From contig OY726573.1 of the NCBI GenBank assembly GCA_963383645.1, positions 13,796,989 to 13,860,988 on the forward strand: a stretch of DNA of 64,000 nucleotides, in the 5' to 3' direction. The notes under the pieces are model-generated. The model was not told the DNA's origin. It saw nothing but the letters and a program-made list of their open reading frames with translations, and searched no databases. Both the position numbers and the translations under genes were made by a program. Shown here in pieces: positions 1 to 64,000 of the stretch; the first letter of the stretch is position 1, and each line of letters begins with the position of its first letter. Source of the DNA: Muscardinus avellanarius. Its lineage: Eukaryota > Chordata > Mammalia > Rodentia > Gliridae.

Positions 1-83
1 CACTCCCTGGCCTTCCCTCTGTGGCTCTGTCCCCACACGCTTTCTTTCCAGGCACCCACACATGAATAGCTTTCTAACTCTAT

Positions 84-91
84 TCTTTCTC

Positions 92-135
<44 letters not shown>

Positions 136-137
136 TT
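84..137. repeat. (CTTT)n microsatellite
   Basis: A pyrimidine tetranucleotide tract preceding a minus-oriented SINE; bases 1-83 show no recognisable feature. Confidence 0.9.
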
Positions 138-565
138 GTGGTACTGGAGATAGAAGCCAGGGTCTTTCTACTCCTGGGCTACACCCTCAGACCTATTTTT
201 ATATTTTATTTGGAAACAGGGTCTCACTAAGTTGCTGAGAGTCTCATGAAGTGGCTGACACTGGTTTCGAACCAGTGATTCCTCCCTGTCTCAGTCTCCC
301 AAGTGCTGGGATTACAAGTGTGCGCTACCACACCTGGCTCTAATTTCTTTTCTCTTTTGGTACTGATGGTCACACCCAGAGGTATTCTGCCTCCAAGCTA
401 AACCCCCTGCCCCTTTTATTTTGTCATTGCTGTTGTTTTGAAACAGGGTCTTGCTAGGTTGCTGCGGGTCTTACTAAAGTTGCTGAGGCTGTCCTCGAAC
501 CTTCGATCCTACCGTCTCAGCCTCCCAAGTACTGCGATTCCAGGTGTGCGCCACCATACCCGGCT
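138..565 (-). mobile_element. Two B1-dID SINEs (minus)
   Basis: Elements at about 138-337 and 350-565, each showing the reversed order ID arm, GAAACAGGGTCT linker, then B1-like end (CACCACACCTGGC, CACCATACCCGGC). Confidence 0.85.
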
Positions 566-589
566 TGCTGATTTTATTTATTCCAACAG

Positions 590-705
590 CCCCAGCTCTT
601 TCTTTTGGGGATAGTCCCCCTTTCTGTCTCATTCCCATTGAAGGAGGGGCAGGGAAAGGAAGGCAGAGGTGAAATCCAGATCTGCTGGTTAATAAGAAAG
701 AAAGG
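590..705 (-). repeat. Duplicated unique segment, copy A (inverted relative to copy B)
   Basis: Read on the minus strand, TTATTAACCAGCAGATCTGG and the following 75 bases match 11,571-11,660 on the plus strand at about 90 percent by eye. The segment is bordered by a SINE and a pyrimidine-rich tract in both places. Confidence 0.75.
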
Positions 706-715
706 GGAAAAAAAA

Positions 716-1330
716 GAGCCGGGTGCGGTGGCACACACTTGTAATCCCAGCACTTGGGAGGCTGAGACAGGAGGATCGCACAGGTTCAAAGCCAGCCCCA
801 GCTACTGAGTGAGGCTCTCAGCAACTTAGTGAGACCCTGTTTCCAAATAAAATATAAAGTAGGTCTGGGAGTGTATTATGGATGTAGAAGGCCCCTGGGT
901 TCCACCCCCAGTACCAATAAATAAATAAATAAATAAATAGACTAAAACCTAGGGCTGGGGGTATAGCTCACAGGTACAGTGCCCCTGGGTTCCATCCCCA
1001 GTACCACAAAAAAAAGAAAAAAGAAGACATAGGAGATGAGGGTGTAGCTAAGCAGTGTGGCAGTTGTCTAGCATGCACCAGGTACCGGGTTCAATCTCCA
1101 GCACCACAGAAAATATTTTTAAAAAGCTGGGCGTGATGCGCACGTCTGTAATCCCAGTACTTGGGAGGCTGAGATAGGAGGAGCACAGGTTCGCAGCCAG
1201 CCTCAGCAACCTTATGAGGCCCTTCACAATTTAGCAAGGCCCTGTTTCAAAATAAAAATATAAAATGGGCCCAGGGGTGTAGATGATAGAACCTCTGGGT
1301 TCTATCCCTAGTGCCACACACACACAAAAG
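716..1330 (+). mobile_element. SINE cluster (plus)
   Basis: B1-dID at 716-937 and 1,126-1,330; free ID-type monomers at about 950-1,016 and 1,034-1,110. The second monomer is diverged (GTAGCTAAGCAGTG). Confidence 0.85.
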
Positions 1331-1377
1331 AAGATACCCAGTTAAATTTGAATTTTAAATAAACAACGGTGTGTGTG

Positions 1378-2215
1378 TTTATGGTACTAGAGATGGAACC
1401 CAAGAGCATCCTACCGCCAAGCTATACCGCAGCCCTTTTTATTTATTTATTTTTTGTTTTGTTTTGAAACAGGGTCTCAGTAGGTTGCTGAAAGTCTCCC
1501 TAAGTTCCTGCATTTGTCCTTGATCCTCCTGTCTGAGCCTCCCAAGTAATGGGATTATAGGCCACATCACACACATCTCCTGAATAAAACTGTCTCAATA
1601 GAAATACGGCCTGTGCAATATCTGGAATGTATTTTTTTTTTTTTTTTTGTGGTACTGGGGTTCCTGGAAGCCCTTCTACCTCCGGGCTACACTCCCAGAC
1701 CTATTTTTGAAACAGGGTCTCTTAAGCCAGCGTGGCTGGCTTCGAACCTGCGCGATCCTCCTGTCTCTGCCTCCCAAGCACGGGGATTACAAGCGTGCGC
1801 CACCACGCCCGGCTTCTGGAATGTATTTATACTAAGAAGTTATTCATCTGGGAATCCTGTATTCTTTCTAGCCACCGTCAAACCTCTCTCTCCCAGTTCC
1901 GAGTTTATCTCACAGGTGAGCGGCCAGCCCCATCCAACTCAGACTCTCTGAAACCAGACCCATATTCACATAGGTGTCCTCTCAGCTTCTCCCCCAGATC
2001 CGCAGCGCTGAGGCAGCCGGGATGCAGGCTCCCCGAAACAGGGCCTCGCTAAATTATGAAGGGCCTCACAAGGTTGCTGAAGCTGGCTGCGAACCTGTGC
2101 TCCTCCTATCTCGGCCTCCCAAGTACTGGGATTACAGACGTGCGTCATCACGCCCAGCTTGTTAAAAATATTTTCTGTGGTGCTGGAGATTGAACCCGGT
2201 ACCTGGTGCATCCCT
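1378..2215 (-). mobile_element. SINE cluster (minus) around a short unique stretch
   Basis: SINEs at 1,378-1,575 and 1,630-1,815, a unique stretch 1,816-1,985, then a B1-like remnant (1,990-2,160) and an ID fragment (2,165-2,215). Confidence 0.75.
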
Positions 2216-2740
2216 GGATGTCCCTGCCCATCCTCGATACAGTTGAGTCTCATGCCCCAAAATGAGGTCAAACTAAGGCACATCTAGGCAACCACATGTA
2301 CCTAAGGAGGCTCTGCCTCCCAAGAATCTCCTCCAACCAGCCCCCTGAGCCCCTAGAGGACCAGACCAATTCCCCCACAGCCCAGCTCAATGCTCCAAAT
2401 CCTTCTGGGCTCTGCTATCCACCGCCTAGCAGTCCAAACTCCTGCTCAAATGCACTGGCCTGGCCCCAATGCGTTTCTTCTCCCAGTCTCCTGTCTGTTC
2501 CAAGGAGCCAGGTGAATAACCGCTCAGGTGCCCCGAATATGCATTCCTGCTTCTGGGTCTACACCTCTGGCTTCTGTTCTTCCTTCTGTATGAAATCCTT
2601 CCCCTTCCAGTTCATCATGATAATCCTTCAAGATGGATTCTCTTCATCTTAGCCTGGCGATAGTGCCATATAAGCTCTCCAGAAAGAATCTGAAAACCGT
2701 CAAGAAATTAGACAATAAAGGACCTTAAAAGTGTCCCTCT
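2216..2740. other. Unique intronic DNA (USP43 intron 1)
   Basis: No repeat, splice-flanked conserved coding segment or RNA gene is recognised. A 118-codon open frame (2,296-2,652) has no familiar motif and is probably chance. Confidence 0.6.
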
Positions 2741-2742
2741 GA

Positions 2743-3048
2743 GCCAGGCGTGGTGGCGCACGCTTGTCATCCCAGCATTCGGGAGGCTGAGACGGGAGGA
2801 TCGCGGCTCGCGGACAGCCTCAGCTACTTGGTGAGGCCCTCTGCAACTCAGTGAGATCTTGCTTCAAAATAAAGAATAAAAGCCGGGCGTGGTGGCGCGT
2901 GTTTGTAATCCCAGCATTCGGGAGGTTGAAGCTGGAGAATCGCGGTTCATGAACAGCCTCAACTACTTAGTGAAACCCTGTTTCAAAATAAAGCATAAAA
3001 AATAGTGCAGGGGGTATAGCTCGGAGGTCGAATGCCCCTGGGTTCCAT

Positions 3049-3126
<78 letters not shown>

Positions 3127-3520
3127 GAAGAAAGAAAGAAAGAAAGGAAGAGAGAGAGAGAGAGAGAGAGAAAGAAAGAAAGAAAGAAAGAAAGAAAAAA
3201 GAAAGAGGAGGGAGGGAGGGAGGGAGGGAGGGAGGGAGGGAGGGAGGGAGAAAAGGTTTGGGGTATAACTCAGAGGTAGAATGCCACTGGGTTCCATCCA
3301 CAGTACCAAAAAAAAAAAAAAAAGGAACCTGGGCCTGGTGGTAAACTTGGGGGGCTGAGACAGGAGGATCGCAGGTTGGAGAGCAGCCTAGCAGCCTCAA
3401 GTAAATTAATGAGGCTCTCAGCAACCTAAAAAGACCCCATTTCAGAATTAAAATAAAATAGGGCTAGGGTGTAGCTCAGAGGTAAAATGCTCCTGAGTTC
3501 AATCCCCAATACCTCACACA
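2743..3520 (+). mobile_element. SINEs with large purine microsatellite
   Basis: SINEs at 2,743-2,880, 2,881-3,049 and 3,326-3,520; an ID arm at 3,262-3,310. (GAAA)n to (GA)n to (GGGA)n runs from 3,050 to 3,250, and (CA)n from 3,517 to 3,540. The long low-complexity open frames here are artefacts of the repeats. Confidence 0.85.
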
Positions 3521-3540
3521 CACACACACACACACACACA

Positions 3541-3815
3541 ATTAAAAGTGTTCTTCTATATAAACATGGTAATTCCATTGAGGGGTACCTAGCCTTAGTG
3601 AATGACAGATATAAAGAAAGATTACTTTCTGCGTATCTGTTATGGTTTAGGTTTAGCATGTCCCCCAAAAGACTGACACACTGAAATCATGTCCCCGGTA
3701 TGCTCTTCATGTCAGGGACTTTGGTCACAGCGATGGAGAAACTGACCAAAACAGTGTCAAATTTATCTGGGGAAAGCTGTGGCATGCTTATTGTACGGCC
3801 TTAAAAATTATGATT
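3541..3815. other. Unique DNA, possible old LTR fragment
   Basis: The phrase TGTTATGGTTTAGGTTTAGC followed by ATGTCCCCCAAAAG recalls the start of MaLR-type LTRs. Too short to assign firmly; nothing else is recognised. Confidence 0.3.
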
Positions 3816-3821
3816 GAGAGC

Positions 3822-4000
3822 CGGGCGTGGTGGCGCACGCTTGTAATCCCAAGCACTGGGGAGACTGAGACAGGAGGATCATGGTTCGGGGACAGCCTCA
3901 GCTACTTAGTGAGGCCCCTTGCAACTCAGTGAAACCCTGTTTCAAATTAAAGAATTAAAAATAGGGCTAGAGTATAGCTCAGAGGTAGAATGCCCCTGGG

Positions 4001-4054
<54 letters not shown>

Positions 4055-4140
4055 TATATATAATGATGAAATACCAATGAGAAAAAAAATAACCCTAGAT
4101 ATATATATATATATGTGTGTATATATATATATTTTTTTTT

Positions 4141-4181
<41 letters not shown>

Positions 4182-4350
4182 TACTGGGGTTCCTGGAAAC
4201 CCTTCTACCTCTGGGCTACACTCCCAGACCTATTTTATATTTTTTTATTTGGAAACAGGGTCTCTTAAGCCAGCGTAACTGGCTGCAAACCTGCGCGATC
4301 CTCCTGTCTCCGCCTCCCGAGCGCGTGCGCCACCACGCCCCCACGCCCAG
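3822..4350. mobile_element. Plus SINE, (AC)n, (TG)n, minus SINE
   Basis: SINE 3,822-3,995 (+); (AC)n 4,002-4,052; AT-rich spacer; (TG)n 4,145-4,180; SINE 4,183-4,350 (-) of the altered-right-arm subfamily. The two SINEs face each other across complementary dinucleotide tracts, giving a potential large hairpin. Confidence 0.85.
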
Positions 4351-5454
4351 CATGCTTATTTTCACTTATCCACTGAAAAAAAATTTTTTTTACAGTGATA
4401 TGTTTCTTCAGTTGTCTTTTCCCAATTATAAAATGTCCAAGGAGCCTATTTCAGAATCTTTTTTTTTTTACAACAAAGTTATTGATTCCTACACAAGACA
4501 TTCCCGTGGGAAGGCCACTGAGATGTAACTCGAACCGACTGAAGCTAAATACTCACTCGGAAAGACGAGCAGCAGAATTTGATATTTCTGTACCGCAACG
4601 TGGCATCGCTGTGTGCGCAATTTGCACACACGTGTACACATTCACCATTTCTTTCCCCATCACTGATAATTATATATTTCTGACTAAAGTTATTCCCAGT
4701 TATTTCACTTTTCTGGTTATTTTTATGAATGAGGTCTAATTTTTAATAGGTTCTAAATGGCCATTGCTTTTTGACTTCGTATCTTGTATATGATCTCTGG
4801 AATAACAGCAATAATTCTAGAATATGAATTTCTGGAATCATGTAACAGGTTTACCTCCGAGCTACACCCCCAGCCCTGTTTTTTATTCTTTATTTTGAAA
4901 CAGGATCTCACCGAGTTGCAAAGAACCTCACTAAGTAGCTGAGGCTGTCCGCGAACTGAGATCCTCCTGTCTCAGCCTCCCGAATGCTGGGATAACCAGC
5001 GTGCGCCACCATACCCGGCACAAGTTTGTTTTTTTTTTCCTGATCAATTTTTTTTTTTTTTTAGTATTTCCATTTCACGTTTTGCTGTTTTGTTCAGAAA
5101 TTCTGAAATACAATGATGAAGAAGGAATCCTTGCTTTTGAGTACTTTCCTGTGGATCTAAAGTTGATTTTCAGTACATAAGTTAAGATAAATTCCAGATG
5201 GCTGAAGTCCTTAATATAGCCCTAGAAAAGCCAGAAATACACACAATAGAATATCAAAAGGTATGACATGAATAACTCTTGAGTTTTCAGTGTTGGAATA
5301 GGGGGAAGAAGGAAACTGATTCAAATTGCCACGATTATGACAGGGTTGAGGTCCCCATAAAAAAGCAAATGAAAGGGACATTAAGACCAAAGCAGAATGG
5401 ATTCACCAACAACGGAAAGATACAGTTGCAAGAACAGACAGAACTAGTCAAGAA
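4351..5454. other. AT-rich unique intronic DNA with one minus SINE
   Basis: A minus SINE remnant lies at 4,848-5,025. The rest shows no gene-like or structured signal. Confidence 0.6.
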
Positions 5455-6350
5455 CCTGGACAAGGTGGTGTAGGCCTGTAATCTCAATATCTGAGAGGCT
5501 GAGACAGGAGGATCACAGGTATGGGGACAACCTCAGCAATTTAGTGAGACCTTCGGCAACCTAATGAGACTCTGCTTCAAAATAAAATAAGGGCGTGGTG
5601 GCGCACACATGTGATCCCAGTTCTTGGGAGGCTGAGACAGGAGAATCGCAGGTTCTCGGCCAGCCTCAGCTACTTAGTGAGGTCCTCTGCAGCTTAGTGA
5701 GGCCCTGTTTCAAAATAAAGGATAAAAAAAAATAGGGCTCGGGGTGTAGCTTGGAGGTAGAATACCCCCGGGTTCCATCTCCAACACTGGAAAAAAATAA
5801 ATAAAAAGAGCAGGCATGGTGGTGCACACTTGTAATCTCAGTCCTTGGGAGGCCGAGACAGGAAGATCGCAGGATCAAAGCCAACCTCCGCATTGGCAAG
5901 GCTCTTAGCAACCTGGCGAGACCCTGTTTCAAAATAAAATAGGGCTGGAGGTATAGCTCAGAGATAGAATACTCCCAAGTTCAATCTTCTGCACTCCCAA
6001 AAAATAAAAATAAAAAGTAAAAGGCTGGAGGTGTAACCTCAGAGGTCTAATTTCTCTGGGTTCAATCCCCAGTATGGTCAAAATTTTAAAAATCAAGTTT
6101 TGTAGAATATGTTAATGGCCGGGAGAAAGTCTTAGGACAATACTTAGATCAAAAAAGCAGGATATGGCCGGGCGTGGTGGCGCACGGAGGCGGAGACAGG
6201 AGGATCGCGCAGGTTCGAAGCCAGCCACACGCGCTGGCTTAGGAGACCCTGTTTCCAAATAAAAAAATATAAAATAGGTCTGGGAGTGTAGCCCAGAGGT
6301 AGAGGGTTTCCAGGAATCCCAGTACCACCAAAAAAAAAAAAAAAAAAAAA
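5455..6350 (+). mobile_element. Run of plus-oriented SINEs
   Basis: SINEs at about 5,455-5,590, 5,590-5,800, 5,805-5,990 and 6,167-6,350; an ID monomer at 6,022-6,080. The last is of the altered-right-arm subfamily. Confidence 0.8.
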
Positions 6351-6896
6351 AGCAGAATATGAATTGGAATTTCCAATCACTTGTGTAGACTTGGGTGATA
6401 TGAAATATATGCTTATGATGATGGGTATCTCTAGGGGTGGAGTTACAGATCTTTATCCATTCCAATAATTTGCAATATTCACTTAACTACATCACTAGGA
6501 AAGCAAATCGTAGATGATACTACGGACAGGATTTTTTTAAATGTATTTATCATTTGCTATTAAAGCAAAGAGTGGTCCTCCGGTCTGTCCGTTAGAGTCC
6601 CGGTGACTCTGGGATCAGGCCAGGCAGCCCCACAAACTCATCCGACTTGCAGGGCTGGGCTTGGGGCACTGCTCTGGTGTACTGGCCCCTTCCTGGGTCT
6701 GAAGTTAACAATTCATCACGGGATCGGTCTCCTTAACAAAGCCTGAGGCGTCCCCCAGCCTCCCCTCCCCAGCCACACAGGCTTCTGCTAAGTCACTTGG
6801 CAGAGGACTTGCTGCCCCACCTCATATTCTCCTGGTATTTTCGGTTCCCAGGGCCTGGACTGTCCACTCTCCTGCCTGCCTGCCTGACTGCCTTCT

Positions 6897-6898
<2 letters not shown>
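6351..6898. other. Unique intronic DNA
   Basis: No repeat or coding homology is recognised in this stretch of USP43 intron 1. Confidence 0.5.
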
Positions 6899-6958
<60 letters not shown>

Positions 6959-7055
6959 TAAACATTGTCCTGTGTGTGTGTGTGAGACACTGGGGATTGA
7001 ACCCAGCGGCATCCTACCTCCAACCTACACACACAGCCCTATTTATTTTTATATT

Positions 7056-7098
<43 letters not shown>

Positions 7099-7440
7099 TG
7101 GTGCTGGGGATGGAGCCCAGGGGCTTTCTACCTCCAGGCTATACCCCCAGACCTATTTTATATTTTATTTGGAAACAGGGTCTCACTAGGTTGCTGAGAG
7201 CCTCACTAAGTAGCTGAGGCTGGCTTTGAACCTGCGCGATCCTCCTGTCTCAGCCTCCCAAGCGCTGGGATTACAAACGTGCGCCGCCACGCCCGGCGCT
7301 ATTTTTATTTTTATTTTGAAACAGGGTCTCCCCAGGTTGATGAGCGTCTCACTACTTGCTAGGGCTGCCTTGGAACCTATGATCCTCCTGTCTCAGCCTC
7401 CCAACAAGCTGAGATTACAAGCGTGCGCCACCACGCCCGG
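6899..7440 (-). mobile_element. (CT)n, ID and SINEs (minus)
   Basis: (CT)n 6,899-6,946; ID arm 6,985-7,040; (TTTA)n 7,050-7,099; B1-dID 7,100-7,298; B1-like 7,300-7,440. Confidence 0.85.
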
Positions 7441-9434
7441 CGACACTTCATCCCTTGAAACCCAACTCAAAGGCTGGTTCCCTCTCTAGGGAAACCTGCT
7501 CACCCCAGATTATGGCCCTCAATCAAAGCACACCTCAGACCCTATCCGTCACAAACCTTGTATTCCGACTTCCTAAGGGCCCCTGTTCTGATCATGGACC
7601 AGCCAACTCCTGGAGAGCAGGACCTGGGGTTTATTCCCAACACATTATCAAGGCATTCAATAAGTCCTCACTGCATGAAGATTTCATTATGGGGGGGTGG
7701 GGGGGGAGAAGGGCTGCCCACCTAGATTTCTACCCTGAATGTTTGAGAAAGCCAGGATTCCAGGAATCCTCCACTCCACCCTCCAAGGCAGGTTCCCTGA
7801 AAAGTCCCAGGAAACCCCAGATTACATCTCCCTCATTAGCATACGAACGATCTCTTAATTATCCTTTGGTTCCCCAAGGTTCACTGGGGAGTTCCCAGGC
7901 ATCAGGGACCTGACAGAGGGAGAGGGTGAGGGGGGGGGGGAAGGAAATCCTGGTGAGTCACCGAAGGAGATTACTAATTTGAGAAGGTTTTTTTTTTCCC
8001 CCAAAACTACTCCATCTCTCTCGTTGCTATAGTAACTGGGTGGGACCGCATTTGACAAGAGAAAATGTATTCCCAGATTACTTCCCTTTCTCCTCTAGGT
8101 CTCAGCAGGTGAAGAGGTGTAATTCTAGAATAAGGAACACTTCTCAGGGGCCAGGCACCATCCTCTGGGCTCTGCGTATACTTTACTGACTCCTCCCGGA
8201 AATCCTATACTAAGGTGGGTGCCATTATGGTCCCACTGTGTATGTGTGTGGTGCTGGAGATTGAACCCAAGGGTGCCCTACCTCTGAGCTACACGTCCCA
8301 GCCCCATTTTATTTTACTTTTTTATTTTGATACAAGGTCTCACTAAGTTGCCCAGGCTGGTCTTTCCAACCTGTGATCCTCCTGTACTTGCGCGACTCCC
8401 AAGTACTGAGATTACCTTATGAGCGTGCGCCATGGCGCCCGGTTTATGGTCCCATTTTGCGGATGAGAAAAGTGGAGTCGCCTTTAGTAACTTGCTCGAG
8501 GTCGCCGGAGTCCCACACCACTGCCCTGCAGCGCCTTTACTACTGAAAAAGCGAACGTGACCTCAAGCAAAATACTAATGACCTCCGCCTGGTTGCAACA
8601 GAACAGCGCTTCTCCATTAATGGAGGCAGGAGAGAAAGGAGGTGGAGGTTGGCATTCTTGCAGGTCACATGGCAAAGACTGCTTTCTCAGGCTGAAACTC
8701 AAGAGCCGTGATGCTTGTGGAATGAACACTGACAGGTTCCCCCCTCCCCCAAGAACAACAATCCCCTAGCCGTGTGGAGAGAGCTCCGGGGCTCTGCCCG
8801 GAGCTGTGGTTTGGCAGCAGGAAACGAGCCCTGTCTGTCCATCAGTGATCAGAAATTCTGTCATCTCACTGGGACCCCAAACACACAGTTCAGGTTAACC
8901 AGGAAGGCGAAGGGATACCCCGGATCTACACAGTGTCAGGCCCTGTTGGCATCCTGAGGAAGTAGCCCGGGTCATGCAGATAACAGCCCGCAGCCCCATG
9001 CTAACACACAGAAGGGGAATTACTGACAAATCAAACAAAAGAAGGGCTGTCTCCAAGATGGCATGCCCACTGCCTCCCCCGACCTGGCACTCAGCGCTGT
9101 ACCTGGCCTACGGGTTGGTTCTCAGAGTCCTTTGGGCTTAGAATAAAAATCTAAAGCCCTCCACTGCCTGTGGGTCCTACAGGACCTGGCCAAAGTGGTT
9201 TGCCTCCGGGGCTCCTCCTCGGCTAGTTTTCTTCCCGTGCCTGGAACTGGGCTCCCTGGGAAGGTTTATGGATACTTAATTGCCTGGATTACTTATTCCT
9301 AGATCTTGGTCTGGCTGCTGCTCTTACTCAAAGCAAGTGTCACCAAGTATCACCTTATTTCCCTTATTCTCCCCCCCCCCACATCCTTCCAGATCAGAAG
9401 CCCTAATTAACCCTGATGTTACAACACTGGCCCA
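7441..9434. other. Largest SINE-poor stretch of USP43 intron 1
   Basis: About 2 kb with only one minus SINE (8,236-8,440) and a G-run (7,931-7,940). No USP43 exon 2 (expected motif QGNSQHDALEF from family knowledge) is visible on the minus strand. It may hold regulatory sequence but I see no defined element. Confidence 0.5.
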
Positions 9435-9865
9435 CTGCGGGGTGCGGTGGCGCACGCCTGAAATCCCAGTACTTGGGAGGCTAAGACATGGGGATTGAGG
9501 CTTAAAATCAGCCTCGACAACTCAGCGAGGACCTGGGCAACTTAGTGAGCCCCTGATATTAAATAAAAATAAAATAGGACTGGGGGTGTAGCTCAGACCA
9601 CTGTCCCTGACAAGCCTTCCGATACTTCAATATTTTTTTTTTCTTCCCCTTGCGGGTCTGGGGGATGAAACCCAGGGGCATTCGACCTCCGAGCCACACC
9701 CCGTGCCTTATGTTTTTTTTATTATTCTTTATTTTAAAACAGGCTCTCGCTAAGTTGCGGAGGGCCTCGCTTAGGGTAGCTGCGGCCGTCCACCGAACCG
9801 CGATCCTCCGGTGTCCGCCTCCCCAGATATGCTGGGATTACCAGCCTGCGCCACCACGCCCGGCT
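9435..9865. mobile_element. Converging SINEs
   Basis: Plus SINE 9,435-9,600; minus SINE 9,640-9,865. Bases 9,866-10,096 before the USP43 exon are intron 1 without a recognised repeat. Confidence 0.8.
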
Positions 9866-10029
9866 TTAATGTTGTTTTTGAATGCAAAAAAAAAAAGATT
9901 GCACTCCAGACCTCCAGCTCTCTCCACGCCCGCTGCAGACAGACAGACACACTTGGGAGAGATTAATTCATTAAAAAATAATAATAAAACAGGCAAGCCT
10001 GGCACATCGCCTCTACACCAAGGGGGGGT

Positions 10030-10745
10030 CCCCCGAGGCCCGTCTCCGGGAGGTCCCCAGGAAGCCCTCCCCGGGGCTGCAGCCCGCGCTGCCTACCTTG
10101 AACTCCGCAGAAAGTTGGGGCGTGTACTCGCGCGTCCAGAGCGCGCGCACCAGCGCCGCCAGCTGCTCGGTGACCTCGGCGCGGCCCGGCGCCGCCCGGT
10201 AGCGGCCGAGCGCCAGGAACTCGGCCAGCAGGTCGGTGTTGCTGAGACACTGCACCACGGCGTTCATGAAGCAGGTGTTGCCGTGGTTCTTCAAGCCCTG
10301 CGCGCCGGGCGGCCGCCCCCCATCGCCGGCGGCGGGGCGCTCGCCCGCGGGGCTGGCCGGGCCCGGGGCGCGGGCGAAGCCCCCCTCGCCGTCGCCCAGC
10401 CCGGGCGGGGGCCGCGGGGGCCGGGGCGGCGAGCCCCCGGGGCGGGCGCGGCTGCCCAGCGCCTGCAGCACGCGGCCGAGCAGGCGGCGCAGCGATCGGC
10501 GGCGCCGGGGCGGGGGCGCGGGCGGCCCCTCTCCCGCCGCGACCCCCGGGCCGGGCTCCATGGCTCCCGCCCGCGCAGCCCGGAGGACGCGCGGCCCGGC
10601 TACCTGCCGCCAGGTGTGCGGGGCCGGAGGGGGCGGGGCCGGGGGCGGGGCCGCCCCGCCCCGCGCGGGAATCCAGCCCCCCCCCCGCCCCGCCGGACAC
10701 CCCGGCCCCCGCCCCGGCCACCCACGGGGATGATAAGGCGCCCGG
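10030..10745. promoter_or_regulatory. CpG island over USP43 exon 1 and proximal promoter
   Basis: About 700 bases are extremely GC- and CpG-rich, in sharp contrast to the SINE-laden DNA on both sides. Upstream of the USP43 start codon, at about 10,631-10,670, there is a cluster of GC boxes (GGGGCGGGGCC and its complement), the usual Sp1/KLF type of site. No TATA box is evident. This fits a TATA-less CpG-island promoter firing on the minus strand, with the transcription start probably between 10,580 and 10,740. The exact start cannot be read from sequence. Confidence 0.75.
10097..10561 (-). CDS. USP43: USP43 exon 1 (N-terminal 155 codons, ubiquitin-specific protease 43)
   Basis: The translation begins MEPGPG and has an Arg/Pro/Gly-rich basic stretch (residues about 18-60). 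It then enters the peptidase C19 (USP) catalytic domain with the Cys box GLKNHGNTCFMNAVVQCLSN; the predicted nucleophile is Cys97. The exon ends ...LSAEFK at a consensus donor (AAG|gtaggc) in phase 0. The start was chosen because it gives the N terminus I recall for mammalian USP43 and has a strong Kozak context (G at -3, G at +4). USP family members hydrolyse ubiquitin conjugates; the His box and the rest of the domain are in later exons that I could not find down to position 1, so intron 1 exceeds 10 kb. The N-terminal linker before the Cys box seems about a dozen residues shorter than the human protein as I recall it. The longer open frames on both strands here are by-products of high GC. 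Confidence 0.95.
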
Positions 10746-10799
10746 AGCCACTCGTGCAGTCGAGTTCCCCACCCTCCCTCGCCTCTTCTTTTATTTTTT

Positions 10800-11488
10800 A
10801 TTTTTTATTTTTTTTTATTTTTGGTTCTAGGGGAATGGATGAACCCGGGGACGTTCTCCCTGCGAGCTGCACCCCTGCTGGCCCTTTTAATGAATTCATT
10901 TATTTATTTATTTAATCTGTTTTGTTTCGAAATATGGTCTGGCTAGGTTTGCTGAGAAGCTCCCTAAATTGCTGGAGCTGGCCTCGAACCTGCGATCCAG
11001 CCTCCCACATACTGGGATTACAAGCAAGAGCCGCCGCCGGGTTGGTTTTTTTTTTTTTTTTTTTTTTTCTGGTGGTGGTACTGGGGTTCCTGGAAACCCT
11101 TCTACCTCTGGGCTACACTCCCAGACCTTATTTTATACTTTTTATTTGGAAACAGGGTCTCTTAAAGCCAGCGCGGCTGGCTTCGAACCTGCGCGATCCT
11201 CCTGTCTCCGCCTCCCCAGCCGCGGGTATTACAAACGTGCGCCACCACGCCCGGCTAACCTTTTATTTATTTAAATATTTATCTTTTAGTGGAGGTGGAA
11301 CCCAGGGGCTTTCTACCTCTGAGCTATACCCCCAGTCCTATTTTATAATTTATTTGGAAACAGGGTCTCACTAAGTTGCTGAGAGCCTCACTAAGTAGCT
11401 GAGGCTGGCTTCGAACCTGCGCGATCCTCCTGTCTCAGCCTCCCAAACGCGGGGATTACAAGCGTGCGCCACCACGCCCGGTTCTTTC

Positions 11489-11567
<79 letters not shown>

Positions 11568-11570
11568 CCT
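10800..11570 (-). mobile_element. Three minus SINEs and a (CTTT)n tract
   Basis: SINEs at 10,800-11,045, 11,065-11,256 (altered right arm) and 11,290-11,482; (CTTT)n 11,486-11,567. They separate the CpG island from the GC-rich unique block upstream. Confidence 0.85.
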
Positions 11571-11660
11571 CTTATTAACCAGCAGATCCGGATTTCACCT
11601 CTGCCCTCCTTTCCCTGCCCCTCCTTCAAGCCATGGGAATGAGACGGGAAGGGGGAATTC
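11571..11660 (+). repeat. Duplicated unique segment, copy B
   Basis: TTATTAACCAGCAGATCCGG through GGGAATGAGACGGGAAGGGG, an inverted counterpart of the segment at 590-705. It follows a (CTTT)n tract that itself follows a SINE; the SINE plus tract may be part of the duplicated unit. Confidence 0.75.
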
Positions 11661-12460
11661 GGGAGCGCCTAGGAAATGGCAAAGCCCTGCCTTTGGCTAA
11701 GGGTCTAGTAACTGCGTGCAGGTGAAGCGGAAGAAGAGGGCGAGGAGGCGCCGCCGCCCCCGGGAGCCCCAGGTGGCGGAGAGGCGCGCTCCGGGAGCTG
11801 GGGCGGGTGCGCGGCACCCTCTGCGGGCTCGGGTGTGCGGGCGGGGGGCGCCGCCTCCTCGCCGCCCGTCTTCCCCTGGGGGCAGACCCAGCCTTTGCCT
11901 GTCCCCGCCATCTCGGGACCCGGGTATTGCCCTGTGGGGCTGCGCCCAGAGGGCTTTCAGCTTTCTTTTTTAAAACTACAGGCGAGATTGGAGTCGTGCT
12001 CCAAAAACTTTCGAGACTTGATCATCCTCGTTTTAATTGGTGAAGAGGACTCCCATCGCCCCCTAAGCACCCGGGGGCCTGCGCCCGGTCTGAGCCCCGG
12101 GCAGCCGCAGGGTTCGCCCAGCAGGAAGTTTTCCGGCTCTCAGGCGCGCCCCCTATACGATTGCTGATTCACTCCGCTGCAAAATCCTTGCCGAATCGTC
12201 GCCCAATCAGAACGAGTTTGGCCTGGCCTCGCCCTGGGCTCCCTGGGTGACCCTTGGCGCCTCCGCTCACTTGACATAACTGTAAGGTTTATAATTAATC
12301 GGACAAGGTCTTGCCAATAGACTCCGCTTCAGTCTCTCGCTCAAAGAGAGACCAGTAGCGTGCAGGATGCGCTGTTACATCAGCGTCCCGGAATGGTATT
12401 TAATAAATATGCGGTGATCACTTGCAAAATATTCTCCGCCTCCATTCAACTTTCAGATGG
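11640..12460. other. Non-repetitive GC-rich block upstream of USP43
   Basis: About 800 bases without SINEs in an otherwise SINE-packed intergenic stretch. The first 500 bases are CpG-rich. CCAAT motifs are at 12,203-12,207 and 12,314-12,318. It lies 1.1-1.9 kb upstream of the USP43 start codon and 5 kb downstream of the CFAP52 end. The exclusion of repeats suggests a retained regulatory element (upstream promoter or enhancer), but nothing here proves it. Short open frames are not convincing genes. Confidence 0.4.
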
Positions 12461-12469
12461 GGTAGCAGC

Positions 12470-12761
12470 AGCCGGGCGCGGTGGTGCACGTCTGAGATCC
12501 CAGGAGGCGCAGACAGGCCAGCCCCAGTAATTTAGAAAGGCTCTCCAAAATTTAGTGGGACCTTAGCTGGGCGTGGTGGTGCACGCTTGTAATCCCTGCG
12601 CTTGGGAGGCTGAGGCAGGAGGATCGCACAGGTTCAAAGCCAGCCTCAGCTACTTAGTGAGGCTCTCAGCAACTTAGTGAGACCCTGTTTCCAAATATAA
12701 TATAAAATAGGGCTGGGGGTGTAGCTTGGAGGTAGAAAGCCCCCGGGTTCTACCCTCAGTA

Positions 12762-12807
<46 letters not shown>

Positions 12808-13170
12808 CAAAATCTAGTGAGACTCTGTTTCAATTTTTTTTATTTCATTTTTCTTTTCTTTTTTTGTAGTACTAGGGGTGGAAAACAGGGGCATTCTACC
12901 TCCAACTACACCTCCAATCCTATTTTTTAGTCCTTTTAATTTATTTTATTTATTGTGTGTGTGTGTGTAACTGGGGATGGAATCAGGGGCTTTCTACTCC
13001 AGGCTACACTCCCAGGCCTATTTTATACTTTATTTGGAAACAGAGTCTCACTAAGTTGCTGAGAGCCTCACTGAGTAGCTGAGGCTGGCTTCGAACCTGC
13101 CCAATCCTCCTGTCTCAGCCTCCCAAGTACTGGGATTACAAGCGTGCGCCACCATGCCTGGCTCAGTCCT

Positions 13171-13221
<51 letters not shown>

Positions 13222-13640
13222 TTGCGGGTCTGGGGATGGAACCCAGGGGCATTCGACCTCCGAGCTATACCCGCTGCCCTATTTTTTATTCTTTATTTTG
13301 AAACCGGGTCTCACTGATTTGCAGAGGGCCTCACTAAGTAGCTGAGGCTGTCATCCTCCAGCCTCAGCCTCACAAGTGCTGGGATGACAAGCGTGCGCCA
13401 CCACGCCCAGCTCCTTTTAGTCTTGAAACAGGGTTTCGCTGAGTTGCAAAGAGCCTCACTAAGTAGCTGAGGCTGTCTGCCAACAGAGATCCTTCTGTCT
13501 ACGCCTCCCAATTGCTGGGAATATAAGCGTGCGCCACCACGCCTGGCTTCAATATTTTAAAATAAATAAATAATAAATAAGTAAATAAGGCTGGGGCTGT
13601 AGCTCAGGTAGAATGCCCTGGGTTGATACCCCACTACCAC
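12470..13640. mobile_element. SINE cluster with CA/GT tracts
   Basis: Plus SINEs 12,470-12,560 and 12,566-12,760; (CA)n 12,763-12,806; minus ID 12,860-12,930; minus SINEs 12,955-13,163, 13,220-13,412 and 13,415-13,548; (GT)n 13,174-13,219; plus ID 13,585-13,640. Confidence 0.8.
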
Positions 13641-13915
13641 AAAACAAACAAACAAAAACCAATAGTGCTGCAGCAATTGTTTGGTGCAAAAAAAGGGGGG
13701 GGGCTAGCACTAAATGATACAGAATATGTGTGGAATACAAGACTACTGTGACCTTGAAGAGTTTCTGGAAAATTCCATCATTGACCTTCTTTGGGAAAAG
13801 CTACTTGGTTGTTTGATTAATACACAAGGCCTATTTCACCGCCCTTCTGGTAGTAAGCACTGGAGAAATATTTCATGGCCTACTCCCATTAAGCATCTCT
13901 GAAATTTCATCTTTG
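13641..13915. other. Unique intergenic DNA
   Basis: No recognised repeat or gene apart from a short G-run near 13,697. Confidence 0.5.
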
Positions 13916-13919
13916 AGTG

Positions 13920-14472
13920 CACCCACCTGTAATCTCTGTCTTTGGAAGGCTGAGACAAGAGGATAGCAGGTTTGAGGAGGCCCACAAAACTTAGTGTGAA
14001 CCTGTATTAAAAAATTAAAAAAAAAAAAAAAAAAAGCCAGGCGTGGTGGCACACGCTTGTAATCCCAGCATTCGGGAGGCTGAGACAGGAGGATCGCGGT
14101 TCGCGGACAGCCTCAGCTACTTAGTGAAGCCCTCTGCAACTTAGTGAGACCCTGTTTCAAATAAAGAATAAAAAATAGGGCAGGGGGGTGTAGCTCGGAG
14201 GTCGAATGCCCCTGGGTTCCATCCTAAAACCCGCAAAAAAAAAAAAAAAAAAAAAAATTAAAAAGAGCTGGGCATAGTGCTTGGGAGGCTGAGACGGGAG
14301 TATTTGCAGATTCGCAAAATAAATTATAATAAAAATGAATACCAGGTGTAGTGGCACACACTTGTAATCTCAGCATTCGGGAAGCTGAAACAGGAGGATA
14401 GCAGGTTCTCAGACAGCCTCAGCTACTTAGTGAGGCCCTGTTTCAAAATAAAGAACTAAAATAGGACTGGGG
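13920..14472 (+). mobile_element. Plus SINEs, the last interrupted by VNTR element copy 1
   Basis: SINEs at 13,920-14,030, 14,035-14,240, 14,262-14,340 (fragment) and 14,341-14,472. The final one stops inside its ID arm at AGGACTGGGG, where the composite element starts. Confidence 0.75.
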
Positions 14473-14911
14473 TTCCGATCCCGGACTCGCTGACCCCGGC
14501 ACCGGCATAACCCCTCGGCAGGCTCCGATCCCAGCCTTGGAGGCCCCGGCACCGGCCCTGGCTCACGGAAGGCTCAGATGACGGCCTCGCTGGCCCTGGC
14601 ACCGGCCTAACCCCTCGGCAAGGCTCCGATCCTGGCCTCAGAGGCCCCAGTAGTGGCCTTGCCTCACGGCTGGCTCTGATGCCGGCCGCTGGACCCGGCA
14701 CCGGCACCGGCCTAACCCCTCAGCAGGCTCAAAGTTAATCACCAAACAAGCATGGGATCGAGGGAGGGGGAGGGAATGGGATGGGGGCTGGATGAGAGCT
14801 AATTGGATGATGTGTGCTTGTATATCCTCTCAAGTCTTGTATTCCAATGTTATATATGATTACAATGCACCAATAAAAATAAATTAAAATTAATTAATTA
14901 ATTAATTTTAA
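14473..14911 (+). mobile_element. Composite VNTR retroelement, copy 1: truncated with inverted 5' part
   Basis: The first part (14,473-14,729) is VNTR in reverse orientation. The second part (14,730-14,911) is the last stretch of the 3' module and A-rich tail in forward orientation. Such a head inversion is the classical product of twin priming in L1-driven integration. A 15-base direct repeat AAAATAGGACTGGGG flanks it at 14,458-14,472 and 14,912-14,926. The same motif occurs in many local SINEs, so the duplication is supportive rather than decisive. Location: intergenic, between CFAP52 and USP43. Confidence 0.7.
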
Positions 14912-14926
14912 AAAATAGGACTGGGG

Positions 14927-17545
14927 TGCCGGGTGTGATGGCGCATGCTTGTAATCCCCACACTTGGGAGGCTGAGACCGGAGGATCACACAGGTTTGAT
15001 GCCAGCCTCAGATGGCTTAAGAGACCCTGTTTTCAAATTTAAAAAAATATAAAATAGGTCTGGGAGTGTCTGGAGGTAGAAGGCCCCTGGGATCCATCCC
15101 CAGTACCACAAAAAAAAAAAAAAAAAAAATAGGTCTGGGGCTGTAGCTTGGAGGTAGAATACTCCTGTGTTGCATCCCCAGTACCAAATAAATAATAATA
15201 ATAAGCCGGGCGTGGTGGCGCACGCTTGTAATCCCTGTGCTTGGGAGGCAGAGACAGGAGGATCGCGCAGGTTTGAAGCCAGCCGCGCTGGCTTAGGAGA
15301 CCCTGTTTCCAAATAAAATATAAAATAGGTCTGAGAGTGTAGCCCGGAGGTAGAAGGGCTTCCAGGAACCCCAGTACCACCGAAATAATAAATAAATAAA
15401 TAATAATGATGATGATGATGATGATGATAATGATGTCTGGGGGGGTAGCTCAGAGGTCGAATGCTTCTGGGTTCAATCCCCAGTACTAAAAAATACAAAA
15501 TAAAATTTCATCTTTGAGAATGGCCACAGGATCCCCACAACACACAGGTCCTTGGAGGATCCATTCAGTTCTGTCACGGATTCTGCTGATGCACCAACAC
15601 ATTATTTCATCCTCACAGTGACCTTTTGAGCAGGAATTGATCCTCACTTGACGAAAGAAGGTTTGAAAAAGCCCGCCCCAAATCTAGGTTCATCCTGCAT
15701 CCGCCCCATGCAGCTTGACAATGAAGGGGTGATTAAGAGGGCAAACTCCTGTAACCCCTGCTGCTGGGAAGGCTGAAAACAGGCTTGCAAGTTCAAGGCC
15801 AACCTGGGAAATGTAGCAGGACCCTGCCTCATAATAAAAAATGAAAAGGCAGGGCGTGGTGGCGCACGCTTGTAATCCCCGCCCTCGGGAGGCGGAGACA
15901 GGAGGATCACGCAGGTTCGAAGCCAGCCGTGCTGGCTTAAGAGACCCTGTTTCCAAATAAAAGTATAAAATAGGTCTGGAAGTGTAGCCCGGGGGTAGAA
16001 AGATTTCCAGGAACCCCAGTACCACCAAAAATAATTAAATAAAAAAATAAAAATGAAAAGGATGTAGCTCAGTGTTACAGCATCCCAGGTGCAGTCCACA
16101 GCACCACAACAGAAAAAGAGTGAATTCACCTTGCATTATATTTATTAGAGGATAATGGCAGTTGGGCATGATGGTACATGTCTATAATTCCAGCATTTGG
16201 GAGGCTGAGACAGGAGGATCCCGGTGTCATGGCCAGCCTCAGCTACTTAATGAGACCCTCTGCAATTTCCTGAGACCCTGTTTCAAAATAAGGAATAAAA
16301 AATACGGCTGAGGGTGTAGCTCAGAGGTAGAATGCCCCTGGGTTCCATCCCCAGCAAAAAAAAAAAAAAAAAAAAAAAAAAGGCAACTAAGGGAAATCAT
16401 GTTGTGTTTCATTCCATGTCTGAATGGCTGTCACATGGAGGGTAGTTACTAAATGTTGGTCCAGAAAACAGCTAGATAAGTTGGTGTAAATTATAGGCAG
16501 GGAGCCGGGCGTGGTGGTGCACACTTGGGAGGCGGAGACAGGAGGATCACCATTCTCGAACAGCACCAGCTACACACAGGTTCGAAGCCAGCCTCAGCTA
16601 CTGAGTGAGGCTCTCGGCAACTTAGTGAGACCCTGTTTCCAAATAAAGTATAAAATAGAGAGTACAGCCCGGAGGTAGAAAAGCCCCTGGGTTTCATCCC
16701 CAGTACCACCAAAAACAAACAAGCAAAAAATTATAGGCAGGGAGAGTTCCGGTTGACCCAAGAAACATTTGCTAACAGCTAGGCACTGTGGCTACGGCCA
16801 TCATGAGTTATATCAGATAGAGTTCTTTTGCTGGAAACAACAGACTCCATTTAATATACGTAGGGGAAAAGACTGGAGACCTCGGGGCTGCTTCCAGCGC
16901 TAAGCCTGGGGAACTAGGTTTGTGGAATAACAGGAAAAGAGCTATATAGAATTCTAGATGGAAAAAACAACTCAGGGATACTGATGGAATCGATTCACCC
17001 GACCTCTCCTTTATTTTATTTTATTTTATTTTTTGCGGGTCTGGGGAGGGAACCCAGGGGCATTTGACCTCCGAGCTACACCCCCTGCCCTACTCTTTAT
17101 TCTTTATTTTGAAACCGGGTCTCGCTGAGTTGCAGAGGGCCTCGCTAAGTAGCTGAGGCTATCTGCGAACCTCTATCCTCCGGTCTCAGCCTCCCGAATG
17201 CTGGGATCACAAGCTTGCGCCACCATGCCCCGCCCAACCTCTCCTTTAAAGATCTTGACATCAGGCCTGGGCGTGGCGGCACACGCTTGTGATCCCAGGA
17301 CTTGGGAGGCCAAGACAGGAGGACTGCAAAGGTTCAAAGCCAGCCTCGGCTACTTAGTGAGGCTCTCAGCAACTTAGTGAGACCCTGTTTCCAAATAAAG
17401 TATAAAATAGGTCTAGGAGTATAGCCCCCAGTTCCACAAAGGAAGAAAAAAAAGAAAAGAAAGAAAATATAAAATAAAAAATAGGGCTGGGGATGTATTT
17501 CAGAGGTAGTAGTCTCCCGGGCTCAATCCCCAGTACCAAAAAAAG
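14927..17545. mobile_element. Dense SINE cluster downstream of CFAP52
   Basis: Plus SINEs at 14,931-15,120, 15,204-15,380, 15,731-15,840 (B1-like only), 15,848-16,045, 16,150-16,370, 16,503-16,730 and 17,262-17,460; plus ID arms at 15,125-15,195, 15,436-15,500, 16,050-16,110 and 17,480-17,545; a minus SINE at 17,030-17,235. Unique stretches: 15,505-15,730, 16,375-16,500 and 16,732-17,015. Confidence 0.75.
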
Positions 17546-17559
17546 TGTTTTAAAGACAT

Positions 17560-17716
17560 CACAGTCCATATTTTTGATCACATTTTAATTTTATGTACAA
17601 TTTCAGAATGTAAAATGCATTCTAGAAAAGAGAAACAGAAAGATAAAATATTTTGACTAAAGAACAAAAACCCTGAGACGTGAGGACGAGGGCAGGGTGG
17701 TGGGCCAGCCCGCGGC
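17560..17716 (-). terminator. CFAP52: CFAP52 3' UTR and polyadenylation signal
   Basis: A short, repeat-free 3' UTR follows the stop codon. The variant signal ATTAAA is read on the minus strand at 17,584-17,589, about 130 bases past the stop, so cleavage is expected near 17,565-17,575. An ID-type repeat begins just beyond, at about 17,545. Confidence 0.6.
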
Positions 17717-17916
17717 TCAGCAGGCCGAGGTCGGGCCGTCGCAGGAGGCGAACGGGCACCTCCACCGCAGGATGGCCCCGTCCGTGCTCACGCTGACGAT
17801 GTACCGGTTCCCCGGACTCACCCGGAGGCGGCTGATGTTGCCGCTGTGGCCCACGCCGACGTGGGTCACCTCGCCCTCGTTATAGTCCCACACTTTGACC
17901 AGATGGTCGTTTCCAC
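17717..17916 (-). CDS. CFAP52: CFAP52 terminal coding exon with stop codon
   Basis: The acceptor is tgtttttcag|GTGGAA. It encodes the last blade ([20 protein letters not shown] ... GAILRW) and stops with TGA at 17,717-17,719. After the conserved ILRW the tail is [14 protein letters not shown], about eight residues longer than the human tail as I remember it. The distal half has high GC at third positions. Confidence 0.96.
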
Positions 17917-20542
17917 CTGAAAAACACAGTTACATGCCGCTGCTGGAATAGAATCGAATAGAACAGAATAGAATCGAATAGAACAGAATAGGAGAGAATC
18001 CGCCCTCCTTTCCAATAACCGGATCCTTTTCGACACATTCCCCATACACCAACTTAGAAAACAATTTTCTTTATCCAATGCTTTTTTTTTGATGCTAACA
18101 AACGGGGTGGCACACATCTGTAGTCCTGGGGCTGGTGGCAGAGGTCCGAAGATCCCTTGAGCCCGGATGTTGAAGGCCAGCCCTGCCAACCAAACCCACA
18201 GGCTCGAGCAGCAAGAGGCATGGGGGTGAACGCCTGGAATCCTAGTACTTGGGAGGTTGATACAGGAGGATCACGGGTTTGAGGGCGGCCTCAGCAAATA
18301 GTGAGACTCTCGTCCACCTAGGGAGAACCTGCTTCAAAATAAAAATAAACCAGCTGGGTGTGGTGGCACATGCTTGTAATCCTGGCACTTGGGAGGCAAG
18401 ACAGGTGGATCGCGCAGGTTCCAAGCCAGCCTCACTGGCTTAAGAGACCCTGTTTCCAAATAAAAATATAAAAAATGGGTGTCTGGGAGTGTATCCCGGA
18501 GGTAGAAGGATTTCTAGGAACCCCAGTACCACCAAAAAAATTTTTTTTAATAAAAATAAACCAGGCCTGGTGGCTCGGGCTTGTAATCTCAGTACTTGGG
18601 AGGCTGAGACAGGAATATCACAGGTTTGAGGACAGCCTCAGCAAATACTGAAACTTTCATCAAACAAGTGAGACTGTTTAAAAATAAAAAATAGTGCTGG
18701 GTATGTAGCCTTAATCCCCCAAAATAAAATAAAATAGTTGGGCGTGGTGGTGCATGCTTGTAATCCCAGCGCTTGGGAGGCTGAGACAGGAGGATCGCAC
18801 AAGTTCGAAACCAGCCTCAGCTACTTAGTGAGGCTCTCAGCAACTTAGTGAGACCCTTTTTCCAAATAAAATATAAAATAGGGCTGGGAGTATAGCCCAG
18901 AGGTAGAAAGCCCCTGGGTTCCACCCCCATTACCACCAAAATAAATAAATAAATAAATAAATAAAGTAAACATAGGGCTGAGGGTATAGGTTGGAAGCAG
19001 AAGGCCCCTAGGTTCAACCCCCAGTACCACAAATAAAAATAATAAGCAAATGAATAAATATATAAATAATTTTAAAAACCAGCCAGGCATGGTGGTGATA
19101 GAAAGCTCAGCTGATTTTGTGCCGCAAGGCTCCTGCACAAATGTTTCCTCTTGTCCGTGTCTGTAATCCCAGGACTTGGAAGGCAGAGACAGGAGGATCC
19201 GAGATTCAAGGGCATCCTCAGCAAGTAGTGAGACTCTCATCAACCTCTTGAGACTGTATCAACAAAAAATAAAAGGGAATGTAACTCGGAGATAGAATGC
19301 CTCTGGGTTCAATCTCTAGTACCAAAAAAATTTTTTTTTTCCTTGTGTTTTAGGGTGTCTGCCATATTTTTCTTTTCCAGCAACATGGACTGTTTTGTTC
19401 GTGTCTGAATCTAACCAACCTGCCCTGAGAACATCTTGCAGGCTCTTCTAATGGACCCCCCACCCCTTCCCGGCTATCCCATGTTCCCCTCTAAACAAGC
19501 CAAACTTGGTGTTTCCTGTCTAATCCCAGGACTAACCTGTGACAAAATGCATTCCTTCCTGCGTGATGTCCATACCATTGATGGAACCCGATAAGGAACC
19601 TTCCAACTCTCGGATGACGGTGCCATCAAACACTTCCCAGTAAGCAATCTGGAATTCAGGACAGAGCGTGAGGCGTGCGTGACCAGGCTCCGAGCAGGCA
19701 TCCACACGCAGGCTAACAAAAGATGATTCCGCCTTATATAGAAGGAGCGAAAATACACCATGAGGTGGTACGGGCTCAAATTAAAAATAGGCTGTGGCTG
19801 GGGGTGGAGGAGCCATTTCGATATTTTTAGTATTGGTTTTTAAATCTGCGTGCTATTTAAAGACATGTTGATATGCTGATAAGCCGGGTTTGTCACAGAA
19901 AGGGCTTTTGATAAGATGGAGCAGATTGAGTCTGTAGCGAAATGTAAAATAGAGAACAGCTGGGGCCCTGCTTGGCACCTACAGGAAGAGAGCCGGGCTG
20001 TGGGCCTGGCTGGTGGGCAGTTCCCTCCTTGGGTAAGAGGGTGAGTGCTCCGGAACTCCTGGAGACTGGATCTCACAGTCACCTGTCCAGGGTGGCCGAT
20101 CCCGCCCAATTCCTGAGCATACCCTTGTTCCCAACTTCACCTCCGGCCCCAAGGAAATTATTCCATAGGGCGGGATTTTTATTTATTTATTTATTTTTAT
20201 TTTTTGGTGGTACTGGGGATTCTGGAAGCCCTTCTACCTCCGGGCTACACTCCCAGACATATATATATATATATAGAGAGAGACGGGAAGATCGCAGGTT
20301 CGAAGCCAGCCTCAGCTACTTAGTGAGGCTCTCAGCAACTTAGTGAGACCCTGTTTCCAAATAAAGAATAAAAAATAGGACTGGGAGTGTAGTTTGGATG
20401 TAGGATGTCCCTGGGTTCCATCCTCAGTACTTCAAAATAAAATAAAGACAAACATGCTGGATGCAGTGGCCCATGCTTGTAAATCCCAGTACTTGGGAGG
20501 CTGAGCCAGGAGAATCAAAGGTTCATGGCCCAAACCTCAGCA

Positions 20543-20593
<51 letters not shown>

Positions 20594-23500
20594 GTGTATA
20601 TATATGGTGGAATGCCCCTGGGTTTAATCCCCAGTACCAAAAAAAAAAAAAAAAAGAAAAAAAAGGAAATGAAAAATAAAGGCAAATTGATAACCTTGGT
20701 CTCCTCCTGGGAAGGGAAAGTAAAATAAGGGGTTAGAAGAACAGGTGTTGAAAGCAGGGACACTTTTCTATGCTGTCCCAGCTGTCCCTGGGTATCAGCC
20801 AGCGAGACTGGTCCACGGACCCCCTGCAGATACGGAGGATGCTCAAGTCCCATATACTCAACGGCACCGTAGAGCCAGGGCTGGTGGTCCACACCTGTTG
20901 TCATCCCAGTGCTTGGGAGAATGAGATAGGAGGATTGCAGCTTCCAGGACAGCCTCAGAAACTTAGTGAGGCCTGCTTGAAAACAGAAACTAAAAAGACT
21001 CAGAGGTATAGCTCGGAGATAGAATGAATATCCCTGGATTAAAATGGAAAAGGATTTGCACAGAACCAGTGCCTGACCTCCTGCATACTTTAAGCCATCC
21101 TAGATTACTTACTTTACCTAACGCAATGTAAACGCCACGTAAATAGTTGTTATACTAATAGTGTTGTTTAGAGTCTAATGGTAAGGAAAAAGAATCTTTA
21201 CGTGTTTGGTACAGACGCATTTATTTTCTCAACTAGATTTGATCAGCTGGGTGCACTGGTGCACGCCTGTAATCCCAGTAATTGGGAGGCTGAGACAGGA
21301 AGATCACACACACATTCAAGGCCAGCCTCAGCAACTTAGTGAGGCCCTCGGCAACTTAGTGAGACCCTGTTTCACACTAAAAAAAAATTTTTTTAAAAAG
21401 CAAGGGGTATAGCTCAAAGTAGAATGCCCCTGGATTCAGTCCCCGGTACCTTAAAATAAAATAAAACAAAATAGGGCTGGCGGTGTGGCTCAGAGGTAGA
21501 ATGCCCTGGATTCAGTCCCCAGTACCATAAAATAAAACAAATCAGAATAGGGCTGGCGGTATGGCTCAGAGGTACCATGCCCCGGATTCAGTCCCCGATA
21601 CCATAAAATAAAATAAATCAAAATAGGGCTGGCGGTGTGGCTCAGAGGTAGAATGCCCTGGATTCAGTCCCCAGTACCATAAAATAAAACAAATCAGAAT
21701 AGGGCTGGCGGTATGGCTCAGAGGTACCATGCCCCGGATTCAGTCCCCGATACCATAAAATAAAATAAATCAAAATAGGGCTGGCGGTGTGGCTCAGAGG
21801 TACCATGCCCCGGATTCAGTCCCCGTACCGCTTGCTAGCTGCGCGGGTTTGGAGCCTCACACAGGCCCGCGTGCACCGCACCTACCTTTCTATCCGTCCC
21901 ACTGGTGATGATCTGGAACTCGTCCGGGTGATAGCAAACGCACTGGAACAGGGTATTGGCCAGGATCATCTGGTTTCTCCTGAGACGGCTGAAAAGTAGA
22001 TTCAAAAGCTGTGAGGCTCGACTTTCTCTTCCCTAGAAAATGGGCTCGCCGTTCAGCCGACACTTGGGCTGGTCTATCTGTCTGTCTCAGATGTCCCGCG
22101 TCCCTCCACACAGGAGCACTGCTGTGTCTTCAAAGGAGCTGCCTGGCGGCTCCGCCCTCTCTGCTATGGCATCCTGGGCTGTCAGAAGACAGGAGTTGAT
22201 AGTGGAGCCCAGAGCCTGGTGAGAGACCCGACATTCCAGCCCAGGAACTAGAAGAGACTGAATGCAAAGCCAGGCTCCGGCCTCCTGCACGGTGGACTTT
22301 GTTTTTTATTGTTTATGGTACTGAGGATTGAAACCAGGGATGTTCTACCTCTGAGCGATATCCCCAGCCTTTTTTACTTTTTATTTTTTTGGCGGTACTG
22401 GGGATGGAACCCAGGGGGTATTCTACCTCCGAGCTACACCCCCAGCCCTATTTTTTATTCTTTAGTTTAAAATAGGGTTTCACTAAGTTGCAGAGGGCCT
22501 CACTCAGTAGCTGAGGCTGTCTGTGAACTTGGCTCCCAAGTACTGGGATTACAAGCGTGCATCGCCGTGCCTGGCCCTTTTTACTTTTTATTTTGAAAAA
22601 GGGTAGCCCTAAGTTGCTGAGGCTGGCCTTGAGCCTGGGATCCTCCTATCCCAGGTACTAGAATTACTGTCTTGTGCCTCCTCACCTGGCTATAGTATAC
22701 TTTTATTAATTAATTAATTAATTTTGTAGTACTAGGAATTCAATCCAGAGTGTTCTACCTCTGAGCCACACCCCCCCATACCTATTTTAAATTTTTATTT
22801 TGAAAAAGGTCCTGCTAGGTTGCTGAGTGTTTCCCTGTATTGCTGAGGCTGTCCTCAAACCTGGGATCCTCCTGTCCCAGCCTCCCCAGTACTGCTATTA
22901 TTAGATGTGTGCCTCCCCAGTCCAGCACAATGTACTTTATTACTGAGGTCACTGTTTAGGGTTACATGGAGCGCCCATAAACTGAGTGGCAGAGTGTAGG
23001 GAAGGATTGAATTTTAGTTTAGTTTTGTTTTGTTTTTGTGAGTCTAGGGATGGAACCCAGGGGTGTTTGACCTCAAAGCTCTAACCCCTGCCCTATTTTT
23101 TTATTCTTTATTTTGAAACAGGGTCTCACTAAGTTGCAGAGCGCCTCCCTAAGTAGTTGAGGCTGACCGCGAACTGTGATCCTCCGGTCTACGACTCCCA
23201 AATGCTGGGATTACAGGTGTGTACCACCACGACCCGGCTTTGGAAGGATTTTTGTTTTGTTTTGTGTTTGTGTTTTTGATGTACTGGGGATGGAACCCAG
23301 GGGCATTCTAACTCCGAGCTACATCCCCAGCCCTATTTTTTATTCATTTTTTGAAACAGGGTCTCACTGAGTTGCAAAGGCCTCATTAAGTAGCTGAGGC
23401 TGTTCTCGAACCGCGATCCTCCCATCTCAGCCTCCTGAATGCTGGGATTACAAGCGTGCGCCACCACGCCCGGCTAGAAGGATTGTTTGTTGTTTTTTTT

Positions 23501-24318
23501 TTTTTTTTTTTTTTTTTTTGGTGGTACTGGGGTTCCTGGAAGCCCTTCTACATCCGGGCTACACTCCCAGACCTATTTTTACATTTTTCTTTGGAAACAG
23601 GGTCTCCTACTGTTTCCAAACCTGCGCGATCCTCCTGTCTCCGCCTCCCAAGCGCGGGGATTACAAGCGTGCGCCACCACGCCCGGCTAGAAGGGTTGTT
23701 TTTAATGGACATTATTGGACCTCACCTTTAGGAATCTGTATTTAAGGGGTTGAGATGAAGCCCGAAGGCCTGCATTTGAAGCCAGCATCTCAAACGATTC
23801 TCTCTGCACAGGATCTGAGAACCCTGCGTTAGCTACCATACAGGTTGATTGTCTTGTAAACATTTGAACCAGAAGTAATTTGGATTTTTGAGTTTGGAGA
23901 ATTTAGGAATATTGCACAGACTTTTATCAGTTGAGCATCTCTAACCCCAAAATATATCAATGTTGATATATTTTTTTGGTATAGGCAGAACGTCCCTAAT
24001 CTAAAAACCTCAAATCTGAAATGCTGTGAACCAGAAACTCTTTTAGCCCATGTCAGCAACTCAAAAAGTTTTGGATTTTTGAGCATTTCAGATTTTAGAT
24101 TTTCAGATTAGGAATGCTTAACTGATAAAAATCTATGCAAGCCGGGCGTGGTGGCGCACGCTTGCAATCCCTGCGCTTGGGAAGCAGAGACAGGAGGATC
24201 GCACAGGTTCGAAGCCAGCCGCACTGGCTTAGGAGACCCTCTTTCCAAATAAAAATATAAAATAGGTCTGGGAGTGTAGCCCGGAGGTAGAAGGGCTTCC
24301 AGGAACCCCAGTACCACC

Positions 24319-24349
<31 letters not shown>

Positions 24350-27300
24350 ATTAAAAAATAAAGGATAAGGGATAAACTGGGCGTGGTGGCGCACGCTTGT
24401 AATCCCCGCGCTTGGGAGGCGGAGACAGGAGGATCGTGCAGGTTCAAAGCCAGCCGCGCTGGCGTAAGAGACCCTGTTTCAAAAATATAAAATAGGTCTG
24501 GGAGTGTAGCCCGAAGGTAGAAGGGCTTCCAGGAACCCCAGTACCACACACACACACAAAAAAAATCTATGCAATATTCCCAATTTCTCCAAAATCCAAA
24601 CTACCTATGATTTTCCTATGTCAGCACCCAAGCACAGGGATTACAGGCATGCACCACCATGCCTAGCCTTATTTTATATTTTTAAAATATACCTTTTTTA
24701 AATTTTATACTTTTTTATATATATATATTTTTTGAAACAGGGTCTCGGTAAGCTGACGAGTGTCTCAGTAAGATGCTGAGACTAGCCTCAAACCTGCAAC
24801 CCTCCTGTCTCGGACTCCCACGTATTGGGATTACAGGCGTGCGCCACCATGCCCGGCTGAAAATGCTTTGAATTACTTCACAGTTAAGTTCACATGCTTT
24901 GGTCTAGTTACTTGGGAGTTAACTCATTCTGTGTGGGTGCGATACACTCACAGTATAAAAGGCCCCGGAATGTCACCAAGTGAGAAGAAAGACAAATTGA
25001 TGCTGTTAGATGAATTAAGTTTCTATTTCATGGGAAAGAGGAATAACAATGGAGCAGTGAATGCCCACAACCCCACAACACTAGAACCTGATAACAGAAA
25101 TTAAGAGAGCTCTTGAAGATCAAATTAGGAAAATAACTGTAGGAATAATAGAGGACTTTCGAAAAGAATTCAGAGAGAGTCAAAAAGAGATAAGGAATGC
25201 AATCATTGAAACAAAGGCCTCAATTCAAAGTATAAACAACAGATTAGACCACATGGAGAATAGAATCTCACTTCTAGAAGATGATCACTCCAAAAATGAA
25301 CGCATAGTTTCTAATTTAGAAAAAAAAATCTGACAGCAGGAATCTGACATTGAAGAAATATGGGCCCATTTTAAGAGAGCTAACCTAAGAATAATTGGAA
25401 TAGAGGAGGGAAAAGAAGGTGAAACAAAAGGGATCAATAATCTCGTCAAGAAAGTAATAGCAGAAAATTTTCCAAACACAGAGCAAGAGGTCGATACACA
25501 GTTCCAGGAAACTTATAGAACTCCCTTTAGACAGGATCGGAGAAGAGGATCCCCACGCCACATAATTGTCAAAATGACCAATGTGGAAGCCAAGCAGAGA
25601 ATCTTAAAGGCAACAAAAACAAAGGGCCAAGTGACATTCAGAGGCAAACCAATTAGAATCACTCCAGACTTCCCAAACCAAGTCATGAGAGCCAGAAGGG
25701 CTTGGAGTAACATATTCCAAACTCTGAAAGAAAACAATTTCCAGCCAAAAATTTCCTACCCAGCAAAATTTTCTATCAAATTATACGGGGAAATAAGAAG
25801 CTTCCATGACAAACAGAAACTGAAGGAATTTATGTCTTCAAAACCAGCGCTAGAGAAAGTACTCAAGATTAACTGCAGAGCAGAAATAGGTAATACATGC
25901 CAGAATTAAGAAACAAGATTTCCCATCCAGCAGACAACTAAGCAAAGAAGAATAAACAGTATCTCAAACAGAAATAAAATCTTAACATGTTAGGAATTAA
26001 AAATCATCTCTCTATAATCACACTGAATGTAAACGGCCTCAACTCCCAAATAAAAACACATAAAGTGGCAAAATGGATTAAAAATCAGAATCCATCCATC
26101 TGCTGCTTACAAGAAACAAACCTTACAAGTAAAGATAGGAACAAAGTCAAGGTAAAGGGCTGGAGCAAGGTAATCCATGCTAATGGTACTCGAAGACAAG
26201 CAGGAGTAGCAACTATGATATCAGATAAGTTAGACTTCAAACCCAAACTTATTAGAAGAGACAAAGAAGGTCACATTTTACTGGTAAAAGGAATAGTCCA
26301 GCAAGAGGAACTAACAATAATCAACATCTATGCCCAAAACATAGGGGCAGCTACTTTCATAAATCAAACTCTTTGTGACATGAAGTCACACATAAATCCC
26401 AACACAATAATACTGGGAGACTTCAACACACCTCTCACAACACTAGACCGATCTTCCAGACAAAGGGTCAGTAAAGATGCCTCAGAACTAAAGAATACCA
26501 TTAACCAAATGGACCTGTTGGACACATATAGAATATTTCACCCAACTACAGTGGAGTTTACATTTTTCTCAGCTGCTCATGAAACCTTCTCCAAAATAGA
26601 TCACATCCTGGGACACGAAATGAGCACTAGCAAATTTGAAAAATGTTACATACTTCCCTGTGTCATTTCAGATCATAATGGAATGAAACTAGAAATCAAC
26701 TGTAAGAAGACCCAGAGAAACAACATAAACATGTGGAGACTGAACACCTCACTTCTGAATGAAGAATGGGTCATAGAAGATGTAAGAGGTGAAATCAAGA
26801 AATTTCTAGAAACAAATGAAAATAAAGATACAATGTATCAAAACCTCTGGGACACTTTGAAGGCAATAATAAGAGGAAAATTTATAGCACTGAGTGCTCA
26901 CATAAGAAAACCAGAAGCTGGGCGTGGTGCCGCACACTTGTAATCCCTGCGCTTGGGAGGCGGAGACAGGAGGATCGCGCAGGTTCAAAGCCAGCCGCGC
27001 TGGCGTAAGAGACCCTGTTTCAAAAATATAAAATAGGTCTGGGAGTGTAGCCTGGAGGTAGAAGGGCTTCCAGGAACACCAGTACCACCAAAAAAAAAAA
27101 AAAAAAAAAAGAAAGAAAGAAAACCAGAAAATCTTCAAATAAATAACCTAATGACACACCTCAAAGCCCTTGAAAAGCAGGAACAATTGAACTCCAAAGC
27201 CAGCAGAAGACAGGAAATTATTAAAATTAGAGCAGAAATTAACGAAATAGAGAATAAAAAAAATACAGAAAATCAACAAAACAAAAAGCTGGTTTCTTGG

Positions 27301-29196
27301 AAAAATTAACAAGATAGATAAACCACTAGCCAACCTAACTAAAAAAAAAAAAAAAAAAAAGAGAGAGAATCAACCCAAATTATGAAGATAAGGGATGAAA
27401 AAGGAGAAATTACTACTGACAGTATAGAAATCCAGAGGATTATCAGAGACTACTTTGAAAAACTATACTCCAACAAAATGGAAAATCTGGAGGAAATTGA
27501 CAACTTCCTAGAGAAATACAACCTTCCTAAACTGAGTCAAGAAGATATAGAACATTTAAACCAACCAATAACAATCAAAGAGATTGAAACAGCAATAAAG
27601 AGCTTACCATCAAAGAAAAGCCCAGGACCAGATGGTTTCCCAAGTGAATTCTATAAAACCTTTATAGAAGAGCTAACCCCAACACTCCTCAAACTATTTC
27701 GCAAAATAGAAAAAACCGGGACTCTCCCAAATACATTCTATGAAGCCAACATCACACTAATACCCAAACCAAATAAAGACAGTTCAAGGAAGGAAAACTA
27801 CAGGCCTATATCTCTGATGAACTTGGATGCAAAACTATTAAACAAAATACTAGCAACACGCATTCAAAACCACATCAAGAAAATCATACACCATGACCAG
27901 GTAGGGTTCATCCCAGGGATGCAAGGCTGGTTCAATATACGAAAATCAATCCATGTAATTCATCATATAAACAGAATCAAAGACAAAAATTACATGATCA
28001 TCTCAATAGATGCTGAAAAAGCATTTGATAAAATTCAACATCCATTTATGATAAAAACACTGCAGAGAATTGGAATAGAGGGAACATATCTCAACATTAT
28101 TAAGGCAATCTACAATAAGCCCACCGCCAACATCATATTAAACGGGGAAAAACTTCAAAAAGTTTTAATAGTGTAACTCGGAGGTAGAATGCATCTGGGT
28201 TCAAGCCACAGTATCAATAGAAATAAAAATAAAAAAGTTAGTGCAAGTGTAATCATACTTGCAGAAGGCTACTTCCCTAGCTGCACAGAAATGTCGGCTA
28301 CTCGGTTCTTCCTGGAGACAACACCCTTCCCGCCAAGCACCTGTTACCCCCGGGGAATACAGAGCCATGGAGACCAGGAGGGCTTCTGCGGAACCTCCCT
28401 TTGCTGTTCCATGAGCGGGATCTCTCCCCTCCTTTGTACACTCTGCTCTGCTTGTGTCCAGCAAGGCACAGCTGGGTTTCGCGAGTGTCGTGTCATCCTC
28501 CCATCCCCGGTACCTACAGGAGGTCCCAAATGATGCAGGTCCCGTCGGTGCTGGCCGTGACGCATTCCTCATTGTTCTTCTTCACCCGGATGCAGGACAC
28601 AGAGGACTTGTGCTCCTTCAGGGCCTCCTCCAGCTTCTGGGTGTAGCAGCTGATCTCCCAGACCCTCACCTGGAACGCCCAACGCATGTGCTCAGTACAG
28701 ACTTGGGACTTTGGAAAGTAACAAAGAAGATGTCAAGGGAAAGCCGGGCGTGGTGGCGCACGCTTGTAATCCCAGCACTTGGGAGGCCGAGACAGGAGGG
28801 TCGCACAGGTTGGAAGCCAGCCTCAACTACTGGGTGAGGCTCTCAGCAACTTAGTGAGACCCTGTTTCCAAATAAAATATAAAATAGGTCTGGGAGTGTA
28901 GCCCAGAGGTAGAAAAGCCCCTGGGTTCCACCCTCCGTACCACCATAAATAAATAAATAAATAAACCCAGGGTGTCTGTCTTTCTCTGTCTCCCTTTATC
29001 TCTCTTTGCGGTACTAGGGATAGAACCCAGGGGCATTCTACCTCCGAGCTACACCCTCCAGCCCAATTACTTTGAAACAGGGTCTCACTAAGTTGCAGAG
29101 GGCCTCACTAAGTAGCTGAGGCTGGCCATGAACCACAATCCTCCTATCTCAGTCTCCCAAAAGCTGGGATGACAGGTGTGCGCCACCATGCCAGGA

Positions 29197-29242
<46 letters not shown>

Positions 29243-32200
29243 TGTGTGATACTGAGAGTTTGAACTCAAGGGCATTCTATCTCTGAGCGACACCACAAGC
29301 TCCTTTTATTATTTTTTTTTTTTCTGTTTTGAAAGAGGGTCTTGTGACGTTGCAGAGAGGCCATCCTTGAACTTGCGATCCTCCTGCCTCAGCCTCCCAA
29401 TTATTGAGATTACAGGTGTGTGAGAGTACTGAGATGCAGGCTCCTGCTTGAAGGGTTAAAGGAAGCAACTCTGGCTCCCGAGAAGCAGCTTGGGATGCCG
29501 GGCTGGGAGGCGAGCACACTTCCTCTAATCGGGGAGCTAGGAGTCTTGCCGAGTTGCCTTCAAGGTCGGAAGCAGCTCTGGCCCTCTCTCTGAAGGTCCT
29601 TCCCACCATAGACATTTCTCAGAAAACTTATTGGTATGATCAACAGCTTGAGATGTTAGGAGCGGTCACAGGTGTTCTTGCTTCTTATTGTAAAACAAAA
29701 AGTTGCTTTGAGACTCGTCCTTTGGCTTTACTCACACACATCCATTGTTGCTTTAAGATAACCTTGTAAGGTCTAAAATAGTTAACTCGTCTATGGATGA
29801 TCCCAGAGAAGCTTTCTCTATAAGAGTCTGATTGCTCTTTCAATAAAACATGCAGTGTACATGAAACCTGCATCCCCTGTGTCCCGTGAATCGGCCTTAC
29901 CCTTAGGTCTCCAGTGCACTAGATACTGACACAGGTGTGCGCCACCATGCCAGGCTCTAGAGCTTTTTCCTATTGCGCACAGATGCGTGGCTTGTTTTTG
30001 AACCCCCTGCCCCCATCTCGGTTGGGTGAGGTGGGAATGCTGCAGGGAAGGGCAGGGATATCCACGTGTAGATGTAAGCATCCTCTGTGAACTTGCAAAA
30101 TGCCCCCAGTGATCCTGGACCTTTCCTTCTCTCTCAGGCCAAGAAATCATCAGACCCCTGCTAGGAGAATCGATAATGCCGGGGCCTCTGCTAAACCAAG
30201 TGGAATATTATGTCTACTCACTTTCTGCTGAGCACTGCTCTCAATTTTTGGCGCCAGCAGGCAATTTCATGGGCACCCAGAGCCACACTGAAATTTTCAC
30301 ATCAGCGATTTCACTGTCATCATTCAAAACCCGTGGTTCCCTACGCTAGAGGACCCAATACCCATGTTCTCTTACAGATATTTTTCTAGTACCTATATAT
30401 TTTCCTGAAATGAAATTCATAGGTCATACAACTGCCTATACATAATATTTCAAAGTAATCAATATGATGTTCTAACTGTAATTTAAAAAGGATAAATGAA
30501 AGTTATTTAGTTATTATTGTATGTCTTTTATTTTATTTACTTTTTAATTTTCAGAGTACTGGAGATGAAACCCAGGTGCATTCTACCTCTGACCTATACC
30601 CCCAGCTGTATTTTATTTTTTATTTTTTTATTTTTTTGGTGATACTGGGGTTCCTGGAAACCCTTCTACCTCCGGGCTACACTCACAGACTTATTTTTAT
30701 ACTTTTTTATTTGGAAACAGGGTCTCTTAAGCCTGTGCGGCTGGCTTTGAACCCGCGCGATCCTCCTGTCTCCGCCTCCCAAGCGCGGAGATTACAAGCG
30801 TGCGCTGCCACGCCCGGCGACTATTTTTGATTTTGAAACAGGGTCTCACTAAGTAGCTGAGGGGCTCACTAAGTAGCTGAGGCTGGCTTCCAACCTTCTA
30901 TCTTCCCGTCTCAGCCTCCCAAGTACTGGGATTACAAACCTGCGCCACCACACCGGCCTGGAGTGTAGCCCGGAGGTAGAAGGGTTTCCGGGAACCCCAG
31001 TACCACCAAAAAATTAAATAGGGTAGCCAGGCATGATGGCACACGCTTGTAATCCTGGCGCTTGGGAGGCTGAGACAGGAGGATCACACGGGTTCGAAGC
31101 CAGCCTCAGCTACTTAGTGAGGCTCTCAGCAACTTAGTGAGACCCTGTTTCCAAATAAAGTAGAAACTAGGTCTGGGAATATAGCCCGGAGGTAGAAAGC
31201 CTCTGGGTTCCACCCCCAGTACCACAAAAAAAAATAAAATAAGGTGTGTGTATGTGTGTGTGTGTGGGGGGGGCTTATAGGTAGAATTCCCCCTGAGTTC
31301 AATCCCCAGTACCGCAAGATAAATAAATTAATTAATTAAAATAAAAAACCATTGTCCCCAGGCGCAGTACCTCGCCTTCCCCGCCACCGCTGATGATGCG
31401 CTTGCAGTCGCTGGTGCTGGCGATGGCCGTGACCCCGATGCGGTGCGCGCTGCTAATCACGTACATCAGCCGGCCGGTCTCGGGGGCGAAGGCGCGGATC
31501 TTACCGTCGTCCCACGCTGGAAGTAGAAGGAGACAGTAGGATGCGCAAGGCAGCCCCTCGCTGCAGACGCAGACGTAGGAGATGGAAGGCAGAGGCCCAC
31601 AGCCCCAACCTCCAGCGACTCTGTGCGGATGGACAAGGGAGGGGTTTGTCTGGCTTGAAGCTGCAGCCAGGTGCACCCCACCCAGGTGAGGAAGGTGGGC
31701 GGGAGGAGGCTGGAGGCCAGCTCTGCCCTCCCAAGAGCTGCACCAGGCACAGGCCACCTGCTAGTTTGTTTCAGATCTGAGACTTTTGCAGGTAATGACT
31801 GGCTTCCCGCCCACCCCCCACTTTTTTTCTTTGGTACCGGGGGGGTGGAACCCAGGGACCATCAGCCTCTTATCGACACCCCAGCCCTGGTTTATATTTT
31901 GAAATAGGGTCTCCCTAAGTTGCCAAGGCTGCCTGGCCTTGAACACGAGACCTTCCCATTTCAGCCTCCCAACATCCAGATACTGGGTATACAGGCATAT
32001 ACCACCACACCTGACTGACTTTGTCTTTAAGAGGGAAATTTAGTAATGTCGAATTTAGTCATCTCAATTTCCTTTTCTTTTTCCTTTTTTGTTTTTGTAT
32101 TTTTATTGGTGCATTATAACCATACATCACGTTGGAATACAAGACTTGAGAGGATGTATAAGCACACATCATCCAATTAGCCCTCATCCAGCCCCCATCC

Positions 32201-35132
32201 CATTCCCTCCCCCTCCCTCGATCCCATGCTTGTTTGGTGATTATCTTTGATACATTTGTTTATGTACCTCCTGAGTTTTAAAGAGGTTCCATCTTCCCCC
32301 ATCCCATCCCCTCTGATTGGTCACCTTAATTGCTTCTCAGTAGGGCCCTTTCTACAACTCGACCTCCTCCTATTACCCCTTTCTTCCTAGTTTTGCTAAT
32401 TAGGGGAAGCATCTGGTTATTATTTTCTGTGATATTTTCCTATGCATGTCGCATTGCAAGTTCCGATCCCACTCTTGATGGCCCCAGTAATGGCCTAGCA
32501 CCCGGAGGACTTTGATCCTGACCTCGCTGGCTCTAGCACTGGCCTTATCTCATGGGAGGCCCCAATCCTGGCCTTGCTGGCCCCCGCACCGGCCTAACCC
32601 CTCGGCAGGCTCTGATCCCGGCCTTGCTGGCCCCGGCACTGGCCATACCACTCGGCAGGCTCCGATCCCAGCCTCTGAGGCCCCAGCACCGGCTTTGCCT
32701 CACGGCAGGCTCTGATCCTGGCCTCGCTGACCCCGGCACTGGCCTAACCCATCAGCTGGCTCCAATCCTGGCCTTGCTGGACCCGGACATTCTAACCCCT
32801 CGGCAGGCTCTGATCCCAGTCTCGGAGGCCTCAGTAGCAGCCTTGCCTCATGGCAGGCTCTGATCTCAGCCTCACTGGCCCTGGCACTGGCCTAACCCCT
32901 CAGCAGGCTCTGACCCTGGCCTCGGGAGGCTCTGATCCCGGCCTCAGAGGCCCCAGGACCAGCCTTGCCTCACAGCAGGCTCCAGTCTCGGCCTTGCTGG
33001 CCCCGGCACCAACCTAACCCCTCTGCAGGCTCTGATACTGGCCTCGGAGGCCTCAGTAGTGGCCTTGCTTCACAGCAGGCTCCTATCCCAGCCTCACTGG
33101 CCCCGAACCAGCCTAACCCCTCGGCAGACTATGATCCCGGCCTCACTAACCCTGACAAACCGGTCTAGCTCCTCGGCAGGCTCCTATCCTGGCCTCAGAG
33201 GCCCCAGCACTGGCCTTGCCTCACAGCAGGCTCCGATACCAGCCTCGCTGGCCCCGGCACCGACTTAATCCCTCAGCAGGCTCCGATACCAGCCTCAGAG
33301 GCCTCAGTAGTGGCCTTGCCTCATGGCAGGCTCCAATCCTGGCCTCGCTAACACTGGCACACTGGCCTAACCCCTTGGCAGGCTCCTATCCTGGCCTTGG
33401 AGACCCCAGCACCAGCCTTGCCTCATGGCAGGCTTTGATCCCAGCTTCACTGGCCACAGCACCAGCCTTACTCCTCAGCAGGTTCCAATCCAGGCCTCGG
33501 AGGCCCCAGCACCAGCCTTGCCTCATGGCTGGCTCCGATCCCAGCCTCGCTGACCCAGGCACTGGCCTAACCCCTCGGCAGGCTCCGATCCTGGCCTCGC
33601 TGGCCCTGGAACTGGCATAACCCCTCAGCAGGCTCCGATCCCGGCCTCAGAGGCCTCAGTAGTGGCCTTGCCTCATGGCAGGCTCTGATCCCAGCCTCGC
33701 TGAACCCAGCACCGGCCTAACCTCTCGGCAGGCTCCAGTCCCAACCTCGGAGGCCCCCAAACCGGCTTTGCCTCATGGCAGGCTCTGATCCTGGCCTCAT
33801 TTGCCCTGGTACCGGCCTAACCGCTCGGCAGGCTCTGATCCTGGCCTCGCTAACCCTGGCACACCGGCCTAACACTTTGGCAGGCTCTAATCCCGGCCTC
33901 GGAGGCCTCAGTAAGCATCCTTGCCTCACAGCAGGCTCTGATCCTGCCCTTGCTGACCCCGGCACCGGCCTAACCCCTCAGCAGGCTCCAGTCCTAGCCT
34001 CAGAGGCTCCAGGACTGGCCTTGCCTCATGGCAGGCTCCGATCCTGGCCTCGCTGGCCCCGGCACCGGCCTAACCCCTCGGCAGGCTCCTATCCTGGCCT
34101 AGGAGGCCCCAGCAACGGCCTTGCCTCATGGCGGTCTCTGATCCTGGCTTCGCTGGCCCTGGCACCAGCCTAACCCCTCAGCAGGTTCCAATCCCGGCCT
34201 CGGAGGCCCTTGCACCAGCCTTGCCTCACAGCAGGCTCTGATCCTGGCTTCGCTGGCCCCGGCACCGGCCTAACCCCTCGGCAGGTTCTGATCCTGGCCT
34301 CAGAGGCCCCTGCACCGGCCGTGCCTCACAGCAGGTTCCGATCCTAGCTTCACTGGCCCCAGTACCGGCCTAATTCCTCAGCAGGCTCTGATCCTGGCCT
34401 TAGAGGCCCCAGCACTGGTCTTGCCTCACAGCAGGCTCCGATCCCAGCCTCGCTGGTCCTGTCACTGGCCTCACCCCTCGGCAGGCTCCAATCCCGGCCT
34501 TGGAGGCCCAGTACCGTCCTTGCCTCACGACAGGCTCCAATCCCAGCTTTTCTGTCCCTGTCACCGGCCTCACCCCTCAGCAGGCTCTGATCCGAGCACC
34601 CTATTCACCCAGCAGGTTGTCCCACGTTCCCGAGGGCACGTGGTGGTAGCATTCTGCCTCTGGGGTTATTTCTTCAAAAGTTCCAGATGTATTGCATCAG
34701 ATCTCTGCCTCCCCTGAGTCCTGGCCACTGCCATTGCCGCTGCCTCCACCATTTCAAATCTTTCCCAAGCTCTTTTCCCACATTGCATGTTGTCCACTGT
34801 TCGAAAGCATGCACGACGGTAGCATTCCACCTTTGGGGTAATTTCTTCAGAAGATCAGGGTGGGTTGGATCATATCTCTGCCTCTCCCAAATACAAGCTT
34901 CCACTGCCACCGCGGCCACCACTGCCAACACCGACTTCCTCCTAGGTCTCTGCTAAACTCTCTCCTTACAGGTGCTGTCCAGGATTCTTAAGAATGTAAA
35001 GAAGCAGTCCTCCTTCGCGGGGAATTTTTCCAAAGGTTCCAGTTCAGTTGGATATGTTTTTTCTGCATCTCCAGTATCCTGGCTGCCACTGCAGCCATCT
35101 TGACCCCTCTCCAATATTTTTCTTTTCCTTTT

Positions 35133-35164
<32 letters not shown>

Positions 35165-36972
35165 GAGAAGACAGTATGCTTGGTTTGAGGAGGTTGTGGG
35201 ATCAGGCACTTGGTAGCAATGAGTTTTTTCCTTTCCTCCCTTCCAATAGCCTCACAGCACAGAGCAGAATCTGCTGTTCTAAGTGCACCATGGCCTGGCG
35301 CAGCACAGTAGTGCTGGGTTCCTCTGTACCCGCGGCTGGGCCTCTTGTTTAGTACCGGGTCTCCCGAAACTCGGGCTCGGCCTCCTGCTCCATACTATGC
35401 CTTCCCAGGCGTAGGCCGGGCTGACTGCCCCCTGCCCAGGGCACCGGGCCTTGTGGCCAGGTCCCTGGACTTTCTGGGGGTCCAGCATGCCCTGCGCAAC
35501 CCCTGCCTGGGGCCCAGGCTGCAACCCAGGCCTCCAGTCCTTCTGGGGGTCTGGCGTGCTCCGCGCGACCCCTGCCCAGGGCCCGGGGCGCAATCCTCCT
35601 GTCTCAGCCTCCCAAGCGCTGGGATTACAAGCATGAGCCACCACACCCGAATCCTGATGTCACCATTTTAATAGCTACTCCTAAAGATCTACTTAACTCC
35701 ATGAATGTGAACCAGTAAATTTACTTTTGGACCACTGGGGAAATTTGCATATGGATTAGGCATACGGCAATATTAATAAATAATGATTTTATAGAAAACA
35801 GATTAAAGCATGGTGCACACTTGTAATCCCAGTACCTGGGGGGGAGGGGGCTGAGACAGGAGGATCACCATTCTCGAACAGCACCAGCTACACACAGGTT
35901 GGAAGCCAGCCTCAGCTACTGAGTGAGGCTCTCAGCAACTTAGTGAGACCCTGTTTCCAAATAAAGTATAAAATAGGTCTGGGAGTATAGTCCGGAGGTA
36001 GAAAGCCTCTGGGTTCCACCTCCAGTACCACCAAAAAAATAAATAAATAAAATAAAGAATAAAGAGCCAGGCGTGGTGGTGCATATTTGTAATCCCAGCC
36101 CTTGGGAGGCTGAGACAGGAGGATCACACAGGTTCGAGGCCAGCCTCAGCTACTTAGTGAGGCTCTCAGCAACTTAGTGAGACCCTGTTTCCAAATAAAG
36201 TATAAAATAGGTCTAGGAGAATATCCCGGAGGTAGAAAAGTACCTGGGTTTCACCCCCAATACTACAAAAAATAAAAAATAAAATTCCATTTGAGGCATA
36301 ACATAGTTTGAGCTGGGTTTTTTTTTATCTCTGATGAAACAAGCAGGGTTCTGACTTGAGCGACTTGTACCGCAAAGGTATCAGACCTGTTGCAAAGTCA
36401 AATTACTAAATTTCACCTTGGAGAGAAAGACCTGTGCCATACACATCAAGCCAAGAGAAAAGAATTTGTGTATTGGCTCTTCCTGGCTCAGAAAATCTCC
36501 CAATTGGAAGGGAACTCCAGGGAGAGGCTAGATTAGAAGCCAAGAGCAGCGCACAAAGGGAGCCCCACGTGTAGAGGTCAAAAGGCAACGAGAAAGGTGG
36601 ATCAAAACCACTGCCAGACCGCCAGGCGTGGTGGCGCACGCTTGTCATCCCAGCACTCGGGAGGCTGAGACAAGAGGATCATCGTTCACAGACAGCCTCA
36701 GCTACTACTTAACGAGGCCCTTTGCAACTCAGTGAGACCCTGTTTCAAAATAAAGAATAAAGCCGGGCGTGGTGTCGCACACTTATAATCCCCGTGCTTG
36801 GGAGGCGGAGACAGGCAGATCGCGCAGGTTCACAGCCAGCCGTGCTGGCTTAAGAGACCCTGTTTCCAAATTTTAAAAAATATTTAAAATAGGTCTGGGA
36901 GTGTAGCCCTAAGGTAGAAGGGCTTCCAGGAACCCCAGTACCACGAAAGGAAGGAAGAAAGAAAGAAAGAAA

Positions 36973-37010
<38 letters not shown>

Positions 37011-37962
37011 CAGAGGCAGGCTGTAGCTCAAAGGTAAATTGCCCCTGGATTCCATCCCCAGTACCGCCAAAACAAAAAACAAACAAACAAACATGGTGGC
37101 CATACCTGTAATACAGTACCTGCGAGGCGGAGATAGGAGGATCGCAGGTTCGTGGCCAGACTCAGCAATATACTCTCAGCAACTTAACGAGACCCTGTTT
37201 CAAAATTAATAATAATAATAACTATTATTATTATTATAATTAAAAATATTTTTATAATTAAAAATATAAAATAAATAAAATAAAAAACAATAATTTTATA
37301 ATTAAAAATAACAACAATAATTATATAATAATATGTGTTATTATATAATAATTATGTAATAATATATAATAATTATAATAAAATAGGGCTGGAGGTGTAG
37401 CTCAGAGACGGAATGTCTCCTGGATTCAGTCCCCCAGCATGACAATAAACATGCAAACAATAAGCCCACAGCGGAGCCTGGGCCGATCTTGGCGGGCGGC
37501 CCTTACCTGAAATGATGCTCTTGCCATCTCTCATGAAATCGATGCCGTGGCAGGTCATGTTGGGCACAGTGATCCGCAGCAGCTCCCTGTTGGACACTGT
37601 GTGCCACACCCTGATGTCCGTCTTGGCACAGGTGGCAAAGAGCTCAGCAGTACCACTGCAGGGAAACCACAGAGACACGGAGATGTAGCCACACAAGACC
37701 CACGGTGTGTCTGGGCACAGTGGCACATGCCCGGAATCCCAGCACTCAGGAGGCTGAGCCAGGAGGATGGCAGGTTTGAGGCCCGCCTCGGCTATTTAGA
37801 GGGACCCTCGGTAACTTAGTGAGACCCTGTTTCAAAATAAAAAATTAAGCCAGCCTCAGCAACTTAGGCTCTCAGCAACTTAGTGAGACCCTGTTTCCAA
37901 ATAAAATATAAAATAGGTCTGAGAGTATAGCCTGGAGGTAGAAAAGCCACCCCTAGTACCAC

Positions 37963-38032
<70 letters not shown>

Positions 38033-40855
38033 AAAACAGGGCCGGAGGTGTGGTTTGGAAGTAGAATCCCCCTGAGTTTTATTCCCAGTACAAAAATTTA
38101 CTCAGTTTCGGTTTAAGAGAAAAAAAAATAAGTGAATTTTTTCTACCCATTTAGCTTTGGGGCCCTGAATTAAACTTATAAGGGAGGACTAGTAACTTGG
38201 AAAGACTGAGGGCAGGGCAGTAGGCGGCAGATGCCTCGGAGCCCTGAGCCAGATGGCCTGATAAGGATAGACCCAAGGCAGCCAATATTAGACTATGAGC
38301 GGTTATTTAAAACGAGACTCGCTTTCCGCCACACGCTGCCGTCAGTGAACGAGCTCCTCCTCTGGGGGACGTGAGCTTCTGCGGAGGCATATGGCCCACT
38401 CATGAAAAGCAAATATCCCCAAACAAATGTCCCCGGAGGACTTTCCGGACCTCCGCCCTCGGCCGGCAGCCCACTTCCGAACCCGAAAATGAGCCATTCC
38501 AGGAGGAAACTGAGCGATTCGGGTCCAGAAAGAAGCAGAGCCGTGGGAGATTCGTGATGGGCTGGGGCGGGAGCTCCCTCTCTCCTGTTTAACATCCTCT
38601 GGGATGAGCCGGGCCTGCTGGTGCACACCTGGAATCCCTGCACTTGGGAGGCCGAGACAGGAGGCTCCAAGTTTCATGACCAGCCTTAGCAATTTTAGCA
38701 GACCCTCAGCCATGCAGCAAGACTCTGCTTCAAGGTTTAAAAAATAAATTTAAAAAATAGGGCTTGGGCTGGGCGTGGTGGCGCACACATGTAATCTCTG
38801 CGCTTGGGAGGCGGAGACAGGAGGATCGCGCAGGTTCGAAGCCAGCCGCGCTGGCTTAAGACACCCTGTTTCCAAATAAAAATTATATATATATATATAT
38901 ATATAATATATATTAATATATTATATATATTATATGTCTGGGAGTATAGCCTGGAGGTAGAAGGGTTTCCAGGATCCCCAGTACCAAAAAAAAAATAGGG
39001 CTTGGGGTGAAGCCAGGCGTGGTGGCGCACACTTGTAATCCCAGCATTCGGGAGGCTGAGACAGGAGGATCGCGGTTCATGGACAGCCTCAGCTACTCAG
39101 TGAGGCCCTCTGCAACTCAGTGAGACCCTGTTTCAAAATAAAGAATAAAAAACAGGGCTGGGGGTGTGGAGCTCAGAGTTAGAATGCCCCTGGCTTCCAT
39201 CCCTAGCACCAAAAAAAAAAAAATCATATGAAATTCAAATATATAGAGATATAGATGTAGATACAGATATAAATACATACATATTCTCGTATATATCTAG
39301 TTTTCCTGTGATTTAAACATCCTCAGAAGCAAAGAAATTGTGGAAAGGATAGTTTCATTTTCTGCACAAACCCCTGGGTCACTGCCAAATACTGCAAGCT
39401 CACAGAACACAAGGCCGGGCTAAAAACTCCGCAGTGGGAAGTGCCAGGAACGCCCGCTCGTGCACACCGCGCGGAAGGCGGAATCCACCCGCGGCGCCCA
39501 TCCATGCCAGCGCTGCTCAGGACAAGGAGCTGCTGCACTGTTTGTGTGTAATAAAAAGTTTTCAACCCCAAACTACCTGACATGCAAAGCAGTAGAAAAG
39601 GGCAGTCAGGCATGGTGGTGCGTGTCTAGAAAACCTGCTGCTTGGGAGGCTGAGGCAGGAGGCTCACAGCCTCCACAACTTAGAGCCCCTGTCTCAAAAA
39701 AAAAAAAAAAAGAAAGAAACCAAATTAAAACAACAAAACAGGGTTGGGAGTAGCTCAGTGATAGAGTGTCCCTGGGCTCAATCCCCAGTACAAGAAAGAA
39801 AGAAGGAAGAAATAGAGGGAGGAAGGGGGAAGGAGTGGTGGCACGCGCCTGTAATCCCAGTACTTATGAGGCTGAGAGAGAAGGATCACAGGTTCGAGGC
39901 CAGCCTCAGCAAGTAGTGAGGCTCTCATCAACCTAGTGAGACCCTATTTCAAAATAAAAATAAAAGCCAGGCGTGGTGGCGCACGCTTGTAATCCCAGCA
40001 TTCGGGAGGCTGAGACCTGGAGGATCGCAGTTCGTGGACAGTCTCAGCTACATAGTGAGGTCCTCTGCAACTCAGTGAGTGAGACCCGGTTTCAAAATAA
40101 AGAATAAGAAATAGGGCAGGGGGTGTAGCTCGGAGGTCAAATGCCCCTGGGTTCCATTGCCAGACCCGCAAATAAAAATAAAAAAATAAAAATAAATAAA
40201 AAAATAAAAATAAAATAGGGCTGGGGGTGTAGTTCAGAGGTAGAATGCCCCTGGGATCAGTCCCTAGTACCACAAACACTAACACACACAGAAAGAAAAA
40301 ACAAATGAGGAGAAAATGGAGAAAGAGAGAAGAAAAATAGATAAATGTGACTCGGGGAAAGATAATTAAAAGAAAGTGACCCTCTGGGCTGAAGGTGGCG
40401 CTCAGGGGTGAAGCACATGCTTAGCATGCAAGAGGCCCTGGATTTAATCCCCAGCATGAAATGAAATAGAAAGGAGATAAGAAGGAAAGAGAAAGAAACC
40501 AATTTAAAATAGACTTCCAAGCAGCGACTTAGAATTTATAAATACATTTAAAATATGAAAGGAAACTGATTCCAATAATTGGAGATAGATCATCTCAACA
40601 GACAACTAGAAACTATATATGTATAATGTTATAAATGAGCCGGGCGTGGTGGCGCACACTTGTAATCCCAGCATTCGGGAGGCTGAGACCTGGAGGATTG
40701 CGGTTCGGGACAGCCTCAGCTACTTAGTGAGGCCCTCTGCAACTCAGTGAGACCCTGTTTCAAAATAAAGAATAAAAAATAGGGCAGGGGGTATAGCTCG
40801 GAGGTAGGATGCCCCTGAGTTCCATCCCCAGACCAGCCCAAAAAAAAAAAAAAAA

Positions 40856-40895
<40 letters not shown>

Positions 40896-42684
40896 ATGTT
40901 ATAAATGTTTTAGTTTTTCCATAAGCAAAAGGTACAAAAACTGAATTAAATTTACTATTTGGCTCACTGGAGATGGCTGAAGAATCTATGAACTTGAAGG
41001 TAGGCTTACTAGACATTAAAGAACAAAAAAAAAATGAACAGCTTAGAAATCTGTGAGTGAATATAAAATGATTCAACATGAGTAATTTGAATATCAGGAG
41101 AGCCAAGTATGGTGGTGCACACCTGTCATCCCAATATCTGGGAGGCTGAAACAGGAGGATCACAGGTTGGAGGTCAGCCTCGGCAATTTAGTGAGGCCCT
41201 CAGCAACTTAATGAGACCCTGTTTCAATATAAAAAAAAATAAAAGGCATAAAAAGGGCTGGGGGTGTAGCCCAGAGGTAGAATGCCCCTGGGATAAATCC
41301 CCAGTGCCACATAGTTCTTAGGCTGAGGGGAAAAGATACAAGATGGCAACTAACTATATAAAAAAGAATGAAGGCCAGGCATGGTGGTACATACCTTTAA
41401 TACCAGGATTTGCTTTTTATTTTTTATATTGAAACAGGGTCTCATTAAGTTGCTGAGGGCCTCACTAAATTGCTGAGACAGGAGATCATAGGTTGTCTGC
41501 CATCCTCAGCAACTTAGCAAGGCCTTCAGTAAATCAGTGAGACCATGTCTCAATAAAAGATAAAAAATGTCAAGGATGTAGCTCTGAGATAGGATGCTGC
41601 TGGTTCAGTCCCCAGAAAAGAAAAACAAAAAATCTTGCCATCCTGGAGGAACCACTAAAAAAATATTTGATGCAAAGATTCACAGCTAGAAAGCCAATAG
41701 AGCCATTAAGTGGAATGTTAAAAATAGTTGGTTAGCAGCGGGGCGTGGTGGCGCACGCTTGTAATCCCAGCATTCGGGAGGCTGAGACAGGAGGATCTTG
41801 GTTCGTGGCCAGCCTCAGCTCCTTAGTGAGGCCCTCCGCAACTTAGCGAGACCTTGTTTCAAAATAACGAGTAAAAAAATAGGGCAGGGTGTGTAGCTCA
41901 GAGGTAAAATGCTCTTGGGTTCCATTCCTAGACGCCCCCACACACAAAAATAGTTGGTTAGCATAAAAGGAGGCAGCAGAGAAATAACAGAAGAACAAAG
42001 AACAGGTGACGGGGGAAATTACATTAAATGTAAATGAACTAAAAATTCCAAATAAAAAGCAGAGATTTCCTGGTTGGATAGAAAAGCAAAAATCAATTGT
42101 GTATTGATTCAAGATATGCACTTTAACTACAAATGGGAAATAGTAAGTAAAAAAAGATTAACCATGAAAAGAACATAAGAAAGCAGAAAGCTTAAAAGTG
42201 CATTAGTTGTTGTTGTTGTTGTTGTTGTTATTGTTGTTGTTTGTGGTACTGGAGATTGAACCCAGGGCCATTCTGCCTCCAAGCTACACCCTTAGCCCTA
42301 TTTTTATTTTTATTTGAAAACAAAGTTTCACTGAGTTGCTGAGGCTAGCTTTGAACCTGTCATCCTCCTATCTCAGCCTCCCAAGTATTGCAAGCCTGTG
42401 CCACCACACCTGGCGTTGAAAGTGCATATTAGTATCATACAAAAGACACTTCACGTTAAAGAGAACTACTAAAGATGAACTGGAATACTTAATAACGATA
42501 AAAATATCAAGCTGGGAGTGGTGAAGCACACCTGTAATCCCAGTAGTTGGGAGGCCGAGACAGAAGGATCACAGGGTGGAGGTCAGCCTCAGCAACTTAG
42601 CGAGGACCTCGTTACGTAAAGTAAAATAGGGCTGGGGGTGTAGCTCAGAAGTAGAATGCCCCTGGTTTCAATCTCTCTGTAACA

Positions 42685-42716
<32 letters not shown>

Positions 42717-44114
42717 TTAATAAACTCCATGTTCTCATTTTCTACTTCTACTTACAACGGAAAGACAATGTCTTCAACGGCATCAAAGTGGCAAGTGGAG
42801 ATGAGGGTCTCTTTGAAATCTGTGAAGTTGATGCGATAGATGTACGATTCTTCTGTTCCCACGAAAAACTGGTGCCCTTCTCCTCGCAGGGTGATGGACG
42901 TGATGCCCCCCTGTAACTGGATTTTCCTTTAAAGAGAAGCACAAAGGCAAAGTCAGTTCAATGGGCCACCATGTAGTTATCACCCACCTGAAGCAGCACG
43001 GAGGACGCAGGATGGCGGGCAGCTTGCGATGTGCCCTCAGAAAAGAGGTGCAGCTGGACACGGAGGAGTAACTTGCCGTGTCGGGCACCCACAGCCAGCA
43101 AAGGAAGATCTCAGTCAGTCGGCATAAGTTAAGATAGGACAAGCCGGCCGTGGTGGTGCATGGCTGTAATCCCAGCATTCGGGAGGCTGAGACAGGAGGA
43201 TCGCGGTTTGAGCCCAGACTCAGCTGCTTAGTGAGGCCCTTTGCAACTCAGTGAGACCCTGTTTCAAAATAAAGAATAAAAAATAGGGCTGGGGGTGTAG
43301 CTGAGAGGTAGAATGACCCTGGGTTCTATTCCCAGTACAGGGGGAAAAAAAAAAAAAAAAGGACAAGCTGGGTATAGTGGTACACAGCTGTAGTTCCAGT
43401 AGTTCGGAGGCTGAGACACAGGAGAATCACAGGTTTGAGGATAACCTCAGCAAGTAGTGAGACTCTCATCAACCTAGAGAGACTCTGTTTCAAAAAATAA
43501 TAATAAAAAAGTAAAATAGGTCTGTGAGTTTAACTCGGAGACAGAATGTCCCCCAGTACCACACACACACACACACACAAAAAGGGTTACATAATTTATG
43601 TATATTTATCACCATAGTAAAAATGTTATGTAGTAATATTGAAAACATGGATGATGTTTGCATGAAATAAAAATAGCACACAAATTTTATGTAAAAACAA
43701 ACAAAGCCAGGTGTGGTGGTGCCCTCTTGTAATCCCAGTACTTGGGAGGCTGAGACAAGAAGATCATGGTTCACAGACAGCCTCAGCTACTTAGTGATGC
43801 CCTTTGCAACCCAGCGAGACCTTGTTTCAAAAATAAACAATACAAAATAGAGCTGGTGTAGCTTGGAGGTAGAATGCCCCTGGGTTCCATCTCCAGTATG
43901 GCTAAATAAATAAATAAGTAAATAGCCGGGCGTGGTGGCGCACGCTTGTAATCCCCGCGCTTGGGAGGCAGAGACGGGAGGATCGCACAGGTTCAAAGCC
44001 AGCCGCACGCACTGGCTTAGGAGACCCCGTTTCCAAATAAAAAATATAAAAATAGGTCTGGGAGTGTAGCCCAGAGGTAGAAGGGCTTCCAGGAACCCCA
44101 GTACCACTAAAAAA

Positions 44115-44153
<39 letters not shown>

Positions 44154-44704
44154 ATACATAATATATTTAAAAGCTTGTATGAAAGCTTGTGTAAAAAAAA
44201 ATGGTCAATAGTGCCTATCTTTGCTAGACCTTCAGAAATTATTTTCTCTTCTTCTATTTTTCAGATTTCCTCTACACATTTCCTAACTATGAGCTGTGTG
44301 TGTGTGTGTGCCCGCACGTGCGGTGCTGGGGACTGAACCCAGGGGCATTGTATCTCCCAACTACACCCTTAGCCCTTTTTATATTTTTATTTTCAAGCTG
44401 GGTCTTGCTAAGATGCTGAGGCCATTTATATAGCCGAAATTGCTGAAGCTAGCCTCAAACCTGTGATCCTCCTGTCGCGACCTCCCAGATACTGGGATTA
44501 CAGATGTGCGCCATTATGCAGGTATGAGCTTTAAAAAAGGAGGAGGAGGAAGGAAAATAAATCAACGAGGCCCTAGGAACCTGACATTCCTCTGCACCTA
44601 ATTTAGCTGGGACAATATGAATTCAACGAGGATTCCTGTGCAGGGAGCCAGAGTAGGAAATTTGATGTTTTTTGTTGTTGTTTTTTGTTTTTTATTTTTT
44701 TATT

Positions 44705-44739
<35 letters not shown>

Positions 44740-47700
44740 TTTTTTGCGGGTCTGGGGATGGAACCCAGGGGTATTCGACCTCCGAGCTCCACCCCCTGCC
44801 CTGTTTTTTATTCTTTATTTTGAAACAGGGTCTCACTGAGTTGCGGAGGGCCTCACTCGGTAGCTGAAGCTGTCCGCGAACCACGATCTTCCGGTCTCAG
44901 CCTCCCGAATGCTGGGATATCAAGCGTGCACCACCACGCCCGGCTTAAATTCGATGCTTTTGAAAGAGCCTCTTGTTGGCGCAGCAGAGTGCTGCGTGAA
45001 TAAAAGAAAACCACAAGTTCCTTCACTAACAAGAGAAGTGACTCTGGACCACTTGCCAGAAGCCGCTGGCCTCAGTTCCCAAAGCCACAGAATCATCCCT
45101 CACTGAGTTGCTGAGAGCCTCACTAAGTAGCTGAGGCTGGCTTCGAACCCGTGTGATCCTCCTGTCTCAGCCTCCCAAGCGTGGGGATTATAAGCGTGCG
45201 CCACCACGCCTGGCTACAATTTTCTTTTATCATCCCTGGGACTGCTCAATGAGCTGGCTGCATCACCCTACTAAAACCCCGAAGGCAGTAATGATAGCCT
45301 CCAACTTGAGCCTACACCATCACCCAGGGTCACTTTGGAAACACACCATCAACCCGTAGCAATGGCTTGGAGTCTAATTATCTTTATCACAGTGGGAATG
45401 TTTACGTATTAAATTTGAGGGGTTAAACATCGGGGAGTTGGAGGCTGGGTGTAGTGGTGTACACCTCTAATCCTGGTGTTTGGGAGGCTGAGGCAGGAGG
45501 ATCGAGACCTGCAGCAATTTAGTGAGATTCTTTAAAAAAAATAAAAATAGACGCCAGCTGGGGCCCAGGTCGCGGGACTCTGGGCCCCGGGGCCAAACTG
45601 CGCATAGCACGCCAGACCCCTGGAGAAACCGGGCCCAGTACCCTGGGACCCAGGTGGGGGTCAGGCGGGGCACGCCAGCCAGGGCCCGGGTCGCGAGACT
45701 CTGGGCCCTGGGCTGAACTGCGCGTAACACGCCAGACCCCTGGAGAAACCGGGCTCAGTACCCTGGGTTCCGGGCAGGGGTCGCGCGGAGCACACCAGCC
45801 GGGGCCCGGGTCGTGGGACCCTGGGCCCTAGGCAGAGTAGTGCGGATCACTCTGGACCCATGGGGAAACCGACCTGGTTACAGTGCTACTGAGTGAGTGC
45901 CTGATCCCACTACCTCCTCAAACCACATATACTGTCTTCTCTTATTAAAAAAAAAAAAAAAAGAACAGAAAAAGAAAAAGAAAAATATCGGAGAGGAGGT
46001 AAGAAAGCCGTTATGGATGCCAGGACACTGGAGATGCAGACAAAACTTATCTAAATGCACTGGAACTTATGGAAAAATTCCCCGTGAAGGAGGACTGCTA
46101 TTTCTCTATATTGTTAAGAATCTCAGATATCACCTGTAAGGAGAGAGTTTAGCGGAGACCAAGGAGAAAGGCGGTGTTGAAAGAGGTCTCCGCGATGGTG
46201 GTGGAGACTTATATTCAGGAGAAGCAGAAACCGGATCCTACCAACCTTATTTTTTTGGAGAAATTATACCAAATGTCGAATGCTACCATCACGCATGCTT
46301 AGGAACACTGGACAACATTCAGAGTGGAAAAAGAGCCTGGGAAGGATTTGAAATGGTGGAGGCAGTGGCAATGGCAGTGGCCAGTACTCAGGGGAGGCAG
46401 ACATCTGATACATTACACCTGGAACCTTTGAAATAATAACCACAGAGACAGTGATCAGAACCTGCTGAGGGGTTAGGCAGGTGCCAGGGCCAGTGGCCGA
46501 CATCGAAGCTTACTGTGAGGCAAGGCCACTACTGAGGCCTCCGTGGCCGGGATTGGAGCCTGCCGAGGGGTTAGGCCAGTGCTGGGGTCAGCGAGGCCAG
46601 CATCAGAGCCTGCCATGAGGCAAGGCCGGTGCTGGGGCCTCCGAGGACAGGACTGGAGCCTGCTGAGGGGTTAGGCCAGTGCTGGGGCCAGCAAGGCCGG
46701 CATCGGAGCCTGCCATGAGGCAAGGCCAGTACTGGGGCCTCCGAGGCCAGGATAAGAGCCTGCTGAGGGGTTAGGCCAGTGCTGGGGCCAGCAAGGCCGG
46801 CATCGAAGCCTGCCATGAGGCAAGGCCAGTACTGGGGCCTTCAAGGCCGGGATCAGAGCCTGCTGAGGGATTAGGCCGGTGCTGGGGCCAGCGAGGCCGG
46901 CATCAGAGCTTGCCGTGAGGCAAGGCCGGTGCTGGGGCCTCCGAGGCCGGGATAAGAGCCTGCTGAGGGGTTAGGCCGGTGCTGGGGCCAGCAAGGCCGG
47001 CATCAGAGCCTGCTGTGAGGCAAGGCCGGTTCTGGGGCCTCCGAGGCCAGGATAAGAGCCTGCCGAGGGGTTAGGCCAGTGCTGGGGCCAGCGAGGCTGG
47101 CACTGGAGCCTGCCATGAGGCAAGGCCAGTACTGGGGCCTCTGAGGCCGGGATCGTAGCCTGCCTTGAGGCAAGGCCGGTACTGGGGCCTCTGAGGCCAG
47201 GATAAGAGCCTGCCGAGGGGTTAGGCGAGGCCGGGATCGGAGCCTGCCTTTAGGCAAGGCCGGTACTGGGGCCTCCGAGGCCAGGATAAGAGCCTGCCGA
47301 GGGGTTAGGCTGGTGCTGGGGCCAGCAAGGCCAGCATCGGAGCCTGCCATGAGGCATGGCCAGTGCTGGGGCCTCCAAGGCCAGGATCGGAGCCTGCCGA
47401 GGAGTTAGGCCGGTGCTGGGGCCAGCGAGCCTGGCATCGGAGCCTGCCATGAGGCAAGGCCGGTACTGGGGCCTCCAAGGCCAGGATAAGAGCCTGCCGA
47501 GGGGTTAGGCCGGTGCTGGGGCCAGCGAGGCCGGCATTAGAGCCTACACTGAGGCAAGGCCGCCAGTTCTGGGGCCTCCGAGGCCAGGATAAGAGCCTGC
47601 CGAGGGGTTAGGCCAGTGCTGGGGCCAGCGAGGCTGGCACTGGAGCCTGCCATGAGGTAAGGCCGGTACTGGGGCCTCCGAGGCCGGGATTGGAGCCTGC

Positions 47701-50700
47701 CTTGAGGCAAGGCCGGTACTGGGGCCTCTGAGACCAGGATAAGAGCCTGCCGAGGGGTTAGGCTGGTGTTGGGGCCAGCAAGGCCAGCATCAGAGCCTGC
47801 CATGAGGCATGGCCAGTGCTGGGGCCTCCAAGGCCGGGATCAGAGCCTGCCGAGGAGTTAGGCCGGTGCTGGGGCCAGCGAGGCTGGCATTGGAGCCTGC
47901 CGTGAGGCATGGCCGGTGCTGGGGCCTCCGAGGCCAGGATCGGATCCTGCCGAGGGGTTAGGCCGGTGCTGGGGCCAGCGAGGCCGGCACCGGAGCCTGC
48001 CATGAGGCATGGCGGGTGCTGGGGCCTCTGAGGCCAGTATCGGAATCTGCCAAGGGGTTAGGCCGGTGCTGGGGCCAGCGAGGCCGGCATCGGAGCCTGC
48101 CATGAGGCATGGCGGGTGCTGGGGCCTCTGAGGCCAGTATCGGAATCTGCCAAGGGGTTAGGCCGGTGCTGGGGCCAGCGAGGCCGGCATCGGAGCCTGC
48201 CATGAGGCATGGCCAGTGCTGGGGCCTCCGAGGTCAGGATCTGAGTCTGCCGAGGGGTTAGGTCGGTGCAGGGCCAGCAAGGCCAGCACCGGAGCCTGCC
48301 ATGAGGCAAGGTCGGTACTGGGGCCTCCGAGGCCGGGATTGGAGCCTGCCGAGGGGTTAGGCCAGAGCTAGGGCCAGTGAGGCTGGCATCAGAGCCTGCT
48401 GTAAGGCAAGGCTGGTGCTGAGGCCTCCGAGGCCGGGATCGGAGCCTACCGTGAGGCAAGGCCGGTACTGGGGCCTCCGAGGCCAGGATAAGAGCCTGCC
48501 GAGGGGTTAGGCCGGTGCTGGGGCCAGCGAGGCCAGTATCGGAGCCTGCCGTGAGGCAAGGCCAGCATCGGAGCCTGCCGTGAGGCATGGCCAGTGCTGG
48601 GGCCTCCTAGGCTGGTAGCGGAACCTGCCGAGGGGTTAGGCTGGTGCTGGGGCCAACGAGGCTGGCATTGGAGCCTGCCGTGAGGCTAGGCTAGTGCTGG
48701 GGCCTCCGAGGCTGGGATTGGAATCCTGCCAGGGGGTTAGGCCGGTGCAGGGGCCAATGGCCAGCATCGGAGCCTGGCGTGAGGCAAGTTCACTCTTGTG
48801 GCCTCCAAGGCCGGGACCAAAGCCAGCTTAGGGGTTAGACTGGTGCAGGGGCCAGCGAGACCAGAACTGGGGCCTCCCATGAGGCAAGGCCGCTGCTTGA
48901 GCCAGCGAGGTCTGGATCAGTCCACTGAGTAGCCAGGCCACTACTGGGGCCGTCAAGAGTGGGATCGGTACTTGCAACACAGCATGCACAGAGAAATATC
49001 GCAGAAAATATAAATCAGACGCTTCTCTTAATCAGCAAGAACTAGGAGGAAAAGGGCAACAGGAAGAGGTTGAGCTATAGAAAGGGCCCTATAGTGAAGC
49101 AACTAATGTGACCAATCAGAGGGTATGTAATACTGGAGGACGGAGCCTCTTTAAAACGCAGGAGGTACATAAACAAATGTATCAAAGTAAATCACCAAAG
49201 AAGGTGGGATGGAGGGAGGGGGAGGGAATGGGGTGGGGGCTGGAGGAGGGCTAATTGGATGATGTGTGCTTGCATATCCTCTCAAGTCTTGTACTCCAAT
49301 GTGATTGATATATGACTACAATGCACCAATTTAAAAAATAAATTAATTTAATAAATAAATAAATAAAAATTAGAGGCTGAGACAGGAGGATGGCAGGCTT
49401 GAGACCAGCCAGACTCAACAACTTAGCAAGGTCCTCAGCAACTTAGCAAAAAACCCTGTTCTCGCCAGGCGTGGTGGTGCACACTTGTAATCCCCGTGCT
49501 TGGGAGGTGGAGACAGGAGGATCGCGCAGGTTCGAAGCCAGCCGCGCTGGCTTAAGAGACCCTGTTTCCAAATAAAAAGTATAAAATGGGTCTGGGAGTG
49601 TAGCCCGGAGGGAGAAGGTTTCCAGGAACTTCTACACACACCAAAAAAAGGACTAAAACATAGTGTTGAGGGTGTATCTCAGAGGTAGAATGCCTGTGGG
49701 TTCCATCCCCAGTACTGCAAAAATAAATAAATAAAATAAAAAATAAATTGCACATCATCTGAGTGGCAAATTCTAAATCTTGTGCCTTCCTGCTCCATCC
49801 TGCCCAGGACCTGAATCATCCTTTGTCCAACATCTCGGTTGTATCTTCTACCAGCCTGTTATCCACTTAGTAGCCATCTTGGTTTATCAGATCAAGCGTC
49901 TCATTATCACACCTTGCTGGCTGGTGTCCAACTAACCCTTATCTCACTTTGTAATGGCCCCAAAGCACAAGAGAAGTGATGCTGGAGATCCAGGCGTGCC
50001 AAAGAAAAGCCAACTTAACCAAAGAAAAATAAATTGTATGCCTAAGTTGCTAAGAAGATTTTTTTTTATATACTGGGTATTGAACCCAAGGACCCTCTAC
50101 TTCCAAGCTATATCTCAGCCCCTCCCCCCTTTTTTTGCGGGTTTGGGGATGGAACCCAGGGGAATTCTGCCTCCGAGCTACACCCCCAGCCCTATTTTTA
50201 ATTTTTTATTTTGAAACAGGGTCTCATTGAGTTGCAAAGGGCCTCACCAAGCAGCTGAGGCTGTTCCCAAACCACGATCCTCCTGTCTCAGCCTCCCGAA
50301 TGCTGGGGTTACAAGCGTGCACCACCACAATGGGCCTACCTCAGCCTTTTTTATTTTATATCTCACTACATTGCCGAGGATCTAAGGTGCTGAGCCCGGC
50401 CTTGAACCTGCAATCTGCTGGCTGCAAACCTGCGATCCTCCTGCCTCTGACTCTTAAATACTGGGATCCCAGGCCTGCACCACCAGTCCTGGCAAGATGC
50501 AATTCTTTAACCCCAAACAACGGTGCCAACAGCGTTAGTGGCTGGCTGTAGCTGAAGCTCCCTCTAGTGGGTCTCTACATATCCCAGTTCTGTGAGGCCC
50601 AGAACTTACTTGATGGGTTTGTAGCTGGGGCTTTTGCAAAAGACCAGCAATCCGGCTCCAGAGCCCACCAACAAACCCCCCATCTTCAGGTACTTGATAG

Positions 50701-52945
50701 CCGACACACCCTAGGGGGAGAAACAGTTTTGTGAGGAAGGCCAGGTGGCCTCCTCCTTCAAGAGCGATGCACACCCAACCCGGACAGCGAGGCCAAGGCC
50801 TCAGGTGACCCACGTGCTGCTGGGGAGGCGCAGGAAGGCACTACCACGATGTGCCCGGGCTGGCCAAGAGGATTCCCGGCCAACCAGGCTCACGCGCTAG
50901 GAAGCAGCTTTCCTGGGCCTGCGAGAAGCCGATGTGGTTTGCCACCCGCCGCCCTAAAGTCACCTCTGAGCTGGGCGTGGTGGCACACGCTTGTCATCCC
51001 AGTACTTGGGAGGCTGAGACCGGAGGATTGCAGGTTGGCAGCCGGCCTCAGCTACTTAGTGAGGCCCTCTGCGACTTAGTGAGACCCTGGTTCAAAATAA
51101 AGAATACAAAATAGGGCTGGAGGTGTAGCTCACAAAAAAATAAAGAAAAATAAAGTCACCTATGCATCAATGTTACCACATTTACATCCACAGATTCCAT
51201 CAGAGCAGAATCTCGGTGCAATCTAAGCAAGAGCAGCTGTTCCATTACCACTCTCCATCAGAAAGCAGTTTATTATTATTATTATTATTATTAATTATTA
51301 TTATTATTGTTGTTGTTGTTGTTGTTTTGTTGTTGTTGTGTTCTGGCGATTGAGCACAGGGGCATTCTTCCTCTGAGCTACACCCCCAGCCTTTTTAAAA
51401 AATTATTATTTTTTTTGTTCAAAAACAGAGTCTCACAATGTTACTGAGAGTCTCTAAGTTGCTGAGGCCGGTCTGGAACCTGTGATTCCTCTGTTTCAGC
51501 CTCCCAAGTCCTGGGATCACAGGCTTGTGCCACCATTCCCGACCTTTTTCATTCTTTTTATTTTGTGTGTGTGGTAGTGGGGATGGAACCCAGGGGCTAC
51601 ACCCCAACCCAAGTTTTTATTCTTTATTTTGAAACAGGGTCTCACTGAGTTGCAGAGGGCCTCACTAAGTAGCTGAGGCTGTCTGCGAACCCAGATCCTC
51701 CTGTCTCAGCCTCCTTAATGCTGGGATTACAAGCATGCACCACCACGCCTGGCTCTTTTTCATTCTTTTGAAATACGTCTCAATTAGTTGCTGAAGCTGG
51801 CCTCAAACCTGCGATCTTTCTGTCTCAGCCTCCCATGTACTGGGATTATAGGCTTGCATCATCATTCCCAGCCAAAACTTAATTCTTTTGTGTGTGTATG
51901 TGTGTCTATGTGTATGTGTTACTGGGGATTGAACCCAGAGATAGTCTGCATTTGAGATACACTCCAGCCCTATTCTTTTTTTTTTTTTTTTTTTTTTTTT
52001 GGTGGTACTGGGGTTCCTGGAAGCCCTTCTACCTCCAGGCTAAACTCCCAGACCTTATTTTATATTTTTTATTTATTTGGAAACAGGGTCTCTTAAGCCA
52101 GCGAGGCTGACTATGAACCTGTGCCATCCTCCTGTCTCTGCCTCCCAAGCGCGGGGATTACAAGCGTGCGCCACCACGCCCGGCTCTATTTATTTTCTTA
52201 AAATTTTACTTTTTTTGCGGGTCTGGGGATGAAACCCAGGTCATTCAACCTCTGAGCTACACCTGCCCTGTTTTTTATTCTTTATTTTGAAACAGGGTCT
52301 AAGTTGCGGAGAGTCTCACTAAGTAGCTGAGGCTGTTCGTGAACCGCGGTCCTCCGGTCTCTGCCTCTGGAATGCTGGGATTACAACCATGCACCGCCAT
52401 GCCCAGCTTTATTTTTTATTTTGAATCAAAGTCTCACTAGATTACTGAGAGTCTTGCTACACTGCTGAGGCTGTCCTCCAACCTGCGATCCACCAGGAAA
52501 TCGAGGCGTCCACACCCAGCAAACAAGGACAATTTTGTGCTATCGTTGAATGTCAAATATGGTCACTTTGCATTTGTAAGAATAAGTTCTGGCTAGACAC
52601 AGTGGGACACGCCTGCAGTCCCAGTACTTGGGAGGCTGAGACAGGAGGATCACAGGTTGGAGGAACGGCCTCATCAATCTAGCGAGACCCTGATTTGAAA
52701 TAAAAATAAAAAACTGGGTGTGGTAGTGCACGCTTGTAATCCCAGCACTTGGGAGGTTGAGACAGGAGGATCGCACAGGTTCAAGGCCAGCCTCAGCTAC
52801 TTAGGCTCTCAGCAACTTAGTGAGACCCTGTTTCCAAATAAAATATAAAATAGGTGTGGAAATGTAGCCCAAAGGTAGAAAGCCCCTGGGTTCCATTCCT
52901 GGTACAAGAAAGAGAGAAAGAGAGGGAGAGAGGGAGAGAGGGAGA

Positions 52946-52996
<51 letters not shown>

Positions 52997-53306
52997 AGGG
53001 AGAGGGAGAGGGAGAGGGAGAGGGAGAGGGAGAGGGAGAGAGAAAAGAGGAGAGGAGAGGAGAGGAGAGGAGAGGAGAGGAGAGGAGAGGAGAGGAGAGG
53101 AGAGGAGAGGAGAGAAAGCCAGCCAGCCAGCCAGGCGTGGTGGCGCACGTTTATAATCCCTGCGCTTGGGAGGCTGAGACAGGAGGATCGCGCAGGTTCG
53201 AAGCCAGCCTCAGCTACTTAGTGAGGCTCTCAGCAACTTAGCGAGACCCTGTTTCCAAATAAAATATAAAGGTAGGAAGCCTCTGGGTTCCACCCCCAGT
53301 ACCATC

Positions 53307-53359
<53 letters not shown>

Positions 53360-53437
53360 AAGAAAGAAAGATAAAATAGGGGTGGGGGTATAATTTGGAT
53401 GTAGAGATGTAGAATATCCCTGGGTTCAATCCCCAGC

Positions 53438-53485
<48 letters not shown>

Positions 53486-53634
53486 CACGCGCACACACAC
53501 TCACACACGCGCACGCTCTAAAGCATGCAGTATATAACTTTACCAATAATTAGAAACACACTTAAAATTTCAAGCAATCCTTAGAGTTGGGAGATGTACA
53601 ATAACGGTCAGACCAGTTTCTAGTATCTACTATC

Positions 53635-53671
<37 letters not shown>

Positions 53672-55621
53672 CAACACAGGGGTGTTTTGCCTCTAAGCTG
53701 ATTCCCAGCCCTATTTTATTTTTTTTTATTTTGAAACATGGTCTCATTAATTTACTGTGCACTGGCTTCAAATCTGCAATCCTCCTGTCTCAGGTTCCCA
53801 GTTACTGGGATTACAGGCATGCCCCACTGGGCCTGGCTTGAAGTTCTAATGTTTATTTTTATTTTATTTGTTTTATTTTTATTCTTTTGCAGTACTGGGG
53901 ATTAAACCCAAGGGCGTTCTATCTCTGAGCTACCACCCCCTCCCCGTGCCTTGTTATTGTTCATTTTGAAACAGGGTCTCTCTAAGTTGCTGAGAAGTTC
54001 TCTAAATGTCTGAGACTGGCCTCAAACCTGTGATCCTCTGATCTCAGGGCCCCAAGTACTAGGATTACAGGAGTGTGCTACCACACCCAGCTTTGTGAAA
54101 TTATTTCTAAATCTCCCTCGGCACCATAGTTTTTCCCATTTTTTTTTATGAAGCTCCTCCTAAGTTTGAATATCAAATGATTATATGATTAAGAAAACTG
54201 ACATTTTCCTAGGAGCACAGTACAACATTTCAAAGTTCCTTGAGACTGTCTGCTGAGCGGAAAAGTGAGTGCGCTTGGTTAGAACCATCTGCTCTGTTAT
54301 CAGAAATGAGACAGACAGGTGCAGAACTTTGCCAAGACTTTCAAAATTCAAAGTTCAGCAGAAACAGCCCTTGGAACTCTCTAGAACTTCTGGAAACAGT
54401 AGCACTCATTACATAATGTCAGTGTTTGATGGTAGGCTTCTTGTTTTTGTTTTTGTTTTTTTCGGGTCTGGGGATGGAACCCAGGGGCATTTGACCTCCC
54501 AGCTACACCCCCTGCCCTATTTTTTATTCTTTATTTTGAAACCGGGTCTCACTGAGTTGCAGAGGGCCTCACTAAGTAGCTGAGGCTGTCCGCGAACCGC
54601 GATCCTCCAGGTCTCAGCCTCCCGAATGCTGGGATTACAAGCGTGCGCCACCACGCCCGGCCTTGTTTTGGTTTGAATACCAGCACTGCTCCGTGAACCC
54701 TTAAACAAGGAGTTCTGCAGGTGTTACGGTTAGATAGATTGTCTCCTGAAGAGCTTACGTGTCAACGCTCAGAGTTGGTGAGATTAAGTCTGGAGGGTGG
54801 TGAGCTCATGGGTGATTTAGTGGGCCGTAACCTCAGCAGTGTGGAAATCCACTGTGTGACCGGTTCACCGGGCAGTAACCTGAGCACATGGCTACGGCTA
54901 GAGAAGGGGTGTCCTGGGGAGGTGGCTGGGGACTGTACGTGTGTCTATGAATCCCCTGCGTTGCTTGGTCTTTTGGCTCCAGCCACCATGGCAGGAAAGT
55001 AAAGCCTCCCTCTCTCCCTCTCTCTGCTTCACAGGGCTTCATCTTGAGCCCCACAGACCCAGCCTCATATGGACTCAACACCAAAGTCTCAAAAAAACTG
55101 TGAGCGAATAAACCCATCTTCCTTCCTCTATGTTGTTTTGGTTGGTTGTTTAGGTTATATCGGTGGGAATGTGGGCAGAGATAGCAGATGTGGACAATGA
55201 GCTGTTTCTAGGCTGTCGTCATGGCTTATGGCGTCAACCGAGGCTAAACTCCAAGAGCTGGTTAATAGAGTAGAAAAAGTGTGTGTGTGAGAGCCTAGTT
55301 CTGTGAGGCCGGCCTGTAATATACATGCTTGGGAGGCTAGGACAGGAGGATCACGGATTTGAGGCCAGTGTGTGATAACTTAGCGAAATCCTTTTTCAAA
55401 ATAAAAAATGACAGCCAGGCGTGGTGGCGCACACTTTTAATCCCAGCTCTTGGGAGGCTGAGACAGGAGGATCGCGCAGGTTCGAAGCCAGCCTCAGCTA
55501 CTTAGTGAGGCTCTCAGCAACTTAGTGAAACCCTGTTTCCAAATAAAGTATAAAAAAATAGGTCTGGGAGTATAGCCCAGAGGTAGAAAAGCCCCTGGGT
55601 TCTACCCCCAGTACCACAAAA

Positions 55622-55653
<32 letters not shown>

Positions 55654-55841
55654 GAGCTGGGCTTGGTGGCACACGCTTGTAATCCCAGTCCTTAAGAGTC
55701 TAAGATGGGAGGATGGCAAGTTTGTGGCCAGCTTCAGCAACTTAGTGAGAACCTGTTTCCAAATAAGAAATAAAATAGGTCTGGGGGGATGTAGCCTGGA
55801 GTTAGAAGGTCCTTGGGTTCCATCCCCAGTACCACGATGAA

Positions 55842-55888
<47 letters not shown>

Positions 55889-56306
55889 ATTAATATAGCT
55901 GGGGATGTAACTCAGAGGTAGAATGGTCTTGGGTACAATCCCCAGGGGGGTAAAAAAAAAAAAAAAAGAAAAAGAAAGAGAGAGAGAGAGAGAGAGAGTG
56001 TGTGTGTGTGTGTGTGTGTGTGTCCTATGCATGCACACACGTGCATCTGCAGTCTTATAGGTCAAAAAGAACATTTCTTAGAGGCTGGAACCAGTATGGT
56101 TCCAAATCACACACTGACGAGCCCAGTACTTTCAAGAGGAGGAAAAGGAGTGGGGCTGATTCTGTAGTCAAGGACACCTAGGGATTGTCTTTGCCCTGAA
56201 AAATAAGCCAAAGTGAGGACTCAGAGACCCAGCCAGTGTACTTTGCAAGTATAGGCGTGGCCCTGGGTAGGTAAATTTTTTGTTTTCTTTCTTTCTTCCT
56301 TCCTTC

Positions 56307-56353
<47 letters not shown>

Positions 56354-59300
56354 TCCTTCTTTTTTTGGTGGTCCTGGGGTTCCTGGAAGCCCTTCTACCT
56401 CCGGGCTACACTCCCAGACACCTATTTTTTAAATATATTTTTATTTGGAAACAGGATCTCTTAAGCCAGCAGGGCTGGCTTCGAACCTGCGCGATCCTCC
56501 TGTCTCCGCCTCCCAAGCACGGGGATTACAAGTGTGCCCACCACGCCCGGCATCTTTTTGTTTTCTATATGCTCTTTTTTAGGGAAAGTCCATGCTGCTA
56601 GTGTAGGGGAGAAAATGTCAGGGCGAATCACACCTGGATGGTGTCTGCTCACCAAACTGTACTTGTCCTTTACAGGCCCGGTGTCCGTGAGCAGTTTGGT
56701 CCTGGGATTCATTTTGAGGATATCTCCCGTTGTGGTGCCAAGGTAGAAAAAGCTGTCATCGCTGGCCATCTGGGAACAGAGAAAAAGTGACCTGAGGACA
56801 CACGTTCCTCGGGTGGCCTGCAAGGCCTGATCAGTGCAGGGAGGCGAGGCCCTGCTACCTCATGAAGTCCTTCAAACATGCTCACGGCGACTACTTCTAA
56901 CTCCACAGACTCAAATATGGCTAAGAATAGCCCAGTGTGATGGTGCACGCCTGGAATTAAGTACTTGGGAGGATGAGACAGGAGGATGGCAGGTTCAAGG
57001 CCAGTCTCGGCATCTTAGCGAGACCCTTACTTAGCAAGACCCTGTTTCCAAATAAAAAATAGAATAGGGGTGGGGATAGCTCAGAGGTAGAGTGCCTCTG
57101 GGTTCAATCCTCAATGCAAAGAAGGAAAGAAAGAAAGAAAGAAAGAGAGAAAGGGGAAGAGAAGAGAAACAAAGGAAAGAATGGTAAGAGTAGCTCAAAA
57201 GAAGTAGAATCAAGGCCAAAGATAGTCCTGGAGGAAATACTAGACTCACGTTAGCCTGTGCATTTTACCTGATGTATATTTGGGTATGATGTTAACGTGC
57301 TTATCCTGCCAGTCCCAACTCCAGAGACAAAAGCTGGGCCTGGTGGCACATGCTTGTAATCTTTGTACCTGAGAGGCTGAGACAGGAAGATGGCATGTTC
57401 GTGGCCAGCCTCAGAAACCATCTCTTGAGAGGCCTTCAGAGGGCTCCTAGGGAGAGGGTGTGCTCCACCAAAGAGGGTGTACATGTACTTTATCTCGTGT
57501 TCTCTAAAATCTGTATTTGAAAAATGACTATGCAGGGACTCTGGGCCCCGGACCAGACCGCGCAGAGCACGCCAGAACCCTGGAGAAACCGGGGCCTGGT
57601 TGCAAGGCCCCAGGCCCTGGGCCCCAGGCGGGGGTCAGGCGGGACATGCCAGACCCCCTGAGAAACCGGGGCTGGGTTGCAGGACCCTGAGCGCCAGGCG
57701 GGATCGCGCGGAGCACGCCAGACCTCTGGAGAAACCGGGGCCCAGTCACAAGGCCCTGGGCCCCGGGCAGAGTCCTGCAGAGCACACTGGACCCCTGGGG
57801 AAACTGGGCCCGGGTTACAGTGCTACTGAGTGCATGATCCCACAACCTCCTCAAACCACACATACTGTCTTCTCTTATTAAAAAAAAAAAAAAAAAGGAA
57901 AAGAAAAAGAAAAAGAAAAAAAATATATAGGAGAGGGGTCAAGAAGGCCATGGCGAATGCCAGGATACTGGAGATGCAGGCAAAACTTATCCAAATGAAC
58001 TGGAACTTTTGTAAAAATTCCCCACGAAGGAGGACTGCTTCTTTTCTACATTCTTAAGAATCTTGGACATCAACTGTAAGGAGAGAGTTTAGCGGAGACC
58101 TAGGAGAAAGGCGGTGTTGGAAGCGGTCTCCGCGATGGTGGTGGAGACTTGTATTCAGGAGAAGCAGAAATCGGATCCTACCAACCTTATTTTTTGGAGA
58201 AATTACACCAAACGTCGAATGCTACCGTCATGCATGCTTAGGAACACTGGACAACATTCTAAGTGGAAAAAGAGCTTGGGAAAGATTTGAAATGGTGGAG
58301 GCAGTGGCAATGGCAGTGGCCAGTACTCAGGGGAGGCAGAGATCTGATGCATTACACCTGGAACCTTTGAAGTAATAACCCCAGAGGCAGAATGCTACCA
58401 CCACGCACCCTCGAGAACGTGGGATAAATGGCTGGGCAAAGAGGGTGCTCGGATTGGAGCCTGCCAAGGGGTGAGGCCGGCAACGGACACAGCAAAGCTG
58501 TGATTGGAGCCTTCCATGAGGCAAGGCCAGTGTTGGAGCCTCCAAGGCCGGATCGGAGCCTGCCGAGGGGTTAGGCCAGTGCTGGGGCCAGTGACGCCGG
58601 GATCGGAGCCTGCTGTGAGGCAAGGCCGGTGCTGGGGCCTTCAAGGCTGGGATCGGAGTCTGCCAAGGGGTTAGGCCGGTGCCGAGCCAATGGCCGGCAT
58701 CAGAGCCTGCCATGAGGCAAGGACTCTACTGAGGCCTCCAAGGCCGGGATTAGAGCCTGCCGAGGGGTTAGGCCAGTGCCGGGGCCAGCAGCCGGGATTG
58801 GAGCCTGCTGTGAGGCTAGGCTGGTGCTGAGGCCTCCGAGGCTGGGATTGGAGCCAGCCGAGGGGTTAGGCCGGTGTGTGGGCCAGCGAGGCCAGAACCG
58901 GGGCCTCTCATGAGGCAAGGCTGCTACTTGAGCCAGCGAGTTCTGGATCAGTCCATCAGGTAGCTAGGCCACTACTGGGGCTGTCAAGAGTGGGATCGGT
59001 ACTTGCAACACGGCATGCACAGAGAAATATCGGAGAAAATAAAACCAGATGCTTCCCCTAATCAGCAATAACTAGGAGGAAAGGGGCAACAGGAAGAGGT
59101 TGAGCTATAGAAAGGGCCCTATAGTGAAGCAACTAATGTGACCAATCAGAGGGTATGTAATACTGGAGGATGGAGCCTCTTTAAAACGCAGGAGGTACAA
59201 AAATAAATGTATCAAAGTTAATCACCAAACAAGCATGGGATCGAGGGAGGGAGAGGGAATGGGATGGGGGCTGGATGAGGGCTAATTGGATGATGTGTGC

Positions 59301-60442
59301 TTGTATATCCTCTCAAGTCTTGCACTCCAATGTGATATATGATTACAGTGCACCAATAAAAATAAATTAAAAAAAGAAAAATGACTATGCATTAAAAGGG
59401 AGGAATAAATCAATAAAGAATGGAGTTAGACATAGGATTGTACAAATCCATATTAAAAACATATCCCTGGAGCTGGGCGTGGTGGTGCACGTGTGTAATA
59501 TCAGTGCTTGGATGGCTGAGACAGGAAGAGCGCAGGCGCAAGACCAGCCTCGGCATCTTAGCAAGGCAGCCATGTGGTGAGACCCTGATTCAAAATAAAA
59601 AGTAAAATCAGGCTTAGCAGTGTAGCTCAGGGGTAGAATGTCCCCTGGGTTAAACCCCCAGTACCATACACAAGAAGGAAGGAAGGAAGGAAGGAAGGAA
59701 GGAAGGAAGGAAGGAAGGAAGGAAGGAAGGAAGGAAGGAAGGAAGGAAGGAAGGAAGGAGAAAGAAAGAAAAAGGATAGGAAAGGAAGGGAAGGAAGGAA
59801 ATATTGCTGGGCTGGGCGTGGTGGTACATGTTTGTAATCCCAGCTACTGAGGAGGCTAAGACACTAAGGTCACAGGTTCAAGGCCAGCCTGGGGAACTGA
59901 GTCTCAAAAATAAAAATAAAAATAAAAAGACCTAGGGATGTAGCTCGGTGGTAAAGCACCCCGGCTTCAATTCCCAGTACAAAATAAATGTATTAATACA
60001 TTCTCTTTATAGAAGAGACTGCACTTCCACAGTGACCTTTACTATCAGAAACCTTACTTCCAGGGGCAGAAATAATATAGGCGGCGTAGGGAAGCGGTGT
60101 GGGCTCGGAGCGCGCCTGGCTCTGCTGACCCTCTTAGAACCACCTTCCCTCTGGGCGAGCAGGCTGTGGGTCTGAGGACAACCACTGAAGACAGAGTGAG
60201 GTCGTCTCCCACCTCTGCCTCCTCCTTGGTGCCTTCCAGGTGTCCTGCCCACCTCCCTGCCCAGTGCCCACACACGCCCCGAGGTTGGGACCAGGAACAG
60301 GAACTTCCAGCCACTTCAAATAAAACCTGAAGCGAGGCTTACGGTGATGCTCATTACAATTCTTTTCGTCTGCCCCGTTTGGCATTCAGTTGGCCAGATT
60401 TTTCTGTTTGGGAGATCCAGTTCCCACACGCGGATTGTCCCA
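17717..60442 (-). CDS. CFAP52: CFAP52 (WDR16), last ten coding exons; 5' exons outside window
   Basis: Ten exons with AG/GT boundaries join in phase on the minus strand: 60343-60442, 56653-56769, 50610-50710, 42756-42926, 37507-37655, 31371-31516, 28518-28669, 21886-21988, 19537-19648 and 17717-17916. Together they give 1,351 coding bases: 449 residues, a stop, and one base of a preceding codon. The protein matches the C-terminal part of CFAP52/WDR16, starting near human residue 180, and carries repeated WD40 signatures ([45 protein letters not shown]). CFAP52 is known as a ciliary protein that lines the inside of axonemal doublet microtubules and is linked to motile-cilia function and laterality. 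The product ends about eight residues beyond the human C terminus. USP43 follows downstream on the same strand, the same neighbour order as in human. Roughly four more exons should lie beyond 64,000. Confidence 0.96.
17917..19536. mobile_element. CFAP52 last intron: short tandem and SINEs
   Basis: A 20 bp unit (GAATAGAATCGAATAGAACA) is repeated twice at about 17,945-17,990. Plus SINEs follow at 18,100-18,200 (weak), 18,220-18,345, 18,350-18,560, 18,561-18,720, 18,737-18,960 and 19,080-19,320; ID arm at 18,975-19,040. The SINE at 19,080 carries an unrelated insert of about 60 bases (19,097-19,160). Confidence 0.7.
19537..19648 (-). CDS. CFAP52: CFAP52 coding exon (probably exon 13)
   Basis: The acceptor is tgaattccag|ATTGCT and the donor GTCACAG|gttagt. 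The exon is 112 bp with 37 codons plus [21 protein letters not shown] through ...GMHFVT. The one-base overhang pairs with GT of the last exon to encode Gly. Confidence 0.96.
19649..21473. other. CFAP52 intron: unique DNA then SINEs
   Basis: 19,649-20,175 is unique. A minus SINE fragment (20,195-20,260) meets a plus SINE lacking its start (20,283-20,420) at a (TA)n/(GA)n join. Plus SINE 20,455-20,640 contains (GT)n 20,544-20,592 in place of its middle. Unique 20,641-20,870; plus SINEs 20,875-21,050 and 21,245-21,390. Confidence 0.7.
21474..21829 (+). repeat. Tandem array of 76 bp ID-like monomers with 152 bp higher-order repeat
   Basis: Units start at 21,474, 21,550, 21,626, 21,702 and 21,778 (the last one cut at 21,829). 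Each is a tRNA-like ID monomer (GGGCTGGCGGTGTGGCTCAG, then GGATTCAGTCCCC) plus an A/T-rich linker. Types alternate: AGGTAGAATG (units 1, 3) and AGGTACCATG (units 2, 4, 5). Units 1+2 and 3+4 look identical over 152 bases. A more diverged ID copy (21,400-21,473) precedes the array. It lies in the CFAP52 intron next to the donor at 21,885. Confidence 0.88.
21886..21988 (-). CDS. CFAP52: CFAP52 coding exon (probably exon 12)
   Basis: The acceptor is ctacttttcag|CCGTCT and the donor AGAAAG|gtaggt. The exon is 103 bp with 34 whole codons, [20 protein letters not shown] through ...[10 protein letters not shown] tandem array of ID monomers ends about 55 bases beyond the donor, inside the following intron. 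Confidence 0.96.
21989..23842 (-). mobile_element. CFAP52 intron: unique stretch then minus SINEs
   Basis: 21,989-22,300 is unique. Minus repeats: ID 22,310-22,370; SINEs 22,385-22,580, 22,585-22,700, 22,720-22,930, 23,035-23,240, 23,275-23,480 and 23,515-23,690 (altered right arm). 23,700-23,842 is unique. Confidence 0.75.
23843..23924 (+). mobile_element. Fragment of a Tigger/MER2-like DNA transposon end
   Basis: CAGGTTGATTGTCTTGTAAA ... GAACCAGAAGTAATTTGGAT resembles the terminal sequence of old Tigger-group elements. It is interrupted by the TA-flanked MITE that follows. Confidence 0.45.
23927..24125. mobile_element. Tc1/mariner-type MITE with TA duplication
   Basis: Terminal inverted repeats begin TCAGTTGAGCATCTCTAA and end (complement) TCAGTTAAGCATTCCTAA, about 16 of 18 matching, each flanked by TA (23,925-23,926 and 24,126-24,127). 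Internal phrases (CTAATCTAAAA, ATTTCAGATTTTAGATTTT) recall the Tigger/MER2 group of DNA transposons. It is non-coding and 199 bases long. Confidence 0.7.
24141..25084. mobile_element. SINEs and unique DNA before the L1
   Basis: Plus SINEs 24,141-24,340 and 24,375-24,560 (both altered right arm, adjacent and near-identical); minus SINE fragment 24,735-24,858; 24,860-25,084 unique. Confidence 0.75.
25085..28165 (+). pseudogene. Decayed L1 (LINE-1) with ORF1 and partial ORF2, 3'-truncated
   Basis: ORF1 reads from about 25,103 to 25,909: a coiled-coil-like N-terminal part, then the conserved block TPRQ-like/[12 protein letters not shown] ... [20 protein letters not shown] and [13 protein letters not shown]. 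It is broken by TGA at 25,331. ORF2 starts at 25,987 with an endonuclease domain ([32 protein letters not shown]) and continues into reverse transcriptase ([41 protein letters not shown]). A frameshift near 27,250 brings a stop at about 27,305. The element ends at about 28,165, before the catalytic DD motif and without its 3' UTR. A SINE splits ORF2 at 26,917. It is inactive. Confidence 0.9.
26917..27116 (+). mobile_element. B1-dID-type SINE inserted in L1 ORF2, with 13 bp duplication
   Basis: The SINE begins GCTGGGCGTGGTG and ends in an A-run. The L1 sequence AAGAAAACCAGAA is present on both sides (26,904-26,916 and 27,117-27,129). It belongs to the subfamily whose left arm reads AGCCAGCCGCGCTGGC and whose right arm ends CTTCCAGGAACACCAGTACC. 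The net insertion is 213 bases, a multiple of three. Confidence 0.9.
28165..28235 (+). mobile_element. ID right-arm fragment abutting the truncated L1
   Basis: GTGTAACTCGGAGGTAGAATGC followed by a degenerate B box (GGGTTCAAGCC) and an A-rich tail, joined directly to the middle of the L1 reverse transcriptase. It lacks a left arm. Confidence 0.7.
28518..28669 (-). CDS. CFAP52: CFAP52 coding exon (probably exon 11)
   Basis: The acceptor is ggcgttccag|GTGAGG and the donor GACCTCCT|gtaggt. The exon is 152 bp with 50 codons ([20 protein letters not shown] through ...[12 protein letters not shown]) plus CT, completed by C in the next exon to give Leu. It contains two WD-type blade ends (VRVWEI and CIIWDL). 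Confidence 0.96.
28670..31370. other. CFAP52 intron: SINEs flanking a 1.1 kb unique block
   Basis: Plus SINE 28,743-28,970; minus SINEs 29,005-29,195 and 29,250-29,430 around (GT)n 29,199-29,248. 29,430-30,545 is unique with no recognised gene. Minus: ID 30,550-30,610, SINEs 30,640-30,825 (altered arm) and 30,830-30,960. Plus: SINE fragment 30,965-31,010, SINE 31,022-31,230, ID 31,235-31,320. Confidence 0.7.
31371..31516 (-). CDS. CFAP52: CFAP52 coding exon (probably exon 10), GC-rich
   Basis: The acceptor is ctacttccag|CGTGGG and the donor GGCGAG|gtactg, a weaker donor than its neighbours. The exon is 146 bp with 48 whole codons, [20 protein letters not shown] through ...[11 protein letters not shown]. 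Third codon positions are almost all G or C, unlike the exons at 42.8 and 50.7 kb, while the protein stays conserved. Confidence 0.95.
31517..32072. other. CFAP52 intron: unique DNA and one minus SINE
   Basis: 31,517-31,820 is unique and rather GC-rich near the exon; minus SINE 31,825-32,020. Open frames here overlap the exon in wrong frames. Confidence 0.6.
32073..35590 (-). mobile_element. Composite VNTR retroelement, copy 2 (sense to CFAP52)
   Basis: Read on the minus strand: a GC-rich 5' module (35,590-35,340), a divergent segment (35,340-35,200), the shared phrase CCTCCTCAAACCAAGC, an A-tract (35,158-35,125), a middle module (35,120-34,610) with an internal partial duplication, a VNTR (about 34,605-32,460), a 3' module (32,455-32,110), then AATAAA and an A-rich tail to about 32,073. 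A 60-base SINE left end (35,591-35,650) is fused directly to the 5' edge in the same orientation. It lies in the CFAP52 intron between the exons at 31.4 and 37.5 kb. No flanking duplication was found. Confidence 0.75.
32460..34605 (-). repeat. VNTR of copy 2
   Basis: It has the same 50+50 base unit, seen on the plus strand as alternating CCTAACCCCTCGGCAGGCTC and CTTGCCTCACGGCAGGCTCC phrases. About 21 units are present, more diverged from each other than the best units in the copy at 46-49 kb. Open frames across it are not credible genes. Confidence 0.85.
35591..37506. mobile_element. SINEs, microsatellite and AT-rich palindromic block
   Basis: SINE left end 35,591-35,650 (-); plus SINEs 35,805-36,050, 36,065-36,280, 36,622-36,760, 36,764-36,950 and 37,093-37,200; (GAAA)n 36,945-37,010; ID 37,015-37,080; almost pure A/T at 37,205-37,383; ID 37,385-37,445. 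36,281-36,620 is unique. Confidence 0.75.
37507..37655 (-). CDS. CFAP52: CFAP52 coding exon (probably exon 9)
   Basis: The acceptor is ttccctgcag|TGGTAC and the donor TTTCAG|gtaagg. The exon is 149 bp with 49 whole codons, [20 protein letters not shown] through ...MRDGKSIIS, including a WD-type blade end (DIRVWHT). Phase is consistent on both sides. Confidence 0.96.
37656..42755. mobile_element. CFAP52 intron: SINE-dense 5 kb
   Basis: Plus SINEs 37,700-37,850, 37,850-37,975, 38,606-38,740, 38,765-38,995, 39,005-39,220, 39,605-39,800, 39,831-39,965, 39,965-40,190, 40,640-40,850, 41,100-41,320, 41,370-41,620, 41,730-41,945 and 42,510-42,700; minus SINE 42,241-42,420. ID monomers 38,035-38,090, 40,210-40,290 and 40,390-40,460 (diverged). 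(AT)n 37,978-38,025 and 38,883-38,935; (GAAA)n 40,858-40,897; (TTG)n 42,205-42,240. Unique: 38,100-38,605, 39,220-39,600, 40,465-40,635 and 41,950-42,200. Confidence 0.75.
42756..42926 (-). CDS. CFAP52: CFAP52 coding exon (probably exon 8)
   Basis: The acceptor is tctctttaaag|GAAAAT and the donor CCGTT|gtaagt. The exon is 171 bp with 56 whole codons, running [20 protein letters not shown] through ...[11 protein letters not shown]. It contributes the junction between two propeller blades. Confidence 0.96.
42927..45550. mobile_element. CFAP52 intron: SINEs up to VNTR element copy 3
   Basis: Plus SINEs 43,141-43,345, 43,365-43,560, 43,705-43,905, 43,924-44,110 (altered arm) and 45,441-45,550 (left half only); minus SINEs 44,320-44,520, 44,741-44,945 and 45,095-45,218; (AAAT)n 44,111-44,156. 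Unique: 42,930-43,140, 44,530-44,680, 44,950-45,095 and 45,220-45,440. Confidence 0.75.
45551..49374 (+). mobile_element. Composite VNTR retroelement, copy 3 (longest, about 3.8 kb)
   Basis: It has the same module order as the copy at 57.5 kb: GC-rich 5' tandem module (45,551-45,890; repeated phrase CTGGAGAAACCGGG), A-tract (45,945-45,985), middle module (45,986-46,465), a long VNTR (about 46,466-48,990), and a 3' module (48,991-49,340) with a CCAAT motif, ending in an AAATAAAT-rich tail. It sits in a CFAP52 intron, antisense to the gene. A SINE left half (45,441-45,550) immediately precedes it. I could not establish a convincing target-site duplication because both flanks are A-rich. Confidence 0.75.
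46466..48990 (+). repeat. VNTR of copy 3: 100 bp units built from two 50 bp halves
   Basis: About 25 units. Each unit alternates half A (GGAGCCTGCCGAGGGGTTAG ... CCAGCGAGGCCGGCATC) with half B (GGAGCCTGCCATGAGGCAAG ... CCTCCGAGGCCGGGATC). Units at 48,001-48,100 and 48,101-48,200 are identical. Some units have lost or duplicated one half. Open frames of 80-176 codons run through it only because the period is not a multiple of three and stop codons are rare in GC-rich DNA. Confidence 0.85.
49375..49750 (+). mobile_element. SINEs 3' of VNTR element copy 3
   Basis: SINE body lacking its start 49,375-49,460; altered-arm SINE 49,465-49,650; ID 49,660-49,730. Confidence 0.75.
49755..50060 (+). pseudogene. 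Tigger-type (Tc1/mariner) transposase fragment
   Basis: At 49,954 an open frame begins [20 protein letters not shown], closely resembling the N terminus of Tigger/CENP-B-like transposases. About 200 bases upstream (CATCCTGCCCAGGACCTGAA ... TCACTTTGTAATGG) resemble the transposon leader. Similarity stops near 50,040, where the frame runs into an ID repeat. It is an ancient fossil with no function indicated. Confidence 0.6.
50061..50609 (-). mobile_element. Minus SINEs before a CFAP52 exon
   Basis: ID arm 50,085-50,120; SINE 50,125-50,335; B1-like 50,340-50,495. 50,496-50,609 is intron sequence next to the exon. Confidence 0.7.
50610..50710 (-). CDS. CFAP52: CFAP52 coding exon (probably exon 7)
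   Basis: The acceptor is cccctag|GGTGTG and the donor ATCAA|gtaagt. The exon is 101 bp: 33 codons ([20 protein letters not shown]...) plus two bases of a Lys codon completed in the next exon. This is a Gly-rich beta-propeller segment. Confidence 0.95.
50711..52906. mobile_element. CFAP52 intron: SINE cluster
   Basis: 50,711-50,965 is unique. Plus SINE 50,965-51,135; (ATT)n/(GTT)n 51,270-51,340; minus SINEs 51,340-51,545, 51,575-51,755, 51,770-51,870, 51,990-52,185 (altered arm), 52,205-52,410 and 52,420-52,520; minus ID 51,910-51,970; plus SINEs 52,585-52,700 and 52,710-52,906. Confidence 0.75.
52907..53118 (+). repeat. Polypurine tract (GA/GGGAGA/GAGGA)n
   Basis: About 212 consecutive purines, changing from GGGAGAGA units to (GA)n, then (GGGAGA)n, then (GAGGA)n. 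It starts as the A-rich tail of a SINE and ends where the next SINE begins. Confidence 0.9.
53119..54720. mobile_element. CFAP52 intron: SINEs and dinucleotide tracts
   Basis: Plus SINE 53,132-53,305; (GAAA)n/(GA)n 53,306-53,369; ID 53,380-53,435; (AC)n 53,437-53,484; (GT)n 53,640-53,668; minus SINEs 53,665-53,840, 53,885-54,095 and 54,455-54,662. 54,096-54,440 is unique. Confidence 0.75.
54721..55170 (+). mobile_element. Possible solo LTR of MaLR type (old endogenous retroviral relic)
   Basis: About 450 bases free of SINEs start GTGTTACGGTTAGATAG and contain a CTCTCTCCCTCTCTCTGC stretch, a GAACTGTGAG-like phrase (AAACTGTGAGCGAATAAACC, with AATAAA) and a TTAGGTTATATCGGTGG ending. The order of these phrases resembles mammalian MaLR LTRs. 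No coding sequence is present. The assignment is from memory of LTR style, not alignment. Confidence 0.4.
55171..56652. mobile_element. CFAP52 intron: SINEs with AAAT, GA/GT and CTTT tracts
   Basis: Plus SINEs 55,305-55,410, 55,412-55,615 and 55,655-55,835; (AAAT)n 55,840-55,889; ID 55,895-55,950; (GA)n(GT)n 55,977-56,022; 56,030-56,280 unique; (CTTT)n 56,288-56,355; minus altered-arm SINE 56,365-56,552. Confidence 0.75.
56653..56769 (-). CDS. CFAP52: CFAP52 coding exon (probably exon 6)
   Basis: The acceptor is tctgttcccag|ATGGCC and the donor AGTTTG|gtgagc. The exon is 117 bp, exactly 39 codons in phase 0, beginning [20 protein letters not shown]. The block [20 protein letters not shown] is near-identical to what I recall of human CFAP52. 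The first residues (T-M-A-S-D-D across the junction) differ from human (G-V-D-D-D-D) but the length is the same. The internal Met is not a start codon. Confidence 0.95.
56770..57518. other. CFAP52 intron: SINE and unique DNA before VNTR element copy 4
   Basis: Plus SINE 56,928-57,120 with a GAAA-rich tail; a SINE left fragment 57,325-57,420; the rest shows no recognised feature. Confidence 0.6.
57535..59375 (+). mobile_element. Composite VNTR retroelement, copy 4, with 16 bp target-site duplication
   Basis: Modules in order: GC-rich 5' tandem module (57,535-57,830), A-tract (57,879-57,925), middle module (57,926-58,445), VNTR of about 50/100 bp units (58,446-58,990), and 3' module (58,991-59,355) with AATAAA ending in an A-rich tail. 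The perfect 16-base direct repeat GAAAAATGACTATGCA flanks it at 57,519-57,534 and 59,376-59,391. The insertion point reads ATTT|GAAAA, close to the L1 endonuclease preference. No open frame is shared with the other copies, so it looks non-autonomous and mobilised by L1. It lies in a CFAP52 intron, antisense to the gene. The layout resembles primate SVA but I see no sequence kinship; the family name is unknown to me. Confidence 0.8.
58446..58990 (+). repeat. VNTR of copy 4 (short allele-like array)
   Basis: About five to six 100 bp units of the same A/B half structure, against about 25 units in the copy at 46-49 kb. The strong length difference between copies with otherwise matching ends is what a VNTR module would show. 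Confidence 0.8.
59392..60342. mobile_element. CFAP52 intron: SINEs, (GGAA)n and unique DNA
   Basis: Plus SINE 59,472-59,670; (GGAA)n 59,673-59,760; plus SINE 59,812-59,985; 60,000-60,342 unique. Overlapping short open frames there are not convincing. Confidence 0.7.
60343..60442 (-). CDS. CFAP52: CFAP52 coding exon (probably exon 5 of 14)
   Basis: The acceptor is tttttttacag|TGGGAC and the donor ATCACC|gtaagc. The exon is 100 bp: one base completes a codon from the previous exon, followed by 33 codons starting [16 protein letters not shown] and ending KRIVMSIT. It carries the WD dipeptide-type end of one propeller blade (RVWEL). The next exon upstream was not found between 60,443 and 64,000. 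Confidence 0.95.
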
Positions 60443-60556
60443 CTGTAAAAAAAGACAAAAATCACAATTAAATAGATAGCTGTTTACCTGCTGCTTCATT
60501 AATTCTTTTATGCTTTCTGTCTGTATTCTATTTCTTTCTCTTTCCTTCCTTCCTTC

Positions 60557-60607
<51 letters not shown>

Positions 60608-61821
60608 TCGTACTGGGGATGGAACCCAGGGGCATTCTACCTCCAAGCTACACCCCCAGCCCTATGTTTTATTCTCTTTTTTTTTGGTGGTACTGGGGGT
60701 GGAACCCAGAGGCTTTCTACCTCCGGGCTATACTCCCAGACCTATTTTATACTTTATTTTATTTGGAAACAGGGTCTCGCTAAGTTGCTGAGAGCCTCAC
60801 TCAGTAGCTGAGGCTGGCTTCGAACCTGCGTGATCCTCCTGTCTCAGCCTCCCAAGCGCAGGGATTACAAGCATGCGCCACCACGCCCGGCTCTTATTCT
60901 TTACTTTGAAACAGGGTCTCACTGAGTTGCAGAGGGCCTCACTAAGTGGCTGAGGCTGGCTGTGAACCTGCGATCCTCCTGTCTCAGCCTCTCAGGTACT
61001 GGGGATTACAAGAGTGCGCCACCACGCCCAACTGTTTCTGTTTGTTTGTTTGTTTGTTTGGTTGGTTGGTCGGTTTTGGGTGCTGGGGATTGAACCCAGA
61101 GATATTCTACTCGAAACTATATCCCCCAGCCCTTTCTATTTTATTTTATTTTATTATTTATTTATTTTGTTGGTGGTACTAGGGGTGGAACCCACAGGCT
61201 TTCTACCTCTGGGCTATATTCCCAGACCTATTTTTTATATTTTATTTGGAAACAGGGTCTCACTAAGTTGCTGAGAGCCTCACTAAGTAGCTGAGGCTGG
61301 CTTTGAACCTTTGAACCTGCGTGATTCTTCTGTCTCAGCCTCCCAAGCACGGGGATTACAAGTGTGTGCCACCACGCCCAGCTTTTTTAAAATTTATTTA
61401 TTTTATTTATTTATTTTTTGCGGGTCTGGGAATGGAACCCTACATCCCCTGCCCTGTATTTTTTATTCTTTATTTTGAAACAGGGTCTCACTGAGTTGCA
61501 GAGGGCCTCACTAAGTAGCTGAGTCTGTCTGCAAACTACGATCCTCCGGTCTCAGCCTCCCGAATGCTGGAATTACAAGCATGCACCACCATGCCCGGCT
61601 TTTTTAAAAAAAATTAAAACCAAGTCTCGAGGGGCATAGCAGCGCACGCTTGTAATCCCTGTGCTTGGGAGGCGGAGACAGTAGGATGGCGCAGGTTCAA
61701 AGTCAACCTCGCTGGCTTAAGAGACCTTGTTTCCAAATAAAAATATTAAAAAATTGGTCTGGGAGTCTGGGAGTGTAGCCTGGAGGTAGAAGGGTTTCCA
61801 GGAAACCGAGTACCACCAAAA

Positions 61822-61868
<47 letters not shown>

Positions 61869-64000
61869 AACAAAGTCTCACTACATTACCGAGGGTCTTG
61901 CTAATTGGCTGAGGCTGTCCTGGAACCTGTGATCCTCCTGTCTCAGCCTCCATAGCCCTGGGATTGCAGGAGTGCATCATTGTACCCGACTTGTTACCTG
62001 TGTTCTCTTGGAAAAGCTGAAGGGAAGAGGACTAAGCATTTTTGAGGGTTTCTTAAGGCCTGGCGCCTGTCGACCCTAAGGGGCAGGTTTTATGGTCGCC
62101 CCACACCATCTCTCCAAACGAGTGTGTGCCCAGCGGAGTGGGGGTTCCTGCCCAGTGACTGCCGCTCTGAGGTGCACGCTCTGCCTTCTGTACTGAAATC
62201 ACACGTACTCCTCTTAAGCAAGGCAGAGCGAGCCAGAGTCCATTCCATTTCCTTCTTTCTTTCCTTAGATCGTTGAGTAAAAATGGGATTATTTATGGTA
62301 TATAATGTGATTTTTTTTTTTTTTGGTGGTACTACGATTGGAATCCCAGTACCTCTGGGTTACACTCCCAGACCTATTTTTATATTTTTATTTGGAAACA
62401 GGGTCTCTGAAGCCAGCGCGGCTGGCTTCAAACCTGCACAATCCTCCTGTCTCCGTCTCCCAAGCGCGGGGATTACAAACTTGCGCCACCACGCCCAGCG
62501 CGTGAGATGAAGTTTTGATAAACAGGCATATATACTTTATGGAAGCACTAAAACAAACTAATCTCTCCAAGCCGAAAAGATTAATTAAAATGTCAAGTAT
62601 AGTCCCTTTCTTTCTTTCTTTCTTTCTTCCTTCCTTTCTTTCTTTTTTTCTTTCTTTTTGGTATTGGGGTTTGAACCCAGGAGCATTCTACCTCTGAACT
62701 ACACTCCCAGCCCTTTTTATATTTAATTAAATTATTTAAATAATTAATTTATTTATTTATTTTTGTGGTACAGGAGATTGAACCCAGAGGCATTCTACTT
62801 CTGAGCTACACTCACAGCCCTATTTTATTTATTTATTTATTTACTTACTTATTTACTTCCGTATTTATTTATTTGTGGTACTGAGGATTCAACCCAGGGG
62901 CATTCAACCTCTGAGCTACATCCCCAGCCTTGTTTTATCTTGAAACAAGGTCTCCCTAGGTTGATGAGGGTCTCTCTACTTGCTTGGGCTGTCCTTGAAC
63001 CTCTGACCCTCCTGTCTCTGCCTCCCAAGTACTGGGATTACAGGCATGGGCCACTGTGCTTGGCTCCTTTTTTTTTATTATGGAACAAGGTCTCGCTAAG
63101 TTGCTGAGGCTGGCTTTGAAGCTATGACCTTTATGTCTCAGCCTCCTAAGTACACTAAGTACAGCAAATACACATGTGCTTCATCATACCCGGCTCCATT
63201 TTGCTTTTTTTTTTTAGCACCCCCCCAAAAAATAATTACCTGCATAGCAAGTACTCCAATAAACATTTTAAATGTACTTTGTGGTCTTAATGGTAGATAT
63301 CATTTGGATAGCGAAATCCTAGAATTCGCAGGATATCTCATGAAGACAATACCAGAGAATACTTAAAATTGGGACTGTGGTAGAAAACCCATGGTATACA
63401 GGTGCCATAATAGAAAGCTTACTTAAGAACGTTAATTTCCTGTAAGGTGAGGTGGTGGTGTACACTTGGGAGGCTAAGGCTGGAGGATTCCAAGTTTGGA
63501 GCTAGCCTGGACAACTTAGTGAGATCCTGTCTCAAATAAAAAATAAATAAATAAAAGGGGCTGGGAGGTATATAGCTCAGTAGTAGCCTATCTACCACGA
63601 GTTAATCCCCAGTAATGGAGAAAAAAATAAATAAGAATGTTAACTTTCTCAGTTCCTAGCATCACGCGAAATTAAAGCAGACTTGGAATATAGATTGTCC
63701 TAAAAAATAATTTCGCGTGGTGTCAAATTTGAGTTCTGAGTCCTGGAAAAACATTGCCCGTGGACATTTCAATGGACCAACGCTTTCTGTGTAAACAGCC
63801 TCTCGGGACAAAAGAACCCCGTCAAAGGAAGGCTAAGTCAAGCCCCTCTGCAAACCTGCAGGGAGTTGGGTACCCCGGAAGTAGGACATGACCGGCGGCT
63901 TTAGCATTAGAACACTGTCCTGATGTAACAGTGTGGTAGAGGCTGGCTTCCGTGAGGCCAGGGGGGTTCATGGCCTCTCAATGAATCCTTCCTCATAATT
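60443..64000. mobile_element. CFAP52 intron to window end: SINE cluster, no further exon seen
   Basis: (CTTT)n 60,545-60,609; minus ID 60,610-60,665, SINEs 60,680-60,892 and 60,893-61,032, ID 61,075-61,135, SINEs 61,165-61,385 and 61,420-61,605; plus altered-arm SINE 61,630-61,815; (AAAT)n 61,820-61,869; minus SINE 61,870-61,990; minus altered-arm SINE 62,320-62,500; minus ID 62,655-62,715 and 62,763-62,825; minus SINEs 62,873-63,065 and 63,075-63,200; plus SINE 63,440-63,620. 61,990-62,300 and 63,640-64,000 are unique; no CFAP52 coding motif was found in them. Confidence 0.7.

Follow-up and report, generated by a model that had tools for sequence, protein, structure and literature searches.

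How did a GC-rich repeat with an internal VNTR come to lie at several places within a single stretch of 64 kb (the whole DNA analysed here, hereafter the window), and did it move there as one unit? We found one repeat family at four loci in the window, at 57.5, 45.6, 32.1-35.6 and 14.47-14.91 kb. A blastn search with the 57 kb copy retrieved its modules at 45.56-49.35 kb (+), 32.09-35.59 kb (-) and 14.47-14.89 kb. The query was the element alone, without flanks, and what we state about flanks comes from a separate comparison of 1-kb flanking segments. The three long copies (three of the four loci) have the same order of parts, that is, a GC-rich tandem 5' module, an A-rich tract, a middle module, a VNTR of 50-bp units and a 3' module of approximately 430 bp with AATAAA and an A-rich tail (Table 1). 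Copy length here is 1.8-3.8 kb. The earlier note had described four loci with modules in a shared order where complete. Such an order was confirmed for the three long loci, with the restriction that the GC-rich 5' module is clearly common only to the copies at 57 and 45 kb. The fourth locus belongs to the family by its blastn match, but its order is not intact, since it is 5'-truncated and internally inverted.

Table 1. Coordinates of the four copies and of their parts in the window.
Feature	Position	Strand	Basis
57 kb copy: 5' target-site duplication, GAAAAATGACTATGCA	57519..57534	+	exact 16-bp match to 59376-59391
57 kb copy: GC-rich 5' tandem module, unit ~69 bp, 71% GC	57535..57830	+	TRF, composition, alignment to 45 kb copy
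57 kb copy: internal A-rich tract	57880..57923	+	TRF; 6-bp TRF row AAAAAG in the A-tract
57 kb copy: middle module	57930..58447	+	three-copy alignment, self-comparison
57 kb copy: VNTR, 10 alternating 50-bp units of two types	58456..58949	+	unit tiling, TRF
57 kb copy: 3' module with A-rich tail	58950..59375	+	sequence, alignment
57 kb copy: motifs of the 3' module	59142 (CCAAT), 59180 (TTTAAAA), 59355 and 59361 (AATAAA)	+	sequence, position scan
57 kb copy: G-quadruplex motif	59237-59270	+	G4 scan
57 kb copy: 3' target-site duplication, GAAAAATGACTATGCA	59376..59391	+	exact match
45 kb copy (second), 120-bp 5' tandem units	45553..49364	+	TRF, blastn, alignment, unit tiling; outer edges by eye
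45 kb copy: VNTR, 47 units	46457-48918	+	unit tiling
35 kb copy (third): variant 5' module, A-tract, middle module, VNTR, 3' module	32062..35590	-	blastn, alignment, tiling; outer edges by eye
35 kb copy: VNTR, 35 tiled units	32514-34588	-	unit tiling
14.5 kb copy (fourth): 5' target-site duplication, AAAATAGGACTGGGGT	14458..14473	+	exact only here and at 14912-14927
14.5 kb copy: inverted part, 5 VNTR units	14474..14731	-	blastn, unit tiling
14.5 kb copy: non-inverted part, last ~160 bp of 3' module, A/T-rich tail	14729..14911	+	96% to 57 kb copy
14.5 kb copy: 3' target-site duplication, AAAATAGGACTGGGGT	14912..14927	+	exact match

In alignments of the middle and 3' modules, the 57 kb copy is 90-92% identical to the 45 kb copy and 86% identical to the 35 kb copy, while the latter two share 81-83%. 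The GC-rich 5' module shows 79% identity between the 57 and 45 kb copies; that of the 35 kb copy is a different version, with 54-58% identity in alignment and local blast matches of 71-73%. The 57 and 45 kb copies are 0.06-0.11 apart in K2P distance, and the two lie 0.10-0.22 from the 35 kb copy, suggesting that the family does not stem from a very recent burst and that its source lineages had already diverged. In all three long copies, a spacer of about 70 bp ending in TTCTCTTATT or TTCTCTTATTT separates the 5' module from the A-rich tract, whose position is equivalent among them according to a composition scan. The middle module is about 520 bp long (464 bp in the 45 kb copy, where its last ~60 bp are missing) and consists of an old tandem duplication with an offset of ~175-190 bp, detected by self-comparison with 61% identity over 295 columns. 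The tail of the 45 kb copy is of the AAAT type, not pure A. When five module pieces were compared by blast with the rest of the window, only weak matches were obtained, which were simple repeats or at chance level. The family had no match in phage and plasmid collections. In IMG/VR, exact-match scans with one pattern from the VNTR and two overlapping ones from the 3' end returned zero hits.

The VNTR is made up of two 50-bp unit types in alternation, neighbouring units being of unlike type in 85-100% of the steps. By simple tiling there are 10, 47, 35 and 5 units in the copies at 57, 45, 35 and 14.5 kb, respectively, with a GC content of 65-68% in the three long copies. Within the long arrays, mean identity among units of one type is 0.81 for the first type (at both 45 and 35 kb), and 0.84 (45 kb) and 0.77 (35 kb) for the second, compared with 0.70-0.80 between copies. 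Within-array identity being higher than between-copy identity, homogenization is indicated in three of the four long-array cases, the exception being the second type at 35 kb; the same unit-identity comparison showed no homogenization in the short arrays. In 7 of 10 comparisons between copies, a VNTR end unit had an end unit of the other array as its best match. At the 5' end this happened in two of four comparisons, which were those between the 57 and 35 kb copies, reciprocally, the other two leading into the 45 kb array, where that end is missing. At the 3' end it happened in five of six, the 57 kb unit preferring an interior site of the 35 kb copy by 43 versus 42. Fixed repeat units at both ends and a variable number of units have been described for the arrays of SVA and LAVA (PMC4432496).

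No long open frame is kept in the family, in agreement with the earlier statement that no frame is conserved between copies. With the two longest frames examined for each piece, the longest ATG-started sense frame outside the VNTR has 70 aa (35 kb copy), and a frame of 52 aa in the 57 kb copy corresponds to 36 aa in the 45 kb copy. A Pfam search with the three forward frames of the non-VNTR parts of the 57 kb copy (six translations) revealed no family above the cut-off and three weak matches below it (best E 0.012), and in an Rfam scan of the window every family stayed below its gathering score. All four copies have AATAAA near the end, followed by an A-rich or A/T-rich tail. Their 3' ends also contain a G-quadruplex (G4) motif of 34 bases at an equivalent place and with few changes; the whole window has 18 such motifs. 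The last 170 nt are not predicted to fold more stably than shuffled sequences (z +1.17; 180 of 200 shuffles are at least as stable).

Insertion marks were seen at the edges of two copies. The 57 kb copy lies between two exact copies of GAAAAATGACTATGCA, a sequence absent from elsewhere in the window even when up to three mismatches are allowed. As a chance control, 94 of 20,000 random placements at equal spacing shared any 16-mer, 75 of these 94 with all four bases; five examples were inspected and appeared by eye to be SINE-derived. Unrelated pairs of 40 bases had a 16-mer in common in 5 of 4000 draws. The insertion site, as judged by eye, reads TTTC/AAA on the nicked strand, and the perfect 16-bp target-site duplication (TSD) at an L1-like cut site reported for this copy was thus upheld.

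The fourth copy is 5'-truncated and internally inverted, keeps its 3' end and has a 16-bp TSD of its own. Judged from sequence, this is the form of a putative 5' inversion ("twin priming"), known from L1-type insertions; such inversions have been attributed to twin priming (PMC12016303). Its insertion site lies in SINE-like sequence and reads, by eye, TTTT/AG on the nicked strand. Being sited in a SINE-linker motif, this TSD is weaker than that of the 57.5 kb copy: AAAATAGGACTGGGGT resembles the SINE linker, with 62 matches in the window at up to three mismatches (both TSD copies included) and, at one mismatch, two further sites besides the two exact ones. At its spacing, 86 of 20,000 random placements shared a 16-mer. 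The AAAATAGGACTGGGGT duplication of the inverted copy also adjoins a SINE, the far side of which again shows AAAATAGGTCTGGGGC (15126-15141; region 14458-15141), suggesting that the inverted copy and the neighbouring SINE are two insertions at the same A-rich site.

TSDs of 16 bp, within the range of ~10-20 bp for L1-mobilized non-LTR retroposons, are therefore present in two of the four copies (57.5 and 14.5 kb), both with L1-type nick motifs by eye (TTTC/A and TTTT/A). One study scored TTTT/A, TTTT/G and TTTC/A as sites of the L1 endonuclease and reported 13 bp as the median TSD length of L1 insertions (PMC12016303). The count of copies with TSDs, proposed in the earlier note as a check, was positive for these two copies and negative for those at 45 and 35 kb, at whose edges we sought a TSD and found none that was convincing. 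Without one, an L1 insertion at these two places would have to involve an old deletion of the target or a later rearrangement. A truncated SINE head adjoins the 5' end of the 35 kb copy and another SINE head lies 50 bp from the 45 kb copy. We considered these heads as an Alu-like 5' domain of the element and dropped the idea because by eye there is none at the edge of the 57 kb copy, SINEs are ubiquitous here and no TSD is seen by eye around the longer unit. The 1-kb flanks of the copies have many matches, SINE copies by eye, scattered at differing distances from the element edges, which does not suggest a single duplicated block. Origin from a single segmental duplication, which the earlier note had named as contrary to its reading, is thus disfavoured within the window, since the flanks have no shared order.

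Based on these data, we consider it highly probable that the four loci are copies of one non-coding composite with a 50-bp VNTR, spread as polyadenylated RNA that was reverse-transcribed in trans by L1 proteins. A Pol II transcript would start in or near the GC-rich 5' module and AATAAA would serve its polyadenylation. L1 would supply the endonuclease and the reverse transcriptase, with target-primed reverse transcription at the nicked DNA, and the conserved G-rich 3' end may help in the recruitment of L1. Changes in VNTR length would occur in the DNA, either between rounds or after them. The earlier proposal that the element moved as one unit through RNA gains from the 5' inversion, from a second 16-bp TSD, from nick motifs of the L1 type and from VNTR end units that match between copies. 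Dependence on other machinery, most simply that of L1, is likewise supported by the nick motifs, the TSDs and the inversion, with no long frame kept. An L1 mechanism is well supported for two of the copies, and for the family as a whole it is reasonable.

The main rival reading concerns origin. The family may be an L1 with an internal deletion, in which case the tandem part, the middle module and the VNTR would be an expanded 5' UTR, the last 160 bp would be a 3' UTR, and both frames would have been lost. Such an element would still use L1 in trans, so that on mechanism it overlaps with the explanation that we prefer; as an account of origin it is a possibility to be taken seriously, although we lean against it. 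The middle module of the 35 kb copy begins with GGAGAGGGGTCAAGATGGC, which we take to resemble the start of mammalian L1 5' UTRs, and the tandem duplication within this module and the G4 tract in all four 3' ends point the same way. In perissodactyls, L1 5' UTRs are GC-rich, 305-2855 bp long and in some cases tandem-repeated (PMC5872511). L1 of the naked mole-rat has ~30-bp repeats in the 5' UTR and, like primate L1s, a G4 in the 3' UTR, and mouse L1 has monomers of ~200 bp (PMC7952902). On the other hand, the Pfam search with the 57 kb copy's forward frames revealed no L1 coding remnant above the cut-off. The family also has an internal A-tract and, in its 3' module, the CCAAT/TTTAAAA stretch, neither of which is expected inside an L1. 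Matches between the modules and an L1 relic in the window are at chance level, but the relic has no UTRs by eye, so this says little. Retroviral ancestry of the 3' module is a different matter: it could be the U3-R end of an endogenous retrovirus (ERV), as is SINE-R in SVA, mobilization still being by L1. The argument for it is the order of motifs, GACCAATCAG followed by CTCTTTAAAA and, ~175 bp on, by AATAAA in the 57 kb copy; at 45 and 35 kb, too, GACCAATCAG precedes CTCTTTAAAA. Since no evidence beyond motif order speaks for it and the 57 kb copy gave no ERV protein match above the cut-off in its forward frames, we find this origin unlikely; if true, the plan of the family would match that of SVA even in origin.

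Two other readings deny movement by L1 altogether. Four copies in 64 kb with large tandem arrays, half of them without a TSD, might be taken for pieces of a dispersed satellite or of segmental duplications and not for retroposons. This is very improbable given that the flank matches appear to be scattered SINEs at differing distances from the edges, the nearest thing to a shared flank being a SINE head, adjoining the 35 kb copy and 50 bp away from the 45 kb copy. In addition, the copies differ in orientation, the TSD at 57.5 kb is unique in the window and one copy, truncated on its 5' side and inverted, retains its 3' end. Even less credible, in our view, is a complete LTR element or ERV fragment moved by retroviral integration. 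The 3' module does have promoter-like and poly(A) motifs, but self-matches longer than 60 bp in the 57 kb copy are confined to the 5' tandem module and the VNTR, and so there are no terminal direct repeats in this copy. Moreover, the ends have A-rich tails, and the TSDs are 16 bp long, compared with the 4-6 bp produced by retroviral integration.

Mobilization by L1 being the preferred reading, the family is best read as a non-autonomous, L1-mobilized VNTR composite retroposon, analogous to SVA and not a demonstrated relative of it. The SVA-like architecture noticed earlier is borne out: as in the SVAs of hominoids, there is a non-coding composite with a GC-rich 5' part, a central VNTR of GC-rich ~50-bp units that varies in length, a 3' module with AATAAA and an A-rich tail, and TSDs. 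SVAs are typically 1.5-3 kb long (PMC12593883). Central GC-rich units of 50 bp are shared with the hominoid VNTR composites in general (SVA, LAVA, PVA, FVA; group range 30-50 bp), and so is the keeping of units at both VNTR ends, seen here in the 7 of 10 comparisons mentioned above; in the LAVA of gibbons, too, terminal VNTR units are conserved and interior ones variable (PMC4432496). The 3' part of LAVA differs in consisting of AluSz and L1ME fragments. Unlike SVA, the window family has tandem units of 69-120 bp, an internal A-tract and a middle module in place of a 5' CT-hexamer array, which in the hominoid group is followed by an Alu-like region. No CT-type hexamer was present in the TRF list or on reading the sequences, the only 6-bp row being AAAAAG, in the A-tract. 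Because of this absence and because the host, judged by its SINEs, looks like a squirrel-type rodent, we do not file the family with the ape group (SVA/LAVA), although in its working it is VNTR-composite-like.

L1-derived elements offer another comparison, HAL1 being a non-autonomous example. Tandem repeats in the 5' part, a 3' G4 tract and L1-type insertion marks are common to the window family and to L1 UTRs or L1-derived elements; the absence of an L1 coding remnant in the frames tested and the internal A-tract set the family apart. Processed pseudogenes and other host RNAs mobilized by L1 resemble it in TSD, poly(A) and 5' inversion (13%; PMC12016303), but the family is repeated, has tandem arrays of its own and has no known gene parent. 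One of the four window copies is 5'-inverted, compared with 0 of 322 germline SVAs; 5' inversion was quoted for 18.4% of germline L1 and 2 of 23 somatic SVAs (PMC12016303). This leans toward L1 or processed pseudogenes rather than SVA, in what is a tiny sample.

VNTR composites have been described as hominoid-specific (PMC4432496; PMC7353768), and in the openly licensed literature we found none in a rodent among the titles and abstract openings of the matches listed. The family is thus likely to be novel, although a repeat library may already contain it under an automatic or unnamed entry, and independent assembly outside apes is its likely history. It is an evenly balanced question whether a squirrel-type rodent evolved a second VNTR composite from scratch, one whose tandem part acts as promoter, whose 50-bp VNTR has two unit types and fixed ends, and whose G4 3' end recruits L1. 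If it did, the SVA plan would be a repeatable way to ride L1, and the VNTR would have a job in mobilization. A second, independently assembled family in a rodent would also serve as another test case for questions beyond the reach of a single clade, such as the role of the VNTR, the reason why its end units are kept, the G4 3' end as a general hook for L1, and silencing by the host. Long GC-rich VNTRs in introns, like that of the 35 kb copy in CFAP52, are in addition a source of length variation.

Exons of CFAP52 were located at 31332-31760 and 37373-37795 (-), where two frames match solved CFAP52 chains. The intron that separates them contains the 35 kb copy in sense orientation, and the 45 and 57 kb copies are upstream of these exons on the opposite strand. 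A frame with a ubiquitin-hydrolase domain at 10.0-10.8 kb is, by synteny, presumably USP43. A broken L1 at 25334-28176 retains ORF1 RNA-binding, endonuclease and reverse transcriptase domains in separate frames, its 5' and 3' UTRs being absent by eye. The window is crowded with dimeric SINEs, which we take to be of the B1-dID type, as in squirrels and dormice. A tRNA-Pro called by ARAGORN at 15852-15936 falls on a SINE head and is probably a false call. Finally, a tandem array at 21412-21829 is composed of 76/152-bp units of ID-type SINE pieces, that is, a SINE turned into a small satellite.
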